From positions 124,001 through 188,000 of the forward strand of contig LDXX01000005.1 in the NCBI GenBank assembly GCA_001442925.1: DNA of 64,000 nt, in the 5' to 3' direction. The position numbers and the translations under genes are program-made. Every line of letters begins with the position of its first letter. The first letter of the stretch is position 1. The notes beneath the pieces are model-generated. The model was given only the letters and a program-made list of their open reading frames with translations, was not told the DNA's origin and ran no database searches. This stretch comes from Candidatus Kryptonium thompsonii. GTDB lineage: Bacteria > Bacteroidota > Ignavibacteria > Kryptoniales > Kryptoniaceae. Positions 1-64,000 of this stretch are shown here, one piece after another.

Positions 1-192
1 AACTGTCGCCCTCGAGACCTTTTTCCCCTCATTTTTCATCTTAACAAACAAATCTTCCGCACCAAAATGCCCCTTCATCTCAAGGATTGAATTCAAAACC
101 TCATATCTTTGCTCTGTTGCTCTAAGATTACTGCGTTTTAAATGTGTTGAAAAATCTCTACGAACTTTTTCAATTAATTTTTCGCTCGCCAT
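1..192 (-). CDS. Fur/PerR-family metal- or peroxide-responsive repressor, N-terminal part (cut by window edge)
   Basis: The reverse strand from the ATG at 192 reads 64 codons without a stop to base 1. The stretch LRATEQRYEVLNSILEMKGH, followed by a KVSRATV segment, is the N-terminal winged helix of Fur-family repressors, whose recognition helix usually continues as VYRTL just beyond the edge. The metal-binding and dimerisation domain lies outside the window, so Fur, PerR, Zur and Nur cannot be told apart. The gene diverges from cutA, sharing a 160-base AT-rich intergenic region that holds a TTTGC-8-GCAAA palindrome. Fold assignment is strong; the regulated metal or signal is unknown. Confidence 0.82.
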   Translation of the reverse strand, partial: MASEKLIEKVRRDFSTHLKRSNLRATEQRYEVLNSILEMKGHFGAEDLFVKMKNEGKKVSRATV

Positions 193-240
193 TTTTCACT
201 CCATCTATTTTAAACTTAATCTAAATAAAAATTAAAAACT

Positions 241-258
241 TTTGCAATAAAAAGCAAA
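241..258. promoter_or_regulatory. Short inverted repeat in the fur/cutA intergenic region
   Basis: TTTGC, eight bases, GCAAA is a perfect 5+5 inverted repeat lying between the two divergent genes, about 50 bases upstream of the Fur-family start. It could be a site for autoregulation, but it does not match the classical Fur or PerR box, and short palindromes are common in AT-rich DNA. Confidence 0.25.
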
Positions 259-292
259 TAAATAAAAATGCCTACTGTCAAGACATATCCTG

Positions 293-300
293 TATATTTG
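293..300 (+). promoter_or_regulatory. Candidate -7 promoter element for cutA-potCD
   Basis: TATATTTG matches the Bacteroidota -7 consensus TAnnTTTG exactly and lies about 55 bases upstream of the cutA start. I see no convincing -33 TTG partner, so this is a weak call. Confidence 0.3.
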
Positions 301-355
301 AACTTCTCACCTCAAATTGATATTTTTAATAAAAACAAAACTTCAAACTTGTGAA

Positions 356-691
356 ATGACAGATTATGTGATCATCTTGGTCACAACTCCAAATGTAATT
401 GAAGCGAGGAAAATCTCAAAAATACTTGTAGAGGAAAAACTTGCCGCTTGCTGCAACATAGTTGAAAAAGTTAACTCGATTTACTTCTGGCAAAATAATG
501 TAGTGGATGACTTCGAATCTCTCATTATAATCAAAACAAGAAAAGACCTTTTCCCTGAACTTGAAGCTCGGGTTAAAGAATTGCATAAATACACTGTCCC
601 TGAAATTATAGCAATTCCGATAATTGCTGGTTCTAATTCATATCTTGACTGGATCAACGACACTGTAAAGCAAGTTGAAAAGACAAAATGA
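356..691 (+). CDS. cutA: CutA1-like divalent-cation tolerance protein
   Basis: A 111-residue protein with the CutA1 signature: an EARKIS..L...KLAACCNIV segment, SIYFWQ, an acidic DDFES before LIIIKT, and HKYTVPEIIAIPI followed by YLDWI. CutA1 forms very stable cytoplasmic trimers with a ferredoxin-like fold; it is linked to copper tolerance in E. coli, but its true role is unclear. The frame is open from a TTG at 317, but the ATG at 356 gives the usual family length and starts right at the conserved MTDYVIIL strand, so I use it. Its stop overlaps the potC start by four bases (ATGA), so it is probably translated together with the polyamine permease. The pairing with pot genes is unusual. Confidence 0.9.
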   Translation: MTDYVIILVTTPNVIEARKISKILVEEKLAACCNIVEKVNSIYFWQNNVVDDFESLIIIKTRKDLFPELEARVKELHKYTVPEIIAIPIIAGSNSYLDWINDTVKQVEKTK

Positions 692-1464
692 GAAGGTCAT
701 CAAGGGATTTGCTATTTAAAATTTACATCGCTGGGGTTTATGTTTTTCTTTACTTACCGATCCTTGTTCTAATTATCCTTTCCTTTAACAAATCGAGATG
801 GACAACGATTTGGGAAGGATTTACACTACAATGGTATGTTAAACTTCTCAACAACAAAATTCTTTTAAACTCGTTAAAAAATAGCATCATTGTCGCTCTC
901 GCATCAACATTTTTTTCAACTTTCTTCGGAACCATCGGTGCAATCGCCTTGAGGAAACTTGAATTCAAGTTAAAAGAAGCCTTCGAAATTTTAATTTATC
1001 TCCCTGTAATAATCCCTGAGATAGTCTTAGCTGGGGCATTGCTCAGCTTTTTCGGATTTGTCAAAATTACGCTTGGGTTTACAACTGTTATAATTGCACA
1101 TATCGTCTTCAGCATTTCATATGTCATCTTGATCGTGCTCGCAAGACTACAAAACATCGAAAAGGAGGTTGAGGAATCGGCACTTGACCTTGGAGCAAAT
1201 GAATTTGAAGTTTTTAGAAGGGTTACACTCCCGCTTCTTCTTCCAGCGATAATTTCATCGGCACTTATTGTCTTCACACTTTCAATCGATGATTATTTAA
1301 TCACATCTTTTGTGGCTGGCGTTTCCTCCACAACGCTACCACTTCAAATCTATTCAATGTTGAGAACAAATATAACCCCGGAGATAAATGCTATCTCCAC
1401 GATTATGCTTTTAACCACAACGATGGCGATAATTTTATCACAAAAGTTGCTGACATCGAAATGA
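688..1464 (+). CDS. potC: Spermidine/putrescine-type ABC transporter permease, PotC-like
   Basis: A 258-residue inner-membrane protein with about six hydrophobic segments and the binding-protein-dependent transport motif (EAA loop) near ESALDLGANEFEVFRRVTLP, which contacts the ATPase. The N-terminal part and the SIDDYLITSFVAG segment are typical of PotC rather than sugar permeases. It overlaps cutA upstream and potD downstream by four bases each. No PotA ATPase and no PotB second permease is adjacent, so the transporter must be completed by genes elsewhere, or this permease acts as a homodimer. Polyamine specificity is inferred from family resemblance. Confidence 0.88.
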   Translation: MRRSSRDLLFKIYIAGVYVFLYLPILVLIILSFNKSRWTTIWEGFTLQWYVKLLNNKILLNSLKNSIIVALASTFFSTFFGTIGAIALRKLEFKLKEAFEILIYLPVIIPEIVLAGALLSFFGFVKITLGFTTVIIAHIVFSISYVILIVLARLQNIEKEVEESALDLGANEFEVFRRVTLPLLLPAIISSALIVFTLSIDDYLITSFVAGVSSTTLPLQIYSMLRTNITPEINAISTIMLLTTTMAIILSQKLLTSK

Positions 1465-2492
1465 AGGTGAGATTCTTAACCATAGTTTTATTTTCAATTT
1501 TCACCTTGATTTTTAATTCATGCTCCAGAAGCAAAAACGAAGTCAATGTCTATGTATGGTCGGATTATTTATCGCAAGATGTGATTGAAGAATTCGAAAA
1601 GGAGACGGGAATTAAGGTTAATCTCGACACTTATGATTCCAATGAAGCACTGCTTGAAAAATTACAAACTGGAGTAAGTAAATATGATGTCGTCGTCCCC
1701 TCAGATTACATGGTTCAAATACTTATCAGACAAAATCTTCTTCACGAGATTGATAAAGCTAAAATTCCAAACCTTAAGCATATAAATCCTCGCTTTTTAA
1801 ATCTTCAGTATGATCCCGAGAATAAATTTTCTGTTCCATTTTTCTGGGGGACGACTGGTTTTGCCTACCGAAAAGATAAAGTTGGGAAATTACCTGAAAC
1901 TTGGTCAGTTTTGTTTGATGAAAAGTACAAAGGGAAAATTTTGATGCTTGACGATATGAGGGAATGTTTTGCAGTGGCTCTTAAACTTCTCGGACATTCA
2001 ATAAATGAAACAGATACATCGATTCTTTTAAAAGCAAAGGAAATTTTGGCAAATCAGAAAAAACTTGTCAAACAATACAACAGTTCTGGCTTTGATCAAG
2101 CAATTTTGTCCGGGGATGTTTGGATAGCCCACGGCTGGAGTGGTCAACTTGTGAAAATAGCCGAATCGGATTCAAATATAGTTTATGTTCTCCCAAAAGA
2201 AGGAGGAACATTATGGATTGACAATCTCGCAATTCCAAAATCTGCCGATAATATTGAAAATGCCCACATTTTTATCAATTTCCTGCTGAAGCCCGAAATA
2301 AGCGCAAGGGTGAGCGAATTTTCCGGCTACGCAACTGTAAATGAAACTGCAAAAAAATTCATCAACCAGAAATATTTAACAAAACAAAGATATCCGGACG
2401 AGGAAGCGCTCAAAAATTTTGAACTTATGCAGGATCTCGGCACAGTTACAAAACTTCTCGATAGATTTTGGACGGAGATAAAATCACAGTGA
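1461..2492 (+). CDS. potD: Spermidine/putrescine-binding lipoprotein, PotD-like
   Basis: A 343-residue periplasmic binding protein. Residues 1-20 form a signal peptide ending in IFNSC, so Cys21 is the likely lipidated residue. The mature part begins VNVYVWSDYLSQDVIEEFEK and continues TGIKVNLDTYDSNE and YDVVVPSDYMV, all typical of PotD/PotF. WGTTGFAYRKDKV and GGTLWIDNLAIPKSA match the ligand-binding half of the fold. The start overlaps the potC stop (ATGA). About 80 AT-rich bases follow before the ferredoxin gene. Putrescine, spermidine or a related cation is the expected ligand; which one cannot be read from sequence. Confidence 0.9.
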   Translation: MKVRFLTIVLFSIFTLIFNSCSRSKNEVNVYVWSDYLSQDVIEEFEKETGIKVNLDTYDSNEALLEKLQTGVSKYDVVVPSDYMVQILIRQNLLHEIDKAKIPNLKHINPRFLNLQYDPENKFSVPFFWGTTGFAYRKDKVGKLPETWSVLFDEKYKGKILMLDDMRECFAVALKLLGHSINETDTSILLKAKEILANQKKLVKQYNSSGFDQAILSGDVWIAHGWSGQLVKIAESDSNIVYVLPKEGGTLWIDNLAIPKSADNIENAHIFINFLLKPEISARVSEFSGYATVNETAKKFINQKYLTKQRYPDEEALKNFELMQDLGTVTKLLDRFWTEIKSQ

Positions 2493-2572
2493 TTTGACAA
2501 AAGTCAATTTTTAAAAACCCTTTTATTCTTAAATTTTTAATGCAAAATTAAAAACAAACTTGGAGAACCTCA

Positions 2573-2860
2573 ATGGCGTACATTATTGCAGAACCCTGCG
2601 TAGGGGTTTGCGACACCGCCTGCGTTCAAGTCTGCCCTGTAAATTGCATTTATGGTCCGGAAGGTTATGATGTTACGAATGAGGAACATCTGAAGGAGAT
2701 GCGGGAGAAAAAGATGCAGCTTTATATCCATCCTCAAGAATGCATTGATTGTGGTGCTTGCCAACCGGAATGCCCTGTTGAAGCAATCTTCCCAGAGGCA
2801 GAGGTACCGGAAAAATGGCAGCAATATATCAGAATTAACTATGAAAGATTTGGTTTGTAA
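2573..2860 (+). CDS. Two-cluster [Fe-S] ferredoxin (FdxA-type)
   Basis: A 95-residue soluble electron carrier. The N-terminal half has Cys9, Cys13, Cys17, Cys21-Pro and Cys25 ([17 protein letters not shown]), and the second half has [12 protein letters not shown], the usual 4Fe-4S motif. The first set resembles Thermus/Azotobacter FdxA-type ferredoxins, which hold 3Fe-4S or 4Fe-4S in that site. The acidic insert between the halves ([18 protein letters not shown]) is a form I associate with FCB bacteria. A GGAG sits ahead of the ATG, and a strong terminator follows at 2866, so it is probably a single-gene unit. Confidence 0.93.
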
Positions 2861-2865
2861 TTTCT

Positions 2866-2898
2866 AAAGCCCGACCTTTAACTGGGTCGGGCTTTTTT
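2866..2898 (+). terminator. Rho-independent terminator after the ferredoxin gene
   Basis: An 11-bp perfect stem, AAAGCCCGACC (2866-2876) pairing with GGTCGGGCTTT (2885-2895), with an 8-base loop and a run of Ts. It begins five bases after the ferredoxin stop and separates it from purM. Confidence 0.93.
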
Positions 2899-2922
2899 AT
2901 TTAAACTAAAAGCTTAAAACCC

Positions 2923-3918
2923 ATGAAAACCTATAAAGACGCCGGAGTTGATATCGACCTCGCTGAGAAACTTGTTCAAAAAATAAAACAATTAGCTAGA
3001 AAAACTTTTAACGAACGTGTTCTTGCAGATATTGGATTATTCGGAGCTTTTTACGATGTAAAGTTTGAAGAATACAAACATCCCGTCCTTGTCTCAAGCG
3101 TAGATGGAGTTGGAACAAAGCTTAAAATCGCCTTTCTTGTAAATAAACACGACACAATTGGACAAGATTTGGTAAATCACTGCGTAAATGACATACTTGT
3201 TTGCGGTGCAAAACCTCTTTTCTTTCTTGACTACTTCGCAACGGGAAAGCTAAACATCGATGTTGCTGAGCAGGTGATATATGGGCTTGCAAAAGCGTGT
3301 GAAGAAAACAACTGCACTTTGATAGGTGGTGAAACTGCCGAAATGCCTGGATTTTATCAGGAAGGTGAATACGATTTAGCGGGAACAATAGTTGGAATTG
3401 TTGAAAAAGAAAAAATTATAAAGGGTGATAAAGTAAAAGATGGTGATATTTTAATAGCTTTGCCCTCAACTGGACTTCACACAAACGGGTACTCGCTCGC
3501 ACGAATGATATTGCTTGAAAAATTTAAAATAGATGAATTTATCCCGGAACTTAACACAACTCTTGCCGAAGAACTTTTGAAGATCCATCGTTCATATCTA
3601 AAGCCAATTTTAAAACTTCTCGATAAATTTGAAATCCATGCGATGGCACACATAACAGGCGGTGGCATCATCGGAAACACAAAAAGGGTGGTGCCAGAAA
3701 CTTTAAAGATAAAGATATACTGGGATTCATGGGAAAGGCCAGCTATATTCAACCTCATCCAAAAGCTTGGTAATGTACCTGAAGAAGACATGAGACGAAC
3801 ATTCAATCTCGGGATTGGTTTAATTTTAATAGTTGACAAAAACGATGCAGACAAAATCATTAATGAACTGAAATTACTAAACGAAAACCCATTTATCATT
3901 GGTGAGATAACAAAATAA
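2923..3918 (+). CDS. purM: Phosphoribosylformylglycinamidine cyclo-ligase (AIR synthetase)
   Basis: A 331-residue enzyme that closes FGAM to AIR with ATP, the fifth step of purine synthesis. It starts with the family opening TYKDAGVDIDLAE and has VSSVDGVGTKLKIAF, the DLVNHCVNDILVCGA..LFFLDYFATG segment, GGETAEMPGFY, and ALPSTGLHTNGYSLAR. HITGGGIIGNTKRVVP marks the C-terminal half. Length is normal (about 330-350). It follows the ferredoxin terminator and ends two bases before the stop of the convergent transporter. Other purine genes in the window (guaB, purD) are not adjacent. Confidence 0.97.
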   Translation: MKTYKDAGVDIDLAEKLVQKIKQLARKTFNERVLADIGLFGAFYDVKFEEYKHPVLVSSVDGVGTKLKIAFLVNKHDTIGQDLVNHCVNDILVCGAKPLFFLDYFATGKLNIDVAEQVIYGLAKACEENNCTLIGGETAEMPGFYQEGEYDLAGTIVGIVEKEKIIKGDKVKDGDILIALPSTGLHTNGYSLARMILLEKFKIDEFIPELNTTLAEELLKIHRSYLKPILKLLDKFEIHAMAHITGGGIIGNTKRVVPETLKIKIYWDSWERPAIFNLIQKLGNVPEEDMRRTFNLGIGLILIVDKNDADKIINELKLLNENPFIIGEITK

Positions 3919-3919
3919 C

Positions 3920-5155
3920 TCAGCCTTTAAACCTTTCCTCCCTCACCCTTTGAAGAAGGATCAAACCAACCACAAAGAAGAGAGCCACGGAGATAACTGC
4001 TATCCTTTGACTTCCAGTGATCGATGAGACAAATCCAAAAACAAGAGGTCCAAGTATCGCTGAAGATTTTCCAAAGAAGGAGTAAAATCCAAAAAATTCG
4101 GTCTTTTTCTCAGGCGGAATTATCTTTGACATCAAACTACGACTTGTGGATTGAGATGAGCCCATCGCAGCGCCAGCGATGAAGCCAATTATGTAAAAAC
4201 TTATTTTATCTGTACAAAAATACGCTCCGATGGCAGTTGCAACCCACATCAAAAGTGTGATGCTTAATGTTTTCTTTTGACCTATGCTATCTGCAATTAT
4301 TCCAAATATAACCGAACCAAGTATCGCAGTTGATTGGACCGAAAGGAAAAATGTTAATATCTCTACAAGTGAAAAATTCAATGTGTGCCTTGCAAAAATT
4401 GAAGCAAAAATTATCACCGTGTTTATCCCATCTGCATAGATAAAATATGAGAGAAGAAAATTTCCAATGTTTTTATATCGCGTTGCATTTCGAAATGTTG
4501 ATTTTACCCGTTCAAGCCCAACTTTAAAATAAGAGATATCCTTTGATAGATCGACTTTCCTTTCTTTTATCAAAAGGAAAAATGGTAATGAGAATACAAA
4601 GAAAAACAAGGATGCGATTACAAAGCTCAATCTAACATTGGTCATATTTTCAGCTGTAAACTCACCCTTTAAAAAAGGATAGACAAAAAGAAGTGAAGCG
4701 AATGAACCAACATAGCCCATCGCAAAGCCATATCCTGAAACTCTGCCGTAGCTTCTTTCGCTTGTTATTTCCGGAAGAAAAGCATCGTAAAAAACAAGAC
4801 CGCCCTCAAACCCGATATTTGCAAGTATAAGCAAAACCATTCCAAGCACTACATCACCACGCTCTACAAAAAACATCAACCCAGTCGATACGATGCAAAG
4901 ATATGTAAAAATAAAAAGGAAAAACTTTTTGTTCGAACTGTGATCAGCTATTGCCCCGAGAAATGGTGAAATCAAAGCAACTACAAACATTGAAATGCTG
5001 AAGGCAAGGCCCCAGAGAAAATCCCCGATCGCGGAGTTTCCCACAACAACTTCCCTGAAATAAACCGAGTAAGCAGTTGTTAAAATTAAAATCGAAAAAG
5101 ATGTGTTCGCGAAGTCAAAAAGCGTCCAGATGAAAATTCTAAATCTATTCCCCAC
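3920..5155 (-). CDS. MFS transporter, UMF1/Atg22-like family
   Basis: A 411-residue membrane protein with about twelve hydrophobic segments. The opening WTLFDFANTSFSILILTTAY is the hallmark of the UMF1 (Atg22-like) branch of the major facilitator superfamily, as are GFEGGLVFYDAFLPEI and SQSTSRSLMSKIIPPEKKTE. Yeast Atg22 exports amino acids from the vacuole; bacterial substrates are mostly unknown. It lies nine bases after nusB on the same strand, so the two probably share a transcript, with no obvious functional link. Confidence 0.88.
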   Translation of the reverse strand: MGNRFRIFIWTLFDFANTSFSILILTTAYSVYFREVVVGNSAIGDFLWGLAFSISMFVVALISPFLGAIADHSSNKKFFLFIFTYLCIVSTGLMFFVERGDVVLGMVLLILANIGFEGGLVFYDAFLPEITSERSYGRVSGYGFAMGYVGSFASLLFVYPFLKGEFTAENMTNVRLSFVIASLFFFVFSLPFFLLIKERKVDLSKDISYFKVGLERVKSTFRNATRYKNIGNFLLSYFIYADGINTVIIFASIFARHTLNFSLVEILTFFLSVQSTAILGSVIFGIIADSIGQKKTLSITLLMWVATAIGAYFCTDKISFYIIGFIAGAAMGSSQSTSRSLMSKIIPPEKKTEFFGFYSFFGKSSAILGPLVFGFVSSITGSQRIAVISVALFFVVGLILLQRVREERFKG

Positions 5156-5164
5156 CTTTCAATC

Positions 5165-5632
5165 TCACTCTTTTCTAAAACTTTTATCAATCAATCCCCT
5201 GCCTTGTTTAAAGAGTTGACCTGTTTCTCTAAGTTCATTGTAAACCGCATCAAGAACTCCATTTACAAATTTGCTGCTTTTCTCGGTGCTAAACTTTTTC
5301 GCGAGTTCAATTGCTTCATTTATCGTCACCTTAGGCGGGATCTCAGGATAATATTTCAGTTCACAAACTCCCATCCGCAAGACAATTTTATCAATTAAAG
5401 CAAGCCTATCGACCTCCCAATTTTTCACTTTACTTGCGATTATTTTATCAAGTTCATCGACATGTTTAATCACATTTAAAAATAGAGATTTCCCAAATTC
5501 ATAATTCTCCTCGTCGGATTTAAATTCCGAAAAAAGATCCGAGAGTATAAATTCAGGTGAATTGCCGGAAAGTTCGTAAGCATAGAGCATTTGAAGAACC
5601 CTTTCACGGACTAACCTTCTTTTAAAAACCAC
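5165..5632 (-). CDS. nusB: Transcription antitermination factor NusB
   Basis: A 155-residue all-helical RNA-binding protein. RRLVRERVLQMLYAYELSG at the N-terminus and DRLALIDKIVLRMGVCELKY with PPKVTINEAIELAKKFSTEKSSKFVNGVLDAV at the C-terminus (cited here in pieces) are the conserved NusB helices. With NusE (S10) it binds boxA RNA and supports antitermination of rRNA operons. The C-terminal tail after VYNELRE is a little longer and basic. It is first in a two-gene unit with the UMF1 transporter. Confidence 0.95.
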   Translation of the reverse strand: MVFKRRLVRERVLQMLYAYELSGNSPEFILSDLFSEFKSDEENYEFGKSLFLNVIKHVDELDKIIASKVKNWEVDRLALIDKIVLRMGVCELKYYPEIPPKVTINEAIELAKKFSTEKSSKFVNGVLDAVYNELRETGQLFKQGRGLIDKSFRKE

Positions 5633-5692
5633 TTCTCTAAAATCGCTATTTGGTATTTCCTTTTCTATAAAACTTATCCCTTTTAAAATTTT

Positions 5693-5720
5693 AAAAAGCC
5701 CACCCTAAAACAGGGTGGGT
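5693..5720 (-). terminator. Rho-independent terminator after leucine dehydrogenase
   Basis: On the reverse strand CCCACCCT pairs with AGGGTGGG around a five-base loop (5699-5706 with 5712-5719), followed by CTTTTTAAAATTTT. It lies ten bases past the leucine dehydrogenase stop and ahead of nusB, so it ends the ABC ATPase/dehydrogenase unit. Confidence 0.92.
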
Positions 5721-5729
5721 TGAACTCTT

Positions 5730-6839
5730 TCAGCTACTATGGTATCTTCTTTCAAGTGATGCCTTCGTTAGGTCAAGTGATATTTTTCTAATTTTAAATG
5801 CATTCATAATCCTTTCCTCAGCTATTCTCGCTGAAGCAACATGTGTCGGAATTTTTTCTTTCTTAGAAATTTCAAAAACCCTCATAAGAGTATCATAAAT
5901 CCCCTCAGCTTTCTTCATTGCGTGCTCTTTGCTGTAGCCTTCAACTTCCCTGCCAACATTTATTAAACCACCGGCATTTATGACATAATCCGGTGCGTAG
6001 AGTATCCCATGTTCCATAAGCATTTTATCATGTTTATCCTCATCAAGCAATTGATTATTCGCACCACCTGCAATAATTTTAAACTTGAAACGTGGTATTG
6101 TTTCATCGTTTATTATGCCTCCAAGCGCACAAGGCGCAAAAATATCAGCATCAACATCATAAATCTTGTCTGGTTCCACATATTCAGCTTTGCATTCAGA
6201 AAGGCATAGTTTAACCTTTTCAGGAACGATATCTGTTATATAGAGCTTTGCTCCATCCTTTACAAGGTGCTGACACAAAAATCTTCCAACCTGCCCCACA
6301 CCTTGAATGGCAATTTTCTTCCCTTCCAGCGATTCATTACCATAAACTTCTTTGACACACGCTTTAATTCCAACATAAACTCCGTAAGCTGTTACAGGAG
6401 CAGGATTCCCGCTCCCACCAAGCGATTCAGGGATGCCAGTGACAAACTTCGTTTCTGAGTAGATCCATTCCATAACCTTTTCATCAGTCCCAACGTCTTC
6501 GGCAGTTATATACCTTCCACCCAAGCTTTGCACAAATCTTCCAAAAGCCCTAAAAAGAGCTTCATTTCTTTGAGTTCTCGGATCACCAATTATAACTGCC
6601 TTTCCACCACCAAGATTAAGTCCAGCCACAGCTGCTTTATAGGTCATTGCTTTTGAAAGACGAAGGACATCAAAAAGTGCTTCTTCTTCGCTTTCATATT
6701 TCCACATTCTAACTCCACCAAGTGCGGGTCCAAGAATTGTACTATGAATAGCAATTATTGCTTTTAATCCAGTTGAATCGTCATAACAAAAAACAACTTG
6801 TTCATGTCCATGTTTTTGGACAAGTTCAAAAACGTTCAT
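5730..6839 (-). CDS. Leucine dehydrogenase (Glu/Leu/Phe/Val dehydrogenase family)
   Basis: A 369-residue NAD-dependent amino-acid dehydrogenase that interconverts branched-chain amino acids and their keto acids. Lys68 (MTYKAAVAG) and Lys80 (NLGGGKAVI) are the substrate-binding and catalytic lysines, and [12 protein letters not shown] carries the catalytic-domain acidic residue. The NAD-binding Rossmann motif is [11 protein letters not shown] near residue 180. [12 protein letters not shown] at 35-46 is typical of leucine dehydrogenase. AAGGAG precedes the ATG. Its start overlaps the end of the ABC ATPase gene by 14 bases. Leucine versus valine or phenylalanine preference is inferred. It may feed branched acyl-CoA precursors, together with the ilvE gene at 13988. 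Confidence 0.9.
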
Positions 6840-7662
6840 GATTGATCTCCTTTTTGATTTTTAATTTATCCGAGAACTGCCTGATTTTGTCAGGCAAAAG
6901 AGTAATTCTGGGTTTACCTGTCGCTGGGTTTAAATCTACAAGCACATCAGCACCGTAAACATTTTTGATGTTTTCTTCAGTTAACACAATGTCTGGCTTA
7001 CCAATTGAGTGAATTTGTCCCTTTGATAAAAGTATAACTTTGTCACTGTATGAAGAAATAAGATTTAAATCGTGCGAAACAGATATTATGGATGTGTTTC
7101 TTTCACGCGCAAGAGTTTTGAGAAGGGAAAATGTCTCAATTTGATGTGAAATGTCAAGATGAGCGTTTGGTTCATCAAGCAAAATAATTTTCGGTTGTTG
7201 TGCAAGTGCCCGAGCTATCAAAACCATCTGCCTTTCACCAAAAGATAAAGAAGTCACTGGTTTATCCGCAAGCTCCTTTATGTTTGTTAATTCCATAGCT
7301 TCAAGAGCTATTTTAATATCTTCCTTGCTTTCAAATCCAATCCCCTTGAGATACGGGTTTCTCCCCATTAAAACAGTCTCCAGCACTGTATATGGAAACG
7401 GGAAAAAATTATCCTGTGGAACAAATCCGATAATTTTAGCCAATTCTTTTAACGAGTATGAATTTAAACTTCGATTATAAATTAACACCTCCCCCTTGTT
7501 CGGAATGAGCAGTCGCATCAAAATTTTAAGCAAGGTTGTCTTCCCCGAACCGTTGGGACCAATCAAGCTGACAAATTCACCTTGCTCAACTTCAAAGCTT
7601 ATATTTCTAAGAACGGGAGTACGACCATAACTGAAACATATGTTGTTAACCTTAACAATCAT
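6826..7662 (-). CDS. ABC transporter ATP-binding protein, FecE/BtuD-like
   Basis: About 278 residues from the ATG at 7662. Walker A is GPNGSGKTT, the Q-loop is [21 protein letters not shown], the signature is [19 protein letters not shown], Walker B is [12 protein letters not shown] and the switch histidine is in SVSHDLN. VPQ and VLMGRNPYL are typical of ATPases for iron-siderophore, haem or cobalamin import. No permease or binding protein is adjacent. The reading frame stays open upstream to a TTG at 7722; a strong GGAGG lies about 12 bases before that TTG, so the true start is uncertain. I prefer 7662 because the protein then begins at the conserved first strand. It ends inside the leucine dehydrogenase gene. 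Confidence 0.85.
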
Positions 7663-7749
7663 AACTTTAAATTCATTATGTAATCTCACCAAAAATTTAA
7701 ACAAAAAAGGAAAATTTTGCAATTCACCGCAACACCTCCGAATTAACTT

Positions 7750-9501
7750 TTAATCAAATCTTCTAACCTTCGCAAAATTCTTAATGCTTACATTAACATA
7801 AAATTGAAACGCAAAGCCAGACAAATTAACATTTCCAAATTTTACCTTTCTTCTTTCCTCCTTATCTCCAACTTTTCTCAAAAATGACCATTCATTACTT
7901 TTTGGCGTCGCCTGATAATATACTCTCCCACCTATATTCACATCTGGAGTTATAACAAATTCAACTCCAGACCCCGCAGTTATACCAAAGAACCACAAAC
8001 TTGGGCTTAATGCATACTTAACAGTATCCGAACCATCTGTTTTCTTAATTGAAAATTCAAAGTTTGAAAAAACTACATTCGACTCGAAAGCCAAAGCAAG
8101 CCTCCTAAAATAAAACTTTTTCATCAAACCTAACCCAAGCCAACCAAATGTAGCGTTTTTCACATCTTCCCCGAAGAACTTCGCCTTAAGTGGAATAATC
8201 CCCGCACCTCCACCTAACACAAGCCAGAGCTGCGATATTTGAGATCTAGAAACCCTACCAATGTTAAAATTCACATTAAATCTTCCAGCATACCCAAATT
8301 TGCCATGAGATATTATTTCAAGCGTATCATTATCTATTTCCCGAAGTATACCATTGCCCAATTGGCCTCTTAGCCCCAATTTAACAGCTTCAATTCCCAC
8401 AGGTGAAAGAAACCCACCGAAAACAAAATCAAAAGGAAATCTTGGCCTTTCTTCAACAAACATTCCTCTTTCTATTTTGCCCCAAAGTATACCACCAATT
8501 ATAATTTGTGCTCTGCTAAATCTTGCATCAACCTTTGTAACCCGTACAAAACCAACATTTTTGGGTTTTATTTCACCACTCGGTTCCTCAACCATTTCAA
8601 TAACATTAAACCCATCGTCAATTCCGATACCTTCTCTTCTGCCGAGCGGAAAACTTACACTATTAAACCCAACCTCGGAAATCGGTGAATATAATTTGAA
8701 AAGATTTCTCATGGTAAGTTCAAATTTAAAAGCAATTGAACTTACTGCATTCATAAATGCGGTATCCTCAGCTGCAACTATATTTCCATCCTTTATCTCA
8801 AAGATTGACTCATCCTCATCTTCAATTTCATATTCTGGTTTAACAGAATACTGATTGTCTTTAAAATTAACTCTAAAAAGTGTCAATCCACCCTGAAGGG
8901 CAACTCTCACCGCTGGAACACGCTTTTCCTTTTTATCCACAACTTTAACGATAGTATCTCGGGAAGCAAGATATTTTTTGATAAATGGAACAACTACATA
9001 TCCGGAGTTCATGATGCGTTCCACCTTTTCTGCCGAGATGCCAAGCGATTTAGCCTTTGTCGCTATAAAACTATTTCTTTCAGCCTCTGTTACAAGTGCA
9101 AGGGCTCTCATTTCCTTGTTGATGTCAAGTATTTTTATAAGCTCCGGCGCAAGATAATATTCAACATCACTTTTAAGCTCGTCCACTGATTTATACTTTT
9201 TACTTAAACAAACCCTTGCAAAATTTGAAGTTATTTCGCTTGGCAAACTCTCCCAATAAAATCTCGCCAACTTTATCTCTTTCTCAAGCAAAGAAGCAAA
9301 ATATTTCCTATTCTTTTCAGACGGCGCCCTCAACATCTCCCCAATAAGTACCACATTATCATAATAAGCAATTGTTTTGGCGAAATATTTCCCAAGAGAT
9401 GTTTCAGAGCTAACTTTTCCTAGTTCCTGTGAACTTAAATATGAAGCAACTGTGGAAAGCAAAATTAGAAGGCTCGCAAAGAAAGCTTTTAAACTTTTCA
9501 T
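7750..9501 (-). CDS. Secreted protein of unknown function with a possible C-terminal barrel
   Basis: 583 residues from the ATG at 9501, chosen because GGGAGG lies seven bases upstream and the protein then starts with a clean signal peptide (MKSLKAFFASLLILLSTVAS). Residues 25-150 are helical and charged. A middle part has VGFVRVTKVDARFSRAQII, faintly like the repeat region of FlgT-type envelope proteins, but I would not name it on that. The last 230 residues alternate hydrophobic and polar residues with many glycines (GGFLSPVGIEAVKLGLRGQ, GGGAGIIPLKAKF, ending FAFQFYVNVSI), as in an outer-membrane beta-barrel. I do not recognise the family. It stands alone between the ABC ATPase and tRNA-Phe. 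Confidence 0.75.
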   Translation of the reverse strand: MKSLKAFFASLLILLSTVASYLSSQELGKVSSETSLGKYFAKTIAYYDNVVLIGEMLRAPSEKNRKYFASLLEKEIKLARFYWESLPSEITSNFARVCLSKKYKSVDELKSDVEYYLAPELIKILDINKEMRALALVTEAERNSFIATKAKSLGISAEKVERIMNSGYVVVPFIKKYLASRDTIVKVVDKKEKRVPAVRVALQGGLTLFRVNFKDNQYSVKPEYEIEDEDESIFEIKDGNIVAAEDTAFMNAVSSIAFKFELTMRNLFKLYSPISEVGFNSVSFPLGRREGIGIDDGFNVIEMVEEPSGEIKPKNVGFVRVTKVDARFSRAQIIIGGILWGKIERGMFVEERPRFPFDFVFGGFLSPVGIEAVKLGLRGQLGNGILREIDNDTLEIISHGKFGYAGRFNVNFNIGRVSRSQISQLWLVLGGGAGIIPLKAKFFGEDVKNATFGWLGLGLMKKFYFRRLALAFESNVVFSNFEFSIKKTDGSDTVKYALSPSLWFFGITAGSGVEFVITPDVNIGGRVYYQATPKSNEWSFLRKVGDKEERRKVKFGNVNLSGFAFQFYVNVSIKNFAKVRRFD

Positions 9502-9584
9502 GAAAGAACCTCCCTTTAAGTTCTTTATCATCTAAATATAGTTAATTTTGAAATTCTTATCAATATGGAAGGCAAAAAAGGAAG

Positions 9585-9657
9585 TGGGCAGGCGCGGAAT
9601 CGAACCGCGGACACACGGCTTTTCAGGCCGTTGCTCTACCGACTGAGCTACCTGCCC
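9585..9657 (-). tRNA. tRNA-Phe (GAA)
   Basis: The reverse strand folds as a full cloverleaf: acceptor GGGCAGG/CCTGCCC, D-arm GCTC...GAGC, anticodon stem ACGGC/GCCGT with loop CTGAAAA (anticodon GAA), and T-arm CGCGG-TTCGATT-CCGCG. The discriminator base is A and CCA is not encoded. Confidence 0.97.
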
Positions 9658-9782
9658 TTAGAAATGGATGGAAAATTCATAAAAAATATAAAAAATTTTA
9701 AAAAAGAATGCAAGTCAAAATTTGGATTAACTTCACCTTCTTCTTAAATTTCACAACAAAAATTAAAACTCACTTTCAACTT

Positions 9783-10949
9783 ATGATGTTTGGCTTCGCA
9801 GTTTTTATGCTATTACTTGTCATTAGCATTCAAGTTTATCTGTGCAAAAAATTAATGTTTTATATAGAAACAACCAGATTACGAAAATTTTCAAAAGCGA
9901 TACCCTTTATCTTTCTACTTTTTAATCTTCCCACCTTGCTGTTGTTCATAAATAGAGTTGTAAAAATACAAATTGTTACAAATTCACCTTTGTTTATTTA
10001 TCCCTTTGCGATATGGCAAGGTACAACAATTTTCGTATTTATCGTGATTATGATTGCAAAGTTAATTGGTTCACTTGCAAATCCTGTATCAAAGAAACTG
10101 TTACACAACGAAACAAAATTAAATGAATCGAGACGAAAATTTTTGCGCACTGCCTTGGTTGGTGTATCAGCATACGCTTTCACTGGTTCAACAATTGGAA
10201 CGATAGCAAGAAATGACTTTAGAATTGAGAAAGTAAGAATAAAGATTCAAAATCTTCCAGAAGAGCTGAAGGGATTAACAATTGGTTTGATAAGCGATGT
10301 TCACTCTGGAATTTTTATGACTGAAGAAGATATGCAACCCTACTGTGAAGCTCTGAATTCACTTGAACCAGACTTGATTCTTATGCCCGGCGATTTCATA
10401 ACATCAGATCCAGACGAAATTTACCCGTTCATCAATGTTTTCAAAAATTTAAAATCAAAATATGGAATCTTCGCAACCCTTGGAAATCACGAATTTTTCC
10501 CAAGGCAACCCCAAAGGATAGCCAAAATAATCGAAGAAAATGGGATAAGGGTTTTAAGAAATGAAAATGAAAAAGTTGAAATTAATGGAGAAGAACTCTT
10601 CATAATTGGCATTGACGACCTTCGCTACGGTGCAGACCTTGATAAAGCGATGAAAAATGTTAAAAACGAAAAAGTTAAAATTCTTCTCTCACATAAACCT
10701 TACGACTTCCCAAGATTTGCTCAAAACCAAATACAATTGACTGTTTCAGGACATACACACGGTGGGCAAATAGTTTTTGCAAAAATTGATGATACCTACA
10801 TCACCCCATCTGCACTCGTCTCAAAATTTGTAGCAGGGCACTATAAACTTGGTAACTCACACTTATATGTCACCCGTGGTATCGGCGTTGTTGGTTTACC
10901 ACTACGATTAAACTGCCCAGCTGAAATAACACACATAACACTTGTCTAA
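9783..10949 (+). CDS. Membrane-anchored metallophosphoesterase, YkuE-like
   Basis: About 388 residues from the ATG pair at 9783. Three or four N-terminal hydrophobic segments are followed by SRRKFLRTALVGVSAY, a twin-arginine-like motif with a further hydrophobic stretch, then a calcineurin-like phosphoesterase domain. Metal ligands are visible in order: SDVHSG, GDFITSD, GNHEFF, LSHKP and SGHTHGGQ. The C-terminus (VTRGIGVVGLPLRLNCPAEIT) matches the YkuE-type branch, some members of which act on UDP-sugar or lipid substrates; the substrate here is unknown. The domain probably faces the periplasm. The frame is open from 9708, but the earlier start would add a less likely leader. Confidence 0.85.
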   Translation: MMFGFAVFMLLLVISIQVYLCKKLMFYIETTRLRKFSKAIPFIFLLFNLPTLLLFINRVVKIQIVTNSPLFIYPFAIWQGTTIFVFIVIMIAKLIGSLANPVSKKLLHNETKLNESRRKFLRTALVGVSAYAFTGSTIGTIARNDFRIEKVRIKIQNLPEELKGLTIGLISDVHSGIFMTEEDMQPYCEALNSLEPDLILMPGDFITSDPDEIYPFINVFKNLKSKYGIFATLGNHEFFPRQPQRIAKIIEENGIRVLRNENEKVEINGEELFIIGIDDLRYGADLDKAMKNVKNEKVKILLSHKPYDFPRFAQNQIQLTVSGHTHGGQIVFAKIDDTYITPSALVSKFVAGHYKLGNSHLYVTRGIGVVGLPLRLNCPAEITHITLV

Positions 10950-10954
10950 TTAAA

Positions 10955-10973
10955 GGGGCACATAGCGTGCCCC
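10955..10973. terminator. Hairpin between convergent genes, possible terminator
   Basis: GGGGCAC (10955-10961) pairs with GTGCCCC (10967-10973) around a five-base loop. It sits in the 33-base gap between the phosphoesterase stop and the histone-like gene stop. There is no T run on the forward strand and only TTTAATTA on the reverse, so it may be a weak or bidirectional terminator. Confidence 0.55.
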
Positions 10974-10982
10974 CCAGATATT

Positions 10983-11198
10983 TTATTCGCCAGAGCCTTC
11001 GGCTTTTTTCTTCGCGGATTTTTTCTCTTGCTTGATCTGTTGTATCTCAATTCTCACTTCCTGAGCAAGCTTTCTAAGCTCCTGCATCTTTTTTCTTAAA
11101 CGAGTTCCAGCTGACATTACGCCTTTCTCATAAAACTTCCTAAAATCATCTTCAAGCGAATTAACAAATTCCTGAAGTTGCTGAAATCTGTGATGCAT
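10983..11198 (-). CDS. Small histone H1-like (Hc1-family) DNA-binding protein
   Basis: A 71-residue protein. FQQLQEFVNSLEDDFRKFYE, AGTRLRKKMQELRKLAQEVR and the Lys/Ala-rich tail KQEKKSAKKKAEG match the short Hc1-like (PF07432) proteins common in Bacteroidota and Chlorobi. It is predicted to be mostly helical, with a basic unstructured tail, and presumably binds or compacts DNA. A clear GGAGG lies ahead of the ATG. It follows the deoxyhypusine-synthase-like gene by 45 bases on the same strand, so the two may share a transcript. Confidence 0.85.
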   Translation of the reverse strand: MHHRFQQLQEFVNSLEDDFRKFYEKGVMSAGTRLRKKMQELRKLAQEVRIEIQQIKQEKKSAKKKAEGSGE

Positions 11199-11242
11199 TT
11201 TAACCTCCGTTTTTAAGTTTTTAATCCGAGTTGCAAAAAGGC

Positions 11243-12352
11243 TTATATTTTTATTTTCCCTTTTGAAACCGCCTTTAAATGTGCATTTTTCAAATTTTCA
11301 ACCAGCTCATTAATTTTATAGTAAAGTTTTTTGTGTTTCCTTGGCTTTCTTTTCGCAAGAGCATAAGAAGTAAGTATCGGCATCGCTATTGTTGAATCAG
11401 TATAGCACACAACAGCATCTGGCAATTTATCAGGATCAACCTTACCCCAGCTCACAGCTTCAGAAGGAGTTGCCCCCGACAAACCACCTGTATCAGGTCT
11501 TGCATCGGTAATTTGAAGAAAATAATCATGCCCTTTTTCATCTATCCCAAGCACTTCTTGAATTTGTGGCTCTGTTTGAAGCAGAAAGTTCTTTGGTGAG
11601 CCACCGCCGAAAATTAAAACAGCACTCTTACCACCAGTTGATTTTGCCCAATAAACGATTGCCGCTGTCTCGTTAACATCTTTGGTAATATCAATCTTAA
11701 TTTTATATCCATTTAAAGCCATAGCGGAAATATTCATTCCAATTGAACTATCCCCAGGTGAAGAAACATAAACTGGAACACCGTATTCATAGGCTGCCGA
11801 AAGAATACTCATATCCTTAATTCCAAGCACTTTTTCCCTCTCCCGAACATATTTTCCAAGCAAGTAATGAAATTCAGCTGTGCTCATTTCCTTTTGAAAT
11901 TCTGGCTGTTTTAAAACTTCCCTTATAAATTCATCCGTTGATAGCAAAACCTTGTAATCAAACAAAATATCATAAATTCTTATAACCCCTTCCTTCCTTA
12001 GAATCCTATCATCAACAAAAGGAGTCCCACGGTGAAGGTTATGCCCTATTGAAAAATGTATATCATGATACAAATTTGCCCCTGTTGAAACAATCCAATC
12101 AACAAAACCAGCTTTTATAAGTGGAACTATACAACTTCCCCCAAGCCCTGCTGGCGTCAAAGCACCCGTTAAACTCATACCAACCGTTACATCATTTTGG
12201 AGCATTTTTTCAACGAACAATTGGCAAGCTTCCCTCAAACGCCCCGCATTATATGCTTGGAAATATTCATCTACAAGCTTTGTAACCCGTATATCTGCCT
12301 CAATAGGCTTTCGATTGATCGGTTTACCAGAAAGCAGATGCTTTTTCTTCAA
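11243..12352 (-). CDS. Deoxyhypusine synthase-like enzyme (possibly homospermidine synthase)
   Basis: About 369 residues from a TTG at 12352 that has a purine-rich GAGG just upstream; the frame is open further, to a TTG at 12418 with no such site. [27 protein letters not shown] and [12 protein letters not shown] are NAD- and spermidine-site segments of the family. [12 protein letters not shown] keeps the catalytic lysine of eukaryotic deoxyhypusine synthase (about residue 300). Bacteria lack eIF5A, and characterised bacterial relatives make homospermidine or act on other polyamine acceptors, so this is probably a polyamine-transferring enzyme. It lies next to a histone-like gene, and a polyamine binding protein is encoded elsewhere in the window. 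Confidence 0.88.
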
Positions 12353-12472
12353 CCTCACCTCATTTTTTTCGTTTTTTATAACTGTCTTGAATTTTAAAAA
12401 ATTTTCAAAATAAAGCAAATTTTAAAGCTCATACCCTAAACTTCCATAGAAAATTTGGCATGATTTTTGAGC

Positions 12473-13816
12473 TTATCTAAAGCTCCCCCTAAAATCAAGT
12501 ATGAATTGCCCTTTACCAGCATCATTCTTTGCAAATTCAACGCTTAAGATCAAATCATACGGCAAAATAAAATTCAAACCAACGCCATAACCCTTCCAGT
12601 AGTTCAATTTAAAAAATTTCTCATTGTTAAACCATGTCCTTCCTATATCCCCAAAGATTGCAAAATCAAGCCCAAATCTTAAAATTGAAAACTCCTCAAG
12701 CGGAGCTTTCCATTTAAAAAATTTTTGTTTTACAACAGGAATTCTATATTCAACTGTCCCACCGAATATATTTTCCCCCTCTGAAACTTTATTAAAATAA
12801 CCCCTTAACCTTTCCTCGTATCCAAAATAATAATGTGAATAAATGGGAATCTTTCGTCCGAACGAGTTTAAAACAAAAAATCTCCCAGCAATTAATCCCA
12901 CCCACACCTTACGATACCCTTGAAACTCCATACCACTCTGAACAAAAAAAGCGTCATTATAATTTAAAAGTCGATTTAATTTGAAGGCAAAATTAAACAA
13001 AACACCAACATTTGGATAAACTGGAATATCCCTTGTATCATATCTAAAACCAGAACCAATGACCAAAATTTTATCATTTCCAGATGGTGAAATAGTTTTT
13101 AAATGAACGAAATCACCTGTGACCCTTATATTTTTGAATCCAGCACTTGCCCACAGCTTTTTATAAAGCCCAAACCTCTTCCCGAATAAAAAATTAAAGA
13201 CAAAATTATCCTCATGAAATAGCCCGCTCTCATCAATCAACATTTGGCTCCTACTTCTAACCCGTTGATAGTATGCTTCAATTGAATAAAACCAATATTT
13301 GCTACCAAGAATCCACGGATTTAAATACTCTATCCCAATCCATGGATCATAACCAAGCGCAAAACTTAATACTAACTTTTCGTTCCTGCCCCTAAAATTT
13401 GAATGAAGAAAACCAGCACCGTAATATAACTTTTTTAAATCTCTATCCCTCCATCCAAAAATAGGAAACAACCATATATACCATCTCTCGTTGACCCATA
13501 CATAAACATCTACGCTATCACTCCCAGTCGAATCCCTCTCAAACCATATTTTAACTTTGTTAAAAAGACCAGTCCCGTAAACTCTATTCTCGTTATATTC
13601 AATTTTAGAGGTATCAAACTCTGAACCCACACTGAAACTTAATTCCCTTGCAATGATCTCGCTTTTCGTCTTTTCATTTCCAATAAAAACAACTTTTCTA
13701 ACGATAAACTTATCCTGCATTTTAAATCCTTCATCAGACAACAGGGAATTTACCAGCGTGAAGCTCAGAAGCAAAAATTTTAAAATTTTAGGTTTCAATT
13801 GTTGCAATGAAAGCAT
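12473..13816 (-). CDS. Omp85/BamA-superfamily outer-membrane protein with one POTRA-like domain
   Basis: About 447 residues. After a signal peptide there is a single POTRA-like domain (roughly residues 38-110: FIVRKVVFIGNEKTKSEIIA through YGTGLFNKVKIWF), then a 16-strand-type barrel. YEERLRGYF, about 130 residues from the end, fits the (V/I)RGY motif of loop 6 in Omp85 proteins. BamA has five POTRAs and TamA three, so this is a short accessory member, perhaps a partner of a lipid or surface-protein export system. The start is either the ATG at 13816 or the GTG at 13822. It ends about 120 bases before the deoxyhypusine-synthase-like gene. Confidence 0.85.
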   Translation of the reverse strand: MLSLQQLKPKILKFLLLSFTLVNSLLSDEGFKMQDKFIVRKVVFIGNEKTKSEIIARELSFSVGSEFDTSKIEYNENRVYGTGLFNKVKIWFERDSTGSDSVDVYVWVNERWYIWLFPIFGWRDRDLKKLYYGAGFLHSNFRGRNEKLVLSFALGYDPWIGIEYLNPWILGSKYWFYSIEAYYQRVRSRSQMLIDESGLFHEDNFVFNFLFGKRFGLYKKLWASAGFKNIRVTGDFVHLKTISPSGNDKILVIGSGFRYDTRDIPVYPNVGVLFNFAFKLNRLLNYNDAFFVQSGMEFQGYRKVWVGLIAGRFFVLNSFGRKIPIYSHYYFGYEERLRGYFNKVSEGENIFGGTVEYRIPVVKQKFFKWKAPLEEFSILRFGLDFAIFGDIGRTWFNNEKFFKLNYWKGYGVGLNFILPYDLILSVEFAKNDAGKGQFILDFRGSFR

Positions 13817-13910
13817 AAGCACACTTTTATTTATCGCAAAAAGATCCCGCTTCTATCAAAACTTGAAATTAAATACTTTTTTGCCTATATTTATAATTGC
13901 CAACCAAGCT

Positions 13911-13982
13911 TGCCCCGTGGTGTAACTGGCAACACGCCTGACTCTGGATCAGGTAATCGAGGTTCGAATCCTCGCGGGGCAG
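13911..13982 (+). tRNA. tRNA-Gln (CTG)
   Basis: Cloverleaf with acceptor TGCCCCG/CGGGGCA, D-arm TGTAACTGGCAACA, anticodon stem CCTGA/TCAGG with loop CTCTGGA (anticodon CTG), and T-arm with GGTTCGAATCC. Discriminator G, CCA not encoded. It ends five bases before the stop of the convergent ilvE gene. Confidence 0.96.
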
Positions 13983-13987
13983 CTTCC

Positions 13988-14908
13988 TTATTCAACCCAT
14001 GTCAACCAGCCGTAAGGATCGTTCCCATTTCTAATAATGTCAAAGAAAACATTTTGTATATTTCTCGTTATCTCACCTGGCGCGCCACAACCTATTTTTA
14101 TTTTATCCACGCTTCTTACAGGAGTTATTTCAGTTGCTGTGCCCGTCAGGAAAATTTCATCAGCAATGTAAAGCATTTCCCTAGGTATCAATGTTTCCTT
14201 AACCTCATAGCCAAGGTCCTTTGCAATTTGAATCACAGACATTCTAGTTATCCCGGGTAAAATTCCCGTTGAAATAAGGGGCGTGTAAATAACTCCATCT
14301 TTAATGATAAAAATATTTTCACCGCTTCCCTCGCTTATGAAACCGTTGTAGTCAAGCGCGATTCCCTCAGCATAACCATTAACTAACGCTTCCATTTTGA
14401 TAAGCTGTGAATTCATATAGTTTGCCCCAACTTTTGCCATCATTGGAAGTGTATCAGGAGCAGGTCTTCGCCAGGTTGAGACGCACACATCAACGCCCTT
14501 TTCCACCGAATCTTTGCCGAGATATTCACCCCATTTCCAAGCAGCAATTACAACATCAATTGGGCAGTTCATCGGATTAACGCCGAGCTCATAATAACCG
14601 CGGAAAACAATCGGCCTTATATAACACTCGTCTAATCCATTAACTTTTATAAGCTCTAAGGTTGCCTTTGTCAGCTCGTCAATTGTATATGGGATTTCGG
14701 CGCGATAAATTTTAACGGAATCATATAACCGCTTTAAGTGCTCTTTAAGCCGAAAAACCGCGGAACCCTTCTTTGTATGATAGCATCTTATCCCTTCAAA
14801 CCAGCTTGTTCCATAGTGAATGACATGTGAAAGAACATGAATTTTTGCATCATCCCAGTTTACAAGTTTTCCATTCATCCAAATTTTCTCTACTTTTGGT
14901 AGAGGCAT
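13988..14908 (-). CDS. ilvE: Branched-chain amino-acid aminotransferase
   Basis: About 306 residues from the ATG at 14908, four bases after the upstream stop; a longer frame inside the acetyltransferase gene is unlikely to be used. [26 protein letters not shown] and [15 protein letters not shown] are fold-IV aminotransferase signatures. The PLP lysine is in MMAKVGANY (about residue 157), and [14 protein letters not shown] and [10 protein letters not shown] bind the cofactor phosphate. It interconverts Leu/Ile/Val and their keto acids. It is the last gene of a three-gene unit with serine palmitoyltransferase and a GNAT enzyme, which suggests a link to branched-chain lipid precursors, although it may also be the general enzyme. 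Confidence 0.94.
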
Positions 14909-14912
14909 AGTT

Positions 14913-16040
14913 TTACCCAAGTTTTTTTGTGTAAATTCGATATTTTTTGTAAGGAACAGAACCGATATTTTCAGCAACTCTTTTCATTGGTTCATTATCC
15001 TCAAGAACCCAACCAAGTTCAGCCTCTGAATAACCTTTTGCTATTCCATTTTTAATTGTGTAATAATAAAACGCAGCATCTATCCCCGAAAGACGATATT
15101 CATGAATTAACCCCATTATTAAAACGCGGATCATAGTTATTTTTTTCATATTTCTCATTAACTTGAAAATACCAAACGGCAATAATCTACCGTTTAAGCC
15201 TTTCAGAGCTTGATTTATATCAGGGACCGAGAGTGAGAATCCAATCGGCTTCCCATCAACTTCAGCAAACAAAGCGATTTCTGGAATAACAATTTGTTTT
15301 AATCCTTTAGCGATGTGGTTTATTTCATCGTCTGTAAGTGGTACAAAGCCCCAATTTTTGCTCCAAGCGTTGTTGTAAATTTCTTTAACTTTTTTAACTT
15401 CCTCGTCGAAATTTTTTAAATCAACAGGTCTAATTGTCGCATTCCTTCTTTTCAAAACAAGTTCCACGCCATGCTCAAGCCTTTGCATAACTTTTGGCGT
15501 TAACATCTCCTGTGAAATGTAGTATGAATACAGATCCCTCGCTTTCTCAAACCCGTAACTTTCGCAAAGCTTGGGATAATACTCGTAATTATACGGCATC
15601 ATAATACATGGAGACTTATCAAAGCCATCAATTAAAATTCCACATGAATCGTTTGTGGATGGGTTAACAGGTCCCCTTATTTCATCAAGCCCCTTTCGCC
15701 TTGCCCAATTTTCAACGGTTTCAAAAAGTTTAAACGCTACATCTTTATCATCCACACAGTCAAAAAATCCAAAAAATCCGATGTTTTCATTATGAAACTT
15801 ATTATGGTTATGGTTTAAAATCGCTGCGATTCTTCCGACAACTTGACCATCCTTGTAAGCTAAATAAAACTCAGCTTCACTATGCTTGTAAAAAGGATTT
15901 CGTTTAACATCAACAAGGTCTTTCTGCTCGATTAGAAGCGGGGGGACCCAATACGGATGATTTTTGTAAAGATGATAAGGAAATTTAATAAAACTGGAAA
16001 GCTCAGCACGGGATAATGCCCGGCGAATTTCAATAGCCAT
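14913..16040 (-). CDS. GNAT-superfamily N-acyltransferase, candidate lipid (ceramide-type) acyltransferase
   Basis: A 375-residue cytoplasmic protein with two GNAT-like halves. [58 protein letters not shown] and [19 protein letters not shown] are typical of a large, poorly characterised GNAT family. AAAGGTAA precedes the ATG. It lies 19 bases after serine palmitoyltransferase and 4 bases before ilvE, so the three are almost certainly co-transcribed. The bacterial ceramide synthase of Caulobacter is also an acyl-CoA N-acyltransferase-type protein, so acylation of the sphingoid amine is a reasonable guess from context. The fold is secure, the substrate is not. Confidence 0.8.
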
Positions 16041-16059
16041 TTGCGTTACCTTTTATTTT

Positions 16060-17259
16060 TTAATCAATTAACCCAAGTTCCTTGCCAACTTTCTCAAACT
16101 TCTCAAGCACTACATCAAGGTGCTTATCTTCATGAGTTGCCATGAAACTTAATCTTAATAATTGCATTCCTTGTGGAACCGCCGGGCTTATAACAGCGTT
16201 TACAAAAACTCCGTTATCAAAAAGTCTACGCCAGAATTTAAATGTCAATAAATCATCACCTATGACAACCGGAACGATCGGCGTTTGCCCATCAAGGACA
16301 TTAAAGCCAAGGTTCTTTAAACCCTGTCTAACTTTATTGGCATTATAGTGCAACCTTTCTATTCGTTCCGGCTCAGATTTTATTATTTCAAGTGCCTTTA
16401 AAACTGAAGCGACCTGCGCCGGTGTCATACTTGCGCTAAAAATCAATGCAGGTGAATGATGTTTAATGTAATCGATCACCGGCTTCTCACCAGCTATAAA
16501 TCCACCAAGCGATGCAAAACTCTTGCTAAATGTCCCCATGATTATATCAACTTGATCATCAAGCCCAAAATGGTTCGCTGTCCCACGACCACCCTTGCCA
16601 AGAACCCCGAGACCATGTGCATCGTCAAGCATTATCCTCGCATTATAAGTTCTTGCAATTCTGACAAGTTCAGGCAAATTCACAATATTTCCACTCATGC
16701 TGAAGACCCCATCAGTTACAATCAATTTACCAGCTTCAAGAGGTAATTTTGAAATCACCTCTTCAAGATGTTTCATATCGTTATGCCTATACCTTACAAG
16801 GACATCGCCACCCCACAAACCCTTTGAAATAAGTGTTCCCTGAACTATGCTTGCGTGGTTATCCTTGTCAGAAATGACATACTCATCTTTACCGATTAAC
16901 GGGACAATAGCCCCTTGATTCGTTTGAAATCCAGTGCTAAACAAAAGCGCTGCTTCTTTTCCAACAAACTCTGCAAGTTGTTCCTCAAGTTTAACATGAA
17001 TGTCCAAGGTACCGTTTAAATATCTTGACCCCGAACATCCAGTCCCATATTTTTTAATCGCTTCAATTGCTGCCTCCTTAACACGGGGATCAGTTGTAAG
17101 ACCAAGGTAGTTATTCGATCCTGCCATGACTATCTCTCGCCCATCCATCTTAACAATAGGTCCATAATTCTCATAAATGGGCTGAAAGTAAGGATAAAGT
17201 CCCATTGCTTTCACTTCCTCGTGCTTCTTGAAGGCATAGCACTTATCGAACAGGTCCAA
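16060..17259 (-). CDS. Serine palmitoyltransferase-like alpha-oxoamine synthase
   Basis: About 399 residues from a TTG at 17259, chosen because AAGGAGGAGG stands six bases before it; a TTG upstream at 17289 would put this site inside the gene. PLP-dependent alpha-oxoamine synthase: [65 protein letters not shown], and PLP lysine in [13 protein letters not shown] (about residue 245). The opening [10 protein letters not shown] and the GSRYLNGT form resemble bacterial serine palmitoyltransferase more than BioF or Kbl, but these families are close. It would condense serine with acyl-CoA to 3-ketosphinganine, the first step of sphingolipid synthesis. First gene of the unit with the GNAT enzyme and ilvE. 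Confidence 0.85.
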
Positions 17260-17427
17260 TTTAAACCTCCTCCTTAAATTTTTGATCAAACTTTATTTCT
17301 AATATAAACCAAATAGTTCAAAAAGTCAATCGCTTTTTAAGCATATTTGCGCAAAAGATTAAATCAGTTTGATTTTGTCTTTTTCATTTCTTAAAATACT
17401 AAAAAGCTAAATAAGCTTTGAACAGCC

Positions 17428-17724
17428 ATGAAAGATATGAGCTTGTTCGAGCAACTTGTTTTTATACTCTATACACAATGTTGGGAACAACTTGGCAAAA
17501 TTCCAAATCCCGTAACTGGCAAAATTGAGAAAAAACTTGATGAAGCGAAATTCACAATCGACTTGCTTGATATGTTAAAGGAAAAAACAAAAGGAAACTT
17601 AACAGAAAATGAATCAAGATTTCTTGAATTCTCAATTTCACAACTTAAGATAAATTACTTCTTTGAAGTTGAAAATGAAAAAAAGAGCAAAACTACGGAA
17701 ACGACCGCTCAAGACCAATCATAA
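17428..17724 (+). CDS. DUF1844 family protein
   Basis: A 98-residue protein matching DUF1844: LFEQLVFILYTQCWEQLGKI, NPVTGKIEKKLDEAKFTIDL and LDMLKEKTKGNLTENESRFL, with a short polar tail. Members are small, helical and widespread; the function is unknown. It heads a compact forward operon with NAD kinase 19 bases downstream. Confidence 0.88.
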   Translation: MKDMSLFEQLVFILYTQCWEQLGKIPNPVTGKIEKKLDEAKFTIDLLDMLKEKTKGNLTENESRFLEFSISQLKINYFFEVENEKKSKTTETTAQDQS

Positions 17725-17743
17725 ATAAAAAACTTACCTATTA

Positions 17744-18634
17744 ATGAAATTCGGAATTATAGGCAACCTTGCAAAAGAATCCCTTTACGATATAGTTTTT
17801 AAATTAGCAAACCAACTTGAATGTGAAAAAATTCAATTTTTAGTTCAAAAAGAAATTGCAGATGAAATTGAAAAAAGATTCTCGAAAAAAATTGAATCAC
17901 AAGCAACACTTCCCGAACTACTTGAAAATTCAGATGTCATAGTTTCATTCGGTGGCGATGGAACGATCTTGTCAACAGCCAGATTGGTTGGAGAGCGTGA
18001 AGTTCCCATACTTGGTGTAAACCTCGGGAAACTTGGATTCCTTGCGGAAGTTTCCCCTGAAGAAATTTTTGAATTTATAAAAAAGGTTTGTAAAGGCAAT
18101 TACAGAGTTGAAGAGCGGATGGTGCTTGAAGCGAGTGTAAAGGGTGAAAATAAAAAATATTTTGCCTTAAACGATATTGTCATTGACAGGGCAGGTTCAC
18201 CCAGAGTTATTAACATTGAAACATACATAAACGATGAATATCTTATAACATACACTGGTGATGGGCTTATTATCTCAACTCCAACTGGCTCAACTGCTTA
18301 TTCGCTTGCCTCAGGAGGACCAATCGTAGCTCCATCAAGTCGAGTAATAACACTAACACCAATTTGCCCCCATACCCTTACAGCAAGACCTGTAGTTGTG
18401 CCAGATGATAGTATAATAAAAATTCAAATCGAATTTCACGAAAAAGACATTCTGCTTACCGTTGACGGCCAAGTTGAACACAAAGTTAAACCACCTGTTG
18501 AGATCACTGTTAAAAAGGCAGATCACAAGGTAAAACTTATAAAACGACTTGAGGTCACTTATTTTGATGTTTTAAGATCAAAATTAATGTGGGGGATGGA
18601 TTTGAGAATTGAAAAAAACAAAAATGGGGAATGA
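17744..18634 (+). CDS. nadK: NAD kinase
   Basis: A 296-residue enzyme phosphorylating NAD to NADP. GGDGT at residues 70-74 is the catalytic motif, followed by LGVNLGKLGFLAE, the LNDIVIDRAGSPRVI segment, TPTGSTAYSLASGGPIV and TPICPHTLTARPVV. Length is normal. It overlaps the next gene by four bases (ATGA), so translation is probably coupled to the HD-domain protein. Confidence 0.97.
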   Translation: MKFGIIGNLAKESLYDIVFKLANQLECEKIQFLVQKEIADEIEKRFSKKIESQATLPELLENSDVIVSFGGDGTILSTARLVGEREVPILGVNLGKLGFLAEVSPEEIFEFIKKVCKGNYRVEERMVLEASVKGENKKYFALNDIVIDRAGSPRVINIETYINDEYLITYTGDGLIISTPTGSTAYSLASGGPIVAPSSRVITLTPICPHTLTARPVVVPDDSIIKIQIEFHEKDILLTVDGQVEHKVKPPVEITVKKADHKVKLIKRLEVTYFDVLRSKLMWGMDLRIEKNKNGE

Positions 18635-19191
18635 AAGTGCCAACCTATGAAGATGCTTTGAAACTTCTCTTTGAATATACCGAAAGTGAAAATCTACGCA
18701 AACACGCCTTAGCCGTCGAAGCAGCAATGCGAGCCTATGCAAGGAAATTCGGAGAAGATGAAGAAAAGTGGGCAATAGTTGGTCTTTTACATGACTTCGA
18801 CTATGAGAAATTTCCAACGCCAGACCAACATCCATGGATTGGGTCAAAAATTCTTGAAGAAAGAGGCTACCCAGAGGATATACGGAAGGCAATCTTAGGG
18901 CACGCCGATTATACAGGCATCCCACGAGATACTCTTATGGCTAAAGCTTTATACGCTTGCGATGAACTCTGTGGATTCATAACTGCGGTTGCGCTTGTCA
19001 GACCTAATAAAAAACTTGAAGAGGTAACAGTTGAATCAGTCAAAAAGAAACTTAAAGACAAAGCATTTGCAAGGTCTGTAAATAGAAATGACATTTATAA
19101 AGGCGCTGAAGAACTTGGAATTCCTCTTGACGAGCATATCCAGTTTGTAATTGATGCTATGAAATCAATAGCGGATAAACTTGGTTTGTGA
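18631..19191 (+). CDS. HD-domain (HDIG-like) hydrolase
   Basis: A 186-residue protein. His in NLRKHALAVEAAMRAYA, the HD pair in VGLLHDFDYEKFPTPDQHP and later AILGHADYTG fit an HDIG/HDIG-like metal-dependent phosphohydrolase. MAKALYACDELCGFITAVAL is the conserved helix of the single-domain clade often annotated as HDIG protein. Substrate unknown; nucleotide or nucleic-acid phosphate is the usual range. Overlaps nadK upstream by ATGA, and its TGA shares a base with the ATG of the DedA gene. Confidence 0.85.
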   Translation: MKVPTYEDALKLLFEYTESENLRKHALAVEAAMRAYARKFGEDEEKWAIVGLLHDFDYEKFPTPDQHPWIGSKILEERGYPEDIRKAILGHADYTGIPRDTLMAKALYACDELCGFITAVALVRPNKKLEEVTVESVKKKLKDKAFARSVNRNDIYKGAEELGIPLDEHIQFVIDAMKSIADKLGL

Positions 19192-19727
19192 TGTCATATT
19201 TAACAATTTATTTTTGGATTTCGCTTGGTATCATATTTCAGGGAGAGATCGCCCTGATTGGCGCTGGACATTTAATTTACGCTGGAACTGTAAACTTTTG
19301 GGCTATCACTTTTATTGCGACTTTCCTCTCTTCTTTGAATGGTGAAATTTTTTTCACCTTCTCAAAATTCGGCTTAAGGTTTCTGCCACTTTCACAGGAA
19401 AAAATTTTAAAAGTTGGAAAATTAATCGAAAGGTATAAAACTTTTCTTTTGCTTTTTTCAAGATTTATTTACGGCATGAGAAATCTTATACCCATGGCGT
19501 TCGGTTTCACAAACATAAAACATATTGAATTCGCAATTTTAAATTTATTCGGTGCTTTCATCTGGGCATTGACTTTTACAACCGCAGGTTTTATTTCAGG
19601 AAATGTGACATCAATATTTATCGATGTAAAAAGATATCAAATGTTAATTTTGGGAATTTTTCTGGGAATTTCTTTTACAGTCACGATGTTGAAAATTTTA
19701 AAATTCCCAAAACAAAAAGGCAAATAA
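19191..19727 (+). CDS. DedA-family membrane protein
   Basis: About 178 residues from ATG 19191 (TGATG overlap with the HD gene). SRFIYGMRNLIPMAFG is close to the conserved DedA motif with Arg and Pro, and GEIALIGAGHLIYAG and SSLNGEIFFTFSKFG cover the N-terminal re-entrant part. DedA proteins act as proton-linked membrane transporters, and some flip undecaprenyl phosphate or phospholipids. It is a little shorter than typical members (about 200). Three bases separate it from the Rieske gene. Confidence 0.84.
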   Translation: MSYLTIYFWISLGIIFQGEIALIGAGHLIYAGTVNFWAITFIATFLSSLNGEIFFTFSKFGLRFLPLSQEKILKVGKLIERYKTFLLLFSRFIYGMRNLIPMAFGFTNIKHIEFAILNLFGAFIWALTFTTAGFISGNVTSIFIDVKRYQMLILGIFLGISFTVTMLKILKFPKQKGK

Positions 19728-19729
19728 CC

Positions 19730-20191
19730 ATGTCGAATGATAAATTATCAAGGCGTCATTTCGTTCGAATTACCGGTTCAATTTTGATAGCTTCAATGGG
19801 GGGCTCAACTTTATCTGCCTTACTTCAGGGTTGCCAAAAATATGAGGAAACAAATCCAACTCAACCTTCACCTGGGTCGAAATTCACGATAAAATTAAGT
19901 GAACATCCTGAACTGATACAAGTTGGGGGATTTAAAACATTTAACATTAACTCAACTCCGGTAATCGTATTTCGAACAGGGCAAACGACATTTAAAGCTA
20001 TATCGATGATATGCACACATCAAGGTTGCACAACCAATTGGGTAAACTCAGCACAGCAATTTCAATGCCCATGCCATGGGTCCAAATTTGACAAGGATGG
20101 AAAAGTAATCCAAGGTCCAGCCACGCAAAATTTAAAAACTTACACCGCGGAATACAAAGGCGATACAAATGAGTTGATCATATATTTCTAA
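19730..20191 (+). CDS. Tat-exported Rieske [2Fe-2S] lipoprotein
   Basis: A 153-residue protein. SRRHFVRITGS is a twin-arginine motif and the signal ends at LLQGC, so Cys35 may be lipidated. Cluster ligands are Cys95/His97 (CTHQGC) and Cys113/His116 (CPCHGS); Cys100 and Cys115 form the usual disulphide. The rest follows the small Rieske fold. Such proteins work in bc1/b6f-type or alternative complexes, but no cytochrome b is nearby. Its last four bases overlap, on the other strand, the end of the kinase gene. It closes the DUF1844-nadK-HD-DedA operon. Confidence 0.92.
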   Translation: MSNDKLSRRHFVRITGSILIASMGGSTLSALLQGCQKYEETNPTQPSPGSKFTIKLSEHPELIQVGGFKTFNINSTPVIVFRTGQTTFKAISMICTHQGCTTNWVNSAQQFQCPCHGSKFDKDGKVIQGPATQNLKTYTAEYKGDTNELIIYF

Positions 20192-23100
20192 CCCCTGCCG
20201 ATAAATCGTTCAATTAACAATTCAATCTTTTCTATATCGTATGGTTTTTGGATAAAGCCGTTTAATCCCTCTTCAGCCATCAATGTCGCCGGTGATGGCT
20301 CTGTTAAGAAGTATCCACTTGTTAAAACAACACATGCGTTTGGATTTATTTGTCTTATCTTTCTAAAAGTTGAAATGCCATCAATTGTTGGCAATCCAAT
20401 ATCAATCAACGCGAGATCGATTTTTTCAATATTTGCTTTGTAAATTTCTATTGCATCATATCCATTATCCGTGGCAAACACCTTATAACCTTTCGATTCA
20501 AGGTATTCTTCCAAAAGATACCTTAAATTATCCTCATCCTCAACTATTAAAATTGTAGCCGGCGTGATTTCACCAACTTCAACTCCCTCTTCAATTTCCT
20601 CAACTTTCTTCTCAACCGCCGGTAAATAAATATAAAAAGTTGTACCTTTTCCAACTTCCGTTTCAAAAGTTATATACCCATTATGAGCTTTCACGACCAT
20701 TAAAACTATTGGAAGCCCAAGTCCTGTGCCCTTTTCTAAGGGTTTAGTTGTAAAAAATGGTTCAAAAATTCGCTCCCTCAATTCTTCAGGAATTCCCGTT
20801 CCAGTATCGGAGATTGAAATCACTACATATTCATCCGCAGAGATATTCGGAAACTTACCTTTTAACTCCTCGCCTTTGACACTGCCAACATTTATTCTTA
20901 ACACACCCCCATTTGGCATCGCATCTCTTGCATTTATACATAAATTTATCAATGCTTGAACCATTTGACCATAATCAGCATTTATGAACTTAACATTTTC
21001 ATCAATAAATGTTTCAACCTTTATATTTTCCGGAAAACTATGAGCAACAAGCACTCTGACTTCTTGAATTAAATCTTTAACATCAACAACCAGCGCTTTT
21101 CCACTTTCTCTCCTTACAAAGTTAAGAAGGCGCCTTGTTATATCCGCTCCCCTATCAGCACTTTTCTTGAGTATATCAAGTACCTTCACTATTTCAGGGT
21201 CATCATTAGCCAATCGTCTTTTCAAAATTTTAATTCCTGCCTGTATCGACGAGAGGATATTGTTAAAATCATGAGCGATCCCGCTCGAAATTGAGCCGAT
21301 CGATTCAAGTTTTTGAAATTGAAACATCTGTGCTTCAAAAAGCTTTTGTTCAGTTATATTGCGCTTTATCGCAATAAAATTCGTTATGTTTCCATTAGCA
21401 TCAAATAATGGCGAAATCGTCATATGTTCGTAATAAAAATCTCCGTTTTTCTTTCTATTTATCAATTCACCTCTCCAAACTTTTCCACTCAATATTGTTC
21501 TCCACATATCTTCATAAAATTTGCGATCATGTTTCCCACTTTTTAGAATCCTTGGATTCTTCCCAAGCACTTCCTGAATTCTATAACCCGTCATTTTTTC
21601 AAAAGCAGGATTCACATATTTGATATTTCCATTAGCGTCGGTTATCATGACCGCTTCGGATAAGTTTTCAATTGCCTTAGCCAATTCAATCTTTTCACGT
21701 TGAAGTTTTTCTTCCTCTGTCACATCCCTTACGATAACTATATACCCATCAATTGCCCCACTTGCTGTGAAAACCGGTTGAACATCGACAACAATTGACA
21801 TCTCCACCCCCTGAAGTGAGCGAAAAGATACAGTGTGCCCCTTTATAGCTCTGCCGCTGAGCATTTCATTAGCGAAAAAGTTAATGTCTATATTTCCAAG
21901 GTCAAGAATTTCCATCAACTTTTCACCTACAACTTTTGAAATATCAGCTTCAACAAGTCCAAGCACTCGCTTCATCTCAGAATTTAAATAAAGTAACCGC
22001 CCTTCTGGGTCTATCCTCAAGATCCCAATGGGTGCATTTTCAAGAACTGTCTTTATGAATTTTTCCGAACTTTTCAAAAGCTCAAACAACCTTGCATTTT
22101 CAATTGCGCTCGCAACATCATTACATATATTGAGAGCGAGTTCAATTTCTTCGTTTTCAAATGAACGACCAAAGTTAAAATAAACATCAAGCCGTCCAAT
22201 AAATTTTTCCTTGTATACAATTGGGAAAAAACAAAGTGACTTAATCCCTTCTTCAACCAATACATCTCTCAATTCAAAAAGTGATCTCTCACTCTCAACA
22301 TCGTCTATTACAATTGGAAAAACTTTTTCCTCACTACCCCATGGTGTATAGCTTGATGCAACTTTAATATGTCTCTCAGACAAACCAATTGAAGATGCGC
22401 AGGTTAGAGTGCCACTTTTACTTTCTTTATCTTTTAAAAAAATTGCAACCTTACTTGCATTGTAACTTTCCTTTATTAATTTCGAAACAGACATCAAAAT
22501 CTCCATAATGTCAATTTTAAATCCAATTGCTTGCGAGACTTTATTTAAAACATTTAATCGCCTTAATCGTCTAATTGCTTGGCTATAAAGTTCAGCGTTT
22601 CTGAAAGCGCTTGCGAGTTGAGGTGCAATTCGACTCAAAAATTCCCTGTCCTCGTGTTTTATCCCATCAACCTTACTACTTTCGACCCTTAAAACCCCAA
22701 TGACTTCATCCCCAAGCAAAAGAGGAATGTCAAACTCAGATCTAACCTCTGCATGTTTTATAACACATCTTTCATCGTTTAAGACATCAGGTGAGTAAAT
22801 AGAACTGCGAAACATATAAGCGTAGTTCATAAGATCCATTTGCCCAAAGGATATTTCCTGAACAAGATTTTTATCTTCAACTCCAAAAGAGCAAAGTAGG
22901 CGGAACTTTTGAGCATCTTTATCAGCAAGATAAATTGAGAAACGATAATAACCCAATCCCTCTTTAAAAACCCTTAAAATTTCACTTACGGCATCTTCAA
23001 TTTCTATATTTGAAAGCAAAATATGGTCAATCCGCGAGACCATGAAGTTTTCAAGATCTCGTCTTTTAAGTTTATTGATAAGTTTGTCAAGATTTTCACC

Positions 23101-23361
23101 GATCTCCCCTATTTCATCCTTAGTTTTATAATCAATTTCAACATATTGCCCCTTCAATGCGCGATCAATGGCTATCTTATACTTCTCGATCGGGTTCAAA
23201 ATTTTCCATATAAAAATATATCCAGCACCGAAGGCGAAAAAGATAACTGTGAAAGCAAAAACTTGTTCAACCCTTATACCAAGCTTAGAGATATTTGACA
23301 TGATGATAAGAGTAAGGAAAGTTAAAAGTAAAAGCAGGGAAAATCTAACTTTTAAACTCAT
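20188..23361 (-). CDS. Hybrid sensor histidine kinase (HAMP-GAF-GAF-PAS-PAS-HisKA-HATPase-REC)
   Basis: 1,057 residues from the ATG at 23361, which overlaps the upstream stop as ATGA; the ATG six bases earlier is less likely. Two membrane helices at about 5-25 and 34-54 leave almost no periplasmic loop. A HAMP-like linker (54-103), two GAF domains (about 115-260 and 275-430) and two PAS domains (about 430-555 and 565-690) follow. HisKA has SGIAHDFNN (His about 697); ATPase boxes are INLCINARDAMPNGG, DTGTGIPE and GTGLGLPIV. The C-terminal receiver has LIVEDED, phosphoacceptor Asp in LIDIGLPT (about 985) and Lys in IQKPY. It likely senses cytoplasmic or redox/ligand signals through GAF/PAS. No separate response regulator is adjacent. 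Confidence 0.94.
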   Translation of the reverse strand: MSLKVRFSLLLLLTFLTLIIMSNISKLGIRVEQVFAFTVIFFAFGAGYIFIWKILNPIEKYKIAIDRALKGQYVEIDYKTKDEIGEIGENLDKLINKLKRRDLENFMVSRIDHILLSNIEIEDAVSEILRVFKEGLGYYRFSIYLADKDAQKFRLLCSFGVEDKNLVQEISFGQMDLMNYAYMFRSSIYSPDVLNDERCVIKHAEVRSEFDIPLLLGDEVIGVLRVESSKVDGIKHEDREFLSRIAPQLASAFRNAELYSQAIRRLRRLNVLNKVSQAIGFKIDIMEILMSVSKLIKESYNASKVAIFLKDKESKSGTLTCASSIGLSERHIKVASSYTPWGSEEKVFPIVIDDVESERSLFELRDVLVEEGIKSLCFFPIVYKEKFIGRLDVYFNFGRSFENEEIELALNICNDVASAIENARLFELLKSSEKFIKTVLENAPIGILRIDPEGRLLYLNSEMKRVLGLVEADISKVVGEKLMEILDLGNIDINFFANEMLSGRAIKGHTVSFRSLQGVEMSIVVDVQPVFTASGAIDGYIVIVRDVTEEEKLQREKIELAKAIENLSEAVMITDANGNIKYVNPAFEKMTGYRIQEVLGKNPRILKSGKHDRKFYEDMWRTILSGKVWRGELINRKKNGDFYYEHMTISPLFDANGNITNFIAIKRNITEQKLFEAQMFQFQKLESIGSISSGIAHDFNNILSSIQAGIKILKRRLANDDPEIVKVLDILKKSADRGADITRRLLNFVRRESGKALVVDVKDLIQEVRVLVAHSFPENIKVETFIDENVKFINADYGQMVQALINLCINARDAMPNGGVLRINVGSVKGEELKGKFPNISADEYVVISISDTGTGIPEELRERIFEPFFTTKPLEKGTGLGLPIVLMVVKAHNGYITFETEVGKGTTFYIYLPAVEKKVEEIEEGVEVGEITPATILIVEDEDNLRYLLEEYLESKGYKVFATDNGYDAIEIYKANIEKIDLALIDIGLPTIDGISTFRKIRQINPNACVVLTSGYFLTEPSPATLMAEEGLNGFIQKPYDIEKIELLIERFIGRG

Positions 23362-24332
23362 GACCATCCCCCCGAATTTGTTACACCTGTTAAAAAGTTT
23401 AAAATAAAAAACGCTGCAAGCCTTGCCGTCTTTCCATCAACATCATATTCAGGATTCACTTCTGCTATATCAAGGATTTTAACATTCAAATTTAAACCAC
23501 AAAAGAGAGCAATTTTTAAAACATCTTCAGCTTTCAATCCATCCGGATATGTTGCGCTAACCCCCGGTGCATCCGCATTTCTAACCGAGTCCACATCAAA
23601 ACTTAAATGAACAAGATGATCTTTCAATTCAAGCTCAATTGCATTTAATATAAAATCAAGCCCTTTTTCTCTAACATCATCAAGCGTAAAAATCTTGATG
23701 CCTTTCTCCAACGCATACTTAAAGTGATAAATTGAATTAGCATAGTTTTGAATTCCAACTTCAATCATTTTGTCAGGTTTATATTCCGATTCAAGGATTT
23801 GCCTAAAAGGCGTTCCACTATTTCTGACTTGAGAGTCACGAACATCAAGATGGGTATCAATGTTAAATACCGCTTTCTTTCTTTTTTCAAAATTTCTTGC
23901 AAACCCAAGATAGTCCGGAAAGGCGATGTCATGTCCCCCACCAATCACTATCACTAAAATTTCGTTTTTAATAAGTTCCTCTACCACGAAAATTAGTCGT
24001 TCATGAATTTTTTCAAGTTCCCCATCGGTTTTTAAATTTCCAAGGTCAAAGATTTTTAAATCGGTTACCTGTTTTTCAAACTTAAAGTTAAACGGAGTCA
24101 ATCTATAAAAATACTTTCTCACTTCATCCGGGGCTTTTCTTGCGCCAGGTCTTCCTTGATTCCGTTTAACCCCTTCATCTTGGGGAACGCCAATAATGGC
24201 AACTTTTGTGCCTTCAAAATTTTTCACATCTCTAAAAACCAGATCACCCATTCTCGGATCATTTTTATCACCACGAGTGAAAAATAGTGATTCATCCGGA
24301 GGCGTTAGAAATTTAAAAATTTCATCGATCAT
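23358..24332 (-). CDS. Arginase-superfamily enzyme, formimidoylglutamase-like
   Basis: A 324-residue Mn-dependent ureohydrolase. IGVPQDEGVKRNQGRPGA is close to HutG formimidoylglutamases. Metal ligands: GGGHD, NIDTHLDVRD and SFDVDSVRNADAPGVS. HutG converts formimidoylglutamate to glutamate and formamide in histidine degradation; arginase or agmatinase activity cannot be excluded. No other hut gene is nearby. The stop overlaps the start of the hybrid kinase by four bases, so the two are translationally coupled, which is an unusual pairing. Confidence 0.86.
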   Translation of the reverse strand: MIDEIFKFLTPPDESLFFTRGDKNDPRMGDLVFRDVKNFEGTKVAIIGVPQDEGVKRNQGRPGARKAPDEVRKYFYRLTPFNFKFEKQVTDLKIFDLGNLKTDGELEKIHERLIFVVEELIKNEILVIVIGGGHDIAFPDYLGFARNFEKRKKAVFNIDTHLDVRDSQVRNSGTPFRQILESEYKPDKMIEVGIQNYANSIYHFKYALEKGIKIFTLDDVREKGLDFILNAIELELKDHLVHLSFDVDSVRNADAPGVSATYPDGLKAEDVLKIALFCGLNLNVKILDIAEVNPEYDVDGKTARLAAFFILNFLTGVTNSGGWS

Positions 24333-24438
24333 TGCTCACCTATAAGTTTAGTTTAATTAAACCGCCGCAAGCGATGAATCAGCGAAAAACTTGAAATTTT
24401 GATCTCAAGATATTATATTTATAATGAACTTCCTTCAA

Positions 24439-24511
24439 GCGGGAGTAGCTCAGATGGTAGAGCGTCACCTTGCCAAGGTGAATGTCGCGGGTTCGAGTCC
24501 CGTCTCCCGCT
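24439..24511 (+). tRNA. tRNA-Gly (GCC)
   Basis: Cloverleaf with acceptor GCGGGAG/CTCCCGC, D-arm GCTCAGATGGTAGAGC, anticodon stem TCACC/GGTGA with loop TTGCCAA (anticodon GCC), and T-arm GCGGG-TTCGAGT-CCCGT. Discriminator T, CCA not encoded. It ends 14 bases before the convergent sixA stop. Confidence 0.97.
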
Positions 24512-24525
24512 CAAATTTTTCGCTT

Positions 24526-25014
24526 TTATCTCTCCGAAAGGTTCAATATCATATCCGGATGAATCAACCATTTCAAACTTCCCCCGGAAATAGATAAGCT
24601 ACTAAATTCAACACAAGCAACGGTATTCTTTTTAAACTCGATTGGTTTTTTAAGACCAATGAGCCAACCTAAAAATTCACCAATGTGCGGTTCATGCCCA
24701 ACCGCAAGAACATTTTCGGCTTTAAGCGAAAAAATTATCTCGATTAACTCTTCAAAATCAGAACCGGGGATGAGTTCGCTTAACTTTACAACATCAGATT
24801 GAACTCCCATAACTTTACGAAATATACCAGCAGTTTGAACAGCTCTGACAAGCGGACTTGAGACAACGATATCAATTGTCAAACCCATTCTTTTCAAGGC
24901 GGTAGCCATCTTTTCGGTCGTCTCTCGTCCAAGCTCGGTTAATTCTCTCTCAAAATCACTCATCCCCGGTTTCTTCGATTCAGCATCCGCATGTCGAACA
25001 AGGTAAAGCAACAA
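24526..25014 (-). CDS. sixA: SixA-type phosphohistidine phosphatase
   Basis: A 162-residue histidine-phosphatase-superfamily protein. LVRHADAE carries the catalytic RH pair (residues 7-8), with SSPLVRAVQTAGI and AVGHEPHIGEFLGWLIG holding the second Arg and His. SixA removes phosphate from phosphohistidine (in E. coli, from ArcB or a PTS protein). Starts with TTG codons at 25014 or 25011; no in-frame ATG is near. It begins one base after the S9 peptidase stop, so it is co-transcribed with it. A nearby large histidine kinase is a tempting but untested partner. Confidence 0.9.
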   Translation of the reverse strand: MLLYLVRHADAESKKPGMSDFERELTELGRETTEKMATALKRMGLTIDIVVSSPLVRAVQTAGIFRKVMGVQSDVVKLSELIPGSDFEELIEIIFSLKAENVLAVGHEPHIGEFLGWLIGLKKPIEFKKNTVACVEFSSLSISGGSLKWLIHPDMILNLSER

Positions 25015-25015
25015 A

Positions 25016-26887
25016 TTAATTCATCGCCTGTTTGTTTTTTACATATTTATCCAAGAACTCTACTATCGCTTTATACGCCTTTATTCTATTTTTAAGCTTA
25101 GACAAACCATGCCCTTCATCGTCGAAAACTAAATACTCTACAATCCCACCTCTTGACTTTATCGATTCAACAATTTGATCAGATTCCGATTTGGGAACGC
25201 GCGGGTCGTTCGCACCTTGAATTATCATAAGCGGTGCTTTGATCTTGTCAACATGATAAAATGGAGAGATTTCTTTTAAAAATTCGGCGTCTTTTTCCGG
25301 ATCTCCGTATTCAGCCATTCTATGTTTCTGACGCCATGCACCTGTATTTCTTAAAAATGTCAAGAAGTTTGAAATTCCAACAAGATCAACACCAGCAGCC
25401 CACAAATCTGGATAAAATGTGACAGCAGCAAGCGTCATATACCCACCATAACTACCTCCATAGACAATAATCTTTTTCGGATCAATATACCCTGTTGATT
25501 TAAGGAAATTAGGTATCATGGCAACATCTCTTATCGCATCTTTACGCTTCGTTGTATTGTCAAGTGAAGCATATGTCTTGCCATATCCTGTGCTTCCACG
25601 GACATTTGGTGCATAGACAACATAGCCGCTGTGAATAAAGTATTGATAAAGAGCTGAAAACCTTGGAACTTCTTGAGCCTCGGGTCCACCATGAATTGAA
25701 ACAATAACTGGTAAAGAACTGTCTTTTTTGGCTCCTTTCGGAAGATACAAATAACCCGGAATTTCAAGCCCATCAAATGATTTGAAACGCACAAGCTCAG
25801 GCTTGACAAATGAACTTAAAGGTATTCCAGCCGTAGAACTATAAGTGATTTGTGAGTATTTATTCGTCGGAATGTCGTAATAGTAAATATCTTGATTTTT
25901 AACGGGACTTTGATACGTAAAGATGATCTTTTTCCCATCCGCCGTAAATTTTAAACTTCCAATAATTCCGCCGGTAGGGAAGTTAAGCTTTTTTGCTTTC
26001 TTTGTAGCCAAATTTAACGAATAAACTTCGCTATAACCATCGACATTTAAAATGAAGACAAGATACTTTCCATCTTTTGAAAGCTCGATTGCTTCGACAT
26101 CCCAATTCGTCGTGTAAATATAATTCAATTTCCCATTTGGAACATCAATGTAAGCGATTCCAACAAATTCCTTCCCTTCATCCGAAAGAAGATATATCCC
26201 TTTGCCATCTTTAGAAAATCTAGCACCAAAATATCTCGCAGGTTGTGTATGTGGGGTTATGTTGTAAACTTTCCCACTTTCATATTCGATAAGATACAGA
26301 TCATTATCAAAACTGCTTCGATTTTGAGATACAAGAATGTATTTGTTATCGGGAGACCAAGCGACGACGGAGTTATTTCCATCATTTTGCCAGACAAGTT
26401 TAACTTTCCCAGTTTTTATGTTCATAGCATAGACATCAAAAAAAGCTCTATTTCTCTCGTTCGATGCAAAGGCAAACATCGTCCCATCTCCCGACCATGC
26501 ACCGAAGTTGTAGATGACATTGTCATTATAAGTCAACCGTCTTATTTCACTACCATCAGATTTTAAGAGAAAAAGTTGTGTATGTTCATTTCCACCCATA
26601 TCTTTCCCAAAAAGCATCCAATCCCCATTTTTCGGATTCCATGAAACAAATTGAACTCTCTCATCAAAAAATGTTAACTGTTCCGGACATCCCGAAGAAA
26701 TTCTAACTTTCCAAACCTGATTTGTTCCAGTTACATCGGTAAGATAAGCTATAAACTTTCCATCAGGTGAGACCGTTGGAGAGGAAGCACTTCTTATGTT
26801 AAGATATTGCTCGATTGTGTAGGTTTGAGCAAAAAGGAAGAAAGGCAAAAGCACAAGTATAATTGAGAGCCAAAGTTTTCTTCTCAT
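25016..26887 (-). CDS. Secreted S9-family peptidase (prolyl oligopeptidase type)
   Basis: A 623-residue protein with a signal peptide (LWLSIILVLLPFFLFAQ). Residues 30-370 form a WD40/TolB-like propeller with repeats such as SPDGKFIAYL, SPDNKYILV and SKDGKYLVF. The C-terminal alpha/beta hydrolase has HGGPEAQ, the nucleophile in YGGSYGGYM, Asp in GANDPRVP and His in DDEGHGL. This is an S9C-like dipeptidyl or acylaminoacyl peptidase that trims peptides, here probably in the periplasm. It is followed at once by sixA. Confidence 0.93.
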   Translation of the reverse strand: MRRKLWLSIILVLLPFFLFAQTYTIEQYLNIRSASSPTVSPDGKFIAYLTDVTGTNQVWKVRISSGCPEQLTFFDERVQFVSWNPKNGDWMLFGKDMGGNEHTQLFLLKSDGSEIRRLTYNDNVIYNFGAWSGDGTMFAFASNERNRAFFDVYAMNIKTGKVKLVWQNDGNNSVVAWSPDNKYILVSQNRSSFDNDLYLIEYESGKVYNITPHTQPARYFGARFSKDGKGIYLLSDEGKEFVGIAYIDVPNGKLNYIYTTNWDVEAIELSKDGKYLVFILNVDGYSEVYSLNLATKKAKKLNFPTGGIIGSLKFTADGKKIIFTYQSPVKNQDIYYYDIPTNKYSQITYSSTAGIPLSSFVKPELVRFKSFDGLEIPGYLYLPKGAKKDSSLPVIVSIHGGPEAQEVPRFSALYQYFIHSGYVVYAPNVRGSTGYGKTYASLDNTTKRKDAIRDVAMIPNFLKSTGYIDPKKIIVYGGSYGGYMTLAAVTFYPDLWAAGVDLVGISNFLTFLRNTGAWRQKHRMAEYGDPEKDAEFLKEISPFYHVDKIKAPLMIIQGANDPRVPKSESDQIVESIKSRGGIVEYLVFDDEGHGLSKLKNRIKAYKAIVEFLDKYVKNKQAMN

Positions 26888-27030
26888 AGGCCTCCAAGAT
26901 TTTGTTTAACTTAGCGCAAAGGATAAATTATAAAAATTTAAAGTTAAGGTCAAGTTCTCTAGGGAAATTTTGCATTTAGAGGGATTTTTTGATAATTTAA
27001 AGCAAATTTAAAACAAAGTTTGCAATCAAG

Positions 27031-28209
27031 ATGTTGATAGGGACAAAATTTAAAGGGGTTGATTTTTACAATACCGACGATCTTTTAACCGATGATGAAA
27101 AGATGGTTCGGGATACAATAAGAGAATGGGTAGATGAAAAAGTCATACCTATAATTGAAAAACACTACATGGAAGGAACATTTCCGATGCACCTGATCCC
27201 AGAGATGGCGGAACTTGGAATTTTTGGAGCGACGCTTCCAGAAAAATATGGCTGTGCAAATCTAAACAATGTCGCTTATGGACTTATTATGCAAGAACTT
27301 GAACGCGGGGATAGCGGGATACGAAGTTTTGCATCAGTTCAAAGCGCGCTTGTAATGTATCCGATTTATGAATTTGGCAGCGAAGAACAAAAAAATTACT
27401 GGCTCCCTAAGCTTGCTCGCGGAGAAAAAATTGGATGTTTCGGGCTAACTGAACCTGATTTTGGCTCAAACCCTGGGGGACTCAGGACGAAAGCAGAATA
27501 TAAAAACGGTGGCTTCGTTCTCAACGGAACGAAAATGTGGATAACGAACGGGACAATTGCAGATGTTGCAGTTGTATGGGCTAAGCTTGACGGTGTCATA
27601 CGAGGTTTTCTCGTCGAAAAAGGCACCCCAGGATTTGAAGCACCCGAAATGAAAGGCAAACATTCACTTCGTGCTTCCGTGACAAGCGAGCTTGTATTTC
27701 AAGATTGTTGGATACCCGAAGAAAATATACTTCCGAAGGCGGTTGGTTTAAAAGCAGCTTTAATGTGCTTGACTCAAGCAAGATACGGGATTGCATGGGG
27801 TGCGGTCGGAGCTGCAATGGCTTGCTACGAGACAGCGCTTGAATATGCAAAAACAAGAATTCAATTTGACAAACCAATCGCATCATTTCAACTTGTTCAA
27901 GAAAAGCTTGTTTATATGCTAACTGAAATAACGAAAGCACAACTTCTGTGTATTCAACTTGGAAGATTAAAAGATCAAGGGAAAGCAAACTATGTTCAAG
28001 TTTCACTTGCAAAAAGAAATAATGTCTATCATGCACTTGAAATAGCACGACTCGCAAGAGATATACTTGGCGCAAATGGTATATTAAATGAATATCCAGT
28101 TATGAGACATATGAACAATCTTGAATCAGTTAAAACTTACGAAGGAACGCATGATATCCATACACTTATAATTGGTGAATATATCACTGGGTTCTCAGCG
28201 TTTACATGA
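27031..28209 (+). CDS. Acyl-CoA dehydrogenase, glutaryl-CoA dehydrogenase-like
   Basis: A 392-residue FAD enzyme. GCFGLTEPDFGSNPGGLRTKA and KMWITNGTIADVAVVWAK are flavin- and substrate-binding signatures. The catalytic Glu lies in KTYEGTHDIHTLIIG near residue 375. RSFASVQSALVM matches the glutaryl-CoA dehydrogenase segment with the Arg that binds the distal carboxylate, so glutaryl-CoA dehydrogenation and decarboxylation in Lys/Trp breakdown is likely. No electron-transfer flavoprotein or other lysine-pathway gene is next to it. The gene stands alone ahead of the guaB operon. Confidence 0.91.
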   Translation: MLIGTKFKGVDFYNTDDLLTDDEKMVRDTIREWVDEKVIPIIEKHYMEGTFPMHLIPEMAELGIFGATLPEKYGCANLNNVAYGLIMQELERGDSGIRSFASVQSALVMYPIYEFGSEEQKNYWLPKLARGEKIGCFGLTEPDFGSNPGGLRTKAEYKNGGFVLNGTKMWITNGTIADVAVVWAKLDGVIRGFLVEKGTPGFEAPEMKGKHSLRASVTSELVFQDCWIPEENILPKAVGLKAALMCLTQARYGIAWGAVGAAMACYETALEYAKTRIQFDKPIASFQLVQEKLVYMLTEITKAQLLCIQLGRLKDQGKANYVQVSLAKRNNVYHALEIARLARDILGANGILNEYPVMRHMNNLESVKTYEGTHDIHTLIIGEYITGFSAFT

Positions 28210-28274
28210 TTAATTCTAAAATTGTGATATTTGCTTGCTTTATTTTAAGAACTTTAAAGTCAACAAAATCTTAA

Positions 28275-29777
<1,503 letters not shown>

Positions 29778-29778
29778 A

Positions 29779-30855
29779 ATGGTAAGTTCGAAAATTAAAC
29801 TTGAAAAAGTTCGAGAAAAACTTGACAAGTTCAAAATCGACGCAATCATAATAACCCACCTTCCAAATATAAGATATTTAACTGGATTTTCCGGCTCTTC
29901 CGCTATTTGTATCGTGACTAAAACCGACGCTTTCTTTTTGACCGACTTCAGGTACAAAGAACAAGTGAAGCATCAAGTTAAAAACTTTAGAAAAATCATC
30001 GCCATCGGCAAAACTTCACTTGATTTAATTCAAGAGAAAAAAATATTCGGTAAAGTTAAAAAAGTAGGATTTGAAGCTGATCACGCGCCATTTTCATTTA
30101 TCCTTGAACTGAAAAGAAAGTTTAAAAATATAAAATTCATCCCAACTAAAAATTTTATCGAGGAAATCGCCGCTGTCAAAACGCCGGATGAAATCGAAAA
30201 CATCAAACGAGCGATAAAAATAAGCGAGAAAGTCTTTTACGAAATTTTGAATCTTATAAAGCCTGGGGTTTCAGAGATTGACATTGCATCTGAGATAACA
30301 TATCTACACAGGAAGCTTGGGGCTGAAAAGGATGCGTTCGACATAATTGTTGCAAGTGGATGGCGAAGCGCCCTTCCACATGGAGTTGCAACGGGTAAAA
30401 AACTTAAAAAAGGCGAACTTGTTTTAATTGATTTTGGATGCGTTTATAACGGTTACCACTCAGACATAACCCGAACGATATCAATTGGGAAAGCATCACC
30501 CGAGATAAAGAAAATTTACCAAATTGTGCTTGATGCGCAAACAAAAGCAATAGAAGGTGTAAGGGAAAGATTAAAAGCAAACGAGCTTGACTCTATAGCG
30601 AGAGATTACATAAGGCAAAACGGTTACGCCAAATTTTTTGGTCATTCGCTTGGGCATGGGATTGGAACGGAAATTCACACCTTGCCGAGAATATCTCCAA
30701 GCAGTGATTATATACTTCAAAATGGAAATGTCATAACTATCGAGCCTGGGATTTATCTCCCGGGGTTTGCTGGAATTAGAATCGAAGACGATGTTTTAAT
30801 AAATTCAAACGCTGAAATTTTAACTTCGTTGCCAAGAAATTTAATTGAGGTTTGA
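29779..30855 (+). CDS. Xaa-Pro aminopeptidase/dipeptidase (M24)
   Basis: A 358-residue pita-bread metallopeptidase. The N-terminal creatinase-like domain (RYLTGFSGSSAICIVTKTDA) is followed by the catalytic domain with metal ligands in LIDFGCVYNGYHSDITRT, GHSLGHGIGTEIHTLP, TIEPGIYLPG and IRIEDDVLI. It releases residues next to proline in peptides. It is typical of cytoplasmic PepP/PepQ-like enzymes. The TGA overlaps the ATG of the next gene (TGATG). Confidence 0.95.
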   Translation: MVSSKIKLEKVREKLDKFKIDAIIITHLPNIRYLTGFSGSSAICIVTKTDAFFLTDFRYKEQVKHQVKNFRKIIAIGKTSLDLIQEKKIFGKVKKVGFEADHAPFSFILELKRKFKNIKFIPTKNFIEEIAAVKTPDEIENIKRAIKISEKVFYEILNLIKPGVSEIDIASEITYLHRKLGAEKDAFDIIVASGWRSALPHGVATGKKLKKGELVLIDFGCVYNGYHSDITRTISIGKASPEIKKIYQIVLDAQTKAIEGVRERLKANELDSIARDYIRQNGYAKFFGHSLGHGIGTEIHTLPRISPSSDYILQNGNVITIEPGIYLPGFAGIRIEDDVLINSNAEILTSLPRNLIEV

Positions 30856-32081
30856 TGTTGAGAAAAGTTCTGATGATAACTTATTATTTCCCACCGGTCG
30901 TTTATGGCTCTAGTATCCGTGTGCTTAACTTCGTTAGACATCTTTTGGATTACAATTGGTCTTCATCTGTTTTAACACTTAACCATTCAACTTTCCCAAC
31001 CCTAAAAGATTTTACTCTTTCGGAAGCGGTTAAGGAAAGCAAATCAAAAGTGTATGCGGTTAACCTTTTAAAACCATTTTCAAAAATCGCAACTGTTCGA
31101 TATCCAAATACAAAGAAGGAATTAACTTCAAAATTTTTATTTTACATTGCAAGGGTTTTTGGTTTAGATGAGCCTGAGGATGTTTGGAAATTCAAAGCGA
31201 TTAAACTTGGGGAAAAAATTCTACGATCTGACAAATACAACGCAATTATCGCCTTTGCACCACCGCTTTCAACAATTAAAATTGGTTCCTATCTCTCGAA
31301 AAAATTTAAAATTCCATTAATAGTTGATTATCATTCAATCCCGCACCAAAGAAGGTTAATTGGCTCAAAAGAAGAAAAACTTTTAAGAGCTTGCTCATCG
31401 ATTATAGCAGATAACCGAAAAGTTAAAGACCATCTGCTTCAAAACTATCTTTTCCTTGATTATAATTCCATAAAGATAATTCCGACTGGATTTGATTTCT
31501 CAGAATTTAAAGGCCATAGCCCCAGAGTTGACGATAAATTTACACTTACGATATCGTACGGCAAAATCACAGCTAAAAGATTTAAACCAATTTTAACTGC
31601 CCTTGCTTCCCTTGCAAAAAAGGAGCTGCTTTTCAAAAAATCACTTTCACTTAATTTAATCGGCATTCCTGCAAACGAAGTTATAAACCTGCTTTCAAAA
31701 CTCCAACTGAAAGAAAATGTTAACATCTACTTAAATATCCAGCGCGAAAACTATATAAAAATTCTTCTCTCGTCAAATTTTCTTATTTATCTTGATGACT
31801 TCGACATCGCAAATGTTCCATACGACTACACTGCAACCGGCAAACCATATATAGCAATAATCAGTGGACAAAATAACTACCGATATATCATTGGTGATTA
31901 CAAAAATTGCTTAATAGCTGATATTAATGAGCCATCTTCAATTATAAACACATTCGCGAAAGCATTTGAACTTTACATAAATCAAAGAGAGATAAAGCCA
32001 AGGGTAGATTTCGAAAGCTACGACATTAAAAAAGTGATTATAAATCTCGTCCGCGAACTTGAGATGTTAACTTTCGATTAA
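30855..32081 (+). CDS. GT-B fold glycosyltransferase-like protein
   Basis: About 408 residues. The opening KVLMITYYFPPVVYGSSIRVLNFVRHL is typical of GT4-like transferases that begin with PP and a Gly-rich loop, and NAIIAFAPPLSTIKIGSYL with VDYHSIP and TGFDFSEFKG continue that half. In the C-terminal half the usual E-x7-E pair is not obvious, though DDFDIANVPYDYTATGKPYIA sits at the nucleotide-sugar site. A sugar transferase for a surface glycan or glycolipid is likely; donor and acceptor are unknown. Sits between a peptidase and purD in the guaB operon. Confidence 0.8.
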   Translation: MLRKVLMITYYFPPVVYGSSIRVLNFVRHLLDYNWSSSVLTLNHSTFPTLKDFTLSEAVKESKSKVYAVNLLKPFSKIATVRYPNTKKELTSKFLFYIARVFGLDEPEDVWKFKAIKLGEKILRSDKYNAIIAFAPPLSTIKIGSYLSKKFKIPLIVDYHSIPHQRRLIGSKEEKLLRACSSIIADNRKVKDHLLQNYLFLDYNSIKIIPTGFDFSEFKGHSPRVDDKFTLTISYGKITAKRFKPILTALASLAKKELLFKKSLSLNLIGIPANEVINLLSKLQLKENVNIYLNIQRENYIKILLSSNFLIYLDDFDIANVPYDYTATGKPYIAIISGQNNYRYIIGDYKNCLIADINEPSSIINTFAKAFELYINQREIKPRVDFESYDIKKVIINLVRELEMLTFD

Positions 32082-32101
32082 AAATTAATAAACTTGGGCA
32101 A

Positions 32102-33409
32102 ATGAAAGTTTTCGTGGTAGGTGGCGGGGGACGAGAACACGCGCTCGTGTGGAAAATTTCCCAATCCCCAAATGTTGAAAAGATTTTCTGTGCCCCGGGA
32201 AATGCTGGCATTGCCGAAATTGCTGAAACAGTTCCAATTAAGGTTGACGATTTAAATTCACTTTTAAAATTTGCGCTTGAACACAAAATTGACCTTACAG
32301 TCGTTGGACCTGAACTCCCACTTTCACTTGGAATTGTCGACTTGTTTGAATCAAACGGATTAAAAATTTTTGGTCCCCGGAAAATAGCAGCAGAAATTGA
32401 GAGCAGTAAAGTTTTCGCCAAAAATTTTATGAAAAAATACAATATCCCAACAGCAAATTACGAGACATTCACATGTGATGAAATTGAGAAAGCAAAAAAA
32501 TTTGTCCTCAGTTTAACTCCACCAGTTGTGATAAAAGCAGATGGGCTCGCAGGTGGAAAAGGTGTAACGGTATGCGAAAGCATTGATGAAGCAATCAAAA
32601 CAATTGATCTATATTTTTCCAAGAAAATCTTTGGAACAGCTGGAGAAAAAATTGTGATCGAGGAATTTTTAGAAGGTGAAGAGGCTTCAGTTTTTGCGAT
32701 AACCGACGGAGATGATTTCATAACCCTTTCACCAGCGCAGGATTACAAGCGCGTATTTGATAACGACAAAGGCAAGAACACAGGTGGCATGGGTTCTTAT
32801 GCTCCAACCCCCATGATCGACGAAACAACGCTTGAAAAAATAAAAACTCAAATAATCAAACCCACAATTCAAGGCTTGAAAAACGAAAACAGAGAATTCA
32901 AAGGCTGTTTATATTGTGGATTGATGCTTACAACCGAGGGTCCTAAAGTCCTTGAATTTAACTGTCGTTTCGGCGACCCAGAAACTCAAGTTGTTTTGCC
33001 CTTGTTGGATGGCGATATAATTGATATGTTTTTCAAGGCGATAGATGGCGGGATTAAAAATTTTAATTACAACATTAAAAAATCTACAGCAATTTGTGTC
33101 ATACTGGCTTCCGCTGGCTATCCAGATGATTATGAAGTCGGCAAAGAAATTTATGGGCTTGATGAAGTCAAAAAGATGGAAAATATAATTCTATTCCACG
33201 CTGGGACGAAAAAGGTTGATGGTAAAATTTTAACCTCAGGAGGTCGCGTCATCGGAGTCACTGCAATTGGCGAAGAAAATGATTTTGAAGGAACAATGAA
33301 AAAAGTTTACTCAGCGGTTGAAAAAATAAAATTTGACGGCATGCACTATAGAAAAGATATCGGCAGGAAAGCAGTTGATTTTTTAAAAGCAAGAAATTTT
33401 AAAAAATGA
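32102..33409 (+). CDS. purD: Phosphoribosylamine-glycine ligase (GAR synthetase)
   Basis: A 435-residue ATP-grasp enzyme of purine synthesis, joining phosphoribosylamine and glycine. It shows VVGGGGREHALVWKI, APGNAGIAEIAE, VVGPELPLSLGIVD, VIKADGLAGGKGV, SPAQDYKRVFDNDKGKNTGGMGSYAP and EFNCRFGDPETQVVLPLL, all GARS landmarks in order. Length is typical. Ends by ATGA overlap with the CPBP protease. Confidence 0.97.
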   Translation: MKVFVVGGGGREHALVWKISQSPNVEKIFCAPGNAGIAEIAETVPIKVDDLNSLLKFALEHKIDLTVVGPELPLSLGIVDLFESNGLKIFGPRKIAAEIESSKVFAKNFMKKYNIPTANYETFTCDEIEKAKKFVLSLTPPVVIKADGLAGGKGVTVCESIDEAIKTIDLYFSKKIFGTAGEKIVIEEFLEGEEASVFAITDGDDFITLSPAQDYKRVFDNDKGKNTGGMGSYAPTPMIDETTLEKIKTQIIKPTIQGLKNENREFKGCLYCGLMLTTEGPKVLEFNCRFGDPETQVVLPLLDGDIIDMFFKAIDGGIKNFNYNIKKSTAICVILASAGYPDDYEVGKEIYGLDEVKKMENIILFHAGTKKVDGKILTSGGRVIGVTAIGEENDFEGTMKKVYSAVEKIKFDGMHYRKDIGRKAVDFLKARNFKK

Positions 33410-34248
33410 AAACAATTTTCTTAAACAAAGACAACAACATTCGCAATGGCTGGAAAATTTTGATTTTCTTTGTAAACTTCATCGTTTTACTCCTGCTTTT
33501 AAATTCAAGTTTATCTTTATTCCTGCCGATCACGGATATTTTCATTGGAGAGCTTATCGCACTGATTTCAGTCGTGATATCAACCTTCCTAATGATGAAA
33601 TTTTTCGAGAAGAAAAATTTTGAGGATGTTGGTTTAAGGTTGAGACCAAACACAATATATGAAATTTCCTTCGGATTGATCCTTGGCTTCATTATGATAA
33701 CATTTGTCGTCGTTGTGAACTTGACTTTGGGGTATTATAAATACGAATTCACTCTAAATCAAGTATATCCACAAATTCTAAAAGCTCTCTCACTTTTCTT
33801 GTTGGTCGCCTTTTTTGAAGAAATTTTATTCCGTGGCTACCCTTTCCAACGATTAATAGACGGAACAAATCCAATCATTGCAACATTAATTTTTTCACTC
33901 GTTTTCTCACTTGCACACCTTCAAAATCCAAATGTAAACCTAATTGCACTTTTAAATATCTTCCTTGCGGGCGTTTGGCTTTCAACATCGTACATAAAAA
34001 CTCGCTCCCTTTGGTTGCCTATCTCTTTACATTTTTCGTGGAATTTCTTTCAAGGCTATTTTTACTCCCTGCCCGTCAGCGGTTCAAGCTTGATCGAACC
34101 TATTTTTAATGCTAAAATAACATCGGAAAACATAATATCTGGTGGCAAATTTGGTCCCGAGGGAAGTTTGATAACAAGTTTAGTTCTTGTAGCATCAACT
34201 ATTTTCATCACAAAAAACAAACGCTTGAGTAATGACGAAGTATATTAA
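33406..34248 (+). CDS. CPBP-family intramembrane metalloprotease
   Basis: A 280-residue membrane protein with about eight hydrophobic segments. FFEEILFRGYPFQRL (about residue 137) is the EExxxR motif, and SLAHLQNP and ISLHFSWNFFQG supply the other metal-site histidines of the CAAX-processing/bacteriocin-processing (CPBP, Abi) family. Active-site residues are all kept. Members process prenylated proteins, bacteriocins or anti-sigma factors; the target here is unknown. The start overlaps purD, and its last 17 bases overlap the start of the lamin-tail surface protein, so it may be translated with that gene. Confidence 0.9.
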   Translation: MKTIFLNKDNNIRNGWKILIFFVNFIVLLLLLNSSLSLFLPITDIFIGELIALISVVISTFLMMKFFEKKNFEDVGLRLRPNTIYEISFGLILGFIMITFVVVVNLTLGYYKYEFTLNQVYPQILKALSLFLLVAFFEEILFRGYPFQRLIDGTNPIIATLIFSLVFSLAHLQNPNVNLIALLNIFLAGVWLSTSYIKTRSLWLPISLHFSWNFFQGYFYSLPVSGSSLIEPIFNAKITSENIISGGKFGPEGSLITSLVLVASTIFITKNKRLSNDEVY

Positions 34249-37200
34249 AGTAGTCCTTCTTCTCTTCCTTGCAACGAATCTCCTTTCTCAAGGAGTTATA
34301 ATAAACGAGATAATGAATGCGCCTCAAGGTGGTGAACCTGAGTGGATAGAGATTTTAAATTTCTCATCCGAATCCGTTAACTTAAAAAACTGGAAAATTT
34401 CAAATAGGAACACATCAACCAAATACACGATCACAAACTCAGATTACGTGCTCCAACCCGATAGCTACGCAATCATAACCAAAAGCGATACAATTTTCTA
34501 TTTTCACTCAAACATACCTTCAAAAGTTTTCATTGTTCCTCAGATGCCAACTTACTTATTCAGAAATGATTCAGATGCAGTTGTAATTTTTGATTCGACT
34601 GGTTTTGTAATTGACAGCGTTTATTACAAAAGAAGTTGGGTTGTGAGCGGATACTCGATTGAGAGAATATATCCCAACGGTAACTCAAATTTAAAATCAA
34701 CTTGGGGGATTTCAACAGATCCAGAAAGAAGCACACCCGGGAGAAAAAACAGCATTATGGCTAAATTTAACGACCTTGCGATAAAAACTTTTACAACTGA
34801 GCCAGTGCAGATATTTCAAGGTGGAAGCTTTAAGATTAAAACGACAATTTATAACATTGGAATTAATCCAGTTGAAAGCTTTAAGGTTGAGTTTCTTATC
34901 GATGTAAATAAAGATTCAATTTTTCAAGACGACGAAAAATTTGCCGAAATTCCCTTGTCTCAAAGAATTGAATCAACGGATTCTATTCAAATTGAACTTA
35001 ACATAAGCGGATTAATCTCGGGGGATTATCGATCGATCTTACGGGTTTTACTCCCCCTTGATGAAAATACTGCTAATAACTTCGTAATTAAAACGATAAA
35101 GATTTTGCCACCGCCACTTTCATTTAACTCCATCGTGATAAATGAAATAATGTATGCCCCAAAATCTCCCGAGCCAGAATGGATAGAATTATACAACAGA
35201 ACAAACGAACCGGTTAACCTAAAGAATTGGAAGGTTGGCGATTCACAGACACTCAAAACGATCAATGTCGATTTCATCATAAATCCAGCCGATTTCATAA
35301 TTATAACATCAAAAGACACCCTCCCATTCATCTACCCGTGGCCCAATAGAAATAAAATTTTGATTTTATCACTTCCAGCGTTTAACAACGATGAGGATGC
35401 AGTTAGAATCTACGATCAGTATGAAAACTTAATTGATTCGGTTTATTATTTTTCAACCTTCGGAGGGACGAATGGCTTTTCCCTTGAAAGAGTTTCTCCA
35501 GATCAACCTTCAAACTCCGCATCAAATTGGGGAACATCGAAAAGCCCATTTAGGGCAACCCCATTATTAAAGAATTCACTTACCCAGAAGGACAAAGACT
35601 TAACAATTACAAACATCCGCTATACAAAACCAATTTTAAAACTCCACCCCGTTAAGTTAAACATAGCGGTGAAAAATATCGGAAAACTCGCACTTGAAAA
35701 TTTCACAGTAAAACTTATAAACCACGAAAACGGTGATTTGATCGGAGAAAAACTCAACGCTGAGCCGTTGGCTCCCGCTGATTCAACTTTTATAACTTTT
35801 CACTTCACACCGATCGAGACTAAACCATACATCTTAACAGCAATTGTTTCACATCCTGAAGACGAGGATACGCTTAACAATTCTTTGCAAATCAAACTTG
35901 AAGTCTCATATCCCGAAGAATCGATTTTAATAAACGAAATCATGTTTGCCCCGCTTGGGGATGAACCAGAATGGATTGAAATATATAACGCAAGCGATGA
36001 TACGATAAATCTGAAAAATTGGTATGTATCCGACGCCTCAAGCGAAGTTATAATAACCAAAAGTGATTTTTTAATTTTCCCAAATGAATACCTTGTTCTA
36101 TCAAAAGATAGCACGATTTTAAACTTTTACGATATCAACTCAAAGATAATAACCCTTTCTCTGCCAACACTTAACAACTCAGGCGATGCTGTTGCAATTT
36201 ATGATCAAACTAAATTTAAAATCGATTCATTGTACTACTTTGGAAGTTGGGGGAAGACGGGGTCTTCAATAGAAAGGATTGATCTTACAGAACCAAGCAT
36301 TGATTCACTTAACTGGTCTATTCCTCCTGATACTATAAAAGCAACGCCTGGAAAGGAAAACTTTTCAAGGCGAAAAAACTTTGATTTAAGAATCCGAACA
36401 ATTCAAACGCCAAATTCGATGGATTATGACAAAACCTTAAACGCTCAAATCACCGTTCAAAATTGGGGGTTAAATCAAGTTAACAGCTTTTCGCTGAAAG
36501 TTTACAATGACATTAACTTTGACTCAACTGAAACTGAAAATGAACTCATATTCGATCAAAATTACCAAGTCCCGTTAAACAAAAAAGATTCGGTTCAGCT
36601 AAATCTTGAAATTTCGAACCTCAAGCCAGGTGAAAATTCTCTTATCTTCTCCATTGATTTTCCAAATGATGAAGATTTAAAAAACAACAGGATCATAAAA
36701 AGTGTAAATGTTGGCTTTCCGACAACTTCGGTAGTTATAAACGAAATAATGTTTGAGCCACTATCCGGCTACTGTGAATATATTGAACTATTTAATCGCT
36801 CCGACAAATCCGTTAATTTAAAAAATTGGAAGTTTAACGATATGAGAAGTCAAGATGGAAAAGCCAATTTCATAAACATTTCATCGACGAATTTGCTCCT
36901 CAACCCCGGTGAATATCTCATCATCGCCCCTGATTCAACATTTTTCAAATATATTTCGCAAGGTGATTCAATTAATTTCAAATTGGTTATTTTAAACAAG
37001 GGTTTAAACCTCAACAATGATTTCGACGATGTTGTTATAACTGATCTTACGGGGAAAATAATTGACAGCGTAAGATATCACTCAAGCTGGCATAGTTCAA
37101 TGATAATCGACAAAAGAGGAAGAGCGCTTGAGAAAATAAACCCCAATTTACCATCCTTTGAAAGGTCAAGCTGGACAAGTTCGTCATCTCAAATCGGTGG

Positions 37201-37570
37201 AACGCCCGGAAGAAAAAACACCGCTTTCATCGATATATCTCAGCAAATTTACACTCCGTCTGTAAAAGTCACACCGAACCCATTTTCACCAGATGGAGAT
37301 GGCTTTGAAGATGTTTGTTTGATCTCATATGTGCTCCCATTTAACTCTGGAATTTTAAATGTAAAAATTTTCGACTCCTACGGTCGTCTTGTTAGAAATT
37401 TAGCCGTCAATCAATTTGCGACGAAGAGCGGAAACTTGCTTTGGGATGGGACTTCTGATGACGGGAGAAAATTAAGAATCGGAATTTATATAATTTTGTT
37501 CGAAGCGGAATCAGAGCAAGGTGAAAAGTTTCAGGAAAAACTTACAGTTGTGCTAGCGAGGAAACTTTAG
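34232..37570 (+). CDS. Secreted multidomain protein with four lamin-tail domains and a T9SS-like sorting domain
   Basis: A 1,112-residue protein with a signal peptide (VVLLLFLATNLLSQ). Four lamin-tail domains begin at about residues 22, 300, 563 and 832, each opening (V/I)INEIM..P followed by EWIE or EYIE and NLKNW. Between them are three Ig-like CARDB-type spacers (for example FKIKTTIYNIGINPVESFKV), and the C-terminus (from about 1,018) has VTPNPFSPDGDG, VKIFDSYGRLVR and LLWDGTSDDGRKLRIGIYII, a FlgD-like/T9SS-type sorting domain. Bacterial lamin-tail domains occur in surface and DNA- or polymer-related proteins; the ligand here is unknown. It overlaps the CPBP protease by 17 bases and meets gpsA with a four-base tail overlap. 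Confidence 0.92.
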   Translation: MTKYIKVVLLLFLATNLLSQGVIINEIMNAPQGGEPEWIEILNFSSESVNLKNWKISNRNTSTKYTITNSDYVLQPDSYAIITKSDTIFYFHSNIPSKVFIVPQMPTYLFRNDSDAVVIFDSTGFVIDSVYYKRSWVVSGYSIERIYPNGNSNLKSTWGISTDPERSTPGRKNSIMAKFNDLAIKTFTTEPVQIFQGGSFKIKTTIYNIGINPVESFKVEFLIDVNKDSIFQDDEKFAEIPLSQRIESTDSIQIELNISGLISGDYRSILRVLLPLDENTANNFVIKTIKILPPPLSFNSIVINEIMYAPKSPEPEWIELYNRTNEPVNLKNWKVGDSQTLKTINVDFIINPADFIIITSKDTLPFIYPWPNRNKILILSLPAFNNDEDAVRIYDQYENLIDSVYYFSTFGGTNGFSLERVSPDQPSNSASNWGTSKSPFRATPLLKNSLTQKDKDLTITNIRYTKPILKLHPVKLNIAVKNIGKLALENFTVKLINHENGDLIGEKLNAEPLAPADSTFITFHFTPIETKPYILTAIVSHPEDEDTLNNSLQIKLEVSYPEESILINEIMFAPLGDEPEWIEIYNASDDTINLKNWYVSDASSEVIITKSDFLIFPNEYLVLSKDSTILNFYDINSKIITLSLPTLNNSGDAVAIYDQTKFKIDSLYYFGSWGKTGSSIERIDLTEPSIDSLNWSIPPDTIKATPGKENFSRRKNFDLRIRTIQTPNSMDYDKTLNAQITVQNWGLNQVNSFSLKVYNDINFDSTETENELIFDQNYQVPLNKKDSVQLNLEISNLKPGENSLIFSIDFPNDEDLKNNRIIKSVNVGFPTTSVVINEIMFEPLSGYCEYIELFNRSDKSVNLKNWKFNDMRSQDGKANFINISSTNLLLNPGEYLIIAPDSTFFKYISQGDSINFKLVILNKGLNLNNDFDDVVITDLTGKIIDSVRYHSSWHSSMIIDKRGRALEKINPNLPSFERSSWTSSSSQIGGTPGRKNTAFIDISQQIYTPSVKVTPNPFSPDGDGFEDVCLISYVLPFNSGILNVKIFDSYGRLVRNLAVNQFATKSGNLLWDGTSDDGRKLRIGIYIILFEAESEQGEKFQEKLTVVLARKL

Positions 37571-38586
37571 AATAATTTATTGCTTTTGAGCCCCCAAACC
37601 TCAGGTTTTGCACTTCTACCCATAAGTTCTGATGTTGCGCTCATCGGATCTTTTCCGTTAAATAAAACATCGTAAACTGAATTAGTTATCGGCATTTCAA
37701 TATCATACTTTTTTGAAAGTTTAACAGCTGAAATAGTAGTCCAGATCCCTTCGGCAACCATGACCATATCTTTTAAAATTTCATCAAGCTTTTTGCCTCT
37801 ACCAATTTGTTCACCAACAAATCTATTTCTACTATATTTGCTTGTGCATGTAACGATCAAATCACCTATCCCAGAAAGACCAGCAAATGTTTCAAGTTTC
37901 GCACCCATTGCAATGCCCAATCTAACTATTTCAGCAATTCCTCTCGTCATTATCGCAGCCCGTGTATTATCCCCAAAGCCAATCCCATCAGCGATTCCCG
38001 TCGCAATGGCAATTATATTTTTCAACGCCCCTCCAAGTTCAACCCCGACAACATCTTCACTTGTATAAACACGGAAATAATTGTTAATAAAAACATCTTG
38101 GACAAACTTAGCCACATCCTTATTAAACGAAGCAACAACAACAGCTGTTGGCATCTTTCGGCTTACCTCTTCAGCATGGCTTGGACCAGAAAGAACACAA
38201 TAATTCTCATCAACACCCAAAACCTCATGAACTATCTCTGAAATCCTCATCAATGTTTCATTTTCAATTCCCTTCGCAACATTGACGATAATTTTACCTT
38301 TGCAATTTTTAAATTCCTCCCTTGAAATAATACCTCTTAAATGCTGCGTCGGAACAGCTAAAACTATTATCTCAGCTCCATCCAACGCCTCGTTTAAATC
38401 TGATGTCAGGAAAACTTCATCTGGAATTTTAACCCCCGGAAGATAAATGGAATTTTCCCGCTCAATTTTGACTTTTTCAAGCAGTTCTTTTCTTCTAAAC
38501 CATAATTTAACCTTGTGCTTGTTGTCATTGAGCAAAATTGAAAGCGCCGTGCCCCAACTACCCGAACCAATAATTGATATCTTCAT
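37567..38586 (-). CDS. gpsA: NAD(P)-dependent glycerol-3-phosphate dehydrogenase
   Basis: A 339-residue enzyme making sn-glycerol-3-phosphate from DHAP for phospholipids. IIGSGSWGTALSILL is the nucleotide-binding loop, with VLAVPTQHLR, NVAKGIENETL, VLSGPSHAEEVSRKMPTAVV, LGGALKNIIAIATGIADGI (catalytic Lys) and TRGIAEIVRLG. Overlaps plsY by ATGA, forming a glycerolipid pair in pathway order. Confidence 0.97.
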   Translation of the reverse strand: MKISIIGSGSWGTALSILLNDNKHKVKLWFRRKELLEKVKIERENSIYLPGVKIPDEVFLTSDLNEALDGAEIIVLAVPTQHLRGIISREEFKNCKGKIIVNVAKGIENETLMRISEIVHEVLGVDENYCVLSGPSHAEEVSRKMPTAVVVASFNKDVAKFVQDVFINNYFRVYTSEDVVGVELGGALKNIIAIATGIADGIGFGDNTRAAIMTRGIAEIVRLGIAMGAKLETFAGLSGIGDLIVTCTSKYSRNRFVGEQIGRGKKLDEILKDMVMVAEGIWTTISAVKLSKKYDIEMPITNSVYDVLFNGKDPMSATSELMGRSAKPEVWGLKSNKLF

Positions 38587-39227
38587 GATTTCTTTCTAAA
38601 ACTTAACTTGTTTTCATTTCCAGCAAGAAGTCGCTCAATGTTGCTTCTATGACGGAGTACGATGATAACAGCAATTATACTGCCAAATATCAAAATTGTA
38701 AAAAAGTCATGATGCTTAAATTTCAAAATCTTTTCGGTGAAAAGAATTACAAATGGAAAAGAAATTGCAGATATAATTGAACCAAGCGAAACATATCTTG
38801 TTATAGCAACGATGATAACAAAAATCACAAAAGAGATCAAAAGATCAAACGGGGCTATCCCCAACAACATACCCGCAGATGTGCTAACCCCTTTACCGCC
38901 TCTAAACCCAGCGAAAATCGTCCATATATGCCCAATCACAGCAAAACATCCAGCTATTATTTGTAGCGTAGTCAAGTTAAGAATTAAAGCATCGCTATAA
39001 AACCATCTCGCTATAAAAGCAGTCGCAAAGAAACCCTTAAAAGCATCAAATAAAATCACAAAAATTCCCCAACCCAAACCAACTACTCTTATAACATTTG
39101 TCCCACCGGGATTGCCACTGCCGTAATTTCTTATATCAATTCCTTTAACAAGCTTCCCGACGATTATGCTTGTCGGAATTGAACCCACAAGATAACTTAA
39201 AACAATAGCCAAGACAAGATTAAGCAT
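38583..39227 (-). CDS. plsY: Acyl-phosphate:glycerol-3-phosphate acyltransferase
   Basis: A 214-residue membrane enzyme with about five to seven hydrophobic segments. The three conserved motifs are visible: SIPTSIIVGKL, YGSGNPGGTN and GHIWTIFAGFRGGKGV. It acylates glycerol-3-phosphate using acyl phosphate from PlsX, the first step of phospholipid synthesis. Immediately upstream of gpsA, whose product it uses. Confidence 0.96.
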   Translation of the reverse strand: MLNLVLAIVLSYLVGSIPTSIIVGKLVKGIDIRNYGSGNPGGTNVIRVVGLGWGIFVILFDAFKGFFATAFIARWFYSDALILNLTTLQIIAGCFAVIGHIWTIFAGFRGGKGVSTSAGMLLGIAPFDLLISFVIFVIIVAITRYVSLGSIISAISFPFVILFTEKILKFKHHDFFTILIFGSIIAVIIVLRHRSNIERLLAGNENKLSFRKKS

Positions 39228-39284
39228 TTGTCCCTAATTTTTTATTTCAAAATCTTGCAAGCAAATTTAAAAAATTTCACTTCA

Positions 39285-39315
39285 AAAATAAAAAGGGCGT
39301 GCGAAAAGCACGCCC
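39285..39315 (-). terminator. Rho-independent terminator after the SGNH lipoprotein gene
   Basis: On the reverse strand GGGCGTGC (39315-39308) pairs with GCACGCCC (39302-39295) around a TTTTC loop, followed by TTTTTATTTTTG. It is 27 bases past the stop and ends the biotinyl carrier-FadL-SGNH unit. Confidence 0.93.
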
Positions 39316-39341
39316 CGTATGTTTAAAGCAAAATCAACGCC

Positions 39342-40766
39342 TTACCTTGACACGAAAAGTTCAACAACACCTTTTAATGCCTCGGCTGGAATTTTAGGTA
39401 TTTGATATTTACCCTCGGCAATGGAAGAAGTAGGCAATTGAATTCCGGGCAACGACATCACATCCACATAAGGAATATTAGAACCAAACTTAGTATTTAT
39501 TGCCTTGATAAATTCGTTCGCAATTATCCCATGACCACGATTTGATGGATGAATTCCATCCAAGCTGAAAAGTCCACCGGTTATGAAATCGGTCGTGAAT
39601 TTAACACCGGCGATCTCAAGTCCATGCGCTTTAACCTCGTTTAACCTTGAATAGATGTCAACTTTCACAGTTCTTCCAGCTCTTGCCGGATTTGCTAAGA
39701 CAGTATCAATTATCAGATTGAATTTCTGAATTGCTGTTCTTGCAATCGAAACCTCACTTGCATCAAGTATATACTCATTGGGTAGTGGTTTTCCTGCATT
39801 AGGAAGTTGACTAAATGGTGGAACATTCGGAAGTCCATATCCAGTTGCAATTAAGGAACTTGCGGTAAGCAAAACTAAATCTCCAGGTCCAAGCTGAGCT
39901 GGCTGACCACCCTTTATACCGATCAATGGTATCAAATTACCTTGAGCGTCTTTAACAGGTTGGCCAGTATTTGGATCAACAATAAACCATGGTATCGTTG
40001 TGAAAAATGGAATTACAGTTACATCAGGGATATTGGCTACAGCAACTTTCACTGTTGAATTAATCTTAAGGAGCGAGTCAATTGCCTGCCTGAAAAGAAG
40101 CTGGAAAATTACATCTGGAGTCGGAAGCTTACCTGTCGGATCAGTTCCCCTTGTTCCACCGCTTGCAGCATAACCGAGAACATCATTATTACCCATCCAG
40201 AAAAATACAAATGTTGGATTCAATGCCTTAGCCTGATGGAACATAGTTGGTCCTAATGCCTTGCTCCTTAAAACAATTTGGAAAAATGGATTTCCTCTCT
40301 GCACTGATTTGGTTGCGAAATCAGTGGTATCTAAAACATCATAGAGAATTGCTCCAGGAACAGCGAGATTATTAAATGGTGCAGGATGAGTTGAATTCTT
40401 AGGCGAACCAGTAACCATTTGCTGTTGAAGTTGAACCGGCGTAAGCGAAGTTAAACGCAACCTTGTCCCAATGCCAGGTTCGCTAATCAACGGTTGCACG
40501 AAAGTAACATTTCCGCCAATTTTATTAATTTGCTGAACAATTAAATTCGGATAAGAATAATTTTGTGCACCTTCGAACAAGGCTCCATCTTGAAAGCCAG
40601 CAGTTATTGAGTTCCCAATTGCAACTATCTTATCAAATTTAACTTGAGTTCCGAGCGATGGTGGAGTCCCAACCTCTGAAAATTCTTCACAAGAATAAAA
40701 TATGAAAGCAGAGATAAAGATGAAGAAAACCGTCAAAATTCCCGAGAATTTGAATTTTTTAATCAT
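39342..40766 (-). CDS. SGNH/GDSL-hydrolase lipoprotein
   Basis: A 474-residue protein with a lipoprotein signal ending FYSC (Cys26). AIGNSITAGFQDG carries the nucleophile Ser (about 53) of block I, WMGNNDVLGYA is block III and LDGIHPSNRGHGIIAN holds the catalytic Asp-His pair of block V. It is longer than typical SGNH esterases because of inserts between blocks. Probably an outer-membrane or periplasmic lipase/esterase. FadL-type transporter and SGNH lipoprotein are often neighbours in Bacteroidota, so release and uptake of fatty acids together is a reasonable reading. Last gene of the unit. Confidence 0.9.
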   Translation of the reverse strand: MIKKFKFSGILTVFFIFISAFIFYSCEEFSEVGTPPSLGTQVKFDKIVAIGNSITAGFQDGALFEGAQNYSYPNLIVQQINKIGGNVTFVQPLISEPGIGTRLRLTSLTPVQLQQQMVTGSPKNSTHPAPFNNLAVPGAILYDVLDTTDFATKSVQRGNPFFQIVLRSKALGPTMFHQAKALNPTFVFFWMGNNDVLGYAASGGTRGTDPTGKLPTPDVIFQLLFRQAIDSLLKINSTVKVAVANIPDVTVIPFFTTIPWFIVDPNTGQPVKDAQGNLIPLIGIKGGQPAQLGPGDLVLLTASSLIATGYGLPNVPPFSQLPNAGKPLPNEYILDASEVSIARTAIQKFNLIIDTVLANPARAGRTVKVDIYSRLNEVKAHGLEIAGVKFTTDFITGGLFSLDGIHPSNRGHGIIANEFIKAINTKFGSNIPYVDVMSLPGIQLPTSSIAEGKYQIPKIPAEALKGVVELFVSR

Positions 40767-40801
40767 AGCGCAAAACCCGTTTTTAGTTTTGAATTAAAAA
40801 T

Positions 40802-42010
40802 TTAAAAAAGCTTATAAGAAAAGTTTATTCCGAGCAGATGCGCACTTGCGTTGTAAACCCCATCAAAACCAACTACCGTCCCGATGACTTCCCTTTGCTT
40901 AAACCTTACAAACATATAACCAAGGTCAATTGTTAAATTCCCCATCGTATATCCGGCTCCAAATGTAAATTCCCATCTGTCCGAATCAGGCAAAGATGGT
41001 TCAACATATTTATCATCAATCGGGTTTCGATCATACGCAATTCCACCCCTCAATGCAAAATTACCAAAACGATATTCTAATCCAGCTTTGTAAATTGAAA
41101 CATCTCTATAATATCTTTCAAGTTTTTGATCCTTTTGAGCTTGTGTTTCGGTTTCGAAATCAATTTCAATGACATCATAAGAAGACCATCTTGTAAATTG
41201 GTAACCAAGCTCGAATGTTACATTTTCATTCGAGAATCCAATTCCTGCCATGATTACATCTGGCATTTTAACACTCGTCTTGATGTTTCCACCTGGGAGA
41301 AGCGCATCAAGAGCTGCAGGTTTTTTAAAATCCGCCGTTCCAGAGTAGTTAACTTTAACCTGTGAACGATAAGAAAATCCAACAGACACAGGATCAAGTT
41401 TCAACAACCACCCAACGTTAAAACCAACACCTGTTCCATCACCTGACAACTTAACATCAACCTCTGGCGTAAATGATGTGATTTTTCTTGTCAATGTGAC
41501 GGTGCTATAAACAAAATCAAAGCCAGCGCCAATTGAAAGTTCATCTGAAAACTTATAAGCAATAGTTGGATTGATATAAAATGTTTTCAAATCAGATTCA
41601 ACGGTTATCGCACGTCCCAACCAATCTTCTGGCCACTTTGAGCCAAGCCCATAAGGGTTAAAAACTCCGATACCAATTGCAAACCCGCTTTCAAAAGTAT
41701 GCGTTAGATAAAGATTGCTTGGATAAAAAACCTGTTTCACCATCTTGGTTTCTTGGGTTGTGTTAAATTGATAAGGACCACGAAATCTTGCAGATGGAAA
41801 TATAAGCGTCGTCCCAATTGAAAAGTTTGTTCCTTTCAAGTAAGTCAAACCAGCTGGATTGTAAAAAATGCTAATTGGAGCATAAGATGTAGCAAATGCC
41901 CCAGCCATTCCGGTGGCTCTTGCACCGTGTTCATTAATTTGAAAGCCACCTGCAAATAAAAGATTTGAAAAGACTAAAGCTACCACAAGGCAGGATAAAA
42001 TAAATCGCAT
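40802..42010 (-). CDS. FadL/OmpP1/TodX-family outer-membrane transporter
   Basis: A 402-residue protein with signal peptide (LSCLVVALVFSNLLFAGG). GGFQINEHGARATGMAGAFA is the N-terminal hatch of the FadL family, followed by SIFYNPAGLTYLKG. The remaining residues alternate as barrel strands and end LLGINFSYKLF, with a terminal aromatic. It imports fatty acids or other hydrophobic molecules across the outer membrane. Upstream is the biotinyl carrier gene at 19 bases and downstream the SGNH lipoprotein at 35 bases. Confidence 0.92.
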   Translation of the reverse strand: MRFILSCLVVALVFSNLLFAGGFQINEHGARATGMAGAFATSYAPISIFYNPAGLTYLKGTNFSIGTTLIFPSARFRGPYQFNTTQETKMVKQVFYPSNLYLTHTFESGFAIGIGVFNPYGLGSKWPEDWLGRAITVESDLKTFYINPTIAYKFSDELSIGAGFDFVYSTVTLTRKITSFTPEVDVKLSGDGTGVGFNVGWLLKLDPVSVGFSYRSQVKVNYSGTADFKKPAALDALLPGGNIKTSVKMPDVIMAGIGFSNENVTFELGYQFTRWSSYDVIEIDFETETQAQKDQKLERYYRDVSIYKAGLEYRFGNFALRGGIAYDRNPIDDKYVEPSLPDSDRWEFTFGAGYTMGNLTIDLGYMFVRFKQREVIGTVVGFDGVYNASAHLLGINFSYKLF

Positions 42011-42029
42011 ATGTCCTCCATATTTTTGT

Positions 42030-42539
42030 TTAGTTTGTGGAAATTTTTAAAAGAGATGCCCCTTTTTCAACAGCGCTTCCTTCACTGACAAGAACATCCT
42101 CAACAATTCCCTCAAGATCACTCCTTATTTCATTTTCCATCTTCATCGCTTCAAGAATTAATAACTTGTCACCGATTTTAATCTGCGAACCAGGCTTGAC
42201 GAAAATTTTCGTCACAAGGCCTGGCATAGGTGATTTAAGGATTTTTTCCTTTTTGGCTTCCCCAGATGAGGTGCTACGGTAGGAATCTATAAGGCTTTGA
42301 TACTTCGTTGAAACTTTACAATGGTAATCCCCAAAAGAGTTAGTTAAAATTGTCAAATCCCCGTCGATGGAAAAGTTGAAGGTGAAGATTTTATGATCAA
42401 TCGAAAAGACGATTTGATCATTTGAGATATTTAAGACTTTAACTCGATGTTTTTGCCCCCCTACTTCAACTTCAAACTCGTTGGCGCTTTCTTTCCTCAG
42501 TTCGAGCTCAATATCTAAGTTGTTAACAGTTATCTTCAT
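42030..42539 (-). CDS. Biotin carboxyl carrier protein (biotinyl domain protein)
   Basis: About 169 residues. The C-terminal biotinyl domain has the biotin lysine in LEAMKMENEIRSDL, preceded by SPMPGLVTKIFVKPGSQIKIGD. The N-terminal half (MKITVNNLDIELEL..FEVEVGGQKHRVKV) resembles gamma subunits of acyl-CoA or oxaloacetate carboxylase/decarboxylase. The frame is open to an ATG at 42557, but neither start has a clear ribosome site; I use 42539 because the fold starts there. Its carboxylase partners are not adjacent. It is first in the unit with FadL and the SGNH lipoprotein. Confidence 0.88.
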   Translation of the reverse strand: MKITVNNLDIELELRKESANEFEVEVGGQKHRVKVLNISNDQIVFSIDHKIFTFNFSIDGDLTILTNSFGDYHCKVSTKYQSLIDSYRSTSSGEAKKEKILKSPMPGLVTKIFVKPGSQIKIGDKLLILEAMKMENEIRSDLEGIVEDVLVSEGSAVEKGASLLKISTN

Positions 42540-42711
42540 AGGGCGTTTATTTATCATTTTTCACACTAAATATAAACCAAAAAAATCAATATTTCAAGTG
42601 CAGAAAGCCTAACTTCACAGTTTTGGAAGTACCTAAGTTGTAAAATTACTCCTTTCTTCTTAACTTTACCTTTGAAAAGCACATAATTTCAAAAAAATTA
42701 AAGTTTCAAAT

Positions 42712-44160
42712 ATGCCCTCTAAGTTAATTTTTGAGCTAAGCCGTCCCGGGAGAAAGGGTTATTCTTTGCCCAAAAACGATGTCCCTGAAAAACATATTGA
42801 AGATTTAATCCCCCAAAAATTTCTACGCTCAACCCCACCCTCTCTTCCAGAATTAAGTGAAAACGAAGTCATAAGACACTACATACGGCTTTCAACATTA
42901 AATTACCATGTCGACAAAGGTTTCTATCCGCTTGGTTCCTGCACCATGAAATACAATCCAAAAGTAAACGAAGTCGCTGCATCACTACCCGGCTTCAGAA
43001 ACATCCATCCACATATGGATGACGAGCTTGTCCAAGGAGCGCTTCAAATCATGTATGAACTTTCTGAAATGCTCGCCGAGATAACCGGCATGAAAGCTGT
43101 ATCGCTTCAACCAGCTGCTGGAGCCCACGGTGAATTAACAGGAATTTTAATGATAAGAGCATATCACGAAAAGCTTGGGAATCCAAGAAAGAAAATTTTA
43201 ATCCCCGACTCAGCCCACGGGACAAATCCAGCAAGCGTAACTATCTCCGGCTATACCGCTGTAAGCGTTAAATCAAACGAATACGGAACAATCGACCTTG
43301 AAGATTTAAAAGCGAAACTTGATGAAGATGTAGCCGGAATAATGCTAACAAACCCAAATACACTTGGTATCTTTGAAAAGGATATTCTTAAAGTTGAAAA
43401 GTTAATACACGACGCCGGGGCATTGATGTATATGGATGGTGCAAATTTAAATGCGCTTGTCGGGATAACAAAACCTGGAGATATGGGATTTGATGTAGTT
43501 CATTTAAACTTACACAAAACATTTTCAACACCACATGGCGGAGGTGGTCCAGGCGCAGGTCCAGTTGCTGTAAGTGAAAAACTCATACCGTTCCTCCCAG
43601 TCCCGAGAGTTGAGAAAAAGGACGGAAAATTTATACTGAATTATAACTACCCTGACTCAATTGGCAAAATCCATACATTCTTCGGAAATTTCGGAGTCAT
43701 GGTTCGAGCATACACATACATCAGAATGCTTGGTAGCAAAGGTCTTAGAGAAGTAAGTGAAAACGCAATTATAAATTCAAACTACCTGTTAAGCAGAATA
43801 AAAGATTACTTCGATAGACCCTACCTTGGAAAACCACTCCATGAATTCGTCGTCTCAGCCAGCAGATATAAATTCGAGTATAATGTTAGAACGCTTGACA
43901 TAGCGAAACGATTGCTTGATTACGGTTTTCATGCACCAACGATTTATTTCCCGTTAATTGTTTCAGAAGCATTGATGATCGAGCCAACGGAGACGGAAAC
44001 AAAAGAGACGCTTGACGCATTCGCCGACGCTTTGATCAAAATAATTGAAGAGATAAAAACAAATCCTGAAGTAGTGCTCACCGCTCCACACACCACACCT
44101 GTTAAACGCCTTGACGATGCCTACGCTTCAAAAAATGTAAATGTTTGCTTTAAGGAATAA
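42712..44160 (+). CDS. gcvPB: Glycine dehydrogenase (decarboxylating) subunit 2, P-protein beta
   Basis: A 482-residue PLP enzyme half of the glycine cleavage system. [50 protein letters not shown] and [20 protein letters not shown] (PLP lysine) are all present. The subunit-1 gene (gcvPA) and gcvH/gcvT are not in the window, so the system is split. A weak hairpin follows at 44173. Confidence 0.96.
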
Positions 44161-44172
44161 AACTCAAATTGG

Positions 44173-44201
44173 GGGCGATAACTTTATCGCCCTCTTCTCT
44201 T
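44173..44201 (+). terminator. Probable terminator after gcvPB
   Basis: GGGCGATA (44173-44180) pairs with TATCGCCC (44185-44192) around ACTT, followed by a pyrimidine-rich TCTTCTCTTC tail. It begins 13 bases after the gcvPB stop. The tail is not a clean T run. Confidence 0.72.
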
Positions 44202-44297
44202 CAAAATTTTCCTTCCATTCTTAAAACCCGCCTCTGAAACGCAATTAAACCAAAAAATGTTAAAAATTAAAAGCGAAATAACTTAAACGGAAATGCA

Positions 44298-46346
44298 ATG
44301 AAAAAATACAATCATCTCATAAATGAGAAAAGCCCTTACTTACTTCAACATGCCGAAAACCCCGTTGACTGGTATCCATGGTGCGACGAAGCTTTTGAAA
44401 GGGCAAAAAATGAAAATAAACCAATTTTTCTTTCAATAGGATACTCAACTTGCCACTGGTGTCATGTGATGGAAAAAGAATCGTTCCAAGATGAAGAAGT
44501 TGCGAAAATTCTAAATGAAAACTTCATTTCAATAAAAGTTGACAGAGAAGAAAGACCAGATATCGACTCAGTTTACATGAACATATGTCAAGCGATGACA
44601 GGTCACGGGGGCTGGCCCTTGACGATAATAATGACACCTGATAAAAAACCTTTCTTCGCTGGAACATATATACCAAAATACTCGAAATATAACAGGCTTG
44701 GACTGATTGACCTCCTTCAAAGAATAGCACAGTTATGGAACGAAAATAGAGAAAAACTTCTACTGCTGGCTGACCAAATAACCGATGAAATTAAACAAGC
44801 ACTCACGCATATCCAACCGAAAGAAACCATAGATGAACAAATCTTTACACAGGCTTACGATCAACTTGAATCTCAATTTGACCCCGAATATGGCGGATTT
44901 GGCTCTGCACCGAAATTTCCAACCCCACATAACTTGATGTTTTTGCTGAGATATTGGAAAACAACTGGAAATATAAAAGCCTTAGCAATGGTTGAAAAAA
45001 CATTAAACTCAATGTCGCTTGGTGGAATATATGATCATATAGGTTTCGGTTTCCACAGATATTCAACGGACAGACAATGGATTCTTCCACATTTTGAAAA
45101 AATGCTTTACGATCAAGCTTTAATCTCAATAGCATATCTTGAGGCGTATCAAGCAACTGGGAATTTAAGGTATAAAAAGCTTTGCGATGAAATTTTATCA
45201 TATGTTTTAAGAAACCTCACAAATCCAGATGGGGGCTTTTACTCCGCCGAGGATGCGGATAGCGAAGGTGAAGAAGGCAAATTTTACCTATGGGAATTTG
45301 AAGAGTTAAGGAAGTTGTTAAACCAAGATGAGTTTAATTTTGTATGCGAAAAATTTAACATTCAAAAAGACGGAAATTATTTTGACGAATTAAGGAAAGG
45401 GAGAACAGGCAAAAATATATTTTACCTTACCCAGCAACTCAACGAAGAAGAAAACGAAAAGTGGCAAAGAATAAGACAAAAACTTTTTGAACATAGAGAA
45501 AAAAGGATACACCCGCTTAAAGATGATAAAATACTCACCGATTGGAACGGATTGATGATCGCAGCGTTCGCAAAAGCATATTCCGTTTTAAAAATTGACG
45601 AATATCTCAATGTTGCAAGAAAAAGCGCAGATTTCATCTTAAAAAACCTTTACAAAGACGGAAAGTTGCTTCATAGATTTAGAGATGGTGAAGCCAAAAT
45701 AGATGGATATCTCGACGACTATTCTTTCTTCATCTGGGGGTTGCTGGAACTTTACGAAGCAAGCTTTGAAACACGATATCTTAAAACTGCGATTGATCTG
45801 ACTGAAACAATGATCCAACTCTTTTGGGATGGTGAAAACGGTGGATTTTATTTCACGGATTCAGAAAATAAAGATGTAATTTTTAGGCAAAAAGAACTTT
45901 ACGATGGCGCAATTCCATCAGGGAACTCGGTCGCTCTTCTTGATTTGATAAAACTTGCGAAAATAACAGGTAGAAACGATTTTAATGAAATAATTGATAA
46001 ACTTGTTGAAACGTTTGCAACGATGGTAAAAAAATATCCTTCTGCCTACACTTTCTTTTTATCCTCGCTTTCCTTCGCTCTAACGCAATCGTTCGAAATT
46101 TTTATAGTTGGGAAAAGGGATGAACTTGGCGAAATTTTAAAGGTTATAAATTCAAGGTTTTTGCCCAACAAAGTTATTTTATTCAAACCATCGGACGAAG
46201 AAAGCGACATAACCACGATCTCACCATTTACATCAGAATATAAAGAAATTAATGGAAAAACGACGATTTACATTTGCACAAATTACGAATGTAAAAAGCC
46301 TGTAAATGATATAAAAGAGCTATCTAATTTGCTTGAAGAGATTTAA
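44298..46346 (+). CDS. YyaL/DUF255 family thioredoxin-like protein
   Basis: A 682-residue protein. The N-terminal thioredoxin-like domain (about 1-165) has the family opening [20 protein letters not shown] and [14 protein letters not shown] with the CxxC pair (about 51-54), then [11 protein letters not shown] and GHGGWPLTI. The rest is an (alpha/alpha)-barrel (FAGTYIPK..., [38 protein letters not shown]). Known as spermatogenesis-associated protein 20-like; a redox or N-acylglucosamine-epimerase-like function is proposed but not settled. Stands alone. Confidence 0.93.
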
Positions 46347-46364
46347 AGATTCTTATCGGTTTCA

Positions 46365-48659
46365 CTATTTCATGTCTATGATCTTAGCTTCGCCGGGGTT
46401 GAGTTTAACATCAAAACTTTTCTCTCCAACTTCAACCTTGCCATTAAATCCAATATCCGACCCAACAAAAATAAATTTCTCACCCATGTTATTCATAAAA
46501 GGCAAATAAAAAATTCCCCCGTCGCCGTGCGTCTTGATATCCTCATTTATCATTTTTCTTATCTCTATTATTTCCCCATCAAACTTAATCTTTTCGATTT
46601 CCACACCTGATATATAAAGTTTGTTATCAAGTATAAATGCATCAATTCGTGAACCTCTGTAAGGCAAATTCTTCACTCCAAGCCAGTTCCACTCGGCAGG
46701 CAGAGATGGTTTTATTTTTATCTCTTCAAAGTCAAATGAAAATCCCCATAATCCTTCAATGACAAGCCATATATAAGTTGGAGGCATCCACGGGCTTAAT
46801 GTCATCCCCAAACTGATCCCACTTTCACCATGAAGCCTCTCCGGAAACTGCCCGGGGACAAGGTTTTGATAATAAGAAGGATTTTCAGATTCGATTACCT
46901 TATAAATGTTAACCAATGCTTCTGCAACCTTTTCGGGGAAAAATTTTCTCACACCGAAGCCAATCCAAGCCGTCAAATTTGGCCAAACGCCACCCATAAG
47001 TTGAAAACCAAACTCAGGATCATAATTTTTTTCTAACTTACTTACAGTCCTTGCGCCATATTCTGTCCATATGTCCGGTTGAATTAGTCTCATTGAGATT
47101 TTATACTTAAGCTCATGTTCAAAATCCTCAGTGGAAAATTCTTTAAATTCATCTGGAGAATCCCCAAACGCAAAAATTAAAGGAAAAACGAGATCGCCAG
47201 TTATATCATGATGCTTAACACCATTTATATCAATATTTAAAACCGGCAACCCAGTCAGTTCTGAAATCAGCTTCTCATAAAAATTTTTTATTAAACTTCG
47301 AACATAATACTTATATCTCGAAAAATCCTCCTTGTTGCAAAGGTAATACGCAATTTTTGCAACAAGGCCCAAAGCATAAATACATTCTGAATTGATCTCA
47401 GTTACATATCCACTTAAATTATAATTTTCAATAATGTTCCTCCACCCGGTTATGCCATAGACTCCAAAACTATTTGAATCAGAAAAAACCAAATCATCTC
47501 TCAACTGCGAAAGAATATACTCGGCTATACTTTTTATTTTGTCATAATTTTCACGGAGCTCGTTCAAATTACACAACATAGAATGATGATACAAAGCCCA
47601 TATCAAAAGCGGCGTATCATCGTTTATGTTTAAGTTATAATCGTAAGGTTTCGGCTCAACCTCATCAGCGTGGACATATTCAACAACCTTTCCATTTTTG
47701 CATACCCCGTGTTTAAGTGCAAACTCAATAATTTTATGCGAGAACTGCGGAGTCACATAATCCGAGCCCAAAACAAACCACGCAAGATCCCGCATCACAA
47801 CTATATCCTGTGGTGGGTCATTTGTAAAAGCAAAACCGGATCTATAAAAATGCTCAACTCTGCACATATTCACCTTTGCCCATTGAAACCCTGAATTTAT
47901 CACAGCATTTGGCGTAAAAACATAACTCGTATTCAAAATTTCATTAAGCTCATCATTGGAAAGCTTAAAAATCTCATCGTAAAGATCCCTGATATTTTCA
48001 CTTGGTCCTTCTCCACCAATTGAATATAAAAGCAAAATCTCCATTTTTTCTCCGGGTCCCAATTCAACTTTTTGACAAGTTTCGATCTTGACCTCATCAA
48101 CTTCAGCATCGCAGAAGTTAGTTTCTGAGATCAAAAACCGTTTCTCATCGCTTGAATCAAGTGATTTCACTTCAAAAGATTTTGAATCTTTTCTAACTAT
48201 TCTATATCGTTTCTTCTTCTCCTCAACCGGCGGTTGCTTAGTAAAAAAGGGTGAATCAACCGCAGGGATAATTATTTCATGATTTATCAAAATATTTACT
48301 TTGGCATCTTCATTGTTGATAATCTCTATGACATAGAAAAATTTTTTCAATTTATCTTTCTCTGCCTCAAAATGTTCAATTTGAACATACGGGAGAAATG
48401 CTCTCTTGGTTATTGAAAAGTTTCTGGAGTCGCTGAGATATTTTGTCGCCTGTGAAAAAGGCTCAAAAATTGTTTCAACGGGTTTCAATTTTTCAGCACC
48501 AACATAAAATTCGATTCTCCACCTGCCGCAATAAAATTTGTTGTCAAGGGAATACCATAGACCTTCAAGGTTAGTTTCTTTATCAAAGCGAGCGAACAAA
48601 AGAAAATTTCCAAGCGAAGAACCAGTTTTTAAGTTTTCAGCTTTTCTAATATACCTCAT
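46365..48659 (-). CDS. Cytoplasmic glycosidase-like protein with an (alpha/alpha)6 barrel
   Basis: A 764-residue protein with no signal peptide. Residues 1-250 look like a beta-sandwich of the kind found in glycogen-debranching and GH63/65/94-type enzymes (KRAFLPYVQIEHFEAE, YVIEIINNEDAKVNILINHE). From about 260 it becomes a helical barrel: WAKVNMCRVEHFYRSGFAFTND, IVVMRDLAWFVLGSDYV, LNINDDTPLLIWALYHHS, WTEYGARTVSKLE, GVWPNLTAWIGFG and GMTLSPWMPPTYIWLVIEGLWGF. The Asp in RDLAW and Glu or Asp in the EYGARTVS area are possible catalytic residues. Exact family is not recognised. It closes the operon after sugar-import genes, so it probably cleaves the imported oligosaccharide in the cytoplasm. Confidence 0.82.
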   Translation of the reverse strand: MRYIRKAENLKTGSSLGNFLLFARFDKETNLEGLWYSLDNKFYCGRWRIEFYVGAEKLKPVETIFEPFSQATKYLSDSRNFSITKRAFLPYVQIEHFEAEKDKLKKFFYVIEIINNEDAKVNILINHEIIIPAVDSPFFTKQPPVEEKKKRYRIVRKDSKSFEVKSLDSSDEKRFLISETNFCDAEVDEVKIETCQKVELGPGEKMEILLLYSIGGEGPSENIRDLYDEIFKLSNDELNEILNTSYVFTPNAVINSGFQWAKVNMCRVEHFYRSGFAFTNDPPQDIVVMRDLAWFVLGSDYVTPQFSHKIIEFALKHGVCKNGKVVEYVHADEVEPKPYDYNLNINDDTPLLIWALYHHSMLCNLNELRENYDKIKSIAEYILSQLRDDLVFSDSNSFGVYGITGWRNIIENYNLSGYVTEINSECIYALGLVAKIAYYLCNKEDFSRYKYYVRSLIKNFYEKLISELTGLPVLNIDINGVKHHDITGDLVFPLIFAFGDSPDEFKEFSTEDFEHELKYKISMRLIQPDIWTEYGARTVSKLEKNYDPEFGFQLMGGVWPNLTAWIGFGVRKFFPEKVAEALVNIYKVIESENPSYYQNLVPGQFPERLHGESGISLGMTLSPWMPPTYIWLVIEGLWGFSFDFEEIKIKPSLPAEWNWLGVKNLPYRGSRIDAFILDNKLYISGVEIEKIKFDGEIIEIRKMINEDIKTHGDGGIFYLPFMNNMGEKFIFVGSDIGFNGKVEVGEKSFDVKLNPGEAKIIDMK

Positions 48660-48688
48660 TCGGCGTTAAAGTTAATTTTTGTTTTTAA

Positions 48689-49501
48689 TTATTCTTTTAA
48701 ACCCACGGTCGCCATGCTTTCAATGAAATATCTTTGAAAGAATGAATACGCTATGATGATCGGTAATGCAAGTAAAGTTGCTGACGCAAGTTGAACTCCA
48801 AGCTGGCTTCCCGCCTGACCTCCAAGCACGAAAATGGTCACAAGCTGGGGCATGGTCATAAGCTTTTCATCTCTTATAACGATAAGTGGCCATAGAACTT
48901 CATTCCAACTTGACATAAAAGTTAAAATTCCCACCGTTGAAACAGCTGGCTTTGAAAGGGGGATTATTATCTTGAAAAGTATTTGCAAATCGTTGCATCC
49001 ATCAAGACGTGCCGATTCTATCAATGACTCAGGAATTGTTAGGAAAAATTGTCTAAAAACTAAAATCGAAAACGAGCTCATCATCCCGGGCAAAATTAAA
49101 CCAGCATAGGTATCAACAAGCCCAAGTTTTACTATCAAAACATAAGTTGGGATCAGCGTAATTTGAAATGGTATCATCATTGTAAAAAGAATTAAAATCA
49201 GCAGAAACTCCCTACCCCGAAAATTTAACCTTGATAAAGCATATCCAACAATTGAACCAAAAAGTATAACTGAGAATGTAATTGACAGGGAGACAAATAA
49301 GCTGTTAAAAAATGCCCGAATAATTGGGATTTTCCCAAGAACGATTGAATAATTTTTAAAACTTATATTTTTTGAAAAAAACCAAATATCCGCTATTTCA
49401 AACTCCGGTTTTAAAGTCGCAAAAACCATCCACAAGAAGGGATAAGCGAAAACAAAAGCACCAATTATCAAGATAAAGTATGTTAAAATCTTACCTTTCA
49501 A
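48689..49501 (-). CDS. Sugar ABC transporter permease, MalG/LacG-like
   Basis: A 270-residue membrane protein with six hydrophobic segments. The EAA motif is ESARLDGCNDLQILFKIIIP, near residue 170, and VGYALSRLNFRGREFLL and MIPFQITLIPTYVLIVKLGL are typical carbohydrate-uptake transporter (CUT1) permease strings. Overlaps the partner permease by ATGA. Substrate inferred from context as an oligosaccharide. Confidence 0.92.
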   Translation of the reverse strand: MKGKILTYFILIIGAFVFAYPFLWMVFATLKPEFEIADIWFFSKNISFKNYSIVLGKIPIIRAFFNSLFVSLSITFSVILFGSIVGYALSRLNFRGREFLLILILFTMMIPFQITLIPTYVLIVKLGLVDTYAGLILPGMMSSFSILVFRQFFLTIPESLIESARLDGCNDLQILFKIIIPLSKPAVSTVGILTFMSSWNEVLWPLIVIRDEKLMTMPQLVTIFVLGGQAGSQLGVQLASATLLALPIIIAYSFFQRYFIESMATVGLKE

Positions 49502-50361
49502 TATATCCTCCGCTCAATAAATTTTCTTTGCACAACCACAACTGCTAAGATTATCAATGCAAAGAAAAATCCAAGCGTCGCTGCATAGCCCATATGGTTA
49601 AAATAAAATGCCTGATTATAGATATACAGCATCGCTGAAAGAGTGCTATCCATCGGTCCTCCACCGGTCATAATGTATGGCTCAATGAAAAGTGAAAACC
49701 CTCCGATCGTTGATAAGACTACTACAAGAACTACTGTTGGATTTAACATAGGCAAAGTGATTTTGAAGAATTTTTGAAAACCGGAAGCCCCATCAATTTC
49801 AGCAGCTTCGTAAAGTTCCTGGGGTATATTCTGTAACCCAGCCAAGAAGATTACAATATAAAATCCAACATTTTTCCATGTAGCCATGACCGCAATTGAA
49901 GGCATTGCAAGCTCAGGACTTACAAGCCAAGGAATTCTTTTTAATCTAGCCTTAACCAAAACCTGGTTTATAAGTCCAGTTTCATAAGCATACATCTGTT
50001 GCCACAAAATGGTCACAACAACACCAGAAACAACAACGGGTAAAAAATAAAGGGCTCTAAAGAATCCTTTCATCTTTATCTTTTGATTTAAAAGCTGCGC
50101 GAAAAATAGCGCTATAAAAATTTGAAGCGGGATATGAATCGATAAAAAAACTAAAGTATTGAAAAGTGATTTAAAAAATAACTCATCGTTAAACAGCCTA
50201 ACAAAATTTTTAAAACCGATAAACTCCATCGGGGTGGCTACATTCCACCTATGAAAAATTAAAATAAAGGAGAAGACAAGAGGATAAGCAACAAATGTCA
50301 AAAAATAAACAACGTAAGGCAAAACCATAAAATATCCAGCGCCACTTTTAACACTCCTCAT
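49498..50361 (-). CDS. Sugar ABC transporter permease, MalF/LacF-like
   Basis: About 287 residues from the ATG at 50361, which overlaps the binding-protein stop as ATGA; the frame is open nine bases further to another ATG. Six hydrophobic segments; EAA motif YEAAEIDGASGFQKFFKITLP, GFFRALYFLPVVVSGVVVTIL and LNPTVVLVVVLSTIGGFSLF are CUT1 features. Forms the channel with the downstream MalG-like permease. No ATPase gene lies in the locus, so a shared MsmK-like ATPase elsewhere must power it. Confidence 0.92.
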   Translation of the reverse strand: MRSVKSGAGYFMVLPYVVYFLTFVAYPLVFSFILIFHRWNVATPMEFIGFKNFVRLFNDELFFKSLFNTLVFLSIHIPLQIFIALFFAQLLNQKIKMKGFFRALYFLPVVVSGVVVTILWQQMYAYETGLINQVLVKARLKRIPWLVSPELAMPSIAVMATWKNVGFYIVIFLAGLQNIPQELYEAAEIDGASGFQKFFKITLPMLNPTVVLVVVLSTIGGFSLFIEPYIMTGGGPMDSTLSAMLYIYNQAFYFNHMGYAATLGFFFALIILAVVVVQRKFIERRIY

Positions 50362-51665
50362 CTTGACCATTCAAATATAACATTTATTCTCTTTATCAAA
50401 CTTTTAACAGCCTCCTCCGATGTTTTCGCCCCATAAACCGCACAAGCTTCAAATTCCTTCGAGATCACATCAAAAATTTCTTTAAGCTCCATAACCTCAT
50501 CAACGCCTCGCGTAAAAACAACTTGTTCAGCAAAAAATCTCATCTTTGGATTTCGATCAAAATATGCCCTGAATTTTTCACTTTCAAGCAAATCTCCCCT
50601 TATCGGCAATTGATTACAAATCTCAAGCAAGAGTAGATCAGCCTCCTCACTCACCAGAAACTTAACAAATTCCCAAGCTTCTTTTTTATGTTTCGTCGTG
50701 CTAAATATAGCTATATTTTTAGGATCACCATAGGTATAAATTGCACTGCCACCTTGGGCGATAAAATCATCCGGGACCGGAATGGGAGCAAAACTATATT
50801 CAAATCCAGCCGGCTTGTTCATCTCAAGATATGCGATCGTCCATGGACCCGTAAATCTAATCGCAACCTTACCCATCAGAAATGGATCAACTTGGAAGCT
50901 TGCTTTGGGAAAATATTTCTCATCAAAACACTTTTTAAAAAAATCAAAAACTTTTTTAGCTGAGTTGACATCAATTTTTAATTCATCCCCCTCAAAAAAC
51001 GTCTTCCCGCCAGAAGAAGCAATATAAAATGGATAAAAATCAAAAAACCTCTGCCACCATATCGGTCTCGTATCTGTATACCCAGGCCAGATATCAATTT
51101 CTCCATCTCCATTCACATCTTTTCTTATTTTTTCACATGCTTTAAAAAATTCAGAATATGTTCTCGGCGGAGCATCGATGCCGGATTCTTTAAAAATTTT
51201 AACATTATAAAGCATCATTATTGGATTTGTCTTCCAAGGGAATTGATAGAAATGTCCATCTTTTGATCTGAAACTTTCAAGTAAATCAGGCGGAATTCCC
51301 CTTGCATTTACAACCGAATCAAAATCGCTAAACTCATCAAGAGGAATAAGTCCCTTCGCTTTTATATACTCAGCAATTGCACCAGGCCAAATATTTGAGC
51401 AAACATCCGGAGTTGTTCCACCAGCTATAGCAGCAAGTAAAACCTCCTCAGAAGATTGACCTGAGGGAAGCGGTTGAACTTCAACCTTGATATCGGGATG
51501 AAGTTGATTCCATTTCTCAACCAACCTTTTCGCCAACTCGATTTCTTGAGGATTTGCAGAAGGCCAGTACTTCAAACGCACAGTTCCAGCTTCCTCCAAC
51601 TTATCTTTCTGCGATGAACAACCAAAGGTCAACATAAGCCAAAACAAAATCAAGCAAAACCTCAT
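50358..51665 (-). CDS. Sugar-binding lipoprotein of the ABC importer (extracellular solute-binding family 1)
   Basis: A 435-residue protein with a lipoprotein signal ending LTFGC (Cys16). VRLKYWPSANPQEIELAKRL, LVEKWNQLHPDIKVEVQPLP and IAGGTTPDVCSNIWPGAIAEY are the N-terminal lobe of family-1 binding proteins; GKVAIRFTGPWTIAYLE and SAIYTYGDPKNIAIFSTTKHK are the second lobe. Aromatic residues (Trp, Tyr) that would stack on sugar are frequent. Starts by ATGA overlap with the secreted barrel protein and is coupled to the permeases. Confidence 0.93.
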   Translation of the reverse strand: MRFCLILFWLMLTFGCSSQKDKLEEAGTVRLKYWPSANPQEIELAKRLVEKWNQLHPDIKVEVQPLPSGQSSEEVLLAAIAGGTTPDVCSNIWPGAIAEYIKAKGLIPLDEFSDFDSVVNARGIPPDLLESFRSKDGHFYQFPWKTNPIMMLYNVKIFKESGIDAPPRTYSEFFKACEKIRKDVNGDGEIDIWPGYTDTRPIWWQRFFDFYPFYIASSGGKTFFEGDELKIDVNSAKKVFDFFKKCFDEKYFPKASFQVDPFLMGKVAIRFTGPWTIAYLEMNKPAGFEYSFAPIPVPDDFIAQGGSAIYTYGDPKNIAIFSTTKHKKEAWEFVKFLVSEEADLLLLEICNQLPIRGDLLESEKFRAYFDRNPKMRFFAEQVVFTRGVDEVMELKEIFDVISKEFEACAVYGAKTSEEAVKSLIKRINVIFEWSR

Positions 51666-53695
51666 TTCAACATGACAAACTTTTTAATTTTTGTATGATT
51701 AAAAGATTTCAAAAGACAAAAATACACACCGCTTGAGAAAGAATCAAATCTTAATTTGAGAATGCCTGAATTTCCCTCACCTTGAACAGCGCTCGATGTT
51801 AAGTCGAAAATTTCTCTGCCCATGATATCGTAAATTTTTAAACTAAAAGGTTTCCTTGCTTTGTAAAAGATGTTCGCCTCAAAATTAAAAGGATTTGGAT
51901 AAATTTCAAGATCTATTGCTTCATTTTCAAATAAATTTCTCCCCTCAACCTTTGTGATCAAAACTCGCTCAAGATTAAGTTCTCTGCCAGACGGTGAGAT
52001 GAAAACTTTTCTTTCAACAATTGGTTGAACTATGAAATAGTCAATCCACACGAACTCATCATTTGAACTACCATTGAAAAAGATATCAATGGTGTGTTCA
52101 CCATTTGAGAGCTTAAAAACTCCAGTAATTTTATCAATCCAGATATAATCCCCATAAGTTGAGCCTGACATATCAAGGTTAAACTCGTAAACGGAGTCTA
52201 TTACTACTTTAATTCCAGCGTAACCTGATGGAACGGATCTTTTGCGATATTGAAAATAAAGAGTGTAATAACTTAGATCATCATAAACATTATCGATATA
52301 AAACTTGACTCTGATCGCATCTCCGCCCCTGAGCTCAACAAGATAGTTTTTGCTTATATAAGCCCAATTAAATTCATTAACATAAACTTTTTTCGGATTT
52401 CCTGAGAGAGTTATGAAATTCTCAGCTTCAATGATTTTATAAGAGTTATCCGACTTTGTCTTATAGAAAATATATTTTGATGCGACCTCGTCGTAAAGCA
52501 CCGTCTGCAAACCAATAAGCCCTTCCACAACTGATTCTGCTCCTGCGTTAAGATTTAAACTTCCATCTCTTTTGACGGCATCGTAAAATCTTCCCGTCGA
52601 GGTATCATAAACAGATTTCCCAGCGATGTTATTCCCAAGCCACCATGAAGCATAAAGCCCACCCATCATTTTGTAAGTCGTATCACCAGTCATATTCCCA
52701 TATTCGACAAAAGCTTGAACGATTGGGGCAATTCCATAATTTATCTGGTCACCTCTATCCGGATATGGTTTTAAATCTGTAAGGTCAAAAGAAAAAAACA
52801 TTCTTTTGTAGAAGTAATCTATCTCTTTTCTTGCCGACTCGATCCATTCGAAATTATTAAAAATTTTCCCAGCAACGAGAAGCGCGTAAGATTGCCTGCT
52901 TCCCCACGAATGCCAAATGTAAATATTTGGGGTAAAAGATGGGTGCACACCAAATGGAAAATCATCAACATCTCCAAACTGATAAGTTGAAATTGCTTTG
53001 CAAAGTTTTTCGACCACCCAACGCGCCCTTTCACTTTTTGATATTTCATAATAAAGAGACGCCCCAAGGACCGCTTCAGCTGAGGCATCAGAACCATTTT
53101 CAAGAAGCCAATAACCTTGTGCTGGAACCTTCCATGCGATAAATGTATCGTAAATGTCTGATTTATTTATTGTCCTTATAGCCTTCGAAAGAGCTTTTTC
53201 TATCCTAGAAGCAAGCGTATCCTTAAACTCGCCCTCAATATTAAGTTTTGAAAATAAATTATATGCATATCCCATTGCCCAAAGGGCTCTGCAAGCCCAC
53301 CATCTAAAAGTATCATTGTTACTTGTCCGACCAAATTTATTTATCGTCAGATCTGAATAAACGAAGTTATAAAATCCTCCATCATCAGCTTGCATTTTCA
53401 AAATGAACTTCAGCAAAAGCTTCGCTTGATTCAAACTATGTTCATCGCGAAATTTTTCATAATACATCAAATATGCAATCACAGCCCTCGCCGCATCATC
53501 AACACAAGAGATCCCCTCATCCGCTGGATGAACATATCTGTAATCTGGATAATTTGAATAAATGTGAATTATAGCAACCGTATCGCCACCCATCAAAACC
53601 TTTTCAACGAGATAGTCAATATGTGCTAAGTTTATATTTAAACTTTGTGCGTAAATTTTCTGAAAAATCAGAACCAAAATTAGAACTTTTCTCAC
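51662..53695 (-). CDS. Secreted (alpha/alpha)-barrel glycosidase-like protein with binding module and T9SS-like sorting domain
   Basis: About 677 residues from a GTG at 53695 (14 bases after the previous stop, GGGA seven bases upstream), which makes VLILVLIFQKIYAQ a clean signal peptide. Residues 20-400 form a helical barrel: HPADEGISCVDDAARAVIAY, MQADDGGFYNFVYSD, DTFRWWACRALWAMGYAY, GSDASAEAVLGASLYYE and SWGSRQSYALLVAGKIF. Around 430-570 is a galactose-binding-like or CBM6/35-like beta-sandwich (IIEAENFITLSG, GEHTIDIFFNG, DEFVWIDYFIVQP). The last 80 residues (IYPNPFNFEANIFYK, LKIYDIMGREIFDL, VYFCLLKS) are a T9SS-type sorting domain. Catalytic residues and the family are not identified. Confidence 0.86.
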   Translation of the reverse strand: MRKVLILVLIFQKIYAQSLNINLAHIDYLVEKVLMGGDTVAIIHIYSNYPDYRYVHPADEGISCVDDAARAVIAYLMYYEKFRDEHSLNQAKLLLKFILKMQADDGGFYNFVYSDLTINKFGRTSNNDTFRWWACRALWAMGYAYNLFSKLNIEGEFKDTLASRIEKALSKAIRTINKSDIYDTFIAWKVPAQGYWLLENGSDASAEAVLGASLYYEISKSERARWVVEKLCKAISTYQFGDVDDFPFGVHPSFTPNIYIWHSWGSRQSYALLVAGKIFNNFEWIESARKEIDYFYKRMFFSFDLTDLKPYPDRGDQINYGIAPIVQAFVEYGNMTGDTTYKMMGGLYASWWLGNNIAGKSVYDTSTGRFYDAVKRDGSLNLNAGAESVVEGLIGLQTVLYDEVASKYIFYKTKSDNSYKIIEAENFITLSGNPKKVYVNEFNWAYISKNYLVELRGGDAIRVKFYIDNVYDDLSYYTLYFQYRKRSVPSGYAGIKVVIDSVYEFNLDMSGSTYGDYIWIDKITGVFKLSNGEHTIDIFFNGSSNDEFVWIDYFIVQPIVERKVFISPSGRELNLERVLITKVEGRNLFENEAIDLEIYPNPFNFEANIFYKARKPFSLKIYDIMGREIFDLTSSAVQGEGNSGILKLRFDSFSSGVYFCLLKSFNHTKIKKFVMLK

Positions 53696-53708
53696 AACAA
53701 AATCCCGT

Positions 53709-54746
53709 TTAATATTCAATTCCGAGAACAACTGTGTGAACTCCTTTTAACCTTCCATAGTCATTAAAAGAATAATCAAACTTAACCACCGTTTTACTAA
53801 ACGGAATTTTTGTCCTCAAACCAACTCCCAAGGATAACCCGCCATCAGCATCTTTAAGAAAAAGCATCTGGTTCCCAATTCTAAGGAAAAACAAATCCTT
53901 AAAAGAATACTCCGCCCCAAGGTTTAGATATTGGTAATTATCACTTGGAGTAACCGCATCAGTTGAGATTAAAAGCTTGTTGTTTTCAGTTTTAAATACA
54001 TAAGCAGAAAGACCAAACTGAAAGTTAAGTGGAAGTTGCCAACTTTCCGTCTCAAGCATCGCTGGAATTCTATCGTTGTTCCCATACTTGTTGGGATCGG
54101 GGTCGTAAAAAACTCTCGCATCTCTTCCATACATTCTCATGCTAGTCCCAAAATTTGAAATTGTTGCACCTATCATCATACCGCCAAGAAAATCAGTTTT
54201 AAAGAGCGTCCCGACATCAAGAGCGACACCCCATGCGGACATATGCCAAATTCTTTGCTGAATGTATTTAAAATTAAAACCAATTGAAAACCTATCGGTA
54301 AGGCTCCTCGCATATGTTAAACCTATGGCAAAATCAGTTGCGTTAAAGTATTCGCCCGTTCCCTCTGGTCTTTCTACCGTTCTTACTTCCATATCTGGAA
54401 CAGTTAAAGTAGTTAAACTCGCCCCAACCGTCCCAATATTACCAACGGGAATGGCAACACCGATAAAGCCAAACTTTATATCGGCTATCCAGCTTGTGTA
54501 CTGAAATATCGCTTCAATTCTATCAAACCTTGAGATGCCACCGGGATTCCAATATATTGCGCTTGCGTCATTTGCAACAGCAACAAACGAAGCACCCATC
54601 CCGGTTGCCCTGCCCCCAACAGGTATCTCAAGAAATGGAGCAGCTGTTGTAGCAACTTTTGAAACATTTGAAACAAATCTTTGGGCAAATACAACTTCTA
54701 AAGCAAAGCTCAGCGAAATTAAGAGAAAGAGAATTAACCTTTTCAT
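53709..54746 (-). CDS. PorV-like (UPF0164) outer-membrane beta-barrel
   Basis: About 345 residues from the ATG at 54746; the longer frame runs into the upstream gene. Signal peptide LILFLLISLSFALEVVFAQ, then AAPFLEIPVGGRATGMGASF, VAVANDASAIYWNPGGISR and NYQYLNLGAEY, ending HTVVLGIEY. This matches the PorV/UPF0164 group of FadL-like barrels. PorV is the shuttle protein of the T9SS that carries cargo from the translocon to the attachment complex. Here it sits inside a sugar locus next to T9SS-tagged proteins, so it may be a dedicated paralogue. It lies 20 bases after the 1,060-residue surface protein. Confidence 0.88.
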   Translation of the reverse strand: MKRLILFLLISLSFALEVVFAQRFVSNVSKVATTAAPFLEIPVGGRATGMGASFVAVANDASAIYWNPGGISRFDRIEAIFQYTSWIADIKFGFIGVAIPVGNIGTVGASLTTLTVPDMEVRTVERPEGTGEYFNATDFAIGLTYARSLTDRFSIGFNFKYIQQRIWHMSAWGVALDVGTLFKTDFLGGMMIGATISNFGTSMRMYGRDARVFYDPDPNKYGNNDRIPAMLETESWQLPLNFQFGLSAYVFKTENNKLLISTDAVTPSDNYQYLNLGAEYSFKDLFFLRIGNQMLFLKDADGGLSLGVGLRTKIPFSKTVVKFDYSFNDYGRLKGVHTVVLGIEY

Positions 54747-54766
54747 AATTGCAAAAACTTTTCTTT

Positions 54767-57700
54767 TTACTTTATCACTGCAAATCTTCCAATTTTTTCT
54801 CCTATCCCAGGAGCCTCGACATGATAAATGTAAATTCCATAAGCTATGTCCATCCCATCCTTTGAGACAAGATCCCAAGATACAGCACCGTAATTATCTG
54901 TTCCGTTGTAAACGATCGTATCAACGAGATAACCTCTTATCGTGTAAATTCTTATAGTGCAATTCTTGGGTATATTTATAAACCAAATTTTTCTCTCGCC
55001 CCTTCCAGCTCTATATCTATTTGCTGGTTCCCATGAAGCAGTCGCAACATATGGATTTGGAACCACCGCAATTTTATCGAGATCATGCTTCGCCTTTTCG
55101 ATGTCAATTTTTTGCCCTCTGACCTTAAATTCAAAATACTCTCCATTTCTAAATGGTTTCTTCGTAGCTATGAGAAAAACATCTCCCGGTGATGGTGGGA
55201 TTTGAACAGGCTTCAAAGTATCCTCAAAAAATTGAACTCTCCATGTTGCTTTCCAACTCCTTGAACTTGGTGGCTGAGTTGCTGAATCACCTCCAAGCAC
55301 AATTATAAGCCTATCCCCAGGCGATAATATTGAATCTTTATCAACATCGAAGAAAATGAAATCAGCTTTTTTATTTTCTGTTAAATTCCAAACTGTAAAT
55401 TTAACTGGTATTCTTTGCTGACCAAAAATCAAAGCAAGAGAAGTATCAACAACTTTATCACTAAATCTAACCTCAAAATCAGCGGGATACCTTATATTTC
55501 GTGCAACGAAGGTCGGATCAAGGTCAACTCTAACTATATAGTTTGAATTACCTTTTACCCAACCAGTCCTGTTATTATCAAGTGAAACTGATGAATCATT
55601 ATAGAGATAAATTATCAAACCATCAAAGACCGGAGACTCTTGACCGTAAATGCTCAATTCAACTGAATCGACGATTTTTCGACCATCGCTCATATCATAG
55701 ATTGAATACTTTGGCACCGGCGAATTATAAAATTTCGAAGTATCAGCAAAAATAACCCTGTAAATATGTCCATCCTTTACTGAATCTGGTTGAAGAAGGT
55801 TGATTTGAATTTTACCTGTTCCAGGACCAATATGTGCTATATTACCATCCAAACCAGCTTCAATATATCCAGCGGATGGGGGATTTGGAGTTACGATTGC
55901 GGTGTTTATATCTGGTTTAACTGTGCCAGTTACATCAGCTTTTATAATAGCGGTGCACTCAGATGGAGCAATACCATCAATGTTGCCAAGAGCATCCCTT
56001 GTAACATAACCACGATCGTATGAAACAACCGCATAATAATAAGTTTGACCATTCTGAACATCATAATCAACAAACGAATGCCTTAAACCAGAGTCATCAC
56101 CAAGGTAATATTTCAAGCCGTAAATATCAATTGGATGATAACCTTTAATTCCATTAACAAGATCAAATTGTGCAATTGGTTTTTTAAACAATTTATTCCC
56201 ATGCGCATCTGTAATGACAAATGCTTCCAAAAAGCTCGGATCGGTGCTTTTGTAAATTTTATAACCTTCAAAATCATACTCTTGTAAAAATGGATCCCAT
56301 GAAAGTTCGGCTCTCGAATCCCAATACAAAGTCACTTTTTTATCCCCAGGAATTGCAACAAGCCGTGGTTTTTCAGGTGGCTTAGCAAATCTATAATTTG
56401 CATTGTAAATTTGTTGAACTGTCTTTTTTCTTTTTATCAAATCATTTCTATCTTGACCAAAAAGAAGCGCCATTGAAAACCTTTCAACATGCCCAGCTGG
56501 CATTGGGAAAATTCCAGATGAGAAAAACATACCAAGGTTAACAGATTGAAGAAGTTGATCCCTGGCTGGAAGTGGAGCTGTGAAAACGCTCCAATTTTGC
56601 TCATCATCCCAAAGTTCATAAGTATGAACCGGGAAGATGGAAAAACCAGTTAAACCAATTTGATCGGACTCATCTTTATCAAGAATTCCAAAATTTGGCT
56701 CACCCTGATCAGGACGCCCATTGCCCTCTGAACCATCCGCATCTGGACCTGTATAACCCTCATCAAGAGGCCCAATTCCATCACTTCCGACATCATCGTT
56801 CAAAGGCTCTCCATTATCCCACCTGCCATTTTCATTTAAATCGGTAAATCCACGCCAGTTCATATTTTCATCAGCCGTCCACCAATAACCTTGTCTAACA
56901 GCTGGTATATCATCAACGCTCGAATAATTATAAAACCTTAAAAACTTACCCAAATCATAATTTGCTTGAATATAAGCTATGATATTTTCACGACCCTTAA
57001 TTAGCATTCCTGCATCAGGGTCATTTCTTCGTTCATCAATTATCCCGTCATCGTCGTTATCTTTTCCATCATTTTGGATTCCAGGACTTTCAAGAAAGGC
57101 GTAACCAGCGACACCAACAGGTCCCCATCTTCCCGGTGTGCCAAGTCCATCTGAATCGAAAGCCCAAGCGATGTCAAGTTCGGTATCATACAAACCACTG
57201 TCATCTCCCGAATCATCTGTTCCACCAACTCCCCAATCAATATATTGAGCAAATAAACATTTTTGATAACTCGTTTTTCCCTCGTTCAGAATTTCGTAAT
57301 GCCAAAATATAACATCTTGAGCAAGAACATGCGACCATTGAAATCCACGCATTGCAACTTCCATTCCTATTCCACGCCTCGTTGTATCATCCGGGTCAGG
57401 ATAAAAATTCCACTCTTCATCCGGGTCATCATCAAAGACAAAATATGTTTCAAGGTCAGCATTCTTAACTCCCTTGCCAAAATATCCATTCCAAAATCCA
57501 GCCCAATCAGGCGGTCTATCGGGCCAAAAAGCTGGCCATGTTGATGGATCGTTGCTTATCGCCGGTTTCGGCTGCGTTGGATTAGCATAACCAGGCAAAG
57601 GCGCCCAACCCCAAGGAGTTCCATCCGGACCAATGTCGATAAACTCACGATACATTGTCTCCATCGGATGAATTATCTTCCCACTTCTATCTCTTGTTTC

Positions 57701-57949
57701 AACTTGAACTATCATTGCGACGCCATCAACATACGAATGACCGCTCCCCTTGGGCCACTCACCACTCGGCTGATCAGGCCAATGTGCTACTTCACCATGA
57801 TTAAAAAACATAGTCCTAACCATGTTTCCATCCATTATCCCCTGCTTAGTGTACTTCCTGTGCCCAACATTTGGATCTGGCTTAACATGCTGTGAATGAA
57901 GAAAACTTGTGACAAGAGTAAATAACAAGATGAACATTAAACCACGCAT
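54767..57949 (-). CDS. Large secreted surface protein with FnIII-like and T9SS-like sorting domains
   Basis: A 1,060-residue protein with a signal peptide (FILLFTLVTSFLHSQ). The first 470 residues are Trp-, Gly- and Asp-rich, with calcium-loop-like stretches near 296 (DGKDNDDDGIIDE) and 366-420 (DLNENGRWDNGEP, GPDADGSEGNGRPD). A fibronectin-III-like segment lies at about 520-645 (KKVTLYWDSRAELSWDP, YDFEGYKIYKSTDP, YYYAVVSYDRGY). The C-terminus (about 975 onward) has VVPNPYVATASW, IRIYTIRGYLVDTI and YGIYIYHVEAPG, a sorting-type domain. It follows the TonB receptor in the place a SusD would occupy, but shows no SusD TPR pattern or lipobox. Glycan binding or calcium-dependent adhesion is possible. 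Confidence 0.9.
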   Translation of the reverse strand: MRGLMFILLFTLVTSFLHSQHVKPDPNVGHRKYTKQGIMDGNMVRTMFFNHGEVAHWPDQPSGEWPKGSGHSYVDGVAMIVQVETRDRSGKIIHPMETMYREFIDIGPDGTPWGWAPLPGYANPTQPKPAISNDPSTWPAFWPDRPPDWAGFWNGYFGKGVKNADLETYFVFDDDPDEEWNFYPDPDDTTRRGIGMEVAMRGFQWSHVLAQDVIFWHYEILNEGKTSYQKCLFAQYIDWGVGGTDDSGDDSGLYDTELDIAWAFDSDGLGTPGRWGPVGVAGYAFLESPGIQNDGKDNDDDGIIDERRNDPDAGMLIKGRENIIAYIQANYDLGKFLRFYNYSSVDDIPAVRQGYWWTADENMNWRGFTDLNENGRWDNGEPLNDDVGSDGIGPLDEGYTGPDADGSEGNGRPDQGEPNFGILDKDESDQIGLTGFSIFPVHTYELWDDEQNWSVFTAPLPARDQLLQSVNLGMFFSSGIFPMPAGHVERFSMALLFGQDRNDLIKRKKTVQQIYNANYRFAKPPEKPRLVAIPGDKKVTLYWDSRAELSWDPFLQEYDFEGYKIYKSTDPSFLEAFVITDAHGNKLFKKPIAQFDLVNGIKGYHPIDIYGLKYYLGDDSGLRHSFVDYDVQNGQTYYYAVVSYDRGYVTRDALGNIDGIAPSECTAIIKADVTGTVKPDINTAIVTPNPPSAGYIEAGLDGNIAHIGPGTGKIQINLLQPDSVKDGHIYRVIFADTSKFYNSPVPKYSIYDMSDGRKIVDSVELSIYGQESPVFDGLIIYLYNDSSVSLDNNRTGWVKGNSNYIVRVDLDPTFVARNIRYPADFEVRFSDKVVDTSLALIFGQQRIPVKFTVWNLTENKKADFIFFDVDKDSILSPGDRLIIVLGGDSATQPPSSRSWKATWRVQFFEDTLKPVQIPPSPGDVFLIATKKPFRNGEYFEFKVRGQKIDIEKAKHDLDKIAVVPNPYVATASWEPANRYRAGRGERKIWFINIPKNCTIRIYTIRGYLVDTIVYNGTDNYGAVSWDLVSKDGMDIAYGIYIYHVEAPGIGEKIGRFAVIK

Positions 57950-57975
57950 AGCAATTAGTGATAGTTTTTTAGAGA

Positions 57976-60615
57976 TTAGAAGTCAAATGAAATTCCAAAA
58001 ATAATTTGCCTCGGCTCAGAATAAAAATCAGGGCGTTTAAAGTATTCTTCAACGGTATTTATACCACGCGGTCTACCTGAATAAATCATTGAAAGCGTGT
58101 ATCCAGCCCTGCCAGTATCTCCAAAAACTTCAAGTTCATTCTTGATATCAAACAGATTGTAAATTTTAACAAAAAATTGAGCATTAAATCCAAACATCTT
58201 GAACAATTTATAAAAATACATATCAAAAGTGTAAACTGCTGGCTTGTTATCGCTGTTCTCAACCGCTGTCCTCTGATTTTGAAAAGCTGGCGTGTACGGT
58301 AAACCCGAACCAATCTTACCTATGAAACTCAGGACAAAATTATCAGGTTGACCAAGTGAAATTGTAAAGTTAAGTGAATGTCGCCTGTCCCAATCCAATG
58401 GAACAAGCTGTTTATTCCCCTCTATCGGTGGATCAGCTTGATTATTTAAAAACTCAGCATCCGGGTCAGAAGCATTGCCACGCGCAAGTTGAAGAGTATA
58501 ATCAAGCGTCGCACCAATTCCACCTCTAAATCTCTTTTCCAACGATATAGTTATCCCTCTAACATTTCCATAATCTCGATTAATATACCTTGCAAACTTA
58601 TCAACATTTAGATACTGGTGGATTTGAGTCCCAAGCAAATTTCTGATGTCTTTATAATAACCTGTTATATCAATTGCTATATCATCAGCTAATTGTTGTT
58701 GCAGTCCAATCTCATAGCTAACCGTTCTTTCCGGTTGAAGGTCAGCGTTCCCAATTTTACTCTTCAATCTTCCAACTTCAATTTCAAATTCAGGATTCGT
58801 GTAAAGAAATTCAAATGGTGGTATTTGAAAGAAATGTCCATAAGAGATATGAATCACACCGCGATCGGTTATTGGATAAGCCAACCCAATCCTTGGACTC
58901 AATTGATACTTTGGCTTTGCGCGTCTGAATAAACTATCCGGCAAAGGTCTATCGGAAGGTAAATGATCAGGATCGATTAAAACTTTCCCATTAGGTTCAA
59001 AGTAATCAAATCTCAACCCGACATTTGCGACAAGATATTCAAACTCCATCTTGTCCTGAATATAAGCTGAAAACTCATACGGTCTATGAAGATATTCATT
59101 GTTGTTAAATGCAGTTCTAGGCGGAAGTGATGGCACAAATCTATCTTTAAACCTTTCATCCCTTACAATTTCATACTCGCGAAGCCATAAACGATGAAAC
59201 CGGGTTTCAACCCCTGTTTTAATTTGATGCGTATTGGTAATCTGGTTCGTATAATCAACTTTTGCAATATAAGTTCTCGTGTTTCTGAAAAAGTGCCACA
59301 TTTGCGCTCCGCCTGTCAAAAAAGCATTGTTGCTTGCATCCTGAAGACGCTTCGGATCTGGATAAAGGTTTATGTCCTTCCAAACATATTGCTGATAATC
59401 ATTGTAAAGCAATGAACCTTTAACAGTTAGAAAAGCTTTTGAGCTTAAAACATGTGTGTATGAAAGTGTAAGTGTATACGCATACTGATACCTTTTGTAA
59501 TCGCCATCCGGATTGTATTTAAAGTTATGATCATAAATTTTATAAAAACGCCGTTGATATAAACCCTCAATGTTAAGCTTATTACTTGGGGTTACTTTGA
59601 AAGATAACTTGCCTTGTAATGTCAGCCTTCGTTCTGGATTCATTGGAACATAGGAACTATCGCCTGTTGCACCGATATACCACTTTGATGGATCATCCGA
59701 GCTAAAATTTGAAGAATCATAAGGTGTGAAAATTCTTCTACCATAGATCCAACCATCATTTTTGTAATACCGCCACGAAAGGAAGAAATTAACTTTATTT
59801 TTAAAAACTGGTCCCCCAAGTGTTCCCTGGAAATTATAAATATCTGTGGGGTTGACTCTCTCTATATTCATAAACAAATCTCTATTCGATGAAACATAAT
59901 CGCCTGTATAAACCGAAAAACTTCCAGTATATCTTTCCCCACCTTCTTTCGTTACAATGTTAACTACACCGGACATCGCCTGTCCATATTCAGCATTAAA
60001 TGTCCCGGTTACTATTTCCATCTCCTGAATGGCGTGATTTTCAACTTGGATGGCATAAGTGTTTGAAAACACATCGTTTACTGGAATCCCATCGATCATA
60101 TAAGCGACCTCTCCAATCCTCCCACCACGAAAATGCCCCTCAACAACTCCTGCTTGCAAATTAATTATATCCGTAAAATTTTCAACTGGCAATTTCGCAA
60201 TGATATCAGAAGAAACCTTTGAACTTGTCGAAGTTAAATCCCTCTGAACAAGCGGTCTTTCAGCAACGACAACAACCTCCTCACCAAGTTCGATCGCAGC
60301 TTCCTCAAGTTTAAAATCAACCCGCGTGGTTTGGTCAACAGAAACACGAACATTGGTTACCCGCACTGTTTTAAATCCAACAGCACTTGCCCTTACAGTG
60401 TAAACCCCGGGGGGAACATTGAGAATAACATAATTACCCTGCATATCTGTGGCTGCACCAAGCGTAGTTCCCTCCACTATTACATTTACAGCAAAAAGTG
60501 GTTCACCGGTTGAGGCATTTATAACTTTTCCAGCTATTTTCCCCGTTGTGCCTGAAAAGAGAAGAGAAAATCCAAAAGTCAAGGAGATAAGCGAAAGAAT
60601 TGCTTTTTTCAACAT
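57976..60615 (-). CDS. TonB-dependent receptor with N-terminal carboxypeptidase-regulatory-like domain
   Basis: An 879-residue outer-membrane transporter. After the signal peptide, residues 25-105 are a CarboxypepD_reg-like domain (GKIAGKVINASTGEPLFAVN, GNYVILNVPPGVYTVRASAVG), then VVVVAERPLVQRDL, the plug (VENFTDIINLQAGVVEGHF, VAYMIDGIPVNDV, FNAEYGQAMSGVVNIVTKEGG) and a 22-strand-type barrel ending IFGISFDF. The barrel part contains SPRIGLAYPITDRGVIHISYG and LQPERTVSYEIGLQQQL, typical of these receptors. It takes up a ligand with TonB energy; a sugar polymer fragment is inferred from neighbours. Without a SusD beside it, it is not a classical SusC. Confidence 0.93.
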   Translation of the reverse strand: MLKKAILSLISLTFGFSLLFSGTTGKIAGKVINASTGEPLFAVNVIVEGTTLGAATDMQGNYVILNVPPGVYTVRASAVGFKTVRVTNVRVSVDQTTRVDFKLEEAAIELGEEVVVVAERPLVQRDLTSTSSKVSSDIIAKLPVENFTDIINLQAGVVEGHFRGGRIGEVAYMIDGIPVNDVFSNTYAIQVENHAIQEMEIVTGTFNAEYGQAMSGVVNIVTKEGGERYTGSFSVYTGDYVSSNRDLFMNIERVNPTDIYNFQGTLGGPVFKNKVNFFLSWRYYKNDGWIYGRRIFTPYDSSNFSSDDPSKWYIGATGDSSYVPMNPERRLTLQGKLSFKVTPSNKLNIEGLYQRRFYKIYDHNFKYNPDGDYKRYQYAYTLTLSYTHVLSSKAFLTVKGSLLYNDYQQYVWKDINLYPDPKRLQDASNNAFLTGGAQMWHFFRNTRTYIAKVDYTNQITNTHQIKTGVETRFHRLWLREYEIVRDERFKDRFVPSLPPRTAFNNNEYLHRPYEFSAYIQDKMEFEYLVANVGLRFDYFEPNGKVLIDPDHLPSDRPLPDSLFRRAKPKYQLSPRIGLAYPITDRGVIHISYGHFFQIPPFEFLYTNPEFEIEVGRLKSKIGNADLQPERTVSYEIGLQQQLADDIAIDITGYYKDIRNLLGTQIHQYLNVDKFARYINRDYGNVRGITISLEKRFRGGIGATLDYTLQLARGNASDPDAEFLNNQADPPIEGNKQLVPLDWDRRHSLNFTISLGQPDNFVLSFIGKIGSGLPYTPAFQNQRTAVENSDNKPAVYTFDMYFYKLFKMFGFNAQFFVKIYNLFDIKNELEVFGDTGRAGYTLSMIYSGRPRGINTVEEYFKRPDFYSEPRQIIFGISFDF

Positions 60616-60643
60616 TTCATCACTTCAAATTAATTTTGAAGAG

Positions 60644-60661
60644 CGGGGGCAAAAGCCCCCG
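60644..60661 (-). terminator. Intercistronic hairpin between the binding-protein gene and the TonB receptor gene
   Basis: On the reverse strand CGGGGGC and GCCCCCG pair perfectly (seven bp) around TTTT, nine bases after the stop of the upstream gene and 28 bases before the receptor start. The tail is CTCTTCAAAATT, so termination would be partial. It may reduce receptor expression relative to the first gene, or stabilise the 5' message. Confidence 0.7.
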
Positions 60662-60669
60662 AAAAGTGA

Positions 60670-62148
60670 TCACTTCAATAACAACATCTTCTTAGCCACT
60701 ATATTATTTCCAGCAACTAAACGATAAATATAAACACCTGATGCAACCTTTAGCCCATTATCATCAGTTCCATCCCAATAAACTTTATATCTCCCCGGAT
60801 TGTGATAAGAACTAATCAATGTTTTAATTCTTTGACCTGCAAGGTTATAAATCTCAATTCTAACATGCGAAGCCTCCGGCAAAGCATACTCAATCACAGT
60901 TGATGGATTAAATGGATTGGGATAGTTCTGATAAAGTTCGTATCTACTTGGGATTAAATCTTTATCAGCAATTGGTTTATCATCAACGCCAACAATCACA
61001 TCACTTATTGGTGCTAAAGCAAACTCATCGAAGAACACTTTACCATAGAACAAAGGCCAGAACCTTGCCCTCACACTTACACCAACAACATCATCATCAG
61101 GAACCGTTATCACAGTTGCAAACTGCGTCCAACCCAACCTCGTCAAACCTTGATCCTTCATGAACTTCAAATCAAACTTGTAATCCTCTGCCCTCTTCTC
61201 ATTCCAACCTGTGTTCGGACCAACTACCTTAGTGTGCCACGTCCACGTAAAACCAATCGCATAACTCGGATTATCCAAAGAATCTGCTATCAAACTGTCT
61301 ATCTTTACCCACGCACTTAAAACATACTTCTTACCCTTCCCCTTCACAGGCAACTCATATATATCACTTATCCAAACCACCTCATCACTATCCCAATCCC
61401 ACTCCGCAAGCTTCAACGACTTGTTACCACTATACGCAGCCTCAGAACTCACAGTCGCAGTTATATACTGATTCGTCCCAAGCTCATAATCCTTCCACCA
61501 ATAAAACCACCCCTCATTCGCATTAAAACTATTGTTAAACAAACTACCTACCCAATCCCATCCATCCGGCTTCCTACCATACAAAAACAAATCATCAAAC
61601 CAAACCGTACCAGTCGCATCCTTGCCCCCAACCAATTTAACTATCAACTTAAACGCTGTGTCAGGCAAAACTACACTAACATCATTCTTAACCTCAGTCC
61701 AATCAACACTACCACTTGTCTGCGGAACATATACCCTGACAGGCTGACCCCCTATCAAATTGCCCTGCTTGTCATAAAAGTAAAAATCAAGATAAAACTT
61801 CTGATCATCATTTACGGGATTTGTGTTAACCCCACTCGTCTTAACATATCCACCCATCACAAGCTCCTTCCCAGGGAATATAAACGGAGCCCAATATGTG
61901 CACATGTTCGAACTCTCCCAATATACCGAACTTGATGTAGCCTGCTTGCTTATCTTCAACGAATATGACGCACTCCTCGATGCATCAACAGCCCACTCCA
62001 ATGTCGCACCTGTCGCACCAACCGCCTTAAATAACGCCGGATTTCCAGACTCAAAACCACCATTTTTTAGAACATTGACATATTGACCGAATGCAAATGA
62101 GATCACCAAGATTACAAACAATCCGAGATAAGAAATTTTACGCCACAT
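60670..62148 (-). CDS. Secreted carbohydrate-binding-like protein with T9SS sorting domain
   Basis: A 492-residue protein with signal peptide (YLGLFVILVISFAFG) and AAAGGAGGTTAAAG before the ATG. Two CBM4/9/22-like jelly-roll modules follow: residues 25-190 (LKNGGFESGNPALFKAVG, YSLKISKQATSSSVYWES, VWFDDLFLYGR) and 205-375 (WFYWWKDYELGTNQYITATV, SGNKSLKLAEWDWDS, VFFDEFALAP). The last 85 residues (YQNYPNPFNPSTVIEYALPE, IYNLAGQRIKTL, GVYIYRLVAG) are a strong T9SS type-A sorting domain. No catalytic domain is present. Codon usage between about 61,050 and 62,075 is strikingly different from the C-terminal part (AAG, TTG, GAG, AGT instead of AAA, CTT, GAA, TCA). First gene after the LacI regulator. 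Confidence 0.9.
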   Translation of the reverse strand: MWRKISYLGLFVILVISFAFGQYVNVLKNGGFESGNPALFKAVGATGATLEWAVDASRSASYSLKISKQATSSSVYWESSNMCTYWAPFIFPGKELVMGGYVKTSGVNTNPVNDDQKFYLDFYFYDKQGNLIGGQPVRVYVPQTSGSVDWTEVKNDVSVVLPDTAFKLIVKLVGGKDATGTVWFDDLFLYGRKPDGWDWVGSLFNNSFNANEGWFYWWKDYELGTNQYITATVSSEAAYSGNKSLKLAEWDWDSDEVVWISDIYELPVKGKGKKYVLSAWVKIDSLIADSLDNPSYAIGFTWTWHTKVVGPNTGWNEKRAEDYKFDLKFMKDQGLTRLGWTQFATVITVPDDDVVGVSVRARFWPLFYGKVFFDEFALAPISDVIVGVDDKPIADKDLIPSRYELYQNYPNPFNPSTVIEYALPEASHVRIEIYNLAGQRIKTLISSYHNPGRYKVYWDGTDDNGLKVASGVYIYRLVAGNNIVAKKMLLLK

Positions 62149-62263
62149 AACTTTAACCTCCTTTTGTTTGTGGATTTAAAAATTTCAATTCAAAAAGAAC
62201 TTAAAGATCAAAGCATATAGTTTTGGTTAACCTTCACCTCCAACGCTATTTGTTTTTGAAAAC

Positions 62264-63331
62264 TTAAATTAAACTTTCATCTATCTTGCTATCGTCGAAA
62301 ACATAGAAACCTTTTTTCTTGGCTCCGCAAGAATCCCTTACAACCAATTTAACTGGGAGGTAAACTCGATTGATCCCTGAATTTGGTTTCCTTATCATTT
62401 CAACAAGATGCTTAACTGCAACAACACCGAGTTCCTCTTTATCAACCCTAACCGTCGTAAGCCGAGGTTCAACATGGATACAAGCTTCTATATCATCAAA
62501 ACCGACCACAGCGACCTCATCGGGAACTTTTATGCCTTTCTCCTTTAAGAATCTCAAACACCCAATAGCCATAGCGTCATTTGCTGCGAAGATCGCCTCT
62601 GGTTTTAACTTCGTGAAGAGTTTTTCGCATGCTCTATATCCATTTATCACCCTTGTATCAGGTTCTTCAACTACACACATATCCACAGCGCATTCCACGC
62701 CAGCTTTCTCAAGCGCCTTTTTAAATCCCTCAAATCTTCCCCTTATACTTGGATGCTCAATATCACCACCGATAAAAGCAACTTTCCTATAGCCAAGCTT
62801 TAAAAGATGATCAGTCGCCATCTCCCCACCACCAACATTATCAATCATCACAGCTGAAACTTTCTTACCAGAAAGGTCATAATCAACAAGGATATATGGA
62901 AGTCCCAGTTCCTCAACATACTTAACATATTTTTGATTTATTTTCCCCGCAAAAATCACACCATCAACATTATTTTCAAGTAAAAATCTTGGAATGGCAC
63001 TTTTTGAAAACTGCGTAGGGACGGTCGTTAAAAGAACATAATAGTTATAAGCCCTGGATTCAAACTCAGTTCCAAGGAAAATTTTAGTGTAAAATGGTTC
63101 ACTCCTTGAGAAATGCTCCTCTGTTAAAATGAAACCTATATTCCCCGTCTTCCTTGAGGCAAGACTTCTGGCACTTCTCGCTGGATAATACCCAAGTTCT
63201 TCAATAGCTTGTAAAACTTTTTGCTTCGTTTCCTCACTCACATTCCCCTTATTATTGATGACAAGAGAAATTGTAGAGATCGACAACCCCGTCTTTTTCG
63301 CAACATCTTTAATCGTAACTCTTTTATTCAT
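62264..63331 (-). CDS. LacI-family transcriptional regulator
   Basis: About 355 residues from the ATG at 63331; upstream frame codons are excluded because the family starts here. The helix-turn-helix is at the N-terminus (VTIKDVAKKTGLSISTISLVIN), followed by the hinge YYPARSARSLASRKTGNIGF and the sugar-binding domain (GVIFAGKINQKYVKY, VMIDNVGGGEMATDHLLKLGYRKVAFIGG, AIFAANDAMAIGCLRFLKEKGIKVPDEVAVVGFDD, PRLTTVRVDKEELG). It is the first gene of the locus, and its own start overlaps a TAAAACGCTTTAA site. Expected to repress the locus and be released by a sugar. Confidence 0.95.
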   Translation of the reverse strand: MNKRVTIKDVAKKTGLSISTISLVINNKGNVSEETKQKVLQAIEELGYYPARSARSLASRKTGNIGFILTEEHFSRSEPFYTKIFLGTEFESRAYNYYVLLTTVPTQFSKSAIPRFLLENNVDGVIFAGKINQKYVKYVEELGLPYILVDYDLSGKKVSAVMIDNVGGGEMATDHLLKLGYRKVAFIGGDIEHPSIRGRFEGFKKALEKAGVECAVDMCVVEEPDTRVINGYRACEKLFTKLKPEAIFAANDAMAIGCLRFLKEKGIKVPDEVAVVGFDDIEACIHVEPRLTTVRVDKEELGVVAVKHLVEMIRKPNSGINRVYLPVKLVVRDSCGAKKKGFYVFDDSKIDESLI

Positions 63332-63343
63332 AAAACGCTTTAA
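63331..63343. promoter_or_regulatory. LacI-type operator candidate overlapping the regulator start codon
   Basis: TAAAACGCTTTAA, with the central CG expected of LacI-family sites and a near-palindromic half-site pair. It covers the first base of the regulator ATG on the reverse strand. The same 13 bases occur in inverted orientation at 63406, so the pair is not a chance single match. Confidence 0.6.
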
Positions 63344-63367
63344 ATAAATTTTTAAATTTCCCCGATA

Positions 63368-63395
63368 AAAATATAAAAAATGATTAAAAATCAAA
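63368..63395 (-). promoter_or_regulatory. Candidate promoter of the LacI regulator
   Basis: On the reverse strand TTTG, 16 bases, TATATTTT is a partial match to the Bacteroidota pattern (TTG ... TAnnTTTG). It lies between the two operator candidates, so a repressor bound at both could block it. Spacing is short and the -7 element lacks the final G. Confidence 0.3.
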
Positions 63396-63405
63396 GAACT
63401 ATTGA

Positions 63406-63418
63406 TTAAAGCGTTTTA
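63406..63418. promoter_or_regulatory. Second LacI-type operator candidate
   Basis: TTAAAGCGTTTTA is the exact reverse complement of the site at 63331-63343. Centres are 75 bases apart, close to seven helical turns, which would suit looping between two repressor dimers. Confidence 0.6.
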
Positions 63419-63630
63419 CTAGCTATAATATAATAAATAATTTTGCCTTTGTCAAGTCCCCAAAGGATTTATTACCATTGGAATGACTAAACTACCCCTC
63501 CCACACTTTAATTCCCCAAATACTAACTCAACACAAATAGCCTACCACTTTTAAGTTCCTTCCAAGCAAAGTTATAGACCCCACCCTGTAACACTCGGAA
63601 CACTGGCTTTGAAAAAATACTTTAAACTAA

Positions 63631-64000
63631 CTAAATCTTTATGAAAATTCTCTTTTTGTACAAAATCCACATCAAAAAATACATCAAAAGCACATGTGCG
63701 ATCGCATAAGCAAGTGAGCCATTCATCGGTCCAAGCCACGATGCGAAAAAGTTTTCATAAATATAATTTTTTACAGTTGTTGTACTACCATCGGACAAGC
63801 TTACCTTAAAATAAGTGCTTAATCTGCCAATTATACCTGATAAGACAAAAACTGTTATGGCGTTCATACCATAGACGACAAATGGATAGGTAAATTTTTT
63901 ATAGCCTCTCACATCAACAAAATAATAACAAAACCCAAGAACTATTAACGCAAATCCAGCGGTAAAAACAGCGTAAGAGCTTGTCCAAAGATTTTTATTT
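63631..64000 (-). CDS. NagX/HGSNAT-like (DUF5009) membrane acetyltransferase, C-terminal part (cut by window edge)
   Basis: The reading frame is open to the window end, so the protein extends beyond base 64,000; only about 123 C-terminal residues are visible. NLWTSSYAVFTAGFAL, GFCYYFVDVRGYKKF, TYPFVVYGMNAITVFVLSG and the last helix LAYAIAHVLLMYFLMWILYK match the C-terminal transmembrane helices of heparan-alpha-glucosaminide N-acetyltransferase-like proteins (COG4299, NagX). These move acetyl groups across the membrane to amino-sugar ends. Its position beside the sugar locus suggests a related role. The catalytic His lies in the missing N-terminal part. Confidence 0.85.
   Translation of the reverse strand, partial: NKNLWTSSYAVFTAGFALIVLGFCYYFVDVRGYKKFTYPFVVYGMNAITVFVLSGIIGRLSTYFKVSLSDGSTTTVKNYIYENFFASWLGPMNGSLAYAIAHVLLMYFLMWILYKKRIFIKI

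Follow-up and report, generated by a model that had tools for sequence, protein, structure and literature searches.

The locus described here raises the question of how a glycan could be caught at the cell surface and carried through the outer membrane when no SusD protein is encoded beside the TonB-dependent receptor. Polysaccharide uptake outside the classical Bacteroidia has largely been guessed from SusCD. The window, a stretch of 64,000 nucleotides of Candidatus Kryptonium thompsonii DNA (C5:124001-188000 of the 2.59-Mb genome), was found to contain ten open reading frames (ORFs) on the - strand, running from 63331 down to 46365 with intergenic gaps of at most approximately 115 bp and several overlaps. 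The features are listed below in window positions.

63427..63455, - strand: promoter-like site TTGACA-17-TATATT, 11/12 matches, best in the region
63406..63418, - strand: LacI operator-like palindrome O1, TAAAACGCTTTAA, just past the -10 box
63331..63343, - strand: LacI operator-like palindrome O2, TAAAACGCTTTAA, over the lacI start codon
62264..63331, - strand: LacI-family regulator, 355 aa, operon gene 1 (Pfam LacI E 1e-18, Peripla_BP_3 E 2e-38)
60670..62148, - strand: secreted carbohydrate-binding-type protein with T9SS type A tail, 492 aa (TIGR04183 36.7 bits, FlgD_ig E 2.5e-10)
57976..60615, - strand: TonB-dependent receptor with N-terminal CarboxypepD_reg, 879 aa (PF00593 E 2.5e-26), not of the SusC family
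54767..57949, - strand: BIG, surface protein, 1,060 aa (models, fold matches and tail comparison; no Pfam family)
53709..54746, - strand: PorV-family outer-membrane barrel, 345 aa (NF033709 214 bits; PDB 6h3i_F E 5e-9)
51662..53731, - strand: secreted (alpha/alpha) glycosidase-like protein with T9SS tail, 689 aa (related to PDB 7tem, YPO2471)
50358..51665, - strand: sugar-binding lipoprotein (SBP) of the ABC importer (SBP_bac_1 E 7e-38; lipobox-like TFGC)
49498..50370, - strand: ABC permease, UgpA/MalF type (BPD_transp_1, Pfam/NCBIfam)
48689..49501, - strand: ABC permease, UgpE/MalG type (BPD_transp_1, Pfam/NCBIfam)
46365..48659, - strand: cytoplasmic MGH1/GDE-like (alpha/alpha)6 glycoside hydrolase, 764 aa, no signal peptide (MGH1-like_GH, 7vma)

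The ten consecutive reverse-strand genes of the original prediction (46365-63331) were confirmed from the ORFs, and the roles it had listed were backed by Pfam and NCBIfam scans of the ten proteins. The T9SS tails that it had read on two secreted proteins both scored above the TIGR04183 cut-off of 23 bits (36.7 bits for the binding protein and 35.3 bits for the (alpha/alpha) protein), and its PorV-like barrel reached 214 bits to NF033709 PorV_fam against a cut-off of 90. What it had called a secreted barrel-fold protein is (alpha/alpha) glycosidase-like (PDB 7tem, E 2e-47), and its cytoplasmic glycosidase-like protein was placed as MGH1/GDE-like by homologue and structure matches (MGH1-like_GH in six of eight homologues, best E 3e-13; 7vma, E 6e-8). 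The proposed ABC importer at the inner membrane agrees with the SBP_bac_1 match and the two BPD_transp_1 permeases in the locus. The statement that the locus covers all steps held for the listed roles and failed for the ABC ATPase, which is encoded outside the locus. The PorV gene starts near 54746; the mechanical ORF start at 54878 is not the true one. A regulator, an outer-membrane transporter, surface binding proteins and carbohydrate enzymes are co-located, as in a polysaccharide utilisation locus (PUL) in the broad sense, and the description of the locus as a SusD-less glycan-use operon is well supported.

No match to SusD was found by Pfam or NCBIfam in any of the ten locus proteins, in agreement with the original prediction that a SusD-like protein is missing. 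The two SusD proteins of the genome are encoded at C5:3-9 kb, each beside a true SusC, so that two SusCD pairs are present outside the locus. The locus receptor scored 68 bits to TIGR04056 (cut-off 368), while the true SusCs of the same genome, used as positive controls, scored 478 and 508 bits, which rules out the locus receptor as a member of the SusC/RagA family. The receptor does carry the CarboxypepD and Plug domains. A SusD fold hidden in the 1,060-residue protein was looked for by structure modelling, fold search and hhalign, and was ruled out: no SusD fold was present among the best 50 fold matches listed for BIG, and hhalign of BIG against both SusDs of its own genome gave a probability below 1%.

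BIG consists of an N-domain of super-beta-sandwich type (residues ~26-525), an FN3/Ig-like middle and a tail resembling the T9SS C-terminal domain (CTD; residues ~960-1060). The model of the whole protein, built from 30 aligned sequences, was mostly beta (mean pLDDT 77, pTM 0.61), and the N-domain modelled alone gave a pLDDT of 82 and a pTM of 0.83. No Pfam name was found for the N-domain. Its fold search matches were carbohydrate enzymes, namely structures of GH94, GH149, GH116 and dextran dextrinase, all of which share a super-beta-sandwich; the probability was near 1, the TM ~0.3 and the rmsd 10-17 A. The low TM despite a probability near 1 means that the likeness is one of fold type, and partial. 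With the full-length protein, fibronectins were among the best matches, and PorZ and PorU were also present. The BIG tail scored below the T9SS family cut-offs and aligned by hhalign with the tail of its T9SS-tailed neighbour (E 5e-5, probability 68%). Mean column identity was 57% in the N-domain compared to 48% over the whole protein. BIG of the nearest named relative, a Candidatus Kryptonia genome, was 94% identical, and the N-domain was found in 47 of 118 genomes sampled across the phylum, with up to 13 matches per genome.

Conservation of the locus extends to Ignavibacteria, Calditrichota, KSB1, Marinimicrobia and a very probable Rhodothermus marinus genome, and loci were also obtained from Ignavibacteriales, Neomarinimicrobiota, WOR-3/Stahlbacteria and others. 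The recurring order is LacI, binding protein, TonB, BIG, PorV, SBP, permease, permease and glycosidase-like protein. Since this same order was met in dozens of genomes of several phyla, the locus is kept together far beyond chance, and its recurrence in the neighbourhoods of relatives bears out the view of the ten genes as one functional locus. Of the 34 loci in which a gene precedes BIG, 33 have TonB in the position immediately upstream; PorV lay no more than two genes downstream of BIG in 34/37 loci. The TonB-BIG-PorV order was also found in complete genomes, including the sister genomes G063 and G067, the latter being probably R. marinus DSM 4252 as judged from a match to its LacI-GH43-Xyn10A-TonB cluster. 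In G067, BIG is encoded near C1:393982. G063 contains five TonB-BIG-PorV loci, four of them with LacI visible upstream, and one of its modules is beside a GH10 gene.

The genome itself repeats the order TonB, large surface protein, PorV (L096, L097, L098, L099 and L100). At L096, an alpha-glucan locus, LacI, CBM20 and a GH13 amylase are also encoded, indicating that the architecture of TonB, large protein and PorV is used for different glycans. The large protein of L098-L100 resembles BIG in its C-terminal part only. Such paralogous triads, in which a different large protein is alike to BIG in the tail alone, count against the explanation favoured below. A further candidate triad, L102, was rejected: its large protein is PorU, which has the C-terminal tail alone in common with BIG.

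Co-divergence was compared over the 25 loci that carry all five proteins (TonB, BIG, PorV, SBP and permease). The distance correlations were 0.94 for TonB-BIG, 0.89 for BIG-PorV and 0.91 for TonB-PorV, and 0.84 for SBP-permease, a known physical pair. Between the outer-membrane group and the SBP/permease group, the correlations were 0.56-0.67. When the other Kryptonia were dropped, the values were 0.88-0.92 among TonB, BIG and PorV, 0.84 for SBP-permease and 0.42-0.55 across the groups, and the jackknifed differences between groups stayed at least 0.28. The argument is the contrast between pairs over the same loci; permutation counts, which ignore phylogeny, were set aside. The simplest reading would be two units, one at the outer and one at the inner membrane. 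By their adjacency and co-divergence, TonB, BIG and PorV are likely to form one complex, though like distances could also arise by joint transfer without contact.

The genome encodes a T9SS core with PorU (1019 bits), SprA (998 bits) and a core PorV (317 bits) that adjoins PorU elsewhere in the genome. The locus PorV is a paralogue of the core PorV, one of 12 PorV-family proteins above the cut-off. It is like the SprA-PorV translocon (PDB 6h3i) in that a PorV-family barrel there handles T9SS C-terminal domains, and differs in being encoded beside a TonB receptor and not beside PorU or SprA.

The binding protein of the locus gave a weak match to CBM_4_9 (E 0.006), and that of a relative contains three CBM_4_9 stretches (E 2e-27). 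In Kryptonia, the secreted glycosidase-like protein has an extra C-terminal module and a T9SS tail, and E72, D78, D79, R82, D215, D384, E399 and E403 were near-invariant in 28 of its homologues. The cytoplasmic MGH1-like enzyme is tied to the locus in genomes of the same gene order. The closest PDB entry to the SBP was 4gqo, Lmo0859 of Listeria (E 7e-53). A carbohydrate importer of the CUT1 type would also need a MalK/MsmX-type ATPase, and none is encoded in the ten-gene locus. The nearest candidate, a MalK/UgpC-type protein (C4:55696-56700), shares 67% identity with the ATPase that a relative encodes within its locus; this protein likely powers the importer, a pairing that we infer.

We consider it fairly probable that the locus is a SusD-less glycan operon with a TonB-BIG-PorV surface unit, ABC import and cytoplasmic cleavage, and that its likeliest substrate is a beta-mannoside. 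The T9SS would place the binding protein, the glycosidase-like protein and BIG, whose tails are described above, on the cell surface. There, the TonB receptor, BIG and the dedicated PorV paralogue would form one outer-membrane unit, in which PorV may receive or hold BIG next to the receptor through BIG's C-terminal domain. The BIG N-domain may capture the oligosaccharide or cap the barrel, as SusD does for SusC; a role of BIG as a SusD-like lid is plausible. TonB would drive sugar entry at the outer membrane, the SBP-permease-permease importer with its ATPase encoded elsewhere would carry the sugar across the inner membrane, and the MGH1-like enzyme would cleave it in the cytoplasm. More tentatively, BIG may found a novel class of partner for TonB receptors that is not related to SusD, with a super-beta-sandwich domain, delivered by the T9SS and held by PorV in a three-part uptake machine, across Kryptonia, Ignavibacteria, Rhodothermus-like bacteria, Calditrichota, KSB1 and Marinimicrobia.

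BIG could instead be a structural or adhesive T9SS surface protein (for substrate adhesion, or S-layer-like) anchored by PorV, the TonB receptor working alone as in Xanthomonas CUT loci. The modular build of BIG with its FN3/Ig-like domains and fibronectins among its best full-length fold matches would suit such a protein, and TonB-dependent sugar uptake without SusD is known from Xanthomonas (PMC1790865). However, BIG co-diverged with the receptor as tightly as with PorV, there is one BIG per receptor, adjacent to it, and the N-domain is better conserved than the whole protein, which is unusual for an adhesin, so that we regard this as unlikely. It is still less probable, and indeed improbable, that TonB, BIG and PorV serve to export the T9SS proteins encoded here, or to assemble them on the surface, and not to take up sugar. 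PorV is a T9SS shuttle protein in known systems, and T9SS-tailed cargo is encoded next door; yet the core PorV adjoins PorU elsewhere in the genome, a TonB plug and barrel are present in the receptor, and genes for a sugar importer and a LacI regulator belong to the locus.

Within the favoured reading of an uptake operon, the original prediction had left the substrate as not known. Orthologous loci were found to carry GH130, GH2 beta-mannosidase, GH5 or MGH1-like genes, and the GH130/GH2 neighbours narrow the substrate to probable beta-mannosides without pointing to one linkage; a beta-mannoside is our best guess. A Sphingomonas plasmid cluster without BIG contains LacI, UgpC, the glycosidase-like protein, SBP, permeases, GH130 and DUF1861. 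An ABC importer is paired with GH130 beta-1,2-mannoside phosphorylases in Thermoanaerobacter (PMC4264767), where the cluster Teth514_1785-1796 resembles the window locus in its SBP and two permeases; it has no outer-membrane part, whereas the window locus has no GH130 inside. It is quite possible, if somewhat short of an even chance, that the substrate is another glycan and that the GH130 and GH2 of relatives reflect mixed or adapted loci. Neither GH130 nor GH2 was found in the window locus, the single GH130 of the genome being encoded elsewhere; MGH1/GDE-type alpha/alpha enzymes act on several glycans, and TonB-BIG-PorV modules are also present at alpha-glucan and GH10-linked loci. Against this, GH130 or GH2 recurs in orthologous loci that share this SBP, these permeases and the glycosidase-like protein, and the Sphingomonas cluster joins the same proteins to GH130 without BIG.

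The window locus resembles Bacteroides SusCD loci in having a receptor, surface glycan-binding proteins, enzymes and a regulator together and in TonB-dependent uptake, and differs in the absence of SusD, the non-SusC receptor, T9SS surface proteins replacing lipoproteins, the ABC importer and LacI. The Xanthomonas-type CUT loci also have a TonB receptor for plant sugars without SusD (PMC1790865). The absence of SusD alone is therefore not the novelty. These CUT loci are not known to have BIG, PorV or T9SS partners. The R. marinus xylan locus Rmar_1067-1081, reported with a SusCD pair, is similar in its LacI, T9SS-tailed enzymes and TonB receptor (PMC6987092), and differs in that neither BIG nor PorV follows that receptor in the G067 cluster; Rmar_1070-1072, checked in G067 as a candidate triad, was rejected.

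SusD-less TonB uptake and ABC/GH130 mannoside use are each known separately. In the open-access literature, no earlier description was found of the TonB-BIG-PorV module, its conservation or T9SS link, or of T9SS loci lacking SusD in these phyla; one may exist in other literature. Within that literature, the findings suggest that the module is an undescribed surface-capture unit. Loci with BIG would escape any PUL search requiring SusCD pairs. If the proposal is true, the T9SS is tied directly to nutrient uptake, and bacteria have a second means of capturing glycans on their surface. It is testable in the cultivated thermophile R. marinus, for which gene disruption is reported (PMC8614978).

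The regulator would repress the single promoter through the two palindromes approximately 75 bp apart, giving autorepression of the whole operon, and imported sugar would relieve the repression. Promoter-like sites in the region totalled no more than chance level, so that the call at 63427..63455 rests on position. The two 13-bp palindromes TAAAACGCTTTAA lie between the promoter and the lacI start, with an O1-O2 spacing of 75 bp. Three sites of this pattern were found in the genome, two of them at this locus; the third (C7:24266) found no support as a regulon member, with no obvious glycan gene there and the reversed control pattern equally frequent genome-wide. Because the control is as frequent, the evidence for the operators is their position and conservation: the palindrome pair is kept in other Kryptonia (L045, L119 and L120), and relatives carry TCGAAACGTTTCGA-type palindromes before lacI.

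A SurA/PpiC-like chaperone gene was often found in relatives between the genes for BIG, the 1,060-aa surface protein, and PorV, or close by, in the following extracted stretches of DNA:

L055:6453-7829, SurA/PpiC-like chaperone gene
L111:8732-10309, SurA/PpiC-like chaperone gene
L049:2799-4193, SurA/PpiC-like chaperone gene

This chaperone is a possible assembly factor of the TonB-BIG-PorV module. When L135 and L143 from the sister genomes G063 and G067, respectively, were compared, a matching LacI gene and a GH10 gene were found next to different neighbours: TonB-BIG-PorV in one genome, and GH43-Xyn10A with a different TonB receptor in the other. The difference suggests that one module was swapped for another.

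In the window's source genome, SusD genes were found solely within two tandem SusCD pairs (L104, G000:C5:1-16000). On contig C12 of this genome, a PorV paralogue precedes a NagK-like kinase and then a GH3-beta-lactamase fusion resembling R. marinus RmNag3 (L107, G000:C12:38000-43517), probably a chitin or muropeptide locus interrupted by the contig end.

Two further T9SS-related proteins were observed, the first of them recurrent:

L060:10355-13486 and L051:6461-9646, T9SS protein of ~1,040 aa with PKD and Laminin_G_3 domains
Window 34232-37570, protein of 1,112 aa carrying a CHU_C T9SS tail as well as several Lamin Tail Domains

The N-terminal half of the ~1,040-aa protein has no domain assignment and holds a conserved PY.MRDWK-type motif; the protein perhaps represents a new enzyme family.
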